Origin: Caulobacter sp. CCH9-E1
GTDB taxonomy: Bacteria > Pseudomonadota > Alphaproteobacteria > Caulobacterales > Caulobacteraceae
Length of the DNA: 45,384 nt
Direction of reading: 5' to 3'
NCBI RefSeq assembly: GCF_001556515.1
Contig: NZ_LSJA01000075.1
Span: 1 to 45,384, forward strand
The notes below the pieces were generated by a model that ran no database searches, was not told where the DNA came from, and saw nothing but the letters and a program-made list of their open reading frames with translations. A program made the position numbers and the translations under genes. Shown here piece by piece: positions 1-45,384 of the stretch (positions are counted from its first letter, which is position 1; every line of letters starts with the position of its first letter).

Positions 1-50
1 CGAGATGGAACGCAGAGCGGCTTAACCCCGTCCACTTTTTCGGGGGAAGA

Positions 51-1052
51 TCACTCCTGCTGACCCTCGGCTGTCGGCGTGAAGAAGAAGAAACCGTCCT
101 TCGGGTGCATCCGGACGTGGCGCGTCTTAAGCCGCTCGCGGGTCTCGGCCGCTAGAAGCTGCTTGAGGATGTTGATGTTGTCGATTTCCAGGGAGTCGGC
201 GAGGTCTGAGGCCTCCAGCCGCTCGATCGTACCTACCTGGACTATGCTGGCCAGCCCAGTCGCCTCAAGGTCGTGGAAGGAAAACAGTTTGTTCTCATGG
301 CAAATCCAGGCGTCGGTCTCCACGCCGTTCAGGAGCAGCGCCATCTTGACGATCGACCTGCGGCTACGTGCCTTGCCGCCGTAGCTAAGCTCCGTCCTGG
401 CACGCGATAAAACATCCTTGTCGTCGATCTCCAGCTCCGCGACGTGGACAGCTTCGGGCAGGCGGATCGCTTGCAGGTTTGAGGTGATCGCCATGGGGGC
501 GGCGACCGTCTCGGTGCTGTAGCTGATGAATGCGTCGACCTCGCCGAGGATATGCTTGAACTCGGCCAGGACCCGCTCCTGGGCAGCCAGCCGTAGGCCG
601 GAGACCTCGCCCAGCAGATCGGTCAAATCGATAATGTGCTTCTTGCAGTTGAACGCGAGCTTGTCGCCAAGCAGCTCGTTAACCGAGGCCTGGCTGTAAG
701 AGGACTGCTTCCTGGCCAGCATCAGGACGTACAATTCGTCGAAGGTGTTGTAGTAGGCTCGCTCCATGAACTGACGGACGGTGAACTTCACCTTCTCGAG
801 AGTTGTGGTCGAGGTTAGCTGGAAGGCGACGCGATCATGGTCGTCACCCAGGTCGATCCCCGGGAAATTCTTCTGCTTGCGGTTTAGGTTGACCAGGTGC
901 GGCAGGTTGTAGACGGATTTCAGGATCGGAATGAAAGCGTCTTCTAGAGCCAGATTGATGTCTGTGCGCCCTTGGGCCGTCGCCAGCTCCACTTGGAGCA
1001 TGATGCGACTGACCACGTCACGAAGCTGGTTTTCGATTTCGAGTTGCCTCAC
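51..1052 (-). CDS. SMEK-domain protein
   Basis: This 333-residue protein starts at GTG 1052, with a GAGGGG ribosome-binding site about 9 bases upstream. Residues 1 to about 160 match the SMEK domain pattern as I recall it: a helical start, a TDIN motif, then LVNLNRKQKNFPGIDLGDD followed by FQLTSTTTLEKVKFTV. The spacing of IDLGD, the FQxTS strand and the following lysine resembles a restriction-endonuclease-like core, but that is inference. The C-terminal half (from about residue 190) is not recognised. SMEK-domain proteins are common in accessory regions, which fits the position upstream of the conjugation operon. The gene points away from trbB and seems to be single. Confidence 0.7.
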   Translation of the reverse strand: MRQLEIENQLRDVVSRIMLQVELATAQGRTDINLALEDAFIPILKSVYNLPHLVNLNRKQKNFPGIDLGDDHDRVAFQLTSTTTLEKVKFTVRQFMERAYYNTFDELYVLMLARKQSSYSQASVNELLGDKLAFNCKKHIIDLTDLLGEVSGLRLAAQERVLAEFKHILGEVDAFISYSTETVAAPMAITSNLQAIRLPEAVHVAELEIDDKDVLSRARTELSYGGKARSRRSIVKMALLLNGVETDAWICHENKLFSFHDLEATGLASIVQVGTIERLEASDLADSLEIDNINILKQLLAAETRERLKTRHVRMHPKDGFFFFTPTAEGQQE

Positions 1053-1424
1053 CCCGCGCCCCTCTGCAAACGGAGATCTCTGTGATGGGAACGCACGGGG
1101 AACATTTCAAGAGGGGCAAGGTCGAAAGCCCCAAGTAGTTCTAAGCTGCCCACAGCCCACTATCCTCTCTGACGCACCCGCACTCCCCAGGGAGCTTTGC
1201 AGTTGGCTGCGTCAAAATCGGTCGCCATGAAAGTGGATGTCGAAGCGACCTAGTCGGGCGTGCCGGAGTAAGGTGGCGGCGCTGTTCAGGTGTCTATGGA
1301 ATGTCGCGTTCCTGGACCTGTCCCAATGTCTGGTGATGGCGCACGACCGGCTTTGACTTTGGACGGCTCGACTTTGTGTCCAGGCGGCGACTCGGATTTT
1401 GATCGTCGCCGCGACGAGGATCCG
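1053..1424. other. Intergenic region with no recognised gene
   Basis: About 370 bases separate the SMEK gene from the MmcQ-like gene. Only very short open frames occur, including an eight-codon ATG frame near 1227. The two flanking genes diverge, so promoters for both are expected here, but no convincing -35/-10 pair or operator stands out. Confidence 0.5.
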
Positions 1425-1793
1425 ATGAACCCTGACGAATTTTCAGCGCTGGCGGTGGGCCTTGGTCCGAGTGTCCACGTCAAGCCGATCCTCGAAGCGG
1501 TTCAGTTTCGCGTTGGTGGCAAGGCGTTCGCGACCTTGGGCTGGCCGGCGACGGGCTGGGCTGTTGTGAAGGTGGCTCCGTCGCGCCAGGTCTGGGCGTT
1601 GTCGTTGAGTGCTGGCTTGGCGCCCGAGCCAGGCCGTCGTCGCAAGTCCGGGATCGTTCTGATGCAGCTGGCGGCGATCGACGAGGCGGTGGCGGTCGAC
1701 CTTTTGGCGGATGCCTGGTCTTTCGCACACCGCAGCATCGCGCCGCGAGCGCGAGGGACGGCGGCTTCTACTGGGCGAGCGCTCTCGGCCTAG
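1425..1793 (+). CDS. MmcQ/YjbR-like protein
   Basis: This small protein of 122 residues uses ATG 1425, with GAGGA about 5 bases upstream. The same frame is open further upstream, but that part is low-complexity and does not resemble the family. The core, FRVGGKAFATLGWP followed by GWAVVKV, resembles the MmcQ/YjbR fold (a CyaY-like DNA-binding fold): a strand reading Gg-KaFa-lg, then a lysine-containing strand, and a C-terminal helix with DLLADAWSFAH. The family is widespread and its function is not settled. The gene ends 125 bases before trbB and is probably cargo, not part of the transfer machine. Confidence 0.6.
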   Translation: MNPDEFSALAVGLGPSVHVKPILEAVQFRVGGKAFATLGWPATGWAVVKVAPSRQVWALSLSAGLAPEPGRRRKSGIVLMQLAAIDEAVAVDLLADAWSFAHRSIAPRARGTAASTGRALSA

Positions 1794-1892
1794 GTCGACT
1801 GGACCAACGCCGCCGTTTCCCTGTCTTTGTACGCCACTGTCCGATCCGCCGATTTGGCTGTTGAGATCGACGGATTCCAGGTCTTCTTACTC

Positions 1893-1913
1893 ATCCCCGT
1901 AAGCAACGGGGAT
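1893..1913 (+). promoter_or_regulatory. Hairpin over the trbB ribosome-binding site
   Basis: ATCCCCGT and ACGGGGAT form a perfect 8-bp stem around the 5-base loop AAGCA. The only purine-rich candidate ribosome-binding site for trbB (CGGGG, 1907-1911) lies in the right arm, and the GTG start is at 1919. The hairpin could therefore limit translation of the first transfer gene. It could also be a protein operator. There is no T run, so it is not an obvious terminator. Confidence 0.45.
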
Positions 1914-1918
1914 CAGCC

Positions 1919-2872
1919 GTGGACCTTTCCGAAACTCAAGTTGGACGCGAACGCAGCCGCCAGATGCTGCGCACCGCGCTCGGACCGCTGCTCCTGGCGC
2001 GGCTCGAAGACCCCGGTGTCGCCGAGGTCATGCTCAACCCCGATGGGCGTGTGTGGATCGACCGGTTCGATGCGGGCCTGGTCGATGCCGGCCTATCGGT
2101 TTCGGCCGATGACGCCGAACGGATCCTGCGGCTGGTCGCTCATCATGTGGCCGCCGAGATCCATGCGCAGCAGCCGCGGCTGTCGGCCGAGCTCCCCGCC
2201 ACGGGTGAGCGCTTCGAGGGCTTGATGCCGCCGCTGGCGGCCGCCCCGACCTTCTCCATTCGCAAACCCGCCAGCTTGGTTTTCCGGCTCGACGACTACG
2301 TCCGCAGCGAGATCATGACCGAGCGGGAAGCCCAGGTGCTGACCGCCGCGGTCGCAGACCGGGCCAACATCCTGGTGGCCGGGCCGACATCGAGCGGCAA
2401 GACCACGCTGGTCAATGCGCTCCTGGCCGAGATCGCCATGGGCGGCGACCGGGTCATCCTGCTTGAGGATCTGCGCGAATTGCAGTGCGCGGCCATCAAT
2501 CAGGTGGCCCTGCGCACCCGCGAGGGCGTAGCCAGCCTCACCGACCTTGTCCGATCGTCCCTGCGTTTGCGGCCCGATCGCATCATCATCGGTGAGGTGC
2601 GCGGACCCGAAGCCCTCGATCTGATCAAGGCCTGGGGAACGGGGCACCCCGGCGGTGTGGGAACCCTTCACGCCGGCTCGGCTCTGGGCGCGCTGCTGCG
2701 GCTGGAGCAACTGATCCAGGAAGCGGTGGTCACCGTGCCGCGCGGCCTGATCGCCGAAACCATCGATGTCATCGCCGTGCTCGCCGGACGTGGGCGACAG
2801 CGACGCTTGATCGACCTTGTCCGCCTGGAGGGCCAGGCGCCCGACGGCGCCTACCAGCTCAGCCCCGTCTGA
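1919..2872 (+). CDS. trbB: Conjugal transfer ATPase TrbB (VirB11 family)
   Basis: TrbB is the hexameric secretion ATPase at the cytoplasmic base of the type IV secretion channel. The 317-residue length is typical. The N-terminal domain (about 1-130) is followed by Walker A GPTSSGKTT near residues 155-163, an acidic strand ILLEDLREL near 180, a RIIIGEVRGPEALD box near 220, and the His box GTGHPGGVGTLHA near 240. The start is GTG 1919. It is the first gene of the trb operon and precedes trbC by 45 bases. No coupling-protein gene lies just upstream, although traG is often there in related elements. Confidence 0.95.
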   Translation: MDLSETQVGRERSRQMLRTALGPLLLARLEDPGVAEVMLNPDGRVWIDRFDAGLVDAGLSVSADDAERILRLVAHHVAAEIHAQQPRLSAELPATGERFEGLMPPLAAAPTFSIRKPASLVFRLDDYVRSEIMTEREAQVLTAAVADRANILVAGPTSSGKTTLVNALLAEIAMGGDRVILLEDLRELQCAAINQVALRTREGVASLTDLVRSSLRLRPDRIIIGEVRGPEALDLIKAWGTGHPGGVGTLHAGSALGALLRLEQLIQEAVVTVPRGLIAETIDVIAVLAGRGRQRRLIDLVRLEGQAPDGAYQLSPV

Positions 2873-2917
2873 GACCCTAAGCCCCCAAACCCCGACATTG
2901 TTGAAGGAGATGGTCTC

Positions 2918-3307
2918 GTGTCCACGAGCCTTGCCCTGCCGCGCGCCTATGCGCCCGGCCTGCTGACCCGCGCGCGTCGCTTTCGTGACCGGCTTCCCAA
3001 GCTCAAGCCCTGGCTCATCGCGGGCCAGGCCGGCGGTCTGACCCTGCTCAGCGCCCAGGCCCAAGCGGCCGGCTCGGGCATGCCCTGGGAAGAGCCGCTG
3101 CAGCAGATCCTGGAGTCGGTCGAAGGGCCGGTCGCCAAGATCATCGCTGTCATCATCATCATCGTCACGGGCCTGACCCTGGCGTTCGGCGAGACCTCGG
3201 GCGGCTCGCGCAAGCTGATCCAGATCGTCTTCGGTCTCTCGATCGCCTTCGCCGCCAGCTCCTTCTTCCTGTCGTTCTTCTCGTTCGGCGGCGGGGCGCT
3301 GGTCTGA
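2918..3307 (+). CDS. trbC: Conjugal pilin TrbC (VirB2 family)
   Basis: This is the major pilin subunit precursor of the conjugative pilus, 129 residues. The GTG start at 2918 follows AAGGAGA (2904-2910) at good spacing. A long basic N-terminus leads to a signal-like segment ending AQAQA-AGS near residue 51. Two hydrophobic segments follow (about 73-89 and 100-120), the hairpin layout of VirB2/TrbC pilins. The stop overlaps the start of trbD, so the two are translated together. Confidence 0.9.
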   Translation: MSTSLALPRAYAPGLLTRARRFRDRLPKLKPWLIAGQAGGLTLLSAQAQAAGSGMPWEEPLQQILESVEGPVAKIIAVIIIIVTGLTLAFGETSGGSRKLIQIVFGLSIAFAASSFFLSFFSFGGGALV

Positions 3308-3573
3308 TGGCCGGCGATCGCGCCCTGGGCTTCGCAGCCCCCGTCCATCGGGCCCTGACCGAACCGATGCTCCTGGCCGGCGCCCCGCGCGCGATCGCCC
3401 TGGTCAACGGCACCCTGGCCGCGGCCCTGGGCCTTGGCCTGCGCCTGTGGATCGTGGGGCTGCTGGTTTGGATGGTCGGCCATGGGCTGGCCGTCTGGGC
3501 CGCGCGCCACGACCCCCAGATCTTCGATGTCGGCCGCCGCCACGTGCGCCTGCCTTCGCATCTGGAGGTCTGA
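3307..3573 (+). CDS. trbD: Conjugal transfer protein TrbD (VirB3 family)
   Basis: This 88-residue inner-membrane protein is a TrbD/VirB3 component of the mating-pair-formation complex. It carries the usual short N-terminal stretch (RALTEPMLLAGAPRA), then a long hydrophobic region (about 29-66) that can span the membrane twice, and the conserved HDPQIFDVGRRH segment. Its ATG overlaps the trbC stop, and trbE begins 3 bases after its stop. Size, order and sequence all agree with the assignment. Confidence 0.9.
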   Translation: MAGDRALGFAAPVHRALTEPMLLAGAPRAIALVNGTLAAALGLGLRLWIVGLLVWMVGHGLAVWAARHDPQIFDVGRRHVRLPSHLEV

Positions 3574-3575
3574 GC

Positions 3576-6020
3576 GTGCTCGACCTTCGCGAATACCGCC
3601 AGCGGCCGGCGCTTTTGGCCGACTACCTGCCGTGGGTGGCCCTGGTCGCGCCCGGCGTGGTGCTCAACAAGGATGGCGGTTTCCAACGCACTGCCGAGTT
3701 TCGGGGACCTGACCTCGATAGCTCGACGGACGCGGAGGTCGCCGCCGTCGCCGCGAGGCTCAACGGCGCGCTGCGGCGGCTGGGGTCGGGCTGGGCGATT
3801 TTCGTCGAAGCGCGGCGTGATCCGTCGGCGGCCTATCCGACAAGCGCCTTCCCCGATCCGGTCTCGGCCTTGGTCGAAGAGGAGCGGCGGGCCGATTTCC
3901 TGGAGAGCGGCGACCACTTCGAGAGCCGCTATTTCCTGACCCTCAGTTATCTGCCGCCGGCCGAGCAGCGCGGCCGGATTGAAAGGCTCTTCGTCGAGGG
4001 CCGCAACAGCGCCGACATCGACTGGCGCGCCGAGCTGGCCGCGTTCGTCGACCGCACCGACCGCTTCCTGGCGCTGCTCGACGGCCTGATGCCCAGCCTG
4101 GCCTGGCTGGACGACGCCGCGACGCTGAGCGTCCTGCACGGCGCGGTCTCCACGATGCGTCAGCGCGTGGCCGTCCCCGACACGCCGATCTACCTGGATA
4201 CCCTTCTGGCCACGCAAGGCCTGGCCGGCGGTCTCGAGCCGCGCCTGGGCGCGGCGCACCTGCGGGTCCTGACCGTTGTCGGGTTTCCGCCCGCCACCAC
4301 GCCAGGTCTTCTCGACGACCTCAACCGGCTGGCCTTCGCCTATCGCTGGTCGACGCGGGCGCTATGCCTGGACAAGACCGCCGCTACAGGCCTGCTGACC
4401 AAGATCCGCCGGCAGTGGTTCGCCAAGCGCAAGTCGGTCCTAGTCCTCCTGCGCGAGGCGCTGACCCAGGAGCCGTCGGCGCTCGTCGACAATGATGCGG
4501 CCAACAAGGCCAGCGAAGCTGACCTCGCGCTTCAAGATCTCGGCGGCGACGCTGTCGGCTACGCCTATGTCACCGCCAGCATCGTGGTGTGGGATGAGGA
4601 CCCCGCTCGCGCCGACGCCAAGCTCGCCCTCGTCGAGAAGGTCGTCCAGGGCCGAGAGCTCACGGTTATCCGCGAGAGCGTCAACGCTGTCGAAGCCTGG
4701 CTCGGCACACTACCCGGTCATGTCTACGCCAATGTGCGTCAGCCGCCCCTTTCGACGCTGAACCTGGCCCACCTGGCCCCGCTGTCGGCGGTCTGGGCCG
4801 GACCGGACCGCAACCGCCACCTCGACGGACCGCCGCTGCTGATCGCCCGCACGGCGGGCTCGACGCCATTCCGGCTCAGTCTGCATGTCGACGATGTGGG
4901 TCACACCCTGGTGGTGGGGCCCACGGGCGCTGGCAAGAGCGTCCTCCTGGCGATGCTGGCTCTGTCGTTCCGCCGCTATCCCGGCGCCCAGGTCTTCGCC
5001 TTCGATTTCGGCGCGTCCAGTCGCGCTGCCGTGCTGGGCATGGGCGGGGACTTCCATGATCTGTCGGGCGAGGGCGGCAAGACGCCGACCCTGCAGCCGC
5101 TGGCGATGATCGATCAGCCCGAGGAGCGTGCGTGGGCCGCCGAGTGGTTGGCGGCGATCCTGGCCCGCGAGGGCGTGATCATCACCCCGGCCGTCCGCGA
5201 GCACCTCTGGGCGGCGCTGGGAAGTTTGGCCGGAGCGCCGGTCCCTGAGCGCACCCTGACGGGCCTGGTTGCGCTACTGGCCAGTCCGCCGCTGAAGGCG
5301 GCCCTGGCGCCGTTCATTCTGGGCGGTCCCCATGGCCGGCTTCTGGACGGGGCGGGAGAGCGGTTGGGGGAGGGCGATGTCCAGGTCTTCGAGACCGAGG
5401 GCCTCGCGCGCATCGCCGCAGCCCCGGCGGTGCTGGCCTATCTCTTCCATCGCATCGGGCGTCGCCTCGATGGTCGGCCGACGTTGATCCTGATCGACGA
5501 GGGCTGGCTGGCGCTCGATGACCCCGCGTTCGGCGCCCAGCTGCGCGAATGGCTCAAGACCCTGCGCAAGAAGAACGCGTCGGTCGTGTTCGCCACCCAG
5601 TCGCTGGCCGACGTAACCGCCAGCGCCATCGCCGCGGCGATCATCGAAAGCTGCCCGACCCGGATCTTCCTGCCCAATCCACGCGCCCTGGAGCCGCAAG
5701 GGGCCGCGGCCTATGCGCGCTTTGGGCTCAACGCGCGGCAGATCGAGATCCTGGCCCGCGCCACGCCGGCCCGCGACTACTACCTGCAATCGCGGGTCGG
5801 CGACCGCCTGTTCGATCTGGGCCTTGGCCCCGTGGCCCTGGCGTTCTGCGCGGCCTCGTCGAAGGCCGACCAAGCCGCGATCGGAAAGACGCTCAAGAGC
5901 CACGGCAAGCGCGGCTTCGCCGCCGCTTGGCTGCGCGCCAAGCGCCTGTCCTGGGCCGCCACCCTCCTGCCGGGCGGGTCGTCCGCCCCGGCGTCCGCCT
6001 CTCCGGAGACATCGTCATGA
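3576..6020 (+). CDS. trbE: Conjugal transfer ATPase TrbE (VirB4 family)
   Basis: TrbE is the large inner-membrane ATPase of the type IV secretion system. The chosen start is GTG 3576 (LDLREYRQRPALLADYLPW), preceded by GGAGG at 3563-3567. The open frame continues upstream inside trbD, but that part is out-of-frame trbD sequence. The product has 814 residues, normal for the family. The N-terminal VirB4 domain runs to about residue 400. Walker A GPTGAGKS lies near 448-455 and Walker B LILIDEGWLALDD near 635-648. A late ATPase motif (VVFATQSLADV) is also visible. The last codons overlap the trbJ ATG. Confidence 0.95.
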   Translation: MLDLREYRQRPALLADYLPWVALVAPGVVLNKDGGFQRTAEFRGPDLDSSTDAEVAAVAARLNGALRRLGSGWAIFVEARRDPSAAYPTSAFPDPVSALVEEERRADFLESGDHFESRYFLTLSYLPPAEQRGRIERLFVEGRNSADIDWRAELAAFVDRTDRFLALLDGLMPSLAWLDDAATLSVLHGAVSTMRQRVAVPDTPIYLDTLLATQGLAGGLEPRLGAAHLRVLTVVGFPPATTPGLLDDLNRLAFAYRWSTRALCLDKTAATGLLTKIRRQWFAKRKSVLVLLREALTQEPSALVDNDAANKASEADLALQDLGGDAVGYAYVTASIVVWDEDPARADAKLALVEKVVQGRELTVIRESVNAVEAWLGTLPGHVYANVRQPPLSTLNLAHLAPLSAVWAGPDRNRHLDGPPLLIARTAGSTPFRLSLHVDDVGHTLVVGPTGAGKSVLLAMLALSFRRYPGAQVFAFDFGASSRAAVLGMGGDFHDLSGEGGKTPTLQPLAMIDQPEERAWAAEWLAAILAREGVIITPAVREHLWAALGSLAGAPVPERTLTGLVALLASPPLKAALAPFILGGPHGRLLDGAGERLGEGDVQVFETEGLARIAAAPAVLAYLFHRIGRRLDGRPTLILIDEGWLALDDPAFGAQLREWLKTLRKKNASVVFATQSLADVTASAIAAAIIESCPTRIFLPNPRALEPQGAAAYARFGLNARQIEILARATPARDYYLQSRVGDRLFDLGLGPVALAFCAASSKADQAAIGKTLKSHGKRGFAAAWLRAKRLSWAATLLPGGSSAPASASPETSS

Positions 6021-6733
6021 ACGTCACGCGTCGCCGCCTGACGGGCGTCGTGGTCGCGAGCCTGCTCGCCGCCACACCGGCCGTCCCTTCCATGGCCTGG
6101 GCCCAGTTCACGGTCTTCGACCCGACGAACTACGCCCAGAACGTTCTGCAGGCCGCCCGCGCTCTGCAGACCATCAACAACCAGATCAGCTCGCTGCAGA
6201 ACGAGGCGCAGATGCTGATCGGGCAAGCCAAGAGCCTGGCCAGCCTGCCGTACTCGTCCCTGGCGGCGCTGCAGGCTCAGGTCGACCGCACCCGTGGTCT
6301 TTTAGCTGAGGCCCAGGGCCTGGCCTACGACGTCGCCCAGATCCGAGAGGCCTTCCGCACGCAGTATGGCGCGGTCGACCTGTCGGCGACGGATGCGGCC
6401 CTGACGCAGCGCGCCGATGCTCGCTGGGGCGCGGCGGTCGCCGGGTTCCAGGACGCCCTGAAGGTCCAGGCGGGCGTGGTCGGAGGGATCGGGGCCAGCC
6501 GCGACCAGCTGGCGGCGCTGGTGGGCCAGAGCCAGGGCGCGGTCGGTGGGCTGCAGGCAGCCCAGGCCGGAAATCAGCTCCTGGCGCTGCAAGCCCAGCA
6601 ACTGACGGACCTGATCGCGCTCAGCGCCGCCCAAGGACGAGCCCAGGCCCTTGAAGCCGCCGATCGTGCCGCCGCCCGGGCCGACGCCAAGGCCCGCTTC
6701 TCCAAGTTCATGGGGAGCGCAGGCACGCCGTGA
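6017..6733 (+). CDS. trbJ: Conjugal transfer protein TrbJ (VirB5 family)
   Basis: This 238-residue periplasmic protein is related to the minor pilus component VirB5. ATG 6017 overlaps the trbE stop (ATGA). A signal peptide is clear: a basic N-terminus (NVTRRR), a hydrophobic core, and a cleavage site near AWA-QF at about residue 29. The mature protein starts with the family-typical FTVFDPTNYAQNVLQAARAL and continues as long amphipathic, probably coiled-coil helices rich in Ala and Gln. The C-terminus overlaps trbK. The longer upstream frame is a shadow of trbE. Confidence 0.92.
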   Translation: MNVTRRRLTGVVVASLLAATPAVPSMAWAQFTVFDPTNYAQNVLQAARALQTINNQISSLQNEAQMLIGQAKSLASLPYSSLAALQAQVDRTRGLLAEAQGLAYDVAQIREAFRTQYGAVDLSATDAALTQRADARWGAAVAGFQDALKVQAGVVGGIGASRDQLAALVGQSQGAVGGLQAAQAGNQLLALQAQQLTDLIALSAAQGRAQALEAADRAAARADAKARFSKFMGSAGTP

Positions 6734-6957
6734 CCAAAGCCCTCGTTTGGGGGACAGCACTCATCATCCTACTGGGCGCCGCTGTCTTGGCGGGCGGGGC
6801 GTCCCAGCCTTCATCGATCACGCAAGCGAGCGTGTCGCCACGTGACCCGGAGCTGGCGCGATGCCGGCGGCTCGGCGAGGCGGGCGGTCAAGACGCGGCC
6901 TGCGCGGCCGCGTGGGCCTTGGCCCGCAAGCGCTCCTTCGGCGGGGCCGCGTCATGA
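6730..6957 (+). CDS. trbK: Putative entry-exclusion protein TrbK (TrbK-alt type)
   Basis: This 75-residue protein begins at GTG 6730, overlapping the trbJ stop, and ends inside the trbL start. It has a hydrophobic N-terminal segment (about 4-23) and a short polar tail containing ELARCRRLGEAGGQDAACAAAW, a pattern I associate with the alternative TrbK family of alphaproteobacterial elements. TrbK proteins block entry of a second copy of the same element. There is no clear lipobox, unlike RP4 TrbK. The assignment rests on position and the C-terminal motif. Exclusion activity is inferred. Confidence 0.75.
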   Translation: MTKALVWGTALIILLGAAVLAGGASQPSSITQASVSPRDPELARCRRLGEAGGQDAACAAAWALARKRSFGGAAS

Positions 6958-8243
6958 GCGACGTCGGCGTCATCGATCGCTTCTTCGACACCTTCAACCG
7001 CTACCTCGACTCTGGCTTTGGGCTGCTGGGCGGCGAGGTCGCGTTTCTGTCGACCACCCTGGTGGCCATCGACGTCACCTTGGCGGCGCTGTTCTGGGCC
7101 TGGGCCTCGAACGAGGACGTGCTGGCCCGACTGATCAAGAAGACCCTCTATGTCGGGTTCTTCGCCTTCTTGATCGGCAACTTCCAGACCCTCTCCCTGG
7201 TGGTGCTCAAGAGCTTCTCGGGCCTTGGCCTGAAAGCCTCTGGCGCCGGGATTTCGGCCGAAGACTTCCTACGGCCAGGGCGGCTAGCGGCGCTGGGCGT
7301 CTCGTCCTGCAAGCCGCTCCTGGAGGCGGCCGCCGAGCTGGGCGGCTTTCCGGGCTTCTTCGAAAACATCGTCCAGATCGTCGTCCTGCTTCTGGTGGCG
7401 CTCTTCGTGATCGTCGCCTTCTTCATCATCGCCGTGCAGATCTTCGTGGTGCTGATCGAGTTCAAGCTCGTCACCCTGGCCGGCTTCGTTCTCGTTCCCT
7501 TCGGCCTCTTCGGACGCACCGCCTTCCTCGCCGAAAAGGTGCTCGGCAACGTCATCGCCAGCGGCGTCAAGGTCATGGTGCTGGCCATCGTCGTCGGCAT
7601 CGGCTCCTCGCTCTTTTCGGAGTTCACGAACGCCGCCGGCGGCCAGCCGACCCTGGAAGAGGTCCTGGCCATGGCCCTGGCGGCCTTGACCCTGCTGGGC
7701 CTGTCGATCTTCGGACCGGGCGTCGCCTCGGGCCTGGTGTCGGGCGCGCCGCAACTTGGCGCCGGCGCGGCTGTCGGAACCGGCCTAGTCGTTGGCGGCA
7801 TGGCCATGGCCGGCGCGGCCGCCGCCCAGATGGCCGCCAGCGGTGTCGCAAGCTCTGGAGCCGGCGCGGCGGCGGCAGCCGCGAGCGGCGGGCGACCGCC
7901 CCCGACCGGCTCCGCGCCCTCGGGGGGCGGGTCTCCCAATTCACCGCCTGGGGGCGGCGGCGCAGGCGCTGCCTCAACGGACGCCGCCTCGTCATCGCCC
8001 ACCGGCGGCCCCAATGGCGGCAGTGCTGGCGGTGGCTCTGGCGGCCAGGGCGGCGGCGCGCGCCAAGCCCCGCCGAGTTCGCCCGGCCAACCCGACGACG
8101 GCTCCGAGCAACCCGCCTGGGCTCGGGATCTCGAGCATCGCCAGACCATGACCCATGGCGCGGCCATGGCCGTCCACGCCGCCGGCAGCGGCGACGACCA
8201 CAGCGCCGGCGCGGCGCCCAGCCTTTCGGAGGATAGAACATGA
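6954..8243 (+). CDS. trbL: Conjugal transfer channel protein TrbL (VirB6 family)
   Basis: This polytopic inner-membrane protein (429 residues) is the VirB6-like channel component. ATG 6954 overlaps the trbK stop. Upstream in-frame codons are a shadow of trbK. Hydrophobic segments occur near residues 25-50, 60-85, 140-175, 175-195, 205-225 and 240-262. The C-terminal third is a low-complexity tail rich in Gly, Ala, Pro and Ser, common in TrbL proteins and probably disordered. It overlaps trbF by 4 bases. Confidence 0.9.
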   Translation: MSDVGVIDRFFDTFNRYLDSGFGLLGGEVAFLSTTLVAIDVTLAALFWAWASNEDVLARLIKKTLYVGFFAFLIGNFQTLSLVVLKSFSGLGLKASGAGISAEDFLRPGRLAALGVSSCKPLLEAAAELGGFPGFFENIVQIVVLLLVALFVIVAFFIIAVQIFVVLIEFKLVTLAGFVLVPFGLFGRTAFLAEKVLGNVIASGVKVMVLAIVVGIGSSLFSEFTNAAGGQPTLEEVLAMALAALTLLGLSIFGPGVASGLVSGAPQLGAGAAVGTGLVVGGMAMAGAAAAQMAASGVASSGAGAAAAAASGGRPPPTGSAPSGGGSPNSPPGGGGAGAASTDAASSSPTGGPNGGSAGGGSGGQGGGARQAPPSSPGQPDDGSEQPAWARDLEHRQTMTHGAAMAVHAAGSGDDHSAGAAPSLSEDRT

Positions 8244-8926
8244 GCCCCCTCAAGGGACCGGCCCGCTATGGCGCGACACCGACGCCGGAGACGGCCTATC
8301 AGCGCGCCGGCCAGGCGTGGGATCAACGGCTCGGCGCGGCCCGTGTCCAGGCGTTCAACTGGCGCCTGATGGCGCTCGGGTTGCTGGCGCTGAGCGGCGG
8401 CTTGTCGGCTGGCCTTGTCACGCTGTCGCTTCGGGGCGGCGTCACGCCCTGGGTCGTCCAGATCGACAAGCTGGGCGAGCCGCGCGTCGTCGCGCCCGCC
8501 GTGCAGGGCGCGCGTCCGACCGATGCGATGATCGCCTGGACCTTGGCGCGCTTCGTCACCGACGTGCGCACCGTCTCGACCGATCCGGTCCTGATGCGCC
8601 AGGCTTGGCTTCGCGCCTACGACTTCACGTCGACCGAAGGGGCCGCGGCGCTCTCCGATCACGCGCGGCGCGCAGACCCGTTCAGCCAGGTTGGCAAGAC
8701 GCAGACGACGGTCACCGTGACCAGCGTGGTTCGCGCCTCGCCTGACAGTTTTCGCCTGGCCTGGACCGAGCAGCGCTTCGCCGACGGCCAACTGGTCGCC
8801 ACCGACCGTTGGACCGCGATCCTGACCATCACCATCAAGCCGCCGCGCACCGCCGAAGGCCTTCGCGCCAATCCGCTGGGCGTCTTCGTCACTGCCCTGT
8901 CCTGGTCCAAGGAGTTCGGGGCATGA
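8240..8926 (+). CDS. trbF: Conjugal transfer protein TrbF (VirB8 family)
   Basis: This 228-residue bitopic inner-membrane protein bridges the inner-membrane and outer-membrane parts of the channel. ATG 8240 follows GGAGGA at 8228-8233. The cytoplasmic N-terminus contains the family-typical TPYQ-like segment (PETAYQRAGQAWDQRLG). One transmembrane helix lies near residues 44-66, followed by the periplasmic VirB8 domain with WVVQIDKLGE and a TAILTITIKPPRT strand. It ends NPLGVFVTALSWSKEF, typical of TrbF. Confidence 0.93.
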   Translation: MSPLKGPARYGATPTPETAYQRAGQAWDQRLGAARVQAFNWRLMALGLLALSGGLSAGLVTLSLRGGVTPWVVQIDKLGEPRVVAPAVQGARPTDAMIAWTLARFVTDVRTVSTDPVLMRQAWLRAYDFTSTEGAAALSDHARRADPFSQVGKTQTTVTVTSVVRASPDSFRLAWTEQRFADGQLVATDRWTAILTITIKPPRTAEGLRANPLGVFVTALSWSKEFGA

Positions 8927-9702
8927 CCCGCCTGGCGCCAATCGCGGGCTGGGCCTGCGTTCTCCTGTCTTCCCCCGCGTGGGCCGAGCCCGTCGAGAGC
9001 GACGCGCGCCTGGCCGCGCCGGCGGGCATGACCCGGTTCGCCTGGCGGGAAGGCCTCGTCTATCCGGTGATCGCCACGCCAGGCCGCATCACCGACATCG
9101 TCCTGGAACCGGGCGAGGCCTTGGTCGGATCGAATGCGATCGCGGCGGGCGACACCGCGCGCTGGGTGATCGGCGACACGACCAGCGGGGTCGGGTCTGA
9201 GCGTCGTGTCCATGTGCTGATCAAGCCGACCGCGACGGGCCTGGCCACCAACCTGCTGATCAACACCGACCGACGCACCTACCATCTGGAGCTTCGCGGC
9301 TCTGCACGGACGTGGCAGGCCGAGGTCTCGTGGCGCTATCCGGCGGCGGAGCCGGTCTTGATCGCGGCGCCGCCCGCGCGGCCGGCGCTCGACCTCTCGC
9401 GCGTGAACCGGAGCTACCGCATCGAGGGCGATCACCCGGTCTGGCGGCCTATCGCGGTCTTCGACGATGGCCAGCGCGCCTATGTCGAGTTCGGGCCCGG
9501 CGTCGCGCTGGACGACCTGCCGCCGCTCTATCGGGTCGGCGGCGACGGCAAGACCAGCGAACTGGTCAACTATCGCATCGAGGGGCGGCGCATCGTCCTG
9601 GATCGACTGTTCGACCGCGTGGAGTTGAGGCTCGGGATCAAACGACAAGCCCTTCGCGTGCGCATCGTTCGGCAGGCTGGTGCGACGGAGGGCTTGCGAT
9701 GA
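8923..9702 (+). CDS. trbG: Conjugal transfer protein TrbG (VirB9 family)
   Basis: TrbG is the VirB9-like part of the outer-membrane core complex. The start is ATG 8923, overlapping the trbF stop, giving 259 residues. A signal peptide ends near AWA-EP at about residue 19. The N-terminal domain has FAWREGLVYPVIATPGRITDIVLEPGE, and the C-terminal part has the VirB9/CagX pattern RSYRIEGDHPVWRP and FDDGQRAYVEF. It ends with an arginine-rich strand and overlaps trbI by 4 bases. Confidence 0.94.
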   Translation: MTRLAPIAGWACVLLSSPAWAEPVESDARLAAPAGMTRFAWREGLVYPVIATPGRITDIVLEPGEALVGSNAIAAGDTARWVIGDTTSGVGSERRVHVLIKPTATGLATNLLINTDRRTYHLELRGSARTWQAEVSWRYPAAEPVLIAAPPARPALDLSRVNRSYRIEGDHPVWRPIAVFDDGQRAYVEFGPGVALDDLPPLYRVGGDGKTSELVNYRIEGRRIVLDRLFDRVELRLGIKRQALRVRIVRQAGATEGLR

Positions 9703-10850
9703 GCAACGAGCGCTCCGAGGCCGAAGAGGCCATCGCCAAGACCCTCCGCCTGCGCGCAACGCCCGTCCCGGTGGCCCGCATCTCACGCCGGGCCCTGATC
9801 ATCACCACCGCGATCGTTTCGATTGGCCTGTTCGGCGCGGTGAGCTGGTCGATGCTCCAACATCGGCGCGCAGCGCCGCCTGCGGCCGATACACCGGCGA
9901 TCGCAACGCCTTCGGAGCGGGTAACCGCCTTGCCCAAGGGCTATATCGGTCCCGCCGGGGTCCCGGCCTTGGGACCGCCACTGCCGGGAGACCTCGGCCG
10001 TCCGATCCTAGCGGCCCAGCGCGCCGGAACCGTGGAGGGGGCAGGGCAAAGCTCGGTCGTCTCGGCCTCGTCAGTGCCGCCCGCTACCCCGCCGCCAGTT
10101 GATCCAGAGCGGGAGGCCAGGGCGGCGGTCCGCCGTGCGGCAGGTCAGAGCGCGCTCTTCGTAAGCGAGCGCGCCGAGCGGGGACCCGGCCAGGCGACAG
10201 CGTCGTCCGATGGGACGGCCCAGCCGCCCCAGGATCCGCGCACGACCAGTCCCGAACGTCTTCAGGCTCCGGCCTCTGCCTATGTGCTGCAGGCTGGCGC
10301 GGTGATCCCCGCGGCCTTGGTCACCGGGCTTCGATCCGACGCGCCTGGCGCCGCGATCGCGCAGGTCACCCAGGATGTCTATGACAGCCTCGGCGGCGGC
10401 TATCTGCTGATCCCGGCGGGCGCGCGTCTGGTCGGCGAGTACGAGGCCGAGGTCAAGGCAGGACAGAGCCGCCTGCGGGTGGGCTGGACGCGCCTGATCC
10501 TGCCGTCGGGACGCTCGATCGTGCTGGACAAGCTCCCGGCCGCCGATGCGCAAGGCATGGCCGGCCTTCAAGACGGCGTCGATCGCCACGGCGGGCGGAT
10601 CCTGGCGGCGGCGGCTTTGAGCACCTTGCTGGCGATCGGCGCTGAAAGCGGATCGTCCAGCGACGAGTCCGACCTTGCCCGTGCTGTCCGAAGAGGAAGC
10701 GCGGATGCGGTAACCGACGTTGGCCGCCAGGTTGTTGGTCGCAGTCTCGATCGCGCACCCACCCTGACCATCCGGCCCGGTGCGCCTCTGCGCGTCCTGC
10801 TGACCAGGGATCTCGTGCTGGAGCCTTACAGCTCGGGAGCAGGCCGATGA
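9699..10850 (+). CDS. trbI: Conjugal transfer protein TrbI (VirB10 family)
   Basis: TrbI spans the cell envelope and links inner-membrane energy to the outer-membrane core. The start is ATG 9699 (383 residues). A cytoplasmic N-terminus is followed by one transmembrane helix near residues 30-48, a proline-rich stretch of about 150 residues that can cross the periplasm, and a C-terminal beta-barrel domain with YVLQAGAVIPAALVTGLRSD, GGGYLLIPAGARLVGEY and a final PLRVLLTRDLVLEPY strand. All are TrbI/VirB10 hallmarks. It overlaps the next gene. Confidence 0.95.
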   Translation: MSNERSEAEEAIAKTLRLRATPVPVARISRRALIITTAIVSIGLFGAVSWSMLQHRRAAPPAADTPAIATPSERVTALPKGYIGPAGVPALGPPLPGDLGRPILAAQRAGTVEGAGQSSVVSASSVPPATPPPVDPEREARAAVRRAAGQSALFVSERAERGPGQATASSDGTAQPPQDPRTTSPERLQAPASAYVLQAGAVIPAALVTGLRSDAPGAAIAQVTQDVYDSLGGGYLLIPAGARLVGEYEAEVKAGQSRLRVGWTRLILPSGRSIVLDKLPAADAQGMAGLQDGVDRHGGRILAAAALSTLLAIGAESGSSSDESDLARAVRRGSADAVTDVGRQVVGRSLDRAPTLTIRPGAPLRVLLTRDLVLEPYSSGAGR

Positions 10851-11071
10851 GCAAGCTGAAGTTGCGCCCCCTTGAGGACGAGGCACCGGTCAAGATGACC
10901 CTAGATGTGCCGCCGGCGACCTATCGCAACCTGGTGGCTTACGCTCAGGCGCACGCCACCCAGACCGGCGGCAAGGTCGCTGAGCCCGTGCGGCTGGTCG
11001 TGCCGATGCTGGATCAGTTCATGGCCAGCGACCGGGCGTTTGTGAGGGGACGCAAGCCTCGGGAGGACTAA
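10847..11071 (+). CDS. DUF2274 protein, last gene of the trb operon
   Basis: This 74-residue protein has the form of a DUF2274 member: a charged start (SKLKLRPLEDEAPVKMTLDVPPATYRNL) resembling a ribbon-helix-helix strand and helix, a second helix, and a short basic tail. Its ATG overlaps the trbI stop. DUF2274 genes commonly close the trb operon of alphaproteobacterial conjugative elements. A DNA-binding regulatory role is plausible from the fold-like pattern but not shown. Confidence 0.8.
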   Translation: MSKLKLRPLEDEAPVKMTLDVPPATYRNLVAYAQAHATQTGGKVAEPVRLVVPMLDQFMASDRAFVRGRKPRED

Positions 11072-11168
11072 CGAGGACTTCCATTCTGCAGATCGTCGTC
11101 GGGCCGACCCTAAGGCCGCGACGTCGGCGCTAGTGCGAGGCAAGGGTGGCCTTCGGCGTCGTTTGCTG

Positions 11169-11291
11169 TTAAGGATAAGGCATGGCGTACCCCGCCATGC
11201 CGTCCACAGTGGCGAAGCCTTCCGGGCAGGGGCCGACGACTAGAATGACCCTCTCACCCTTTCTGAGGTGCTGGCGGGCGTAGTGGACGCG
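11169..11291 (-). pseudogene. Possible gene remnant, no start codon
   Basis: On the minus strand a frame of about 40 codons is open from just after a TGA at 11292-11294 to a TAA at 11169-11171. It reads like a real protein end (HYARQHLRKGERVILVVG, then GFATVDGMAGYAMPYP) but has no ATG, GTG or TTG at its head. It may be the decayed end of a small gene. It sits in the 250-base gap between the trb operon and the next gene, where nothing else is recognised. It could also be chance. Confidence 0.2.
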
Positions 11292-11321
11292 TCATGAAAC
11301 AGCACCGAGATTGGGTTTGTC

Positions 11322-12263
11322 ATGACATTCGTTTTCCAGAATCGCGAGCGTGCGAAGAAGGCTGCGCAGCGCATTGCCAAGGCGCTTCCGGACGTCAAGC
11401 TGTCTGCCGTGCAGGAGGGCCTGGCCAGGGCCCTCGGCTACCAAGACTGGTTCGCGTTCGAGCAGAGTCCACCGGATCGATCGCCGAGCATCTTGGACCA
11501 GGATCTATCCGATCCCGAGTTCCTTGCGCGCGCAGATCACCAGATCGGCGCTCTCGCCAGCTACCTCGATATTCCCGATAGTGACGCGCAATACGCGCTA
11601 TCTGCGGCGCGGCTCACTGGCGACCGAAACTGGTCACGTGAAGATCACATGATGCTGCGGCTTTCGGCTTGGCGGCGCGGCCCTTTGCTGGCGGCCAAGC
11701 CCAGGGGGCGAGGTGACCTCGTTCGCATCAAAGCGTCGGGGCGGCCTCGGGAATACGGCTACGTCCTGAGCCACGGTGAACGTGGCGCCAAGGTGCTGCT
11801 CGAGGACAGTATCCTCACCTGCGCAACCTTCGAGGTCGTTCGCCCCAAGGTTCGGCCCGCCGACTTCATCCCATCGCGCTATTGGCGGCCCTACGGTTAC
11901 TGGACGCTAGAAGACGGCTCCAAGGTTCTGTTCAGCCGTGACTATTATCCACTCTGGCGCGTGGGTGGCGATAGGGTCGAGCGTCTGGGGCCGTGGCTAT
12001 GGATCGGTCCGCGCAAAGGGCAGACCTACTTCTTCGATTTGTCCGGTGAGCCCAACTGGCTCCACCGAGGTGCAAGGTCGCTCTCAGAGGCCTTCCTGGA
12101 GGATCACGGTGTGCGCGGCTTGCCCATCCTGGCCGATGCGGTTCTGCAGTACTTCAACGAAGGCGTCGATAGGCCAGAGGAAGCTGTCAGGGCCGAGCAC
12201 AAGCGTCGTGGTTCGCCGACCGATGCGCCCGCCTACGCGCGCCTCAACGCCATGCTCGCCTAA
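11322..12263 (+). CDS. Unrecognised 313-residue cargo protein
   Basis: I do not recognise this protein. It begins at ATG 11322. Residues 1-46 form a compact helical unit (FQNRERAKKAAQRIAKALP, then LSAVQEGLARALGYQDWFAFEQ) like the short 'find-the-match' helices at the start of several plasmid-borne unknown proteins. The middle is helical, and residues about 185-255 are very rich in Trp and Tyr (YWRPYGYWTLEDGSKVLFSR, then PWLWIGPRKGQTYFFDLSG), suggesting a beta-rich domain. No membrane segment or catalytic motif is clear. It is the first gene after the trb operon and is convergent with 12326-13192, separated by a perfect palindrome. Confidence 0.7.
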   Translation: MTFVFQNRERAKKAAQRIAKALPDVKLSAVQEGLARALGYQDWFAFEQSPPDRSPSILDQDLSDPEFLARADHQIGALASYLDIPDSDAQYALSAARLTGDRNWSREDHMMLRLSAWRRGPLLAAKPRGRGDLVRIKASGRPREYGYVLSHGERGAKVLLEDSILTCATFEVVRPKVRPADFIPSRYWRPYGYWTLEDGSKVLFSRDYYPLWRVGGDRVERLGPWLWIGPRKGQTYFFDLSGEPNWLHRGARSLSEAFLEDHGVRGLPILADAVLQYFNEGVDRPEEAVRAEHKRRGSPTDAPAYARLNAMLA

Positions 12264-12270
12264 AGAACCC

Positions 12271-12306
12271 TCGCAAGATCGACCGGCGCGCCGGTCGATC
12301 TTGCGA
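12271..12306. terminator. Perfect 36-bp palindrome between convergent genes
   Basis: Two 18-base arms (TCGCAAGATCGACCGGCG and its exact reverse complement) meet with no spacer. RNA from either strand would form a 16-bp stem with a 4-base loop. The palindrome lies between the ends of two convergent genes (12263 and 12326), the expected place for a shared terminator. Neither side has a good T run, so it may act as an RNA end-stabiliser or need Rho. It could also be a protein binding site. Confidence 0.6.
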
Positions 12307-12325
12307 CTTCGGTAGCCATCGGCGT

Positions 12326-13192
12326 CTAGGCGCAGCTGGGGCAAGTCCGAACTTCGGTGCGACACGGCGCGTTGCCGTTGTAGGGATCCTTCAAGATGGC
12401 CGGGTGGTAGTGAGCGACGATCATCTCGGCCGGCACGGGTACACGCAGGTCGATGCCGAAGTCGATCTTCGGAATGAAGGTTGGCGCGTTGACCACAACA
12501 CGAACCCACTCCTGAAGCAGCTTTTCGGCCAGTTCGTCCCTCAGGCCAGGCGATATCCAAGAGACCGGCAGATCGACCTCGATCATGGTCGGAATGCCGC
12601 GTCTTCGGAGTGTGTCGAAGGCGGAAGGACCAAGCGCACACGTCATCCACTCGCTGCCGTACAGCATGTAGTGGCCGATGTGGTCGAGTTGCACTTGGTC
12701 GTCGGCGCAGAGGAAGAGTTGGTCGGTATCGCGCTCTCGGGCATCGAAGGCCGCAAGGCGGCTCTCCAGCGACTTCTGCATCCAGGCGAGCTCCGCTGTC
12801 TCGGCGACGATGCGGCGGGCCTCGTCTTCGAGCACGGCGGGGTCGTTCAAGCGGATTCCCTCGCGATGAAATACCCCGGCGTCAGCGACGCGGCAGCCGT
12901 GGAAGGCGCGAAGCACTGCTCGGTTGATCACGGTGCTCAGCTGGTCGAGCACTACCTCAAGATCCTCTTTGAGATAGGGCGCGAGGATCTCGTCCAACCA
13001 ATCGGTATCGTCCCAGCAAAGATCCTGTTCTGGGAGGGCCGACAAAGTTGCATAGCCGCCGTCGACAAAGTGCGGCTGGAGCCACTGCGTCAGCGTCGGA
13101 TGCCAAGTCGTGCGATCCTTCCAATGCAGGAGTCGATCTCTCCACGGACAGGGCGAGGTGCGTTTGTGGGTAGCGGGCGAATCCGAGGTCAT
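12326..13192 (-). CDS. Unknown protein with ADP-ribosyltransferase-like motifs
   Basis: This 288-residue protein (ATG 13192) is not firmly recognised. Residues about 90-110 read RAFHGCRVADAGVFHREGI, close to the H-G-[TC]-x opening of ADP-ribosyltransferase (PARP/Arr-like) folds. GHYMLYGSEW near 173-182 could hold the aromatic motif, and IEVDLP near 203 the third-position glutamate. This H-Y-E-like reading is inference and needs a structure-based check. A C-terminal CPSC pair closes the protein. It is the last gene of a minus-strand set (14473 to 12326): the gene upstream ends 31 bases before it, and the palindrome lies downstream. Confidence 0.65.
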   Translation of the reverse strand: MTSDSPATHKRTSPCPWRDRLLHWKDRTTWHPTLTQWLQPHFVDGGYATLSALPEQDLCWDDTDWLDEILAPYLKEDLEVVLDQLSTVINRAVLRAFHGCRVADAGVFHREGIRLNDPAVLEDEARRIVAETAELAWMQKSLESRLAAFDARERDTDQLFLCADDQVQLDHIGHYMLYGSEWMTCALGPSAFDTLRRRGIPTMIEVDLPVSWISPGLRDELAEKLLQEWVRVVVNAPTFIPKIDFGIDLRVPVPAEMIVAHYHPAILKDPYNGNAPCRTEVRTCPSCA

Positions 13193-13223
13193 GTCGCCAG
13201 CCTAGACAAACGAGGGATCAAGC

Positions 13224-14258
13224 TTAAGGGCGCGCGGGGGCAGCGGTATCTGGCGGGCTATTGCGACCATTCTCTCCGGCGTCCTTCTGGCCAGGCACAA
13301 CGGCGCGCATGAGGGACGTCATCGGATGGAACCCATCGATCTCCATCGTCAGCACGCCGTCTTCGCGGGCGATGACACATGTCGCGGGCAGGAAATCCGC
13401 AGGCAGCGGTACAGTCGCATTCGGATTCAAAAACAGGGTGACGCCCTGCCACCAGGTTTCCTCCGGCGCGCCGGGATCGCTCACGTCGAACTCGTATTCC
13501 CTCGGCTGCGGGTGATCGCCTTCCTCGGGCAGGAGGCACGTGCCCAAGCGCTTCGCAAAGATCGCTGTTCCAAACAGCGACGCCGAAGACAGTCGCCAGA
13601 ACTTGGATACCGCAAAGCCATTGCAATAGGCGATCGCACTGATCGCGGCAGCGTCTGGGCGGGCGAAGAAACCCGCAGACCCTTTCGTGTCGCCAAATAG
13701 CATTGGGACGAGCGCGTCCGCCACGTAGAGGCTGGACCCTGCCTCGAAAGCCGGCTGAGTCATCAGCACAAGCGGTTTTCCCGCCATATGCGTCAGGGCG
13801 TCATAGCCGTGTCTCGCCTTTTTGATCAGGGCCGCGCGCATTCGGCGCGGGAAGAGGACGCTGCTGCGCTCCTGCATATCTGCGGGAGATCCGTCCTCCA
13901 TGCGCAAGATGCTGATGTCGGCTTCGTTCCCGTCAGTGGGATTGGCGGTCATCGCTTCCACGGCGATCTCCAGACCTGCCTTGGAAGCCATGAAGTCTGG
14001 AGCGTCAAACGGTCGGCTTGGCGCTAGGCCGGCCGCTTCCAGATAAAGAAAGCACGCAATCTCGAATAGGCGGGCATGGAAGCCATAGCCCTGAAATTGC
14101 GAGACAAAGTGCCCGTTCGGGTCGCCCATCCGCGCGAAGGCGTCGCTGATCATCTCGCGCACCAAGGCGTGATGGTCCGACCTCAGCAATGCCGCGAAAT
14201 TGGGGTGCAGCTTTGTGGGCGGCACGCATGGCGCAAAGAGATCGATACGCTGGGTCAT
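13224..14258 (-). CDS. Unknown protein with possible nuclease-like core
   Basis: This 344-residue protein starts at ATG 14258, overlapping the stop of the small gene upstream (ATGA), which argues for translational coupling. Residues about 50-105 contain HFVSQFQGYGFHARLFEIA, then DAPDFMASKAGLEIAVEAMT. The order FE..., PDF..., ...VEA resembles the E-PD-ExK layout of restriction-endonuclease-like folds, with lysines near 143 (LIKKARHGYDAL) as possible partners. This is a pattern-level inference. The C-terminal half is unrecognised and the last 25 residues look disordered. It is the middle gene of a three-gene operon. Confidence 0.65.
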   Translation of the reverse strand: MTQRIDLFAPCVPPTKLHPNFAALLRSDHHALVREMISDAFARMGDPNGHFVSQFQGYGFHARLFEIACFLYLEAAGLAPSRPFDAPDFMASKAGLEIAVEAMTANPTDGNEADISILRMEDGSPADMQERSSVLFPRRMRAALIKKARHGYDALTHMAGKPLVLMTQPAFEAGSSLYVADALVPMLFGDTKGSAGFFARPDAAAISAIAYCNGFAVSKFWRLSSASLFGTAIFAKRLGTCLLPEEGDHPQPREYEFDVSDPGAPEETWWQGVTLFLNPNATVPLPADFLPATCVIAREDGVLTMEIDGFHPMTSLMRAVVPGQKDAGENGRNSPPDTAAPARP

Positions 14259-14473
14259 GGTGTTCGCCCTTTGCGGTGACGGACTAGTGTTCGTCGGCCC
14301 CCAGCGACTCGATCCGCTCTGGTATCTGCAGGAGCTTCAGGGAGGGGCGCGGTGATAGCCTCCCGGATCGTCGGGAAGGTCTCAGCGGAGCTGAGCGCGA
14401 CACCGTTAGAGACGGTGACGGTCGCCAGGAAGCTGTTGGCCTTCAGTGTGGCGGACAAGGTCACTTCGCTCAT
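14255..14473 (-). CDS. Small first gene of the three-gene operon
   Basis: A 72-residue open frame starts at ATG 14473 and ends in the ATGA overlap with the 344-residue gene. The overlap and the shared direction support it as a real gene. Residues 1-32 (EVTLSATLKANSFLATVTVS) alternate like beta strands, and the tail is basic (RRTLVRHRKGRT). No family is recognised. Small basic first genes in such operons are often regulators or antitoxins, but nothing here shows that directly. Confidence 0.55.
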   Translation of the reverse strand: MSEVTLSATLKANSFLATVTVSNGVALSSAETFPTIREAITAPLPEAPADTRADRVAGGRRTLVRHRKGRTP

Positions 14474-14575
14474 CGAGGGCTCATTGATGGGCTAGCGCGG
14501 CCGCCTATTGTGGCAAGTAGAATAGTGGCAAATTTTGAACCTGGACTGTCATCGCAGATATAGGCGAAACCGGCT

Positions 14576-15217
14576 GTGCTTTCCTCGATTCTCTTCGATA
14601 CTCGGCTCACGGCTGCGGCTGCCGCGCTGATCGGAGCCTTGATTGGCGTGACGGGCACGTTGCTTGTCACTATCGTCAACGGCCTGTTCGCCCGCGACCG
14701 CCACCGGCATGAAAAAGTCTGGGAGCGTCGGCAGGAGGCCTGCAGCGAAATCATCGGAGCGCTTAGGGCCGCAAAACCCCTAGCGGAACGTATCTACGAT
14801 GGGTTCGACGAGGACGTGCACGGCTACTATGCCAGCGATGCGCTCAAAACCGATCACGATCGATACTGGGTGCAGGTCGTAAAGGCGGATGAGGCCTTCA
14901 AGGCCAACTACCTGATCCTGCCAGCGCACTTTCGTGATCGCTACGAGCGCCTTCTTACCGCGCGACGTGCTTGGGACTACGACGCTGGGCCAGATGTCTA
15001 TCTTGGCCCGATGGGGGAGGTCATATCCGCGACGCGTGATCTGATGGACCTTGCGCTTTCCTCTCTAGGGATCGTGCCCTGGAGCCATCGGCTCGCCATC
15101 TCGCTACGCCTGACGGGCGACAAACTCGGTCGGGCCTTCAGAGCGGTGGCGATGTGGCTACGGCGACGCTGGAAGCGCCTCTGGCGCAGGCGCGATCGAG
15201 ACAGCCTCGATCCGTGA
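14576..15217 (+). CDS. Membrane-anchored protein of unknown function
   Basis: This 213-residue protein begins at GTG 14576. One strong transmembrane helix lies near residues 10-36 (TAAAAALIGALIGVTGTLLV). It is followed by a basic stretch, ARDRHRHEKVWERRQEACSEI, and a mostly helical cytoplasmic domain ending in a very basic tail (RRRWKRLWRRRDRDS). The layout of one membrane helix plus a coiled helical domain is common among unknown proteins in defence-like loci. The gene diverges from the minus-strand operon that starts at 14473, and the ~100-base gap must hold both promoters. Confidence 0.65.
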   Translation: MLSSILFDTRLTAAAAALIGALIGVTGTLLVTIVNGLFARDRHRHEKVWERRQEACSEIIGALRAAKPLAERIYDGFDEDVHGYYASDALKTDHDRYWVQVVKADEAFKANYLILPAHFRDRYERLLTARRAWDYDAGPDVYLGPMGEVISATRDLMDLALSSLGIVPWSHRLAISLRLTGDKLGRAFRAVAMWLRRRWKRLWRRRDRDSLDP

Positions 15218-15460
15218 TTCAAATCTAACACAGTTCTAGTCCTGCTGGGCCAACGGCTCATGCGCCGCAGATCGGGCGCTCCACTATTTTAGCTTGGGGC
15301 TCCGCCCCCGGCGCGCTTCGGATCGGCTTCCGCCCAGCTTCGGCCGGCCTATGGCCGTCCTGCAGCCGGGTCCCCGCGAAGCCGTCCCTCCGCTTGCACC
15401 CCCGGTCTCGCCGACGGGCAAGGGTTCGATGTCGAACCCCTGCCTTGAAGGATGAGGATC
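15218..15460 (+). promoter_or_regulatory. ardA leader with strong hairpin
   Basis: This GC-rich leader has many short inverted repeats (GGGCTCCGCCC-like and GGCCGGCC-like units). Its last part forms a clear hairpin at 15417-15444: arms GGCA-A-GGGTTCGA and TCGAACCC-C-TGCC around a 2-base loop, 12 of 13 positions paired, the inner 8 perfect. The hairpin ends 3 bases before the AAGGA ribosome-binding site of ardA, so it may control translation or be an operator. No gene is seen in the stretch. Confidence 0.5.
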
Positions 15461-15991
15461 ATGGGAAAAGCCGCTGATGATCTTGAGCCCCGTATCTATG
15501 TCGCGTGCCTGGCCGCCTACAATGGCGGCCGATTGCACGGCGCCTGGATCGATGTCGAGGACGACATCGAAGCGGTGTGGGTGGCGATCCGGGCGATGCT
15601 GGCGGCCTCGCCCGAGCCGATGGCCGAGGAGTTTGCGATCCATGACTATGAGGGCTTCGGCGGCGTAGAGATCGCCGAATATGCCAACATCGCCAGGGTC
15701 GTCGAAATCGCCGCCTTCCTGCGCGCGCGGGGTACGCTCGGCGCCCTGGTGCTGGCCGAGGTCGGAGGCGATCTCGATGCGGCCGCCGCAGCGCTCGACG
15801 ACCAGTATCACGGGGTCTTCGCCAGTCTGGCCGATTGCTTTCAAGAGATGACCGAGGAGACCACGGCCATTCCGGAGACCCTGCGGCTCTACATCGACTA
15901 TGAGGCCATGGCGCGCGACGCGCGGCTAAACGGCGAGTTGTTCACGGTCGAGACCGCCGCCGACCAAGTGCATGTTTTCTGGACGCGCTAG
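15461..15991 (+). CDS. ardA: Antirestriction protein ArdA
   Basis: ArdA is a DNA mimic that blocks type I restriction enzymes, protecting newly arrived conjugative DNA. ATG 15461 is preferred over ATG 15452 because AAGGA (15448-15452) is correctly spaced only for the former, giving 176 residues. Family features are the opening RIYVACLAAYNGGRLHGAWI, a high load of Asp and Glu, the EEFAIHDYEGFGG segment near residue 60, and the C-terminal YIDYEAMARDARLNGELF. Placement right after unknown cargo and before the repair block fits an early-expressed protection gene. Confidence 0.93.
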   Translation: MGKAADDLEPRIYVACLAAYNGGRLHGAWIDVEDDIEAVWVAIRAMLAASPEPMAEEFAIHDYEGFGGVEIAEYANIARVVEIAAFLRARGTLGALVLAEVGGDLDAAAAALDDQYHGVFASLADCFQEMTEETTAIPETLRLYIDYEAMARDARLNGELFTVETAADQVHVFWTR

Positions 15992-16113
15992 GTGCGCGGC
16001 AGAACCTGGACGAGGGCGAAGACCAAGCCCGCCGCCAGCAGGACCAAGGCGGCAAGGCCGGCCCAGCCGGCGGGGGTCAGCAGGCGGGCGGTTGGTCGGG
16101 AGCGAGCGGGCAT
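15988..16113 (-). CDS. Small membrane protein (41 residues)
   Basis: An ATG at 16113 opens 41 codons ending at TAG 15988, overlapping the ardA end by 4 bases. The product has a basic start (PARSRPTARLL), one hydrophobic helix near residues 15-37 (GLAALVLLAAGLVFALV) and a short tail. The positive-inside layout looks like a genuine single-span membrane peptide, but it is short and GC-rich, so chance remains possible. No function is suggested. Confidence 0.4.
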   Translation of the reverse strand: MPARSRPTARLLTPAGWAGLAALVLLAAGLVFALVQVLPRT

Positions 16114-16145
16114 GAGGCCATGGTACGGCGCCGCTCATGGCGGCG

Positions 16146-16472
16146 CTAGCTCGCGTTGAGGCCCGCCCACCAATCGGCATAGACGGTATTCTTGGCCATG
16201 TGCCGGTTGAGGTCTGGCGCTCCATCGTTCCACCACACCGGGCCGCGCTCGCCCAGCCCGACCTTGGCGGCGTCGACTTGAGCGCGAGCCTTGGCCAATT
16301 GATCTGGGTCCTCGGCCGCCAGCGCCGCCCTGACCGCGCGACGCGCATTCATCAGCGCGTTCACCAAGGTCTGGCGGTGCTCGGCCGAGAGGTGTGGATT
16401 GCTTCGTCGCCAGAGCCGCCCGCGCACGACGATGTAGCGGCCATCCGGCGTAATGGGCGCGGGGGGCTTCAT
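16146..16472 (-). CDS. Conserved small protein paired with exonuclease III
   Basis: This protein of 108 residues begins at ATG 16472, overlapping the xth stop (ATGA). Codons upstream in the same frame are a shadow of xth. The sequence opens ITPDGRYIVVRGRLWRRSNP, has a helical middle (LVNALMNARRAVRAALAAED) and closes with LGERGPVWWNDGAPDLNRHM. I recall this as a conserved alphaproteobacterial hypothetical protein of unknown role. The coupling to an abasic-site endonuclease gene hints at a DNA-linked role, but this is inference. Confidence 0.75.
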   Translation of the reverse strand: MKPPAPITPDGRYIVVRGRLWRRSNPHLSAEHRQTLVNALMNARRAVRAALAAEDPDQLAKARAQVDAAKVGLGERGPVWWNDGAPDLNRHMAKNTVYADWWAGLNAS

Positions 16473-17242
16473 CGGAGGAGCTCGATCCAGGCGGGCGCGT
16501 GGTCGCTCGCGCCGTCGAGCCCGCGCACCCATCGATCGACACCGGCGTCTTCGAGTTCGTCGGCGAGATCGGGCGACAGAAGCAGATGGTCGATGCGCAG
16601 GCCTTTGTCCTTGGGCCAGCGCTCCCGCAGATAGGACCAGTAGGTCCAGGGCGCGGCGTTCGGATGCACGGCGCGCAGGGCGTCGGTCCAGCCCTGATCG
16701 AGCAGGCGCTGGAAGGCAGCGCGGCTCTCGGGACGGAGCAGGGCGTCGCCGCCATAGGAGTGATTGGGATAGATGTCAGCTTCGGTCGGCACGACGTTGT
16801 AGTCGCCGGCCAGCACCACCGGCGCCCCGGAGTTCAGAAGGCTTTGGGCGTGGGATAGCAGGGCCTCGAACCAGGCGAGTTTGTAATCGAATTTAGGGCC
16901 GGGAACCGGATTGCCGTTCGGCAGGTAGAGGCAGCCGATCAGCACGCCTTCTACCGCCGCCTCGATGTAGCGGCTCTGGGATGGATCAGGATCGCCGGGC
17001 AGGGCGGTGCGCGTCAGGACCGGGGTCATCCCGCGCGCCAGGATCGCCACGCCGTTCCAGGTGCGCTGGCCCTTCCAGACCGCGCCGTAGCCCATCTGCT
17101 CAATGGCCTCGGCTGGAAACCGGCCCTGTTCGGCCTTGAGCTCCTGGAGACAGACGACGTCGGGCTGGGCGTCGTCCAGCCATTCGATCAGCGGGTCGAA
17201 CCGGCTGAGGACGTTGTTGATGTTCAAGGTGGCGATGCGCAC
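16469..17242 (-). CDS. xthA: Exodeoxyribonuclease III (abasic-site endonuclease)
   Basis: Exonuclease III cuts DNA at abasic sites and trims 3' ends in base-excision repair. Start GTG 17242 (RIATLNINNVLSRFDPLI) gives 257 residues, normal for the family. A TTG at 17278 in the same frame is less likely. Motifs in order: CLQELK with the metal-binding Glu near residue 37, GDYNVVPTEADIY with the Asp/Asn pair near 153, TYWSY, and RIDHLLLSPDL near 230 followed by the SDHAP catalytic His near 250. It lies in the cargo DNA-repair block and is coupled to the 108-residue gene. Confidence 0.93.
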   Translation of the reverse strand: MRIATLNINNVLSRFDPLIEWLDDAQPDVVCLQELKAEQGRFPAEAIEQMGYGAVWKGQRTWNGVAILARGMTPVLTRTALPGDPDPSQSRYIEAAVEGVLIGCLYLPNGNPVPGPKFDYKLAWFEALLSHAQSLLNSGAPVVLAGDYNVVPTEADIYPNHSYGGDALLRPESRAAFQRLLDQGWTDALRAVHPNAAPWTYWSYLRERWPKDKGLRIDHLLLSPDLADELEDAGVDRWVRGLDGASDHAPAWIELLR

Positions 17243-17342
17243 GCCAGGACAACCGTCACCGCCGGGACGTCGTTCCAAAGGCTAGGTGCGGAACAGTTTG
17301 GCTGGCCTGCGGATTCGTCTTTCGAAAGGGAGACTTACCGCC

Positions 17343-17525
17343 ATGTCCAAACGTGAACTGATCGAGCCCACGCCCGGTGACAAGCGCTATGTGCGTCGCG
17401 ACGACAAGGGCCACTTCTCCGAGGTGGTCGATGTCGGCAAATCGTCGGCCGCCGACCAGCGCCGCCACTCCAGCCATGACGCGGGACGCGGCCAGGGCGA
17501 CAAGGGCGATCGCCAGAAGGCCTAG
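17343..17525 (+). CDS. Small conserved hydrophilic protein next to ku
   Basis: This 60-residue protein starts at ATG 17343, with AGGGAG at 17326-17331. It reads SKRELIEPTPGDKRYVRRD, then GHFSEVVDVGKSSAADQRRH and a Gly/Lys/Asp-rich tail. It is highly charged and probably disordered at the end. Similar small proteins are recalled in other alphaproteobacteria without a known role. Its stop overlaps the ku stop (convergent genes, 4 bases). Confidence 0.75.
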   Translation: MSKRELIEPTPGDKRYVRRDDKGHFSEVVDVGKSSAADQRRHSSHDAGRGQGDKGDRQKA

Positions 17526-18406
17526 CCAGCCTTGCGGCGGGCCGGCGCCTTGGCGGGCGCCGGCGCCGTCGTCGCCTTCGATCGACCGCTGGCCTTGGCC
17601 GCCGCCTTGGGCGGCTTGGCCTTGGCGCCGGGCGCGCCGCCAAGGCTGGCCCGCAGCGCCGCCATCAGGTCCACGACATTGGTGTCGTCCGGCTCGGCGA
17701 CCTTGGCCACCTTGTGGCCCTTGCGCTTGTCGGCGATCAGCGCCTTGAGCGCCTCCTCGTAGCGATCGGTAAACTGACTGGGGTCGAACGGGCCTTCCTG
17801 CTGCTGGATGATCTTTTCGGCGATTGAGATCATCGCCGCGTCCGGCGCCTTGTCGCTGATTGCCCCGAAAATTTCATCCTCGGCCCGGACCTCCGCATCG
17901 GTGCGCAGGGTATAGGCCAGGATGCCCTTGCCGCGCGGCTCCAGGGCTAGCAAGCGCTCGCGGGTCGACATGACCACCCGGCCCAAGGCGATCTGGCCTG
18001 AGCGCGCCATGGCCTCGCGGATGACGCTGAAGGCTTCCTGGGCCAGCTTGCCGTCGGGCGCGAGGTAATAGGGATTGTCCCAGTAGATGCGATCGATGTC
18101 GGCCTCGGGCACGAACCGCTCGATGTCGATGGTCTTGGTGCTCTCCAGTTTGACCGAGGCGATCTCATCATTGGTCAGCAGCACGTACTGGCCCTTCTCG
18201 AACTCGTAGCCCTTCACCAGTTTAGCGCGCTCGATCGGCCCGGTGTCGGGGTCGGTGGTGACCATCTTGATCCGGTTGTTGGTCTCCGGATTGATCAGGT
18301 TGAAATGGACCTCGCCGCCGGAGTTGGTCGCGGTGTAGAGCGCCACCGGACAGGTGACGAGCGAGAGGCGAAGGTGTCCCTGCCAAGTAGGGCGATAGCC
18401 GGCCAT
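17522..18406 (-). CDS. ku: Ku protein for non-homologous end joining
   Basis: Bacterial Ku forms a homodimeric ring on broken DNA ends and recruits LigD. The ATG at 18406 gives 294 residues. The Ku core is complete: RPTWQGHLRLSLVTCPVALY at the N-terminus, KGYEFEKGQYVLLTNDEI near 65-82, IYWDNPYYLAPDG near 108, and the AMARSGQIALGRVVM helix near 131-146. The last ~45 residues are a Lys/Ala/Pro-rich basic tail, typical of Ku proteins that bind DNA strongly. No ligD is found in the window, so a partner must be elsewhere. Confidence 0.95.
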   Translation of the reverse strand: MAGYRPTWQGHLRLSLVTCPVALYTATNSGGEVHFNLINPETNNRIKMVTTDPDTGPIERAKLVKGYEFEKGQYVLLTNDEIASVKLESTKTIDIERFVPEADIDRIYWDNPYYLAPDGKLAQEAFSVIREAMARSGQIALGRVVMSTRERLLALEPRGKGILAYTLRTDAEVRAEDEIFGAISDKAPDAAMISIAEKIIQQQEGPFDPSQFTDRYEEALKALIADKRKGHKVAKVAEPDDTNVVDLMAALRASLGGAPGAKAKPPKAAAKASGRSKATTAPAPAKAPARRKAG

Positions 18407-18493
18407 GGTCCTGTTTCCGTGAGGGCCGGCAGGATCGCCGGTCCGTGAAGACTCGACTCAACGGGGCTGGCGGTGATTCGTTCTGGCCGGCCT

Positions 18494-18724
18494 CTACTGG
18501 CAGGGCGCGGCCTCGCCGCTGTCCAGATCGATCCGGAAGCAGTGCTCCACGCCGCTCTCGGTCTCCCGCACGATCAGAGAGACCTCGTTGTCGGCGTCGA
18601 CTGGCGGATGCCAGAGCTCGACAAAGGCCACCGCCGCGTCCTCGAAGCTGACGGCGTCGACCGCGTGCCCGTGGCTGGCGTCTTCGCCGCGCGCATGGAC
18701 GCGATAGGTCTGGGTGTCGGGCAT
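18494..18724 (-). CDS. DUF5961-family small protein
   Basis: This 76-residue protein (ATG 18724) has a small alpha/beta layout: TYRVHARGEDASHGHAVDAV, a helix FEDAAVAFVELW, a strand EVSLIVRETESG and the end EHCFRIDLDSGEA. This matches my memory of the DUF5961 family. No enzyme motif is present. It is on the same strand as ku, 87 bases upstream of it, and may be transcribed with it. Confidence 0.65.
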   Translation of the reverse strand: MPDTQTYRVHARGEDASHGHAVDAVSFEDAAVAFVELWHPPVDADNEVSLIVRETESGVEHCFRIDLDSGEAAPCQ

Positions 18725-18936
18725 GGGAAATCTCCTGGCGCCAAGACAACGCTTCGCATGGCGAAAGGATTCTGCCGCATTGGCCGGTGTGAAACTTGGC
18801 CGGCCCGTCTGGCGCTAGAATACCGTCCGCCGCTTGAGTTTGGCGGGCGGGAAAGCCGGTCCGTCGTGTTCGCCCTCTAGCGCCCGCGGGCCGGCCAACC
18901 TCTCGAAAATTCACGGGGCGTTCCCATATCTGGGGC

Positions 18937-19314
18937 ATGCACACGCGATCCACGGCGAAGGCCGCGCTCCTGCCGTTCGCCGAGGACCTGACGGTCGAAA
19001 CGAGCGCGGAGATCCTCGATCTGGAGGGCGTCGCCGAGCGCCGCGAGCGCTTCCTGGCCCATGCCGCAGCCGCCAGCAAAGTCGTCACCTACGAGTTCGC
19101 CATTCCCGCCGAAGCCAAGGTCTCGGGTATTGGTCCGGATGGGGAGGTTCGCGACGCGCGCCCCCAGCTTGAACTGATAATCGCTCTGACCGGCGGCGCG
19201 CTGGCTAAGTTCCCGGGCGGCTTGACCGCACGCGTTCCAGTCGCGGCCGCCGCGCGCTTCGAAGACCTGGCCAAGGCCTTGATCGAGACGTTCCTCGTCA
19301 GCTGGCGCGTCTAG
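18937..19314 (+). CDS. Conserved unknown protein (125 residues)
   Basis: The frame opens at ATG 18937 and ends in a 4-base overlap with the convergent alkB-like gene. The product is soluble, with a helical half (EILDLEGVAERRERFLAHAA) and a strand-rich half (KVVTYEFAIPAEAKVSGIGP). No family is recognised. The ~210 bases upstream hold no other gene and should contain divergent promoters for this gene and the DUF5961 gene. Confidence 0.65.
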   Translation: MHTRSTAKAALLPFAEDLTVETSAEILDLEGVAERRERFLAHAAAASKVVTYEFAIPAEAKVSGIGPDGEVRDARPQLELIIALTGGALAKFPGGLTARVPVAAAARFEDLAKALIETFLVSWRV

Positions 19315-19895
19315 CGCCGCACGGTCCGAAACGTCACCGAATAGCGCAGGGCCTCGAGCGCGGGGATGCTGTGCTGCCAGTCGCTACGCGCCGGACCGGC
19401 CATCAGATAGGCCGAGCGTGGCGAGGCGATGATCGACGCGCGATCCCAGCGGTCGCCGGCCTTGCGCCTCAGGCGGAAATGACAGGGCGACAAGAGTGAA
19501 ACCCCCGCGATCGCCACGGCCGGCGGCCGGTCGCGATGCCAGCCGATCCCCGCGCCCGGCGAATACTCGGTGACCAGGGCATGGCGGAAGCTGTCGCGCG
19601 CTAGGCCCGTGAAGGCCGCCACCTTGTCCAGCAACGGCAGGAGCAGGTCGGGGATGGGCTCGCCGGTTTCCACCATCCGGCCGCTCTCGTCCTGCCGCCA
19701 GCCAAAGCCGGCGATGCGGCGATTTCCGAAATAGCCCAGATGCTCATAGGCCTTGAACGGCAGGTCCTGGAAGCTAGCGACGAGCTCGCGTTCCTCGGCC
19801 GCGTCAATCAGCTCGGCCTTATAGCGAAAGCCTTCCGGCAAGGGCGTCTTGGGCGCGAGAGGAAGGTCGAAGAGCAAGGGTTGGGTGTCGATCAT
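19311..19895 (-). CDS. alkB: AlkB-like 2-oxoglutarate/Fe(II) dioxygenase
   Basis: AlkB-type enzymes reverse alkyl damage on DNA bases by oxidation. ATG 19895 follows GAGG at good spacing, giving 194 residues. Iron ligands appear as the HxD motif in GIGWHRDRP near residue 125 and the distal His in WQHSIP near 174. The 2-oxoglutarate-binding arginines lie in RYSVTFRTVRR at the C-terminus. The nucleotide-recognition lid region (EHLGYFGNRRIAGFGW) is also typical. It starts 9 bases after dnaE2 and may belong to the imuA-imuB-dnaE2 transcript. Confidence 0.9.
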   Translation of the reverse strand: MIDTQPLLFDLPLAPKTPLPEGFRYKAELIDAAEERELVASFQDLPFKAYEHLGYFGNRRIAGFGWRQDESGRMVETGEPIPDLLLPLLDKVAAFTGLARDSFRHALVTEYSPGAGIGWHRDRPPAVAIAGVSLLSPCHFRLRRKAGDRWDRASIIASPRSAYLMAGPARSDWQHSIPALEALRYSVTFRTVRR

Positions 19896-19903
19896 CGCGC
19901 GCC

Positions 19904-22900
19904 TCAACAGAAATTGCGGCTGCGGCGGGCCCAGGAAAGATCGCCGGCGTCGGCGCCGCGATCCTGCAGGTGCGACAGGACCGCGCCGAGGTCATGGAGC
20001 TTGTAGGCGACCAGGTGGACGACATCGCCTTCGCGCTGGATGTAGCCCTCGACGCCGAGCAGATGGGCCGAAAGGGCCACTCGGCGCTGCTTTTCGTAGA
20101 GCGTCTTCCAGATCACGAGGTTGGAAACGCCACTCTCATCCTCGAGGGTCATGAACATCACGCCCTTGGCGGTGCCCGGCATCTGGCGCACCAGCACCAG
20201 GCCTGCCGTCTTGATGAACTGGCGATCGCGACCGCTGGCGGCGGCCTGGCAGGGGCGGTAGCCCTGGGCGGCAAGTTCTTCGCGTAGCAGCGCCAAGGGA
20301 TGGCGGCGTAAGCTCAGGCCCACGTGGCCATAGTCCTCGACGATCTCGCGCCCCTCGGTCATGGCCTTCAGCGCCGGGGCTGGCTCATTCAGCTCCGGCG
20401 CCTTGGCCTGATCAAACAGGGGCAGGGCGACATCACGCAGGCCTTTGATCTTCCAACCCGCTTCGCGTCGGGCAAGGCCAAGGCTTGGCCGAAAAGCGTC
20501 GGCTTCGGCCAGGCGCGAGAGGGCGCCAGGGCCGATCTGCGCGCGACGCCAGACCTCGTCGATCGATCCATAGGGCTCTTCCGCGCGGGCCATAACGAGG
20601 CGTGCGGCGTCGAGTTCGGACAGCTTGCGCACCATCCGCAGACCCAGACGCACGGCCAGCGACCCGTCCGAGGTCTCCTCCAGGATGCAGTCCCAGCGCG
20701 AGGCATTGATGCAGATCGGTCGCACTTCGACGCCGTGCTCGATAGCGTCCCTGACGATCTGGGCCGGTTGGTAAAAGCCCATCGGCTGGCTGTTGAGAAG
20801 GGCCGCGCAGAAGACATCGGGGTGGTGGCATTTGAGCCAGGACGAGGCGTAGGCCAGGAGCGCAAAACTAGCGGCATGGCTTTCGGGAAAGCCGTAGGAC
20901 CCGAAGCCCTCCAGCTGGGTGAAGGTCTGTTCGGCAAATTCCAGCGGATAGCCGCGCTCGACCATGCCGCCGACCAGCTTGTCCTTGAAGTGGCTGACCC
21001 CGCCGGTGAACTTGAAGGTGGCCATCGCCCGGCGCAGCTGGTCGGCCTCGCCGGGCGTGAAGCCGGCGCACTCGATGGCCACCCGCATAGCCTGCTCCTG
21101 GAAGAGCGGCACGCCCAAGGTCTTGCCCAGCACCTTTTCCAGCTCGGGCTTGGGGAAGGTCACAGGCTCCTTGCCTTCGCGGCGGCGCAGATAGGGATGG
21201 ACCATGTCGCCCTGGATCGGGCCGGGACGCACGATCGCCACCTCGATGACCAGGTCGTAGAACGAGCGGGGCTTGAGGCGTGGCAGCATGGCCATCTGCG
21301 CGCGGCTCTCGATCTGGAAAACGCCCAGGGTGTCGGCCCTGCGGATCATCGCGTAGGTGCGCGGATCCTCGGGCGGAATGGTCGCAAGATCGAGCGCGAT
21401 CCCCTTGGCGTCCTTGAGTAGGTCCAGGCCGCGCTTGAGGCAGGTCATCATCCCCAGGCCCAGCACATCGACCTTCATGAACTTCAGCTCGTCGATGTCG
21501 TCCTTGTCCCACTCGATGATCTGGCGATCCTTCATTCGCGCCGGCTCGATCGGGACGAGCTCGTCCAGGCGGTCATGGGTCAGGACGAAGCCGCCAGGGT
21601 GCTGGCCAAAATGGCGCGGGGTGTTGAGCAGCACCTGGGCCAGCTCCAGGGTCAGGCGGAGGCGCCGGTCGGAAAGATCGAGGCCCATGTCGCGGGCGTG
21701 CTTTTCTTCGATGTCCTCGCGGGAAAAGCTCCAGATCTGGCTGGAGAGCCCCTTGGTCATGTCCTCGGGCAGGCCCAGGACCTTGCCGACGTCACGCACC
21801 GCGCCGCGCGGCCGAAAGCGCTGGACGACCGCGACGATCGCCGAGCGATGGCGGCCATAGGTTTCGAAGATCCATTGCATCACCGTCTCGCGTCGGGCGT
21901 GCTCGAAATCGACATCGATGTCCGGCGGCTCGTCGCGCTCGGCGCTGACGAAGCGCTCGAACAGCAGGTCGTTGCGCTCGGGGTCGATGCTGGTGATGCC
22001 CAGCACGTAGCAGACCGCCGAATTGGCGGCCGAGCCGCGGCCCTGGCAGAGGATGTCCTGGCTCTTGGAATAGCGGACGATCGAATTGACGGTCAGGAAG
22101 TAGGGCGCATAGCCCAGCTGCCCGATAAGCTGCAGCTCATGCTGAAGGATCCGGCGGACCTCCGGCGTCAGGCCGTCGGGAAAACGGTGGGCCGCGCCTT
22201 CCCACGTCAGGCGCTCCAGAGTCTGCTGGGCGGTCTCACCGTCGGCGACCACTTCACGCGGATACTGGTAGCTGAGCTCGGACAGCGAGAACCGGCAGCG
22301 CTGCGCGATCGCTACCGACGCGGCGACGGCGGCGCGGTGGCGTGGGAAGAGGCGCAGGATTTCGGCCGGGGTTTTCAGGTAGCGGTCGGCGTGCCGGTCG
22401 CGCTTGAAGCCGACGTCGTCGATCGTGGTCCCTTCGCGGATGCAGGTGACGACGTCCTGCAGCAGTCGCCGTTCCTTCTCATGGAACAGCACCCGGTTGG
22501 TGACCACCGGGGTGACGCCGGCCGCCAGGGCCATCTGTTCAAGCTCATAGAGCCGCAGCGCGTCGCCAGGACGCCGGCGCAAGGTCAGGGCGACATGGGC
22601 GTCCGGGCCGAAAATGTACGCGAGCTTGTGGAGCTGCTGGGCGGTGGTCTCGTCGGCGTCCTCGGGCACGAGGATCGCGATCAGCCCCTCGGCGTGGGCG
22701 GCGAGATCGGTGAGATCAAGGTCGCAGCCGCCCTTGCCTGCGCGGGTCTTCCCCAAGGACAGCATCCGCGAAAGGCGGCTGTAGGCGGGGCGGTCTGTGG
22801 GCAAGACCACGATCGTCATGCGGTCGCGCAGGACCAACTCGCAGCCGACGATCAGCCGAACCCCGGTTTCCTTGGCGGCGATGTGGGCGCGCACCAGGCC

Positions 22901-23068
22901 AGCCAGGCTGTTGCGATCGCAAATGGCCAGCGCCCGGTAGCCTAGCCGAGCGGCCTCGTCGAACAGCTCGCCCGGGGACGACGCCCCGCGTAGCAGCGAA
23001 AAGTGCGAGGCGCATTGGAGCTCGACATATTCGCCAAGATCTTCAGGTGCTTGTCCGGGTGAGTTCAT
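19904..23068 (-). CDS. dnaE2: Error-prone DNA polymerase DnaE2 (ImuC)
   Basis: DnaE2 is the C-family translesion polymerase of the SOS mutasome. ATG 23068 overlaps the imuB stop (ATGA), and upstream codons are a shadow of imuB. The 1054 residues are typical. The PHP domain starts [20 protein letters not shown]. The catalytic palm acids lie in [13 protein letters not shown] near residue 380. The [18 protein letters not shown] segment, a helix-hairpin-helix region and an OB fold follow. The C-terminus [13 protein letters not shown] is the short DnaE2 type. It works with ImuA and ImuB encoded just upstream. Confidence 0.96.
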
Positions 23069-24588
23069 CCGAACACCCCGGCCATGAACCAGCGCTGGCT
23101 GCCGGTGGCGGCGTCCTCGCCGTCGCCGTCGCGATAGATCCAGTAGCGCTCGCCGCCGTCGTCCTCGACCTGGAAGTAGTCTCTGGAGCGGGCCAGCTCG
23201 GCGTCCGCCTTCCACCACTCGCCGAACACCCGCTCGGGGCCGTCGGCGCGGCGGACCCGCCGACGCACGCCGCGCCAGGTGAACGACGCCGGCGGTTGGT
23301 CGGGGAGTAGGGCCACCGTCTCGATCGGCTCGGGACGGGGAAAGAACCGGGTCGGCCGAGGCCAGTCGACGGGCCAGGAGAAGGCGGCCGGCGTCTCGCC
23401 GGCGGGCGCCTTGCGCACGCTTCGTTCAGGCAAGTCGCTCTCGGTGCTGGCCAGGCGGTAGACCGCCTCCGCGCCGAGGCGCACCCGCAGCGTGTCGATC
23501 AAGCCCGACAGATCGGCGGTGCGTTTGCCGCCCAGCACATCGTCTTGGCTGTAGGCCAGCGGCTCAGCGTTAGACGCGGCCAGGACCATCTTGTCGACGC
23601 CGAAGCCCGGATCGACCTTCTCCAGCTTTTCGCAAAGCAACTTGGCCAGCCGACGAGCGTCGCGTGCCGGGGCGGAGAGGCCGATGCGGGCGCTCTCGAC
23701 GCGGTTGTCGACCCGGTAGAACCAGGCATCGATCGTCTTGGCCCCGAGCGTTAGAGCTTCAAGCGTGGCGCAGAGTTCGACGGTCAGCTCGGTCAAGTAG
23801 CGGGCCATGGTCTCGGGCGCACCGATCGGTTCGGCGAAGATCTTGGCCGCGCGTGGGGTCTCGGGCGCGAAGACCGGCTCGATCGGCTCGCGCTCACGGG
23901 CATGGGCCTGGTCGAGCCGGCGGATCGGCTCCATCCCGAAGCGATGGGCCAACGGACCCTTGGCCGTGGCCTCCAACTCGCCAATGGTGTCGAAGCCCGG
24001 CTTAGCCAGGGCCTGGACGGTCTCCGGCTGCAGGCGCAGCGCTGCGACCGGCAGGTCCTTGAGCTGCACGCCCAGGCCGCCGGGCGGCACGACGAACACC
24101 GAGCGCCGGGAATAACGGGCCAGCGCGTGGGCGCCGCCCCAGCTGTCGGCGATCGCGACCGTGGCGGCGTAGCCGGCCTTGGCGAGGCGCCGGCGCAGGT
24201 CGATCAGCATCTTCTCTTCCCCACCGAAGAGATGCGCGCAGCCTGTGGCGTCGATGACTAGGCCGTCGGGCGGATCAGCCGCCACTGTCGGCGAGTAGAG
24301 CCGCTGGGCCCAGAGCGCCAAGCGCTGGAGGGCGGCGTTGTCGCCCTCGACGTCGAGATCATGGAGCACGAGGCCGGGGACCAGGGCCGTGGCGTGGGCG
24401 ACGGCCTGGCCAAACCGAAGGCCGGTCTTGGCGGCGGCAAGGTTCATGTGCGCGACCGCGCGCCGGCGACCGACCCGTCCGACCATAACGATCGGCGTGT
24501 CAGGCGATGGCGCGCTCTTGCCCTGCAAACGGGCCAGCCGGTCGGTGGGCCAGCGGGGCAGGAAGACGGAGATGACCCTTTGCGTCAC
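23065..24588 (-). CDS. imuB: ImuB, inactive Y-family polymerase-like mutasome hub
   Basis: ImuB links DnaE2, ImuA and the beta clamp in the mutasome. The start is GTG 24588 ([17 protein letters not shown]), giving 507 residues. Where active Y-family polymerases have a DMDAFYA metal site, ImuB has FLPRWPTDR, and at the second site it has [13 protein letters not shown] in place of SLDE, so it is catalytically dead, as known for the family. Little-finger and C-terminal regions continue to residue 507. It overlaps imuA by 89 bases and dnaE2 by 4, forming a tight operon. Confidence 0.95.
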
Positions 24589-25267
24589 AGGCTTCTAGCT
24601 CGATGTCGAAGGCGTCGCCGGCCTTGCAGCGGAGGAGTTCGAGAAACCAGCGGGGACGACCCACGCCAGGAACGGAAGGCGGAAGTGGCGAGGAGGGCAG
24701 GGGCGAGACCCGCCACCGCGTCTCGGCCGCTGTCGGCTGGCCGAGGTCGGCCGCGTCGGCGATCCGTCGCCACCTTCGGACCGCGATGGCGATCTGGCCG
24801 CTCTTCTCGGCCGCCAGCTGCAGGCGCCGCGAGGCGGTCATCGAGAGCTTGCCGACCTCGCCGATCACCCCGGCCAAGCCCGGCCAGCGCAGACCTTCCT
24901 CCATGGCGGCCAGCACGCCGGCCTCGTCGCCGGCGTCGGCGAAGATCACCCGCTGTGGCGGCAGGCCGGCCTGGGCCAGGGAGGGGGCGAAGAGGTCCGC
25001 TTGCCGCCGGCACCAGAGAACCTCGCCCTGCGCTCGGGCCAGGATGCCGGCGGCGAACTTGGCCGCCGTCGCGCCGTAGAGCGCTTCCTCGGCGCCGCCA
25101 ACCACTTCGTGCAGCGCCCCGAGCGCCAGGCCGCCGCCGGGCAGGCGCGCGTCCAAGGGTTGGACGCCGAACGGCAACACCGCGCGGGTGACGCGATCCT
25201 GGGCTTCCAGGGCGCGAACCTTGCGACGGAGCGCGTCGAGCGCGGCGGGGGATGAGGATGAGATCAT
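24500..25267 (-). CDS. imuA: ImuA, RecA-like mutasome protein
   Basis: ImuA is a RecA/SulA-like accessory protein of SOS mutagenesis that works with ImuB and DnaE2. ATG 25267 gives 255 residues. The start is supported by the SOS box 17 bases upstream. The protein opens with LDALRRKVRALE, then LPGGGLALGALHEVVGGAEEA, the position of a weak Walker-A-like loop, then GEVLWCRRQADLFAPSLAQAGL and an ASRRLQLAAEKSG segment. It is the first gene of imuA-imuB-dnaE2, possibly with alkB as a fourth gene. Confidence 0.93.
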   Translation of the reverse strand: MISSSSPAALDALRRKVRALEAQDRVTRAVLPFGVQPLDARLPGGGLALGALHEVVGGAEEALYGATAAKFAAGILARAQGEVLWCRRQADLFAPSLAQAGLPPQRVIFADAGDEAGVLAAMEEGLRWPGLAGVIGEVGKLSMTASRRLQLAAEKSGQIAIAVRRWRRIADAADLGQPTAAETRWRVSPLPSSPLPPSVPGVGRPRWFLELLRCKAGDAFDIELEACDAKGHLRLPAPLAHRPAGPFAGQERAIA

Positions 25268-25284
25268 GGCAAGAGAACGAATTC

Positions 25285-25299
25285 GTTCTAGCTTTGTTC
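25285..25299 (-). promoter_or_regulatory. LexA (SOS) box of imuA
   Basis: The bases GTTC-TAGCTTT-GTTC form the alphaproteobacterial LexA site, a direct repeat with a 7-base spacer. It sits 17 bases upstream of the imuA ATG at 25267 (gene on the minus strand). SOS control of imuA-imuB-dnaE2 by such a box is established in Caulobacter. Here it implies that the host LexA controls ICE-borne mutagenesis. Confidence 0.9.
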
Positions 25300-25499
25300 T
25301 TGTTGCCGTTTCGGAGTCAACGGGGCCATCGGTGCGGCGCAGGCGCGCGCCCGGCCCAAGGTCCAATCGCCACAAGGGTTTGAGCGGAATCGAAATTTTT
25401 CGGGGACGACCGAAGCTGACGTAAGCGTGGCCAGAAGCGGCGCCGCCTGCGGTCGCCAAGCCTGGCCATGCGCGTTAGGGTCGTGGTCGGAGGTGGCTG

Positions 25500-25712
25500 A
25501 TGGATGATGATGACGAGCCCCGACAGCGCCCAAGGTTTTACGAGTGGGAGGGCTGGGCAGTCTGTCTGGTCGGGGCGGTGATGCCGACGGTTGTGCTCAC
25601 CAGCTTGGTTCAGATGATCGAGGGCAAGACCGAGCCGTGGTTCTTGCCTGGCCTCTTCATCGGCCTCTTCACGCTGGCCGTCCTGGCGATCCGCCCCTGG
25701 ACGATGCGCTAG
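25500..25712 (+). CDS. Small two-helix membrane protein
   Basis: This 70-residue protein starts at ATG 25500, with a strong GGAGGT site at 25489-25494. The acidic start MDDDDEPRQRPRFYEWEGW is followed by two hydrophobic segments (about 19-40 and 47-65). No family is recognised. It diverges from imuA and overlaps the end of the convergent protease-like gene by 4 bases. The 230-base gap before it carries the imuA SOS box. Confidence 0.7.
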   Translation: MDDDDEPRQRPRFYEWEGWAVCLVGAVMPTVVLTSLVQMIEGKTEPWFLPGLFIGLFTLAVLAIRPWTMR

Positions 25713-26569
25713 ACGGAGGCTGGAGCGTCTTTGGATGGGGCTGCGAGCGCGGCGGCCGCCTCGCGTCGTACTTGGTCCTGGTGGGCCGCATCCAGGACGT
25801 CCCTGACCGCGGTGACATGCCAAACCCTGCCGAGGTCGGATTCCGGGTTGAGGCGGCCTGAATAGATGCCCAGGAATTCCCAGACAGACGCGCCGCTCAT
25901 GACCGATGACAAAGCGCCGTCCGCTCGGCGCGTGCGGTAGGTTCCGGTGCGATAGGAGATCACCGCCGAACCCGATTGGCCTCTCCGCGCGCGACAGTCG
26001 ACAAGGAACACCGGGTTGTCCGGCGTAATCAGCTCCAGCTCCTGAGCCAGAAAACCGGTCGCCCAAATTGGAAACCGGCCGAACGACGACTGTCCGAAGG
26101 GAAAACCGATGACGCTGACGGTGTCTGCGGGGCCGACGTAAATCCCCGCCCGATCCAGATCTAGGTCCATGTAGTACGCGTATTTGCTGACGTCGCCGCC
26201 CCAACTAAGGTTCAGCGCCACCAGATCGGCCGCTGCGCCGAGACGAGGGTGCTCGATCCAATACGGCGTGCCGTCGTCCCGAAACAACGGCAGGCGGATT
26301 TCAACCCATTCCCCGACATGGCCGGCCTTATGGAAATGGATGACGATGGCGTCCGGCTCGGCGCCCTGGCTGTGCAGGCACTGTCCAGAATCCTGGTCGC
26401 GCCCGGTGACGTTGTGCCGGTTGGTGATGAAAGCGCAGTGCGACTGCCGGTCGTTTGCCGCCAGGAAGCCGGTGCCGGACGCCAGCTTCAGCTCGCCCCG
26501 GAACATTTCGATGTAGAGCGACTTCATCGTCGGGATTGCGATTTGCGATCCGACTTGGTCCTCAGTCAT
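25709..26569 (-). CDS. Trypsin-like serine protease-domain protein
   Basis: This 286-residue protein (ATG 26569; a TTG at 26575 is an alternative better spaced from AGGAG) has the chymotrypsin-fold pattern: SGTGFL then FITNRHNV with the catalytic His near residue 52, ADLVALNLS with the Asp near 115, and RRGQSGSAVISYR with the catalytic Ser near 200. There is no signal peptide, so it is probably cytoplasmic. Cytoplasmic trypsin-like proteases are frequent in bacterial conflict systems. The gene follows a 125-residue unknown gene by 27 bases on the same strand, and the two may form a pair. Confidence 0.8.
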   Translation of the reverse strand: MTEDQVGSQIAIPTMKSLYIEMFRGELKLASGTGFLAANDRQSHCAFITNRHNVTGRDQDSGQCLHSQGAEPDAIVIHFHKAGHVGEWVEIRLPLFRDDGTPYWIEHPRLGAAADLVALNLSWGGDVSKYAYYMDLDLDRAGIYVGPADTVSVIGFPFGQSSFGRFPIWATGFLAQELELITPDNPVFLVDCRARRGQSGSAVISYRTGTYRTRRADGALSSVMSGASVWEFLGIYSGRLNPESDLGRVWHVTAVRDVLDAAHQDQVRREAAAALAAPSKDAPASV

Positions 26570-26596
26570 GTCCAAGCGGTCTCTCCTGAGTGCTGG

Positions 26597-26974
26597 CTAG
26601 GACGGCTCGCCCTGGCTCAAGGCCTCGATCTGGCGCGCCGGGTCCGCCTCGATGGCGCGCCATAGCGCACCGGCAAGAAGGTCCTGGTAGGCGGCCAGGG
26701 CGGTGACGGCTGCGCTCCGCTCCAAGGCCATGATCAATACGGCGTGCGCGGCGATCAAGGGCAGGTCACGCGTTGCGGTGACATCCTGATGCACCGCAAT
26801 CGCGGCGAGCGCCGCGCGGCGCGTCCAACCGTCCAGCGGCCCGGTCAGTTCAGCGACCAGCACGGGGCCCTCGACTTCGCGTCGCACGCAGAAACCAAGC
26901 GCCAGGACGCCGCGGCGAGATACGGCCCGCCAGTAGTCGATCGGTTCCAATTCGGGGTTCGGCGGCTGCGTCAT
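26597..26974 (-). CDS. Unknown protein upstream of the protease-like gene
   Basis: This 125-residue protein (ATG 26974) is mostly helical, with a long Ala/Leu-rich part (LIAAHAVLIMALERSAAVTA) that looks amphipathic more than membrane-spanning. No motif is recognised. It is followed closely by the trypsin-like gene, suggesting a shared transcript. There is no good ribosome-binding site before the ATG. Confidence 0.6.
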   Translation of the reverse strand: MTQPPNPELEPIDYWRAVSRRGVLALGFCVRREVEGPVLVAELTGPLDGWTRRAALAAIAVHQDVTATRDLPLIAAHAVLIMALERSAAVTALAAYQDLLAGALWRAIEADPARQIEALSQGEPS

Positions 26975-27019
26975 TGGGAGGTTTATAGCGCCACGATGAC
27001 GAACGCCTACGGTCCGAGG

Positions 27020-28090
27020 CTAGACGGGTAGGGTGGCCTGGGCCTCGATCGGGGCCGGAGCGAAGCTCGACACGGTCACGCCCAACAATCGCACGCCCGC
27101 GCGCAAAGGGTACACTGATCGCACCAGATCCTGGGCCACGCCTTTCAGGGTCGTCGCGTCAGCGATGACGTTGGGCAAAGAGCGCCGCCGCGTGGCCTGC
27201 TCGAAGTCGGCATACTTGATCTTCACCGTCGCTGTGCGCCCAAACGCCTGGGTCTTTTCGCACCAGCCGAACACCTTGTCGGCCAAGGCGGCGATCTCGG
27301 TCTCAATGAGATCGGGATCGGTGAGGTCGGTCTCGAAGGTCGTCTCCGAGCCTGAGGACTTGCGCTCGCGATCGGGATTGACCGGGCGCTCGTCGACACC
27401 GCGGGCGATCCCGTAGAACCATGCTCCGCTGTTGCGGAAGTGGTGAACAAGGAAGTCCAGGGTCTGATTGTAGAGGTCCTCGCCGGTCTCGATGTCCAGC
27501 GCCTTCATCTTGCGCTCGGTGACTTCGCCTACGCCGTAGAAACGGCCGATCGGCAAGGTAGCCACGAAGGCTTGGCCCCGGCCAGGCGCGACCAGGAACT
27601 GGCCGTTGGGCTTGTTCTGGTCGCTAGCCATCTTGGCCAAGAACTTGTTGTAGGAGATGCCCGCCGAGGCGGTGAGGCCCGTCTCGGCCAGGATGCGCGC
27701 CCGGATCTGCCGCGCGGTCTCGGTGGCGCTGCCGACGCCGGCCTTGTCGGCGGTGACGTCGAGATAGGCCTCGTCCAGCGACAGCGGTTCGATCAGGTCG
27801 GTGAAGTCAGCGAAGATCTCGTGGATCTGGCGCGAAACAGATTTGTAGACCTCGAACCGAGGCGGCACGAAGACGAGCTGCGGGCATTTGCGTAGGGCCG
27901 TGGTTGACGGCATGGCCGATCGCACACCGAACCGTCGGGCCTCATAGCTGGCGGCCGCGACCACCCCGCGCCGTGCCCCGTGGCCAACGGCGAGGGGCTT
28001 GCCCTTAAGGCTGGGATCATCGCGCTGTTCGACCGACGCATAGAAGGCGTCCATGTCGATATGGATGATTTTGCGAGGCGGCGAGTCCAT
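27020..28090 (-). CDS. dinB: DNA polymerase IV (Y family)
   Basis: Pol IV copies past damaged bases. ATG 28090 gives 356 residues. The first metal site is IHIDMDAFYASVEQRDD near residues 9-25 and the second SLDEAYLDVT near 103-112. GISYNKFLAKMASD and the GVGEVTERKMKALDI helix-hairpin-helix follow. The little finger ends VRLLGVTVSSF. All catalytic acids are present, so it should be active, unlike ImuB. A perfect SOS box lies 24 bases upstream. There is no obvious clamp-binding motif at the very C-terminus (IEAQATLPV may serve). Confidence 0.96.
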   Translation of the reverse strand: MDSPPRKIIHIDMDAFYASVEQRDDPSLKGKPLAVGHGARRGVVAAASYEARRFGVRSAMPSTTALRKCPQLVFVPPRFEVYKSVSRQIHEIFADFTDLIEPLSLDEAYLDVTADKAGVGSATETARQIRARILAETGLTASAGISYNKFLAKMASDQNKPNGQFLVAPGRGQAFVATLPIGRFYGVGEVTERKMKALDIETGEDLYNQTLDFLVHHFRNSGAWFYGIARGVDERPVNPDRERKSSGSETTFETDLTDPDLIETEIAALADKVFGWCEKTQAFGRTATVKIKYADFEQATRRRSLPNVIADATTLKGVAQDLVRSVYPLRAGVRLLGVTVSSFAPAPIEAQATLPV

Positions 28091-28114
28091 GTCCCCAGCA
28101 AGCTAACACCCTGT

Positions 28115-28129
28115 GAACGAAACGCGAAC
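28115..28129 (-). promoter_or_regulatory. LexA (SOS) box of dinB
   Basis: On the minus strand the sequence is GTTC-GCGTTTC-GTTC, a perfect direct repeat with a 7-base spacer, 24 bases upstream of the dinB ATG. It may also affect the divergent gene at 28246, whose start is 116 bases away. Confidence 0.88.
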
Positions 28130-28245
28130 TTTCTCCTTGAGCGGGCGGCTGAGATCGGGTGAAACCACGGGTCTTGCGACGCCGCGTCGCAGCGCGAAGG
28201 GCCGCTCGGGTGGTCCATCGTGGGGCCAGTCGGGGAGTGCCAGAC

Positions 28246-28593
28246 GTGTCGCGTATCGAGGGTGAATTTCTGAGCCTGGCCCTGGAGATCGGCCTAGCCG
28301 AAGCGATTGCCGAGACCCTGCGCGACATCGATCGGGCGATGGCCGAACTACCGCCAACAGACCACGGCTCGCGCTATCGTAAGCGCCTGGAAGATCAGCG
28401 GGCCAGTTTGCGCAACCCGACCCTGCGCACGACGGCCGCTCTAGTCGTAGCGATGTGCGTTAAGAACCCGGCGCTAACGCCGAGAATCCGCAAGCCTTTC
28501 GCGCACTTGGTCGACCGGCATCCAGAGCTGATCTGGCTCTTTCCGCAGTTGCCTGCCGATCCCAAGCCGACGGAGTTGCGTCGCGCGGGCTAA
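28246..28593 (+). CDS. Unknown helical protein divergent from dinB
   Basis: The start is GTG 28246, with GGGGAG at 28232-28237. The longer upstream frame is arginine-rich and has no proper site. The 115-residue product is helical (SRIEGEFLSLALEIGLAEAI, then LRTTAALVVAMCVKNPALTP) and soluble. No family is recognised. It shares its upstream region, with the SOS box, with dinB. Confidence 0.6.
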   Translation: MSRIEGEFLSLALEIGLAEAIAETLRDIDRAMAELPPTDHGSRYRKRLEDQRASLRNPTLRTTAALVVAMCVKNPALTPRIRKPFAHLVDRHPELIWLFPQLPADPKPTELRRAG

Positions 28594-28595
28594 GC

Positions 28596-28775
28596 CTACT
28601 GCACGCGTGGCGGCGGATCGTAGGGGCGGTCGTCGTCTGGAGACAAAGGTGGTCCTGGCTCGTTGAACGGGACGATCGGCTCGTCGAGCTCAGGCGGCGG
28701 GCCGTCCGGCGGGATCTCCAGCGGTGGAGCACCAGGTTCCGGATGGGGCGGTGGGGGTGCGAACGGATCGGACAT
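28596..28775 (-). CDS. Tiny proline-rich acidic protein
   Basis: A 59-codon minus-strand gene opens at ATG 28775 and ends at TAG 28596. Nearly half of its residues are proline (SDPFAPPPPHPEPGAPPLEI near the start, YDPPPRVQ at the end) with many Asp and Glu. I recall very similar small proline-rich peptides in other alphaproteobacteria, usually unannotated. It must be disordered and could be a flexible binding peptide. Its role is unknown. Confidence 0.6.
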   Translation of the reverse strand: MSDPFAPPPPHPEPGAPPLEIPPDGPPPELDEPIVPFNEPGPPLSPDDDRPYDPPPRVQ

Positions 28776-28871
28776 GGATTACCTCATGATCCGAACGCCA
28801 GGGGCGCGCGATCGCTCCTTACGGGATCGAACGACGCCGATGATGTCGATCACGAGGAACAGACCGCCGAC

Positions 28872-29204
28872 ATGTCAGAGCGCCCGCCTTCGACGCTGAA
28901 GCGACCGCCGGAACAGCTCATTCGGCGCTTCCATCTCGGTCAGGTGGGAAGCGATACGGTGCGCACCTACCTCACCAAGGGCTATTCTCTCGCGATCTGC
29001 TGCAAGGACTGCCCTCGGTGCCTGGAATGGACTCCCGAGGATCTTGTCGAGAAATTTGGCGAGCGGACGCACATTAAGATCGCGGATATCGCCGCGCGGC
29101 TATCCTGCAGCGGCGAAGAAGGATGCAGGTCCAAGGAGGTGGCTGTCTTCCCGCATCTCTACGACGGCCCTTGGTCTTGGACCCCGCCGGACGACGAGGG
29201 CTAG
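28872..29204 (+). CDS. Cysteine-rich, probably zinc-binding protein
   Basis: ATG 28872 gives 110 residues ([19 protein letters not shown]). Upstream codons in the frame overlap the proline-rich gene and look like shadow. Cysteines cluster as [12 protein letters not shown] near residue 43 and [12 protein letters not shown] near 80, a likely zinc site. It ends in a 4-base overlap with the convergent SRAP gene. No family name is recognised. Its place beside SRAP suggests a DNA-linked role, as inference only. Confidence 0.65.
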
Positions 29205-29956
29205 GCGGGGACAACCTCGTCGCTCTTGCCGCCAAAGGCGACGATCTTCAGACGGTCCGGAAGCGGACGCTGGAGCGACTTGACCTCGTCCCAGGGCGCG
29301 TCGCTCATCCAGAGGTCCCACTCCTCCGGTTCGGTGAGGATCACCGGCATGGCCTTGGAGTGATAGGTCTTCACCGGCTCGGCGGAATCCGTCGTGAGGA
29401 AGCCGTAGGCCACAATCTCTTCCCAGCCCTTGCTGATCATCCGCACGCAGGCGTGGGGCGTCCAGATGCCGGCGAAGAAGGCCAGGGGGCGGCCTTCGTC
29501 CAGCGCGAACCAGACGTTCTTGCGGTCTTTCTTGTGGTCCTGATCGGGCTCGGCGAAGGAGGTGAACGGCACGAGGCAGCGACTGCCGGCGCCTAGCCAC
29601 GGCGCCCAGTGCCGGTTGGTTTTGCCCGTCTTCTTGCTGATCGCGTAGCGGATGTTGGTGGTCCCCTTGTCGGGCTCCATCTTCAGCAACTCGGCGAAGT
29701 CGAACTCCGTGCCCTTGGCGCGCAATTTGTCGGCCCGCAGCGTGGCCGCGTCGAACAGCGCTTCCTTTGATGACGGCATGCCCCACCTCGCGTCGCGCAT
29801 GATCCGCTGACCGTCTTCGCCTTGGGTGATGATCGGCGCGGCGTAGTCAGGATAGATGCCCGGCATAGGCGGCTGGTTGTTATTGAGGTCGGTCATCGCC
29901 CGCGCCAGCGCCGCCACTTCAGCGCGCGCCTTCATCAGGGCGTAGAGATTGCACAT
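29201..29956 (-). CDS. yedK: SOS response-associated peptidase (SRAP; YedK/HMCES-like)
   Basis: SRAP proteins bind abasic sites in single-stranded DNA and form a covalent link through Cys2. ATG 29956 makes MCNLYALM, placing the Cys correctly after removal of Met. Other family residues are TTNIRYAIS with the active-site Asn near 100, the Glu in FTSFAEP near 137 (most relatives have GFYEW here, so this is a divergent branch), and [14 protein letters not shown] with the catalytic His near 198. Length 251 is normal. No SOS box is seen upstream of this gene despite the family name. Confidence 0.92.
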
Positions 29957-30033
29957 TCAAGAGGTCTCCAGGCGGCCGTTCAGCCGACGCTAGCGGTCAG
30001 CCATCAAACTGCAAGCCGACGTACCGAACGTCT

Positions 30034-30387
30034 CTAGGCTGCCTTCAACCACACGCGCGCGTGCCACCATCCGCGCGGGGCGTGCTCTGGATCGCCCAGA
30101 CCATCGAAGAACATCTCCACGTGCTGGGCGCGCGGATGGTCGACAAGCGCTTGGCAGGGTGCGCCCTGGCCATGCAGCTCGACCTCGTGCGGGCGATCAG
30201 GACGGGCCTCATCGAGCGCCGGCGCGGCGTCGATCGTGCGGTCAAGCCAGATGACCAAGCCGCCATCGCGGCCGGCTTCCACATGCCGGACAGCGGGGAG
30301 GGTTTCCAGGTATCCGGGTGCGCCGACTAAGCCGTCGATTTCCACGGCAGTCAGCGGTTCAGCGGTGACGGGATGAGCGTGGTTCAT
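30034..30387 (-). CDS. Unknown protein with its own SOS box
   Basis: This 117-residue protein begins at ATG 30387. The upstream open frame is rejected because a perfect LexA box lies directly before the ATG. The product has HAHPVTAEPLTAVEIDGLVG, a strand GGLVIWLDRTID and EVELHGQGAPCQAL, ending WWHARVWLKAA. It looks like a small compact alpha/beta protein. No family is recognised. No ribosome-binding site is visible, and the box abuts the start, so the transcript may be leaderless. The SOS box makes it a candidate damage-response gene. Confidence 0.7.
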   Translation of the reverse strand: MNHAHPVTAEPLTAVEIDGLVGAPGYLETLPAVRHVEAGRDGGLVIWLDRTIDAAPALDEARPDRPHEVELHGQGAPCQALVDHPRAQHVEMFFDGLGDPEHAPRGWWHARVWLKAA

Positions 30388-30389
30388 GG

Positions 30390-30404
30390 GAACGAATATA
30401 GAAC
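30390..30404 (-). promoter_or_regulatory. LexA (SOS) box of the 117-residue gene
   Basis: On the minus strand the sequence is GTTC-TATATTC-GTTC, a perfect direct repeat with a 7-base spacer. It ends two bases before the ATG at 30387. It is the third such box in the cargo, and the only one before a gene with no known function. Confidence 0.85.
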
Positions 30405-30446
30405 ATCCTGATGTGAAAGGCGAGTCGACGTGAGGTCGCAGAGGGT

Positions 30447-30471
30447 GGCCCGAAGCACGAGGCTTCGGGCC
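30447..30471. terminator. Hairpin in the gap before the DksA-like gene end
   Basis: GGCCCGAAG and CTTCGGGCC make a perfect 9-bp stem around a 7-base loop. It lies in the 193-base gap (30388-30580) downstream of the minus-strand DksA-like gene. There is no T run, so terminator function is uncertain. Nothing else is recognised in the gap. Confidence 0.4.
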
Positions 30472-30580
30472 GGGCTCCAGGTATCGTCGCTGCTCAAAGG
30501 AATGGCGGCGAGTCAGTCCCGAGCCCATGGGGACCGCGCCGCCGCGAAGCGGGGCGCACGAGTCCCCAGTCTGATGGGGA

Positions 30581-30844
30581 TCAGCGCAGCTGGCTGTCTT
30601 TGCTGCCGCGGCGATTGATGCTGCTGAACACCACTTGCTTGTCGCGCCCAGCCTGGCACTCGATGCAGGTCCGGCAGCCGGGTAGGGCGCGTCGGCGAGC
30701 TTCGGGAATGTCCTCGCCGCACTCGACACAGAAAAAGAAGCTTTCTCCAGCGGGTAGCCGAGCACGCGCGTTGAGGACGCCGTCGGTTACCGTATCTTCG
30801 ATCTGATCGAGAACGCCCCCGTCATGGGTCCAGCCGCCTGCCAT
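30581..30844 (-). CDS. DksA/TraR-family zinc-finger protein
   Basis: This 87-residue protein (ATG 30844) has the short TraR/YbiI-like layout: an N-terminal helix (DQIEDTVTDGVLNARARL) followed by a four-cysteine zinc finger, CVECGEDIPEARRRALPG then CRTCIEC, with the family signature I-P-x-A-R. TraR-like proteins bind RNA polymerase in the secondary channel and mimic DksA plus ppGpp, and many are carried by conjugative elements. The tail (QVVFSSINRRGSKDSQ) is unremarkable. AAGGAG lies 11 bases upstream of the start. Confidence 0.85.
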   Translation of the reverse strand: MAGGWTHDGGVLDQIEDTVTDGVLNARARLPAGESFFFCVECGEDIPEARRRALPGCRTCIECQAGRDKQVVFSSINRRGSKDSQLR

Positions 30845-31000
30845 CCGTTCGAAAGCTCCTTTAATCCAGAAGCTTAGATGGTGTTTCTTCCGGCGTTCTC
30901 CAGTGGCGCGGGCGGGTTCGGGGCCATGCCAAATTGCCGCATTTCCGCGACGTCCAACGGGTTGGATGTATCACTGGCGGCAATGGAGTAGAGTTCGCGG

Positions 31001-31375
31001 ATGACCGGCAGCGATCCTCATCTCAACGCCTGGGCCATTGGCCAACTTCAGGAAACGCAGGCCCAAGTCGACCATGTGGTCTTCGATCTTGGCGTCGATA
31101 CCGATGTCGGCATCCCGGGCGCCGGCGGGGTATCGATCGCCAGCGAGGATAACAGGCAGGGCTTGCGAACGCTGTTTCTGACCGCACGCCCGGTCCTTCT
31201 GGGTCAGGTCGAGTTGCTCGCCGAGCTGATTACCCAGGCGCCCGACAAGAAACCGCATAGGAAGATCGCCAACCTATCGGCAACGCCCGATGCTCTACGA
31301 GACCTGGCGCGCGTGCTCCTCGAGGCGGCCGATGCAGCCGACGAACTGCGACCGCGTCCGACCCCTGTCGGTTAG
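31001..31375 (+). CDS. Unknown protein next to the integrase
   Basis: ATG 31001 gives 124 residues. It is soluble with mixed structure (QVDHVVFDLGVDTDVGIPGA, then LLGQVELLAELITQ) and a helical end (LRDLARVLLEAADAADEL). No family is recognised. It is convergent with the integrase gene, overlapping by 4 bases. Genes in this position can be directionality factors, but this one has no clear DNA-binding helix. Confidence 0.55.
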   Translation: MTGSDPHLNAWAIGQLQETQAQVDHVVFDLGVDTDVGIPGAGGVSIASEDNRQGLRTLFLTARPVLLGQVELLAELITQAPDKKPHRKIANLSATPDALRDLARVLLEAADAADELRPRPTPVG

Positions 31376-32490
31376 TCGTCCGGATCCGTCCACGTCTGAA
31401 GCTGGGCGACTGCCGCATGGACGGACTTGGCTTTGATGTGCGTGTAGCGGCGCAGCATTTTCCAATCCTTGTGACCGGTGATCAGGGCGACCTGCTCGAT
31501 CTTCAGGCCTGCCTCGAAGAAGCGGCTCGTGGCTTCATGGCGCGTGTCGTGGAAATGCAGGTCATCGATCTGCAGCTTGGCGGCCGTGCGCGTGAACGCC
31601 GCGCTGATCGCTGTCGCCGTGTAGGGGAAGATCCGATCGTCGAAATTGCTACGGATCGCCCGCTGCTCCTCGATCAAACCTAGAGCATCATAGCCATTGA
31701 TGTTGACGAGCGGCACACGCTGATCGTTGCCGTACTTGTCGCGCGGGTCCTTGCGGTCGCGGATGATGATGGTCTTGGCCCGCAGGTCGAGATCGCTCCA
31801 GGTGATCCGGCAGATCTCGTCCTGACGCATGGCCGTGGCGATCGCGAACTGGATGATCCGCGTCATCGGGTTGCGCTGCCAGAGGTTCTCATCGAACGAC
31901 TTGAACAGCCGATCGAGCTCTTCCTGGGTTGGGCGGCGATCGCGTTCCTGGCTTTTGCCAATCAGGCCCAGATGCTTCAGCGCCAATCGGCCCTTTTCGA
32001 TCGGCTCGATCTTGGTCTCGATCTCGTGGACGGCCGAGGCGTGGGCGAAGACCAGCTTGATCCAGCCGACATACATGCCGATCGTGACCGGGCCGGTCCC
32101 GCCCTTGGCGCGCTCGCGTCCAAAATCGATGATGAACTGCCGGTCGATCTTGGCAAAACGCGTTTCGCCAATCGTCCGGCGCAGATGGAGCAGCGCCTCA
32201 AGCTTTGTACGGCCGATGGGCTTTTTGGCTGCGGCGAGATCGTCGATGTGTAGGTCGATAAGATGGGCGAGGGACGTCTTCGTGGTCACATACGTCTTCT
32301 TCGGCGCCGCACCGTTGTCGATCGCGCTCTCCTGTGCCGTGGCCCATCGCCGCGCGTCCTCGCGTAGCTTGAACGTCTCGCTTATATAGCGCCCCTTCCG
32401 ACGGACGATGGCTCGCCAGGCGCCGGAGGGCAAATTCACAAAGGTCGCCATTTTCGTGTACGCCATGTGTACAGTGGAATGTCGGAACAT
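31372..32490 (-). CDS. int: Tyrosine recombinase (ICE integrase)
   Basis: The enzyme integrates and excises the element at dusA. The longest start, ATG 32490, gives 372 residues. ATG 32466 and 32451 are in frame and only the first has a weak AGG-like site. The N-terminal arm and SAM-like core-binding domain reach about residue 175. The catalytic domain shows ATAMRQDEICRITW with the first Arg near 218, FHDTRHEATSRF with HxxR near 312, and GHKDWKMLRRYTHI with the His near 336 and nucleophile Tyr near 345. It diverges from dusA, as in other dusA-integrated islands. Confidence 0.95.
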   Translation of the reverse strand: MFRHSTVHMAYTKMATFVNLPSGAWRAIVRRKGRYISETFKLREDARRWATAQESAIDNGAAPKKTYVTTKTSLAHLIDLHIDDLAAAKKPIGRTKLEALLHLRRTIGETRFAKIDRQFIIDFGRERAKGGTGPVTIGMYVGWIKLVFAHASAVHEIETKIEPIEKGRLALKHLGLIGKSQERDRRPTQEELDRLFKSFDENLWQRNPMTRIIQFAIATAMRQDEICRITWSDLDLRAKTIIIRDRKDPRDKYGNDQRVPLVNINGYDALGLIEEQRAIRSNFDDRIFPYTATAISAAFTRTAAKLQIDDLHFHDTRHEATSRFFEAGLKIEQVALITGHKDWKMLRRYTHIKAKSVHAAVAQLQTWTDPDD

Positions 32491-32517
32491 AGAGAAAACC
32501 TGCGTACACTCGCGTAC
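32458..32517. repeat. Four GTAC-centred repeats before the integrase
   Basis: GTAC cores with similar flanks (CGTGTACGCC, TGTGTACAGT, TGCGTACACT, CGCGTACGTT) start at 32458, 32469, 32504 and 32514. Spacings of 11, 35 and 10 bases are near whole helical turns, which suggests sites for one protein along one DNA face: recombinase arm sites, an excisionase or an autoregulator. The first two fall inside the longest possible int frame. Confidence 0.45.
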
Positions 32518-32564
32518 GTTCTTCGGTTTTCGGTATCTCCTAACGCATTGAATATACGATAAAA

Positions 32565-33581
32565 ATGACGCGATTTGAACCCCATAGATTTTCTGTTGCG
32601 CCCATGATGGACTGGACCGACCGCCACTGCCGGTCGCTGCACCGCGTGCTGTCCAGCCGCGCGCTGCTGTACAGCGAGATGGTCACGAGCGGCGCGGTGG
32701 CGCACGGCGATCGCGAGAAGCTGCTGGGCTTCGACGCCGGCCAGCATCCGGTGGCGCTGCAGCTGGGCGGTTCGGACCCCGCCGAGCTGGCCCAGGCCGC
32801 GCGGATCGGCGAGGACTGGGGCTATGACGAGATCAATCTGAACGTCGGCTGCCCTTCGGACCGCGTGCAGAGCGGCCGCTTCGGCGCCTGCCTGATGCGC
32901 GAGCCCGACCTCGTGGCCGAATGCATGGCCGCGATCAAGGACGCGGTGAAGGTCCCGGCCACGGTGAAGTGCCGGATCGGCGTCGACGACCAGGACCCGG
33001 AAGAGAGCCTCTTCACGCTTGTCGACCGTTGCGCGGCCGCCGGGATCGACAATTTCATCGTCCACGCCCGCAAGGCCTGGCTGCAAGGCCTGTCGCCCAA
33101 GGAGAACCGGGACATCCCGCCGCTGGACTATGAGCTCGTCTATCGGCTCAAGCGCGAGCGGCCGAGCCTGACCATCGCCATCAACGGCGGCGTGCCCAGC
33201 GTCGACGCGGCGCTGGAGCATCTGGCCAACGGCGTCGATGGGGTGATGCTGGGCCGCGCGGCCTATCACGAGGCGGGCCTGTTGGGCGAGGTGGACCGCC
33301 GCGTGTTCGGCCTGGATGTCGCCGATGTCGACAGTTTCGAGGCGGTCGAGCGCTATCGGCCTTATCTGGCGCGGGAGCTGGCGGCCGGAACGCATCTGGC
33401 GGCGATGACCCGGCACATGCTGGGGCTGTTCCACGGCCTGCCGGGCGCGCGGGCGTGGCGGCGCATCCTGACGGTCGAGGGCGTCAAGCCGGGCGCGGGT
33501 CTCGACGTGGTCGACCGCGCGCTGGACGCGGTGCGCGCGGCGCTGGCCTCGCGCGAGGAGCGGACAGCGCCTGTCGCCTGA
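32565..33581 (+). CDS. dusA: tRNA-dihydrouridine synthase A
   Basis: DusA reduces uridine to dihydrouridine in the tRNA D-loop using FMN. ATG 32565 gives 338 residues. FSVAPMMDWTDRHCR at the N-terminus and NLNVGCPSDRVQSGRFGACLM with the catalytic Cys near residue 99 are clear, followed by IVHARKAWLQGLSPKENR and the FMN-binding AINGGVPS and GVMLGRAAY near 205-230. The first dozen codons are markedly AT-rich and no ribosome-binding site is seen. TATACGAT at 32553-32560 could be a -10 box giving a leaderless message. The element probably supplied this 5' end and its promoter. Confidence 0.95.
   Translation: MTRFEPHRFSVAPMMDWTDRHCRSLHRVLSSRALLYSEMVTSGAVAHGDREKLLGFDAGQHPVALQLGGSDPAELAQAARIGEDWGYDEINLNVGCPSDRVQSGRFGACLMREPDLVAECMAAIKDAVKVPATVKCRIGVDDQDPEESLFTLVDRCAAAGIDNFIVHARKAWLQGLSPKENRDIPPLDYELVYRLKRERPSLTIAINGGVPSVDAALEHLANGVDGVMLGRAAYHEAGLLGEVDRRVFGLDVADVDSFEAVERYRPYLARELAAGTHLAAMTRHMLGLFHGLPGARAWRRILTVEGVKPGAGLDVVDRALDAVRAALASREERTAPVA
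32585..32625 (+). other. Likely right attachment site (attR) inside dusA
   Basis: The segment encodes FSVAPMMDWTDRHC, the conserved stretch of dusA used as a target by many islands. GC content is about 44% in the first 36 bases of the gene and about 69% in the next 36, pointing to a junction near 32,600. The exact core needs the left end, which is outside the window. Confidence 0.55.
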
Positions 33582-33584
33582 GGC

Positions 33585-34103
33585 TCAGGGGTGCAGGATC
33601 AGCGCTTCGGGGGTGGCCTCGAACCGCGATAGGCGGCCCAGATAGCTCATGCCCAGCAGCGAATTCTCAAGGCCCTTCTCGATGACCAGGGCGTCGACGT
33701 CGCGGACCCTGGCGCCGGCGATGGCGACGCTGGCCAGCTTGACCGAGGCGGCGCGGGTGCGGCCGTCGGCGGTGATGACGTTGTAGTCGTAGGTCAGCTT
33801 GCTGGTGTCGATGCCCAGGCGCTGGGCGTCTGCCATGCTGAGCGAGACGGCGGTGGCGCCAGTGTCGACCAGGAAGCGGACGTCGTGACCGTCAACGGCG
33901 GCCTTGGCCCAGAAGTGGCCGTCGCTGTCCTTGGCGATCTGGGCGGAGCCGCCTTCGGCGTCGCCCAAGGTGGCGGCGGCGGCCGACGGCGCGCGGAGCT
34001 CGGGATGGCGCAGATCGTCCAGCGACACGACGGCCTTGGCCGCGCCCACGGCCGACAGGGCGCCCACCAGAGCGATCGCCGCAAACCTAAACATCGAAGA
34101 CAT
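33585..34103 (-). CDS. Retropepsin-like aspartic protease (TIGR02281-like)
   Basis: This 172-residue protein (ATG 34103; ATG 34094 is possible) has a signal or anchor segment (FRFAAIALVGALSAVGAAKA) and one retropepsin-type domain. The catalytic motif FLVDTGATAVSLS lies near residues 77-89, followed by NVITADGRTRAASVKL (the flap) and ENSLLGMSYLGRLSRFE, the closing hydrophobic-hydrophobic-Gly pattern. Such single-domain enzymes dimerise and sit in the periplasm or inner membrane. It converges with dusA. Confidence 0.85.
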   Translation of the reverse strand: MSSMFRFAAIALVGALSAVGAAKAVVSLDDLRHPELRAPSAAAATLGDAEGGSAQIAKDSDGHFWAKAAVDGHDVRFLVDTGATAVSLSMADAQRLGIDTSKLTYDYNVITADGRTRAASVKLASVAIAGARVRDVDALVIEKGLENSLLGMSYLGRLSRFEATPEALILHP

Positions 34104-34380
34104 CCCGCCTTATAGGCTCCCAAGACCGCTTCTCGGCCCCGTTCAATCATTAGGAGCCAGGCGTTTTCAAGGCGTGAATCGGGCGGGCGTTTTTCGCGCC
34201 GGAATCCATCAATCCCATACGCGCGATACGACAGGTCTATTATCGGCGATAAGATTACGCGATCGTAATATATCCTGGATTTTGCGATCTATATTAATGT
34301 ATTCGATTTAACTTCATCCGAATTTGGGGCGGGTCTATTCCACCAATGGGCTAGTAAACGGCTCATCGAGGGAACGCACC
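34104..34380. other. AT-rich divergent promoter region
   Basis: The gap between two divergent genes contains an unusually AT-rich stretch (about 34220-34320). It holds small inverted repeats: TATCG-G-CGATA at 34241-34251 and ATTACG-CGAT-CGTAAT at 34254-34269. These could be regulator sites for the secreted-protein gene at 34381. No gene is seen. Confidence 0.4.
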
Positions 34381-34704
34381 ATGAAAGCGCTTATTGTCAC
34401 AGCCGCCGCCTTCGCGGCCTTTGCCGGCGTCGCCCAGGCCGGAGTGTCGAACCTGAACTATCTGGAAGCGGCGCGGTGCCGGGGGCTGGCGGCCTCCGAA
34501 AACCTCGGCAAGCTCGACACCACAACTCTGGACGCCTTCCTGCGCGACGAGGGCGCGGCCCGTGATCTCGCGGTCCGCACCTCGGCCATCAACAAGATGC
34601 AGGCCGCCTTGAAGGAGGCCAACGCCGCGGACGGCGAAAAGAAGGCCAAGCTGCTGGCTCAGCGCGACGGCGCCTGCGCCGCCTTTATCGCGGGCGGAAA
34701 ATAG
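34381..34704 (+). CDS. Small secreted protein of unknown function
   Basis: ATG 34381 gives 107 residues. The first 20 (KALIVTAAAFAAFAGVAQA) are a clean signal peptide with cleavage at AQA-GV. The mature part is helical with two cysteines (ARCRGLA near 37 and GACAAF near 101) that may form a disulfide. No family is recognised. The in-frame ATG at 34324 is rejected because it would destroy the signal peptide. Confidence 0.75.
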   Translation: MKALIVTAAAFAAFAGVAQAGVSNLNYLEAARCRGLAASENLGKLDTTTLDAFLRDEGAARDLAVRTSAINKMQAALKEANAADGEKKAKLLAQRDGACAAFIAGGK

Positions 34705-34707
34705 CGC

Positions 34708-34935
34708 CTATCGCCCCGTGGTCGCCGCCATCAGGGCGATCATCGGGTCCGGCCGATCGGTGAGGGTGGCGGTGATCGTCGCCCGTTCCTCGTCGCTGAA
34801 CCGCGCCCAGCCGGCGATCTCCGCCAGGGTGCGGCGACAACCCAGGCAATAGCCGCTGGCGCCGTCCACCGCGCACACCTTGACACAGGGCGTGGCGATC
34901 GGGCGGGGCGGTTTGGCTGGAGGCGTCATTGTCAT
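34708..34935 (-). CDS. DUF1289 protein
   Basis: This small protein carries the DUF1289 four-cysteine pattern C-x3-C-x8-C-x2-C (PCVKVCAVDGASGYCLGC) followed by the family helix RTLAEIAGWARFSDEERATI. It should bind zinc. Starts at 34947 and 34971 are also in frame. 34935 (TMTPPAKPPRPIATPC) is chosen on family length but is uncertain. Confidence 0.85.
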   Translation of the reverse strand: MTMTPPAKPPRPIATPCVKVCAVDGASGYCLGCRRTLAEIAGWARFSDEERATITATLTDRPDPMIALMAATTGR

Positions 34936-35034
34936 GGCGACAAACATCTCCATTCCCTTGATGGCGCGCAAGGCGCGTCGATCTTGAGGTCATCGGGGCT
35001 TGCTTTGGGCGCGGACGGGTTTAAGTCCGCGCCC

Positions 35035-35916
35035 ATGACCGCTTCCCCCTTCGCCGACATCCGCCAACTCGCTGTCTCGCCGCCCGCGCCGGGACCGTCT
35101 CCGACGCTGGAACAGGGCGGGCGGCTGGCCGAGATCTCGGCCTGGCTCACCGCGTGGAGCGGCAAGAGCCCGCCGGCGGTGAACCGGCCGGTCGTGGCGC
35201 TGTACGCCGGCGCGCGACAAGGCGTCGGGCCGCGCGGCTACGCCCGCGATCGGCTGGAGGCCATCGCCTCGGGCGGCGCCACCGTCTCGCGGTTGGCGGG
35301 CGTCCAAGGGGCGGGCCTCGAAGCCTTCGACCTCGCCATCGACCGCCCGTCGCCGGACTCCGTCGAGAAGGCCTCGATGAGCGAGAAGGAAGCCGCCGCC
35401 ACCATGGCCTTCGGCATGGAAGCCTTGGCCAAGCAGCCCGACCTGCTGATCCCAGGCGTCATCGTCGCCGAGCCGGCCCGCACCGCCGCGGCCCTATGCC
35501 TGGCGTTGTTTGGCGGCGAGGCCTCGGACTGGTCGGACGATCCCGAGCCGGTCGCCGCCGCCGTCGCCCGCGCCAAGGCCGAGGGCATGACTGACGACCC
35601 GCTGGACATCCTGCGCCAGCTGGGCGGGCGAGAGACGGCCGCCGTGCTCGGCGCGATCCTGGCCGCCCGCGTTCAGAAGGTCCCGGTGCTGCTGGATGGC
35701 TACGCCGCCTGCGCCGCCGCCGCCATTCTGCGTTCGGTCGAGCCGACGGCGATCGACCATTGCCTCGCCGCGCATGTCAGCCCGGCGAAGGGCCACGCCC
35801 GCCTTCTGGAAATCCTCGACAAGCGGCCGCTTCTGGCGCTCGATACCCTCGATGAGGAAGGTGTCGGCGGCGCCTCGGCCCTGGCGCTCGTCAAGCTGGC
35901 CTGCGAGGTTCGGTAG
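35035..35916 (+). CDS. cobT: Nicotinate-nucleotide--dimethylbenzimidazole phosphoribosyltransferase (short CobT)
   Basis: CobT activates the lower ligand base of vitamin B12. ATG 35035 gives 293 residues, shorter than the usual ~340. Visible parts are FADIRQLA at the start, RPVVALYAGARQGVGPRGYA near 55, MSEKEAAATMAFGMEAL near 115-131, DPLDILRQLGGRETAAVLGAI near 184-205, and VPVLLDGYAACAAAAILRS near 210-228. The C-terminal LDEEGVGGASALAL stands where the family has its catalytic-Glu LGEGSGA motif. A Glu is kept but the loop is altered. No other cobalamin gene or riboswitch is close. Confidence 0.85.
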   Translation: MTASPFADIRQLAVSPPAPGPSPTLEQGGRLAEISAWLTAWSGKSPPAVNRPVVALYAGARQGVGPRGYARDRLEAIASGGATVSRLAGVQGAGLEAFDLAIDRPSPDSVEKASMSEKEAAATMAFGMEALAKQPDLLIPGVIVAEPARTAAALCLALFGGEASDWSDDPEPVAAAVARAKAEGMTDDPLDILRQLGGRETAAVLGAILAARVQKVPVLLDGYAACAAAAILRSVEPTAIDHCLAAHVSPAKGHARLLEILDKRPLLALDTLDEEGVGGASALALVKLACEVR

Positions 35917-35963
35917 GCGGTTCGGCGTCAGCTCAACTGAACGCGGATCACGTTTGCTTCCGT

Positions 35964-35977
35964 TGACGCTAACGTCA
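35964..35977. promoter_or_regulatory. Palindromic operator candidate before acyl-CoA dehydrogenase
   Basis: TGACG-CTAA-CGTCA is a perfect 5-bp inverted repeat with a 4-base centre, 90 bases upstream of the acyl-CoA dehydrogenase ATG. Sites of this form are known for MerR-type LiuR and related regulators of acyl-CoA catabolism. Assignment to a regulator is inference. Confidence 0.4.
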
Positions 35978-36067
35978 TCTTTCCAAACGGTCGTTCGACC
36001 GATATCGTGGCGCTCGAAACGCAATAACGGCCTCCCCTAGAGAGGCCGATTGGAACGGGAGCTGGCC

Positions 36068-37282
36068 ATGAATCTCGACTTCTCGCCCGAGGACCTCGCC
36101 TTCCGCGATGAGGTCCGCGCCTTCATCGCCGAGAACTATCCGGCGAGCTTGCGCGACAAGCAGGAGGAGGGCGAGGAAATGGCCAAGGAAGATTTCCTGG
36201 CCTGGCATCGCATTTTGGCCAACAAGGGCTGGGTGGCCCCGGCGTGGCCGACCCAATATGGCGGTCCGGGCTGGACCTCCGTTCAGCGCTACATCTGGTC
36301 GGAAGAGACCGCTCGCGCCGACTGCGTGCCGATCCTGCCGTTCGGCATCAACATGGTCGGCCCGGTGATCTACACCTTCGGCACGCCCGAGCAGAAAGAG
36401 CGCTTCCTGCCGCCGACCCTGTCGGGCGACATCTGGTGGAGCCAAGGCTATTCCGAGCCGGGCGCCGGCTCCGACCTCGCCAGCCTCAAGACCAAGGCCG
36501 AACGCTTCACCGGCGACGACGGCAAGGAATACTATCTGGTCAACGGCCAGAAGACCTGGACCACCCTGGCCCAGCACGGCGACTGGATCTTCTGCCTGGT
36601 CCGCACCGACCCGAACGCCAAGATCCAGGAGGGCATCTCGTTCCTGCTGATCGACATGAAGTCGCCGGGCGTGACCGTCCGCCCGATCATCACCCTGGGC
36701 GGCGAGCACGAGGTCAACGAGGTCTGGTTCGAGAACGTCAAGGTGCCGGTCGAGAACCGCATCTACGAAGAGAACAAGGGCTGGACCTGCGCCAAGTTCC
36801 TGCTGGCCCACGAGCGCTCCGGCATCGCCGGCGTCGCCCGCTCCAAGCGCGGTATCGAGCGCATCCGCCAGATGGCCTCGACCGAGCTCGGCGATGACGG
36901 CTCGGCCCTGATCAAGGACCCGATGTTCAAGCGCAAGGTGGCCGAACTGGAGATCGACCTGACGGCGCTGGAATACACCGAACTGCGCACCCTGGCGGGC
37001 GAAGCCGCCGGCAAGGGTCCTGGTCCGGAATCCAGCCTGCTGAAGATCAAGGGCACCGAGATCCAGCAGCGGATCACCGAGCTCGTGCTGGAGGCGGCCG
37101 GCCACTACGGCGCGCCGTACTTCCGCGGCTTCCCGACCGACGGCGACAACGCCCACCCGATCGGCCCCGACTTCGCCCACCGCGCCGCCCCGACCTATTT
37201 CAACGTCCGCAAGACGTCGATCTACGGCGGCTCCAACGAGATCCAGCGCAACATCATCGCCAAGATGGTGCTGGGGCTCTGA
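36068..37282 (+). CDS. Acyl-CoA dehydrogenase, subunit 1 of a gene pair
   Basis: This FAD enzyme oxidises acyl-CoA thioesters. ATG 36068 follows GGGAG at 36055-36059, giving 404 residues. The N-terminal helical domain begins DFSPEDLAFRDEVRAFI. The middle beta domain has WWSQGYSEPGAGSDLASLKT near 127-146. The C-terminal domain ends TSIYGGSNEIQRNIIAKMVL. The Glu of the YEGT motif of medium-chain enzymes is Gly here (YGG), so the base must be elsewhere or in a partner subunit. A second dehydrogenase gene follows after the DUF559 element, suggesting a heteromeric enzyme. Confidence 0.93.
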   Translation: MNLDFSPEDLAFRDEVRAFIAENYPASLRDKQEEGEEMAKEDFLAWHRILANKGWVAPAWPTQYGGPGWTSVQRYIWSEETARADCVPILPFGINMVGPVIYTFGTPEQKERFLPPTLSGDIWWSQGYSEPGAGSDLASLKTKAERFTGDDGKEYYLVNGQKTWTTLAQHGDWIFCLVRTDPNAKIQEGISFLLIDMKSPGVTVRPIITLGGEHEVNEVWFENVKVPVENRIYEENKGWTCAKFLLAHERSGIAGVARSKRGIERIRQMASTELGDDGSALIKDPMFKRKVAELEIDLTALEYTELRTLAGEAAGKGPGPESSLLKIKGTEIQQRITELVLEAAGHYGAPYFRGFPTDGDNAHPIGPDFAHRAAPTYFNVRKTSIYGGSNEIQRNIIAKMVLGL

Positions 37283-37295
37283 TATAAGCAAAGCA

Positions 37296-37335
37296 CCCCT
37301 CCCCCTTGCGGGGAGGGGATGGGGGTGGGGGTGTC
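37296..37335 (+). repeat. Left 40-bp inverted repeat of the DUF559 element
   Basis: The 40-mer starts with a 9-bp stem, CCCCTCCCC-CTTGC-GGGGAGGGG, and goes on to GGGGGTGGGGGTGTC. The right copy (37703-37742) is its reverse complement at 38 of 40 positions, differing only in the two bases after the stem. The likely ATG of the DUF559 gene (37319) lies inside this repeat. Confidence 0.9.
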
Positions 37336-37759
37336 AGCACGGACGCCAGGAGCTCTGCACCATTCCGACCGAGCCGATCGCTCGGCCAAGCGGATGCGTC
37401 GCGAGCCGACCCTGGCGGAGAAGCTGTTCTGGAAGGCGCTGCGACAGATCGAGATCCCGGGGTCTCACTTCCGTCGCCAGGCGCCGTTCGGACCCTACAT
37501 CGTGGACTTTGTCTGCCATCATCATCGGCTGATCGTCGAAGTGGATGGCGCGGTTCACGACCTGGATGACGTGGCTGCCCGCGACGCCGAACGCCAAGCC
37601 TGGCTCAAGGCGCGTGGGTACCGGGTGATCCGGGTTTCCAATTCGCAGGCCATCAACGACCCGTACTCGGCGGTCGAAAGAATACTGGCGCTCATTGGCG
37701 CCGACACCCCCACCCCCGGCCCCTCCCCGCAAGGGGGAGGGGAGCTGGTCATAGAATAA
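37319..37759 (+). CDS. DUF559 (Vsr-like) endonuclease-domain protein
   Basis: The frame from ATG 37319 has 146 residues. A GTG at 37331 and an ATG at 37394 are alternatives. The domain has AKRMRREPTLAEKLFWKALR, then HFRRQAPFGPYIVDFVC near 61-77 and LIVEVDGAVHD near 83-93, with the D...ExD/E pattern of PD-(D/E)xK nucleases, and ends GYRVIRVSN. DUF559 is related to very-short-patch repair endonucleases. The start lies in the left repeat, and the C-terminal TPTPGPSPQGGGE is encoded by the right repeat, so gene and repeats form one unit between two acyl-CoA dehydrogenase genes. Confidence 0.88.
   Translation: MGVGVSARTPGALHHSDRADRSAKRMRREPTLAEKLFWKALRQIEIPGSHFRRQAPFGPYIVDFVCHHHRLIVEVDGAVHDLDDVAARDAERQAWLKARGYRVIRVSNSQAINDPYSAVERILALIGADTPTPGPSPQGGGELVIE
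37703..37742 (-). repeat. Right 40-bp inverted repeat of the DUF559 element
   Basis: This is the reverse complement of 37296-37335 at 38 of 40 positions, with the same 9-bp GC stem. It is read through by the end of the DUF559 gene. Similar GC-rich units are common as dispersed repeats in Caulobacter-like genomes, from memory. No clear target-site duplication flanks the pair. Confidence 0.9.
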
Positions 37760-37775
37760 TAGAGGAAACCCAGGG

Positions 37776-38915
37776 ATGGATTTCAACTTCACCGAAGAAC
37801 AGTCGATGCTCCGCGACACGGTCGCGAGCTTCCTGCAGGACAAGTACGACTTCGACACCCGCCGCAAGATCGTCAGCTCCGACAGCGGCTGGCGGGCCGA
37901 CTACTGGAAGGCGTTCGCCGAGGAGCTGGGCATCCTGGGCGCGCCGTTCTCGGAAGAGCTGGGCGGTCTGGGCGGCGGCGGCGTCGACAACATGATTGTC
38001 ATGGAGGAGTTCGGTAAGGCGCTCGTCATCGAGCCCTACCTCGGCACCGTGGTGATCGGCGGCGGCTTCCTGAAGCACTCGGGTTACGCCAGCGCGGCCT
38101 CGGTGATCGAGGGGATCATCGGCGGGACCACCACCATCGCCTTCGCCTATGGCGAGCCCCAGGCCCGCTACACCTGGCGCGACCTGAAGACGACCGCCAA
38201 GAAGGACGGCGCGGGCTGGGTCCTGAACGGCCACAAGGCCGTGGTGATCGGCGCGCCGTTCGCCACCCACCTGATCGTCACCGCCCGCACCGGCGGCGCC
38301 CAGCGCGACGCCGGCGGCGTCGGCGTGTTCCTGGTCGACAAGAGTCTGCCGGGCATCGTCACCCGCGACTACCCGACCGTCGACGGCAACCGCGCCTCGG
38401 AAGTCTATTTCGAGAACGTCTCGGTCCCGGCCGACGCCCTGATCGCCGAGGATGGCCTGGCTTTGGTCGACAAGGTGATCGACGAGGCCACCGCCGCCGT
38501 CGGCGCCGAGGCCGTGGGCGTGCTGCGCAAGCTGCACGAGGGCACGCTGGACTACGCCAAGCAACGCAAGCAGTTCGGCACGGCCATCGCCAACTTCCAG
38601 GTGCTGCAGCACCGGATGGTCGACATGTTCATCGAGGTCGAGCAATCGGTGTCGATGACCTACATGGCCACCATCAAGCTCGATGAGGACGCCGCCGAGC
38701 GCGCCAAGGCCGTGTCGGCGATGAAGGTCCGCATCGGGCGCGCCTGCAAGTTCGTGGGCCAGAACGCCATCCAGATCCACGGCGGCATGGGCATGACCGA
38801 CGAGCTGGCCATCGGCCACTACTTCAAGCGGGCCACGATGATCGAGGGCCTGTTCGGCTCGGTCGACCACCATCTGAAGCGCTACGAGTCGCTGTCGTTC
38901 GACGCGGCGGCCTGA
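37776..38915 (+). CDS. Acyl-CoA dehydrogenase, subunit 2 of a gene pair
   Basis: This second acyl-CoA dehydrogenase has 379 residues, from ATG 37776. It opens DFNFTEEQSMLRDTVASFL. The middle domain is less canonical (TIAFAYGEPQARYTWRDLKT in place of the usual T-E-P-x-x-G-S-D), and the C-terminal domain has RKQFGTAIANFQVLQHRMVD and QIHGGMGMTDE. The last segment, MIEGLFGSVDHHLKRYE, also lacks the YEGT motif. The weak FAD-contact motif suggests a non-catalytic or half-site subunit that works with the 404-residue protein. It is followed by a strong terminator. Confidence 0.92.
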   Translation: MDFNFTEEQSMLRDTVASFLQDKYDFDTRRKIVSSDSGWRADYWKAFAEELGILGAPFSEELGGLGGGGVDNMIVMEEFGKALVIEPYLGTVVIGGGFLKHSGYASAASVIEGIIGGTTTIAFAYGEPQARYTWRDLKTTAKKDGAGWVLNGHKAVVIGAPFATHLIVTARTGGAQRDAGGVGVFLVDKSLPGIVTRDYPTVDGNRASEVYFENVSVPADALIAEDGLALVDKVIDEATAAVGAEAVGVLRKLHEGTLDYAKQRKQFGTAIANFQVLQHRMVDMFIEVEQSVSMTYMATIKLDEDAAERAKAVSAMKVRIGRACKFVGQNAIQIHGGMGMTDELAIGHYFKRATMIEGLFGSVDHHLKRYESLSFDAAA

Positions 38916-38957
38916 CGAACGCCGTTCGGCGTACGGAGCAATAGGCCAGAATGGAGA

Positions 38958-38994
38958 GGCCGCCTGCGTCACGCCGACGCGGGCGGCCTTCTTC
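38958..38994 (+). terminator. Terminator of the acyl-CoA dehydrogenase genes
   Basis: GGCCGCCTGCGTC and GACGCGGGCGGCC form a 13-bp stem (one G-T pair) around ACGCC, followed by TTCTTC. It is 42 bases after the dehydrogenase stop and in the right orientation. Confidence 0.8.
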
Positions 38995-39340
38995 ATGGCT
39001 GGGCGTGCTTCCGTCGCATGGGGCGCCGGCGACAGGCGGTCGGGGGGCTGGATGGGGGGAGGCGGATCAGGCGGAACGCCAGCGCCCCTTGCTCCGCTTG
39101 AGCCGAGGGCGCCCCGCCAAGGCCGGAGATCGCCCCTGGTTGTGCGTGGACTGATAAATTTTCCTTTGTGACGCGGGTGTTTAGGCGACAGACGGACGAG
39201 CTCGCCTGCGCGCTTTGTCGCGTTGCCGACGCACGCTAAGGGCGCAAACTTCACCTCGACGCGCTGACGACTAGGAGGGGACCGCCCCTGTAAGCCGCGC
39301 GCGTCTCCTGGTCCTAAAGGTCAATCTGGGAGACGCCGCC
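38995..39340 (+). promoter_or_regulatory. Gap ending in a leader hairpin over a ribosome-binding site
   Basis: About 300 bases hold no gene. At its end, GCGTCTCC (39301-39308) and GGAGACGC (39329-39336) form a perfect 8-bp stem around 20 bases. The GGGAG site of the 39-codon gene at 39341 lies within the right arm, so the hairpin could gate translation. A smaller AGGGG-ACCG-CCCCT stem sits at 39276-39289. Confidence 0.4.
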
Positions 39341-39460
39341 ATGACCGTATCGAAGATGAACCACGCCATGTTCTCGTTCGCCCTGATGGGCGGCATGCTG
39401 GTGGGAGGCCGGTCCTATCCGAAGCCCGCCAAGTCGTCCGCCAAGTCGGAACGAAAGTAA
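39341..39460 (+). CDS. 39-residue basic peptide
   Basis: The ATG at 39341 has GGGAG (39328-39332) at 8 bases and a strong terminator 42 bases after its stop, so it looks like a complete small transcription unit. The peptide has a short hydrophobic part (MFSFALMGGMLVGG) and a lysine/serine-rich tail (YPKPAKSSAKSERK). It may attach to the membrane. No family is recognised. Confidence 0.55.
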   Translation: MTVSKMNHAMFSFALMGGMLVGGRSYPKPAKSSAKSERK

Positions 39461-39501
39461 GCTTGCCAGTGGCTTCAGGGTCCCACGCCCTCGAACAAGA
39501 A

Positions 39502-39533
39502 GGCCTCCGTCGTTTCCGGCGGAGGCCTTTTTT
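39502..39533 (+). terminator. Strong intrinsic terminator
   Basis: GGCCTCCGTCG and CGGCGGAGGCC form an 11-bp stem (one G-T pair) with loop TTTC, followed by TTTTTTC. It ends the 39-residue peptide unit and may also stop the convergent gene at 39538. Confidence 0.9.
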
Positions 39534-39537
39534 CAGC

Positions 39538-39864
39538 TTAGCCCTTGGGCTTGGCCGCCGCGTTGCACTCGGCGAGGGCGGCGTCCTCGAGCGGTTCGCC
39601 GCGATAGTTGAAGGCGGTCAGCTCGCCCAGTTGACCGGCCAGCTTGCGGCAGGCGCGGGCGACAGGCAGGGCCCGGACCTTGGTGGTCGAGCACATGTCG
39701 TCCTTGCAGCGCCAGACCGAACCGTCCTGGATGAACTGAGCGGTGGTGGGCGGCGTCTTCAGCTTGAGCCAGGCGCCTTCGCTATCGGCGGCGAAGGCGG
39801 TTCCGGCCGACAGGCCAGCGACAAGAGCGCAGGCCATCAGGCCCGCGTGAACAGCGGTACGCAT
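39538..39864 (-). CDS. CC_3452-family periplasmic protein
   Basis: This 108-residue protein (ATG 39864) has a signal peptide ending FAA-DS near residue 26. The mature part contains FIQDGSVWRCKDDMCSTTKV with a close Cys pair, then ARACRKLAGQLGELTAFNY and a closing ALAECNAAAK. This is the pattern of the CC_3452 family named from Caulobacter. Two disulfides are likely. The role is unknown. Confidence 0.8.
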   Translation of the reverse strand: MRTAVHAGLMACALVAGLSAGTAFAADSEGAWLKLKTPPTTAQFIQDGSVWRCKDDMCSTTKVRALPVARACRKLAGQLGELTAFNYRGEPLEDAALAECNAAAKPKG

Positions 39865-39968
39865 TCCTTTAGTCTCCTATCCCCGCGCCGGATGGGAGTT
39901 CCGGCGCACGAGCACACGCGGTCCATGTTGACCGTCGGCTCAAGGACATAGTGCGTCTTTTTTAGAAA

Positions 39969-40577
39969 CTAAGTCAACTGGCGAAGCGTAGCCGGCGCGC
40001 CAGCCACGTCGATTTCCTGGTTCCAGGTCAGCAGGGCGGGGGTTACGTCCTCGGCCTTCTCGACCGCGCGCCAGGCGTTCAGCAGGCTGGGCGGGGTCAG
40101 GCCCAGATCGACCGTGTGTCGGATCAGGGTGAAGAACGGATCCCAGAAGCCGGCGGGGTTATGGAACACGATCGGCTTCTGGTGAAGGTCTAAACGGCGC
40201 CAAGACAGCAGTTCGACGATCTCTTCCAGCGTGCCGATGCCGCCGGGGAGCACGACGAAGGCGTCCGAGCGTTCGAACATCATCATCTTGCGTTCGTGCA
40301 TCGTCTCGACAACTACGGTCTCTACGTCGTCGAAGGGCTGTTCGCGACCGCGCAGGAAACTTGGGATGACGCCAAGGACAGCGCCGCCCGCTGAATGCGC
40401 CCCGCGCGCGGTAGCACCCATCAGGCCGACGCCGCCGCCGCCATAGACCAGCTTCAGGCCGGCCTTGGCGAAGCTCTCGCCGATCTGATGAGCATCGGTC
40501 AGGTAGCTGGGCTCGACGGTGTTGGACGATCCGCAATAGACGCAGACCGAGCCCAGACGGCTAGACTCGTTGGGCAT
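39969..40577 (-). CDS. LOG-family phosphoribohydrolase (TIGR00730)
   Basis: Members of this family release the base from nucleoside 5'-monophosphates, including cytokinin precursors. ATG 40577 gives 202 residues. The Rossmann-like start SVCVYCGSSN, then KLVYGGGGVGLMGATA near 45-60, the R/E pair in MHERKMMM near 95-102, and the signature PGGIGTLEEI near 113-122 are all present. The five codons upstream of this ATG are not needed. Confidence 0.92.
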   Translation of the reverse strand: MPNESSRLGSVCVYCGSSNTVEPSYLTDAHQIGESFAKAGLKLVYGGGGVGLMGATARGAHSAGGAVLGVIPSFLRGREQPFDDVETVVVETMHERKMMMFERSDAFVVLPGGIGTLEEIVELLSWRRLDLHQKPIVFHNPAGFWDPFFTLIRHTVDLGLTPPSLLNAWRAVEKAEDVTPALLTWNQEIDVAGAPATLRQLT

Positions 40578-40651
40578 CGTCGTCCACTCCACACAAAAGA
40601 CGAAAGGCGCACGGGCTCGCGCGCCTTCGAACCGTTCCTATTTGAGGGCGC

Positions 40652-41458
40652 ATGATCAGGATTCGCTTCTTGGGTTGCAAGCCGCCGATCGTCGCGGGGG
40701 GATTGGCCGCGGCGCTGCTCGCCGCCTGCTCGCCCAGCGCGCCCAAGCCCGCGGATGCGCCCAAGGCCGATGACAGCGCCGAGGCCGGCTATGTCGGCCC
40801 GCCCGTCGTCGAGACCGTCCAGCGCGTGAGCGGCGCCCTGGCTCTGTCGGGCCACGGCGCGCCGGAAGCCGACGTTCGCCTGCGCTCGCCCGCCGGCGAG
40901 ACCTTTGCCGGGCGGACCGATCGCGAAGGACGCTGGAAGCTCACCGTTCCCAATGTCGAGGGCGTGCGCCTCTTTGGCCTGTCGACGACCCGCGCCGGAC
41001 GCACCGTGCAGGCCGAGGGCTATGTGATGGTGGCGGACGGCGGCGACGTGGCGCTGCTGCGCGCGGGCGCCGGGGCCAAGCGCCTGGCTCCCGGCTCATC
41101 GTCGCCCCGCATCCTGACGATCGACGTTGATCGCGAGGGCGGGGCGGTGGTGTCCGGCGTCGCCGCGCCGGACGCCGGCCTCAACGTTCGGGTCGATCGC
41201 GTCACGCGCGGCGGAGGGCGGGCCGACGAAGACGGACGGTTCTTTATCTCGCTGACGGCCTCCCTGGCGCCGGGCGGCCACGACATCCAGGTCGCGGGCG
41301 ACGGCGGGGAAACCGCGGTGTCGGTCGTCACCTCTCCGCCTCAGCCGCTGGTGACCGGGCCGGTGCGCGCGGAGCGTACGCCGCAAGGCTGGCGAGTCGA
41401 TTGGATGACGCCCGGCGGCGGCGTCCAGACCACCATGCTGATCGGCGGTCCGCGATGA
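40652..41458 (+). CDS. Lipoprotein with repeated beta-sandwich-like units
   Basis: This 268-residue protein (ATG 40652) has a lipoprotein signal with lipobox LLAA-C near residue 26. Two similar units follow: GAPEADVRLRSPAGETFAGR..DREGRWKLTV near 68-98 and APDAGLNVRVDRVTRGGGRA..DGRFFISL near 172-200, like carboxypeptidase-regulatory or Ig-like folds. The stop overlaps the ABC exporter start (ATGA), so the two are probably made together. Confidence 0.8.
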   Translation: MIRIRFLGCKPPIVAGGLAAALLAACSPSAPKPADAPKADDSAEAGYVGPPVVETVQRVSGALALSGHGAPEADVRLRSPAGETFAGRTDREGRWKLTVPNVEGVRLFGLSTTRAGRTVQAEGYVMVADGGDVALLRAGAGAKRLAPGSSSPRILTIDVDREGGAVVSGVAAPDAGLNVRVDRVTRGGGRADEDGRFFISLTASLAPGGHDIQVAGDGGETAVSVVTSPPQPLVTGPVRAERTPQGWRVDWMTPGGGVQTTMLIGGPR

Positions 41459-43317
41459 GGGGCATGGGCGGCCCGCCCTCCGCCGGACGCGCGGCCGTTC
41501 CCGGCGCGATCGCCAAGGCTGATCAGCCCGTGCGCTTCTGGAGCGCCATGGGCGATTTGGCGCGCCTGGTCGTCCGCTCCGGCGCGCCAGGACTGCGCTG
41601 GCGAGTGACGGTCGCGCTGATCCTGACGCTGACGGGCAAGGCGCTGGGCGTGCTGGCGCCGCTGATGCTGGGCAAGGCGGTCAATCAGCTGTCGGCCGGC
41701 CAGAGCGCGGCGGTCGCCGTGACCTGGGCCTTTGCCGGCCTGGCCCTGGGCTGGGCGTTCGTGCGGTTCGTCTCGGCCGCCGCGCCTCAGGCCCGCGACA
41801 CGATCTTCACGCCCGTCGCCCAGGCCGCCCAGAACCGGGCGGCGGTCGAGACCTTCTCGCACGCCCTGTCGCTGTCGATCGACTTCCACCAATCCAAGCG
41901 GACCGGCTCGCTGTCGCGGGTGATCGATCGCGGCGCGCGGTCGATGGACTTCCTGCTGCGCAGCCTGGCCTTCAACCTGGCGCCCACGGGCGTCGAACTG
42001 GTCATGGCGGCGGTCGTGCTGGCCAAGGCCTATGACTGGCGGTTCGCGGCCATCGCGCTGGGCACCGTGGCCGTCTATGGCTACCTGACCTTCGCGATCT
42101 CGGACTGGCGCATCGGCCATCGCCGGGCCCTGAACGAGGCCGACGCCGAAGCCGCCGGCCGGGCGGTCGACGCCTTGCTGAACTATGAGACCGTCAAGTC
42201 GTTCGGCGCCGAGGCGCGGGCGGTGGCGGGTTATGGCGGCGCGCTGGATCGCTATGGCGAGGCGCAGATCAAGGCGACCAACTCGCTGAACCTGCTGAAC
42301 ATGGTGCAGGCGGCCGTGATGAGCGTCGGCCTGGGCGGCATGGCGGTGCTGGCGGGCGCCGAGGCCGCGGCCGGCCGCATCGGCCCCGGCGACGTGACGG
42401 CCGCCATCCTGATCCTGATCAACCTCTACGCCCCGCTGAACATCCTGGGCTTCGCCTATCGCGAGATCCGCCAGTCTCTGATCGACATGGAGGCGATGAT
42501 GGACCTGCGCCGTCAGAGCGCCGACGTGGCCGATGCGCCGGACGCCATCGACCTGCCGCCCAGTGTCGACCACCGAGGCGGGGCGGTGGCGTTCGAGACG
42601 GTCTCCTTCCGCCACGGCGCGCGGTCCGAGGGTCTGGCGGACGTGACCCTGAACATCGCGCCGGGAACGACGGTCGCCATCGTCGGCCCCTCGGGCGCGG
42701 GCAAGACGACGCTGGTGCGGCTGGCGTTGCGGATGATCGATCCTCAGGCGGGGCGGATCACGCTGGACGGCCACGATCTGCGCGCCCTGACCCAGGCTTC
42801 GCTGCGTCGCGCGGTGGCGCTGGTGCCGCAGGACGTGGCGCTGTTCAACGACACCCTGGCCGCCAACATCGCCTTCGCCCGGCCCCAGGCCACCGAGGCC
42901 GAGGTCTGGGCGGCGGCGGAGGCGGCGGAGCTTGGCGAGTTCATCCGCAATCTGCCGGACGGCATGGCCACCAAGGTCGGCGAGCGCGGCTTGAAGCTTT
43001 CTGGCGGCGAGCGCCAACGGGTCGGCATCGCCCGCGCCCTGCTGGCCGATCCGCGCGTGCTGATCCTGGACGAGGCGACCAGCGCGCTCGACAGTCGCAC
43101 CGAGGCGGCCATCCAGGCGACGCTGCGCAAGGCGCGGGCGGGGCGCACCACCCTGGTCGTGGCCCACCGTCTCTCGACCATCGCCGACGCCGACGAGATC
43201 GTGGTGTTACGGCGGGGCAGGGTGGTCGAGCGCGGCCGCCACGAGGCGCTGCTGGAGGCCGGCGGCGAGTACGCGGCCTTGTGGCGCCGCCAGACCCGCG
43301 AGCGCGAGCCGGTTTAG
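41455..43317 (+). CDS. Atm1-like ABC exporter (membrane and ATPase fused)
   Basis: This 620-residue half-transporter has an N-terminal membrane domain (about 55-330, with [21 protein letters not shown]) and a C-terminal nucleotide-binding domain. Walker [10 protein letters not shown] lies near 411, the Q-loop [10 protein letters not shown] near 460, the signature [15 protein letters not shown] near 518, and Walker [14 protein letters not shown] near 538. Sequence and layout resemble bacterial Atm1 proteins, which export glutathione-linked compounds or metals. The ATG 41455 overlaps the lipoprotein stop. Later codons in the same frame are less likely starts. Confidence 0.9.
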
Positions 43318-43376
43318 GGCTTCGCCGCGCCCGGCGGGGAGACTATATCGACGACGTTTTCCAGAGGAGTTCCGCC

Positions 43377-43814
43377 TTGCGCTATCTGCACACCATGGTC
43401 CGCGTTCGCGATCTGGACGCTTCGCTGCGGTTCTATTGCGAGGGCCTGGGCCTTCAGGAAGTGTCCAGGATGGAGAACGACAAGGGCCGCTTCACGCTCG
43501 TCTTCCTGGCCGCCCCGGAAGACGTCGAGCTGGCCAAGGAGCGCAAGGCGCCGCTGGTCGAGCTGACCTACAACTGGGACGACGAGGAATATCTGGGCGG
43601 GCGCAACTTCGGTCACCTGGCCTATCGCGTCGACGACATCTACGAGACCTGCCAGCGCCTGATGGACATGGGCGTGACGATAAACCGTCCCCCGCGCGAC
43701 GGCCACATGGCGTTCGTGCGCTCGCCGGACGGCATCTCGGTCGAACTGCTGCAGGACGGCAGCCTGCCGCCGGCCGAGCCCTGGGCCTCGATGCCCAATA
43801 CCGGCGCCTGGTAG
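43377..43814 (+). CDS. gloA: Lactoylglutathione lyase (glyoxalase I)
   Basis: Glyoxalase I converts the methylglyoxal-glutathione adduct to lactoylglutathione. The start is probably TTG 43377 ([19 protein letters not shown]), 8 bases after AGAGGAG. The first ATG (43395) would remove the first metal His. Metal ligands are the His of LHTM, the Glu of VELTYNW near 61, the His of FGHLAYRV near 79, and the Glu of SVELLQDG near 127. The 145-residue length is usual. Confidence 0.92.
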
Positions 43815-43822
43815 GCGCGGGG

Positions 43823-44245
43823 CTAGACGAGACGCGCGCGGGCCAGGTCTTCCAGCCGTCGGACCGGCGCGTCGGCGATGGCCTTCCAGATCACCCGCGC
43901 CAACTCCACGCGATAGGCGGTCTTGTAGCCGGTGACGAACGGCGAGCGCGCGCCGCCGGGCGCTTCGGTGTTCAGCGCGTCGGCCAGCGCCTGGCGCACC
44001 TTGCGCGCCTGGGCGTCGAACGCGCCCGGGCCGGGCAGGGAGATCAGTCGGTCGACCTCCAGGCCGGCGTGCACCGCCGTCGCCACCAGCGCGGGAAGCG
44101 CGGACAGGTTGGAGGGGGCGAATGCGCACATCTTGAAGCTGGGCTTCGTGGTGTTGGCCCCGATCTTTTCGCCGGTGAGCTTGAAATCCAGGATCGCGGC
44201 GACGCGGTTCAGCGTCTCTGGCCAGTGATCGTCAGCATTCGCCAT
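43823..44245 (-). CDS. Unknown protein (140 residues)
   Basis: ATG 44245 gives a soluble helical protein (WPETLNRVAAILDFKLTGEK, then FVTGYKTAYRVELARVIWKA). No family is recognised. It converges with gloA and diverges from the glutathione transferase gene across a 167-base gap that holds no gene. Confidence 0.65.
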   Translation of the reverse strand: MANADDHWPETLNRVAAILDFKLTGEKIGANTTKPSFKMCAFAPSNLSALPALVATAVHAGLEVDRLISLPGPGAFDAQARKVRQALADALNTEAPGGARSPFVTGYKTAYRVELARVIWKAIADAPVRRLEDLARARLV

Positions 44246-44412
44246 TTACTTGTTGTCCCCCTGGGGGCTCCCGATAACCGGGTTCATTGGGCGAGGAAAG
44301 CACTCCCAGCGCGAACTTCGCGTTTTGGGTATAGGCTGGCGCTGGAAATACGTCGGACGAGACGCCAAATGCCGACGGCTCCGCTCCGGAGCGGAACACG
44401 AGGCTTGAAGCC

Positions 44413-45117
44413 ATGTCGGATCTGTCCGCCTTTCCGATCACTCGCCGCTGGCCCGCCCAGCATCCCGACCAGATCCAGCTGTATTCGCTGCCGACCCCCA
44501 ACGGCGTGAAGGTCTCGATCATGCTGGAGGAGACGGGGTTGCCGTACGAGCCGCACCTGATCGACATCGGCAAGAACCAGACGTGGGAGCCGGAATATCT
44601 GTCCCTGAACCCGAACGGCAAGATTCCGGCGATCCTCGATCCCAACGGTCCGGACGGGAAGCCGCTGGCCCTGTTCGAATCCGGCGCGATCCTGGTCTAT
44701 CTGGCCGACAAGAGCGGCCAGTTCCTGCCGAGCGACCCGGCCGCGCGCTACGAGACCCTGCAATGGGTCTTCTTCCAGATGGCCGCGATCGGGCCGATGT
44801 TCGGCCAGCTGGGCTTCTTCCACAAGTTCGCGGGCAAGGACTACGAGGACAAGCGTCCGCGCGACCGCTACGCCGCCGAATCAAAGCGGCTTCTGGGCGT
44901 CTTGGAGGGGCGCCTGGCCGACCGTTCGTGGATCATGGGCGACGACTACACGATCGCCGACATCGCCACGCTGGGCTGGGTGCGAAACCTCGTGGACTTC
45001 TACGGCGCGGGCGATCTGGTCGACTACGCGGCCCTGAAACACGTTCCCCGCTGGCTGGAGCAGGGTTTGGCGCGTCCGGCGGTGCGGCGCGGCCTCGACA
45101 TTCCCAAGCGCGGGTGA
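44413..45117 (+). CDS. Glutathione S-transferase family protein
   Basis: This 234-residue protein (ATG 44413) has an N-terminal thioredoxin-like domain with QLYSLPTPNGVKVSIMLEETG near 22-42 and the cis-Pro loop NGKIPAILD near 72 followed by LFESGAILVYLAD near 92-104. A helical C-terminal domain contains the ADIATLGWV N-cap motif. It resembles the YfcG/YghU disulfide-reductase branch. A substrate cannot be named. Confidence 0.9.
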   Translation: MSDLSAFPITRRWPAQHPDQIQLYSLPTPNGVKVSIMLEETGLPYEPHLIDIGKNQTWEPEYLSLNPNGKIPAILDPNGPDGKPLALFESGAILVYLADKSGQFLPSDPAARYETLQWVFFQMAAIGPMFGQLGFFHKFAGKDYEDKRPRDRYAAESKRLLGVLEGRLADRSWIMGDDYTIADIATLGWVRNLVDFYGAGDLVDYAALKHVPRWLEQGLARPAVRRGLDIPKRG

Positions 45118-45202
45118 GGCCCAAGCAGTGGCTGGGCCGCCTGCGACCTTTTCGCCCCGGCGTTAAGAATTAAGGCCTGATTAACCACGATCGCCCGACC
45201 CT

Positions 45203-45277
45203 GTGCGCGTCTTCTTTGGAAGGCGCACCACCATCACTGACTTTCCACAGCCCGGTCTCGTACCGGGCTGTTTTTTT
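45203..45277 (+). terminator. Two hairpins after the transferase, the second an intrinsic terminator
   Basis: A first stem, GTGCGC and GCGCAC with an inner CTTC/GAAG stem, spans 45203-45228. A second, CAGCCCGGT and ACCGGGCTG around CTCGT (45248-45270), is followed by seven T residues. The second is a strong terminator. The first could be part of a small RNA. The rest of the gap (45118-45343) shows nothing else. Confidence 0.8.
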
Positions 45278-45343
45278 GGAATAAGGCGCTTGCATCGCCG
45301 CGGGGAGGCGGCTATCACGCGGCCTCTTCTGAGAGCGACCTGT

Positions 45344-45384
45344 TCCGCGGTAGCTCAGTGGTAGAGCAGCCGGCTGTTAACCGG
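45344..45384 (+). tRNA. tRNA-Asn (GTT), 5' part, cut by window end
   Basis: The 5' half of a tRNA is visible: acceptor arm TCCGCGG, D-arm GCTCAGTGGTAGAGC, and anticodon stem-loop GCCGG-CTGTTAA-CCGG with anticodon GTT at the centre. The sequence then leaves the window. Confidence 0.92.

Follow-up and report, generated by a model that had tools for sequence, protein, structure and literature searches.

A conjugative-type element at dusA in Caulobacter carries a candidate module extending the host SOS regulon

The window analyzed here, a stretch of 45,384 nucleotides from Caulobacter sp. CCH9-E1, contains a block of about 14 kb that codes for exonuclease III, Ku, an AlkB-type oxygenase, DnaE2, ImuB, ImuA, Pol IV, and SRAP, with a secretion operon and ArdA on one side and a dusA-end integrase on the other. 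The first-pass annotation had placed these repair families on conjugative-type cargo, and all of them were found as intact frames by Pfam or NCBIfam. Its limits for the block required correction. The left limit moved from 16146 to 16469 (open reading frames tried at 16135-16755 had no Pfam match), and the right limit, 30404, was the edge of a LexA box rather than the end of a gene, with mobile DNA continuing to the integrase and the dusA attachment site.

The leftmost gene encodes an exonuclease III-type AP endonuclease (16469..17278, minus strand; Pfam Exo_endo_phos, 93.6 bits) and is followed by Ku (17522..18406, minus; Pfam Ku, 149.9 bits), by a small conserved gene of no assigned function upstream of Ku (18503..18724, minus; 97% amino acid identity in G201:C46 and G202), and by a conserved gene of no assigned function (18937..19314, plus) with third-position bias in comparison with the C. 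endophyticus locus L014. The run imuA-imuB-dnaE2-alkB, all on the minus strand, comprises imuA (24500..25267; NCBIfam ImuA_translesion at 55.7 bits, below the cut-off of 150; start set just below a LexA box), imuB (23065..24588; Pfam IMS, IMS_C, and DUF6504; start codon uncertain), dnaE2 or imuC (19904..23074; Pfam DNA_pol3_alpha, 280.8 bits; the open frame extends to 23218), and, as its final gene, an alkB-type 2OG-Fe(II) oxygenase (19311..19895; Pfam 2OG-FeII_Oxy_2, 58.5 bits). The first three point the same way, overlap, and lie behind a LexA box, as in an imuA-imuB-dnaE2 cassette. Beyond them lie a trypsin-like peptidase, a candidate defense protein of type PDC-S45 (25709..26575, minus; Pfam Trypsin_2, PADLOC PDC-S45), the conserved gene g26597 of no assigned function (26597..26974, minus; no more than 16 kb away in 7 of 16 loci), and dinB, encoding DNA polymerase IV (27020..28090, minus; NCBIfam Pol IV, 462 bits; Pfam IMS, 185 bits).

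Divergent from dinB is g28159 (28246..28593, plus; start taken from the consensus of homologs), which encodes an all-helical protein of no assigned function; none of the 47 proteins matched bore a function name, and the AF2 model (pLDDT 81) gave no Foldseek fold match at E <= 0.001. The conserved gene g28872, also of no assigned function (28872..29204, plus; 82% amino acid identity in G202, third-position bias), is followed by SRAP (29201..29956, minus; Pfam SRAP, 68.6 bits; N-terminus MCN). Where single-stranded DNA has an abasic site, SRAP proteins cap it. Between SRAP and a LexA box lies g30034 (30034..30387, minus), a protein of no assigned function for which none of 42 matched proteins bore a function name and the AF2 model (pLDDT 88) had no Foldseek match at E <= 0.001. 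Differences from L014 at codon positions 1/2/3 were 6/2/51 for Ku and 77/43/298 for DnaE2; since they fall mostly at third positions, the island genes appear to have been kept.

Perfect matches to the Caulobacter SOS box, GTTCN7GTTC as given in the consulted sections of PMC9578287, numbered four in the window against 1.12 expected, and 0 of 100 shuffles reached four. Three lie in the island: GTTCTAGCTTTGTTC upstream of imuA (25285..25299, plus; conserved in L014), GTTCGCGTTTCGTTC between dinB and the divergent g28159 (28115..28129, minus; recurring in L014), and GTTCTATATTCGTTC, 2 bp before g30034 (30390..30404, minus; recurring in L014). All three occupy the same places in this diverged relative, where they are the only boxes in 23 kb. 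Thus imuA, dinB, and g30034 have a perfect box close to the start codon, as expected of the Caulobacter SOS regulon. Neither Ku nor exonuclease III has a perfect box near it, which rules out the whole island as one SOS regulon. One-mismatch matches were no commoner than expected (29 found, 30.3 expected) and were ignored. The fourth perfect box, at 1089-1103, precedes an Argonaute-system gene; chance alone would give about one box in a window. Homologs of that gene (E <= 1e-20) were found in 1 of 385 class genomes, which is genome G001 itself.

Positions 54-32611 of the window differ from G001 by one mismatch; the identity stops at 32611, and the right flank is 78-86% identical. Near-identity next to a diverged flank points to recent movement between species, so that the DNA appears to be an element moving between Caulobacter bacteria, and such near-identical copies beside diverged flanks lend indirect support to self-transfer. 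A tyrosine integrase of the dusA-associated type (31372..32490, minus; Pfam Phage_integrase, 82 bits) adjoins the chromosomal target gene dusA (32565..33581, plus; NCBIfam DusA, 507 bits), as dusA-adjacent integrases also do in G226, G261, and G264. The attR core TTTCTGTTGCGCCCATGATGG (32590..32610, plus) lies inside the 5' end of dusA. Its second copy, attL, is known from G001 only, where the two copies of the 21-bp dusA repeat (1 mismatch) are 116.3 kb apart and enclose about 116 kb. Integration at a tRNA gene was rejected, because ARAGORN found no tRNA and no Rfam family matched 29000-35000 at E values up to 1; the site is dusA instead.

The transfer genes in the window are a VirB/Trb-type secretion operon (1919..10850, plus) with VirB11, VirB2, VirB3, VirB4, VirB8, and TrbI (Pfam T2SSE, TrbC, VirB3, TraG P-loop/CagE-TrbE-VirB, VirB8, and TrbI), in which TrbJ- and TrbL-like genes are named by position alone, and the antirestriction protein ArdA (15452..15991, plus; Pfam ArdA, 133.9 bits); the coupling protein VirD4 and a DUF3363 relaxase come from the G001 copy. 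A DksA/TraR-type zinc-finger protein is encoded at 30581..30844 (minus; Pfam zf-dskA_traR). Integrase, dusA repeat, type IV secretion system (T4SS), and near-identity to G001 together bear out the earlier view of the genes as cargo of an ICE-like element. Argonaute-system, PD-T7-like, and PDC-S45-like genes are further cargo.

The integrase site and the 21-bp repeat are those of dusA-associated genomic islands, described in the consulted parts of Farrugia et al. 2015 (PMC4482086) as islands whose tyrosine integrase lies next to the 5' end of dusA, whose direct repeats are imperfect and 21 bp long, and whose mosaic cargo has metal resistance and conjugation among its functions. Those islands are typically 30-60 kb according to the same parts, against about 116 kb in G001, and the word "repair" is absent from the main text of that paper.

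By sequence comparison, versions of the repair cluster are also carried by other transferable elements, with variable content. A related element lies at dusA in G226/G261; islands adjoin related T4SS genes in G203 and G234; in G201:C69 the island is next to ArdA and about 32 kb from a related T4SS; and in G202 the full set is flanked by VirB11/VirD4 and by a MobA/MobL relaxase with ParAB. The linkage thus recurs, but gene order changes between elements, and the idea of one fixed survival kit fails, as the stretches read in G226/G261 contain no Ku, exonuclease III, AlkB, or Pol IV. In the stretches read at 4 of 16 loci, moreover, neither a T4SS gene nor ArdA was seen.

Within 16 kb of DnaE2, the 16 ICE/plasmid-type loci had exonuclease III in 10, Ku in 6, AlkB in 8, Pol IV in 6 (one partial), and SRAP in 7, whereas none of nine chromosomal DnaE2 loci (two cut by contig ends) had any of the five. 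Ten of the 16 were retrieved with island DNA as query, which biases the counts in their favor; the other six, picked by DnaE2 identity in genomes already chosen, had exonuclease III in 3, SRAP in 2, and Ku, AlkB, and Pol IV in 1 each. This difference between mobile and chromosomal loci argues that the linkage is not chance, although many counts were drawn from related genomes. In all eight loci having alkB (8 of the 16 mobile loci), it follows dnaE2 by 3-22 nt, measured from tblastn match ends. Identity to the element copy is 51-55% for the hosts' own DnaE2 and 80-93% for most other mobile copies. A DnaE2 relative at E <= 1e-100 was present in 776 plasmid records. The family DNA search scored a single candidate in each genome and left 118 of 390 genomes unscored, which makes the prevalence a floor.

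Passive accretion, in which repair genes pile up with no joint function in a tolerated T4SS-integrase insertion zone, as the mixed-in defense genes do, would fit the differences in content and order and the Argonaute-system, PD-T7-like, and PDC-S45-like genes along for the ride. It is nevertheless an unlikely account in view of the absence of all five partners from the nine chromosomal loci (two of them cut), the conserved position of alkB and of most LexA boxes, and the third-position bias.

A box preceded imuA in all 16 mobile loci, but chromosomal imuA was boxed too (7 of 9 control loci, those with ImuA in range), so the imuA box by itself is ordinary. Among six distinct loci having g30034, four had an adjacent box and two did not, the latter speaking against an SOS reading. 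Of 14 full-length ICE-type dinB copies, only five of which were seen inside a DnaE2 island, 13 had a box, against none of 10 dinB genes native to the hosts (Fisher P = 5.6e-6, computed on sequences that are related and not independent). Host alkB, located by tblastn, was boxed in 0 of 12. The consulted sections of PMC1839093 report no evidence of SOS control of C. crescentus dinB and a cell-cycle-dependent expression of alkB.

Selection mainly for a higher mutation rate or evolvability from extra ImuABC and Pol IV would accord with the role of imuABC in driving damage-induced mutagenesis in C. crescentus (PMC9578287, sections consulted), but AlkB, Ku, exonuclease III, and SRAP have repair or protection functions, and we consider this explanation very unlikely.

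Chromosomal and plasmid-borne imuA-imuB-dnaE2 mutagenesis cassettes share gene order, LexA control, and occurrence on alphaproteobacterial plasmids with the present island and differ in that alkB comes next downstream in half of the mobile loci here. In SXT/R391 elements, a different ICE family with the hallmarks of prfC insertion, SetR, and rumAB, the polymerase is of Pol V type. The present element is inserted at dusA, and its translesion genes are ImuABC and DinB, so it is not SXT/R391; an ICE-borne SOS translesion polymerase is nonetheless common to both, according to the part of a review consulted. SRAP beside translesion polymerases (ImuAB-DnaE2, DinB), and also with Ku and ligase, is described in the consulted parts of Aravind et al. 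2013 (PMC3765255); here an ICE-like element and several LexA boxes are added, and neither AlkB nor plasmids are mentioned in the main text of that paper.

Taken together, the boxes and the element boundaries suggest that a conjugative-type integrative Caulobacter element at dusA probably carries a module that extends the SOS regulon of its host. Once RecA is activated, by damage or by single-stranded DNA entering the cell, host LexA would be cleaved and three element promoters would open: one for imuA-imuB-dnaE2-alkB, providing translesion synthesis and, if the AlkB-type enzyme behaves as AlkB, alkylation reversal; one for dinB with the divergent g28159; and one for g30034-SRAP. For alkB, we infer damage induction from its place in the presumed four-gene operon. 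Ku and exonuclease III would be expressed separately. No LigD accompanies Ku in the cluster, and the single LigD match in G001 adjoins a chromosomal Ku outside the element; Ku would be partnered by host LigD. The hosts examined have their own Ku, LigD, DnaE2, DinB, and AlkB, and the element would thus add to repair and not create it. With part of the cluster behind the host damage switch, the element probably improves how the cells that it enters repair their DNA in an emergency, the net effect being that DinB and the AlkB-type enzyme, unboxed in hosts, would join the recipient's SOS response.

The genes might instead serve chiefly to protect and complete single-stranded DNA of the element itself, both while conjugation proceeds and afterward, with SOS triggered in the recipient. 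In several elements the island has T4SS genes or ArdA as neighbors, SRAP is active on single-stranded DNA, and a precedent, known through part of a review, is rumAB of SXT/R391, which reportedly improves conjugation (work of Sato in 2022, its title said to mention UV irradiation). Against this, the G001 relaxase lies beyond the T4SS, away from the island, and it is not obvious what Ku and the AlkB-type enzyme would do in transfer, which makes such a purpose improbable as the main one. A broader form of the SOS-extension reading, which we offer only tentatively, is that a second SOS regulon, portable and evolving, might travel on Caulobacter ICEs and plasmids and rewire host repair, placing DinB and the AlkB-type enzyme under LexA, adding two Caulobacter SOS protein families (g28159 and g30034), and in part rescuing the incoming single-stranded element.

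SOS regulon content varies among bacteria. Mobile elements appear to put under LexA functions whose host versions stand outside LexA control; if this is true, damage tolerance and the induced mutation rate would depend on the conjugative element that a strain carries.

All families named in the first-pass annotation were present in the window when it was searched with Pfam and NCBIfam: an ExoIII-type endonuclease, Ku, a 2OG-Fe(II) oxygenase, DnaE2, ImuB, Pol IV, and SRAP were recognized, and ImuA scored below its NCBIfam model cutoff yet lies at the expected position, between a LexA box and imuB. The proposed island edges (16146..30404) were slightly off, with no Pfam family match at 16135-16755 and 30404 marking the edge of a LexA box. 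A VirB/Trb operon and ArdA lie to the left of the island, and integrase and dusA lie to the right. In the nearest genome, G001, the part of the element outside the window encodes relaxase, VirD4, RND efflux, P-type ATPase, and TonB receptors (10 proteins tested; the last three at L010-L011 and L094-L095). The view that the repair cargo rides on an ICE-like element was thus borne out by the type IV secretion (T4SS) operon on one side, integrase/dusA on the other, and relaxase and VirD4 in the G001 part. PADLOC models PD-T7-1/PD-T7-5 matched at 13224-14258 and PDC-S45 matched at 25709-26575, between imuA and dinB. The element also carries a short prokaryotic Argonaute pair (window 51-1052 and G001 L009:16233-17642; REase-type partner, 440 bits; pAgo_I, 621 bits) with a perfect LexA box at 1089-1103, about 37 bp upstream; the window copy ends at 333 of 474 amino acids, cut by unlike sequence at 1-53.

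Window positions 54-34182 aligned with G001 at 99.2% identity, and positions 54-32611 were 100% identical except for a single mismatch at 32444. Beyond 32611, through dusA and past it, identity was 81 to 85% (500-base steps), and the right flank aligned in long pieces at 78 to 86%. This near-perfect element next to a diverged flank reads as a recently transferred element sitting in two diverged hosts. Identity stops within the first dusA codons, at TTTCTGTTGCGCCCATGATGG (32590-32610), and G001 has a second copy, differing at a single base, at a distance of 116.3 kb; the next-best match in the 160 kb examined had five mismatches. The repeat fits the 21-bp semiconserved repeats that dusA-associated islands carry, as described in PMC4482086. 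The far copy adjoins a 73%-identical stretch matching the integrase gene start. This stretch may be left over from an earlier insertion, which would allow the 116 kb to be a composite. The chromosomal flank holds a Caulobacter sRNA CC0196 family match (45213-45272) and a tRNA that runs off the end of the window (45344-45384).

Linkage of the repair genes recurs. Within 16 kb of DnaE2 at 16 mobile-type loci (10 found with island DNA and 6 by DnaE2 identity; G261:C5, a near copy of G226, was excluded), ExoIII occurred at 10, AlkB at 8, SRAP at 7, and Ku and Pol IV at 6 each (one Pol IV partial), whereas the nine chromosomal DnaE2 loci used as controls from the same genus (two of which end at contig edges) had none of the five. 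The 10 loci found with island DNA are favored by their mode of discovery; the 6 picked by DnaE2 had ExoIII at 3, SRAP at 2, and Ku, AlkB, and Pol IV at 1 each, and two had no partner. Twelve of the 16 loci had VirB11, VirB8, TrbI, or ArdA nearby (in one case slightly more than 16 kb away, and in some at only 31 to 55% identity), and none of these was seen near the other 4. Among the best 80 alphaproteobacterial loci (flanks up to 10 kb), SRAP was near DnaE2 at 23, Pol IV at 13, AlkB at 12, ExoIII at 7, and Ku at 4; all five were found in Caulobacter endophyticus (L014) only, and 43 had none. DnaE2 relatives occurred in 776 plasmid records, 407 typed conjugative. A Methylocella plasmid neighborhood groups dinB and SRAP with a helicase, ImuA, an ImuB-like protein, and DnaE2; the partial gene tables of two Caulobacter plasmid neighborhoods, one from a record ending near DnaE2, held no such set. 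G001:C1 284397-287522 agrees in position and identity with the DnaE2 of Caulobacter sp. FWC26 plasmid p1 (NZ_CP033873.1).

A search for the same gene set and order in related elements gave a divided answer. G202 has the full set, flanked by VirB11/VirD4 and by a MobA/MobL relaxase with ParAB. G226 and G261 share the backbone at dusA with ImuAB-DnaE2 and SRAP, and Ku, ExoIII, AlkB, and Pol IV were not found in the stretch read. The order in G203 is T4SS-ArdA-Pol IV-ExoIII-AlkB-DnaE2-ImuB-ImuA-Ku. In G264 the right end, from integrase to g30034 (30034..30387, minus strand; a family without a function name, preceding SRAP), is 100% identical, and the island was not found in the draft assembly. 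Because content and order differ in this way, the islands are a shuffled family rather than one kit. On G264:C40 (L145), the identical right end breaks off near 30153, at the SRAP start, into other sequence, which is probably a repeated insert: it recurs beside g30034 in both L134 and L138, as well as at another place within an island stretch of G203 (L158).

The Caulobacter SOS operator is reported as GTTCN7GTTC (PMC9578287). The window contains four perfect copies against 1.12 expected, a count reached in 0 of 100 shuffles, and three lie within the island: one roughly 18 bp upstream of imuA; one 25 bp upstream of dinB, shared with the divergent g28159 (28246..28593, plus strand; an all-helical protein, also of a family without a function name); and one 2 bp upstream of g30034. 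All three recur in L014, with no further boxes in its 23 kb, at 70 to 88% island identity in aligned pieces. The imuA box is ordinary, since ImuA was preceded by a box at 16/16 mobile-type loci and also at 7/9 chromosomal controls (all those with ImuA in range). An adjacent box accompanied g30034 at 4/6 loci. Full-length dinB copies of the ICE-type clade (75 to 100% identity; only 5 of the 14 seen within a DnaE2 island) had a box in 13/14 cases versus 0/10 for host dinB (39 to 42% identity; Fisher P = 5.6e-6, for sequences that are not independent). This count excludes fragments and one host copy that matched in two pieces; these, too, had no box found ahead of them. Host alkB had a box in 0/12 cases. 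The boxless host genes agree with a C. crescentus survey that found no evidence for dinB being under SOS control and reported cell cycle-dependent alkB expression (PMC1839093).

The alkB-type gene follows dnaE2 on the same strand after 3 to 22 nt (tblastn match ends) at 8/8 mobile loci having it and is absent from the other 8 of 16. What is unusual is that the element's DinB and AlkB-type enzyme lie behind predicted LexA boxes, whereas the hosts' own copies do not. The AlkB-type protein scored 43 to 64 bits against PF13532 versus 182 to 197 bits for the hosts' canonical AlkB, and its best solved relative, human ALKBH2, matched weakly (E = 5e-4); given this distance, any substrate is a guess.

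Differences from L014 peak at third codon positions in 15/15 genes counted. The hosts' own DnaE2 and Ku are 51 to 55% and 63 to 69% identical to those of the element, and hosts also have their own DinB and AlkB; C. crescentus is reported to be without Ku (PMC1839093). Since the only LigD match of G001 adjoins the chromosomal Ku, the element Ku would have to borrow host LigD there. Near other islands, Ku lies within a few kilobases of a LigD match (G201:C69 at position 10-13 kb; G203:C1 at position 4.644-4.647 Mb).

Each half of the module has a precedent in earlier work: rumAB, an ICE-borne SOS polymerase covered in a review, for one, and the SRAP/ImuABC/DinB/Ku neighborhoods described in PMC3765255 for the other. 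No publication combining both was found by title and abstract opening, a search that mostly left subscription literature outside its coverage. Judged from sequence, the repair module is real and recurrent, is wired in part to LexA, and rides on an ICE-like element that integrates at dusA.
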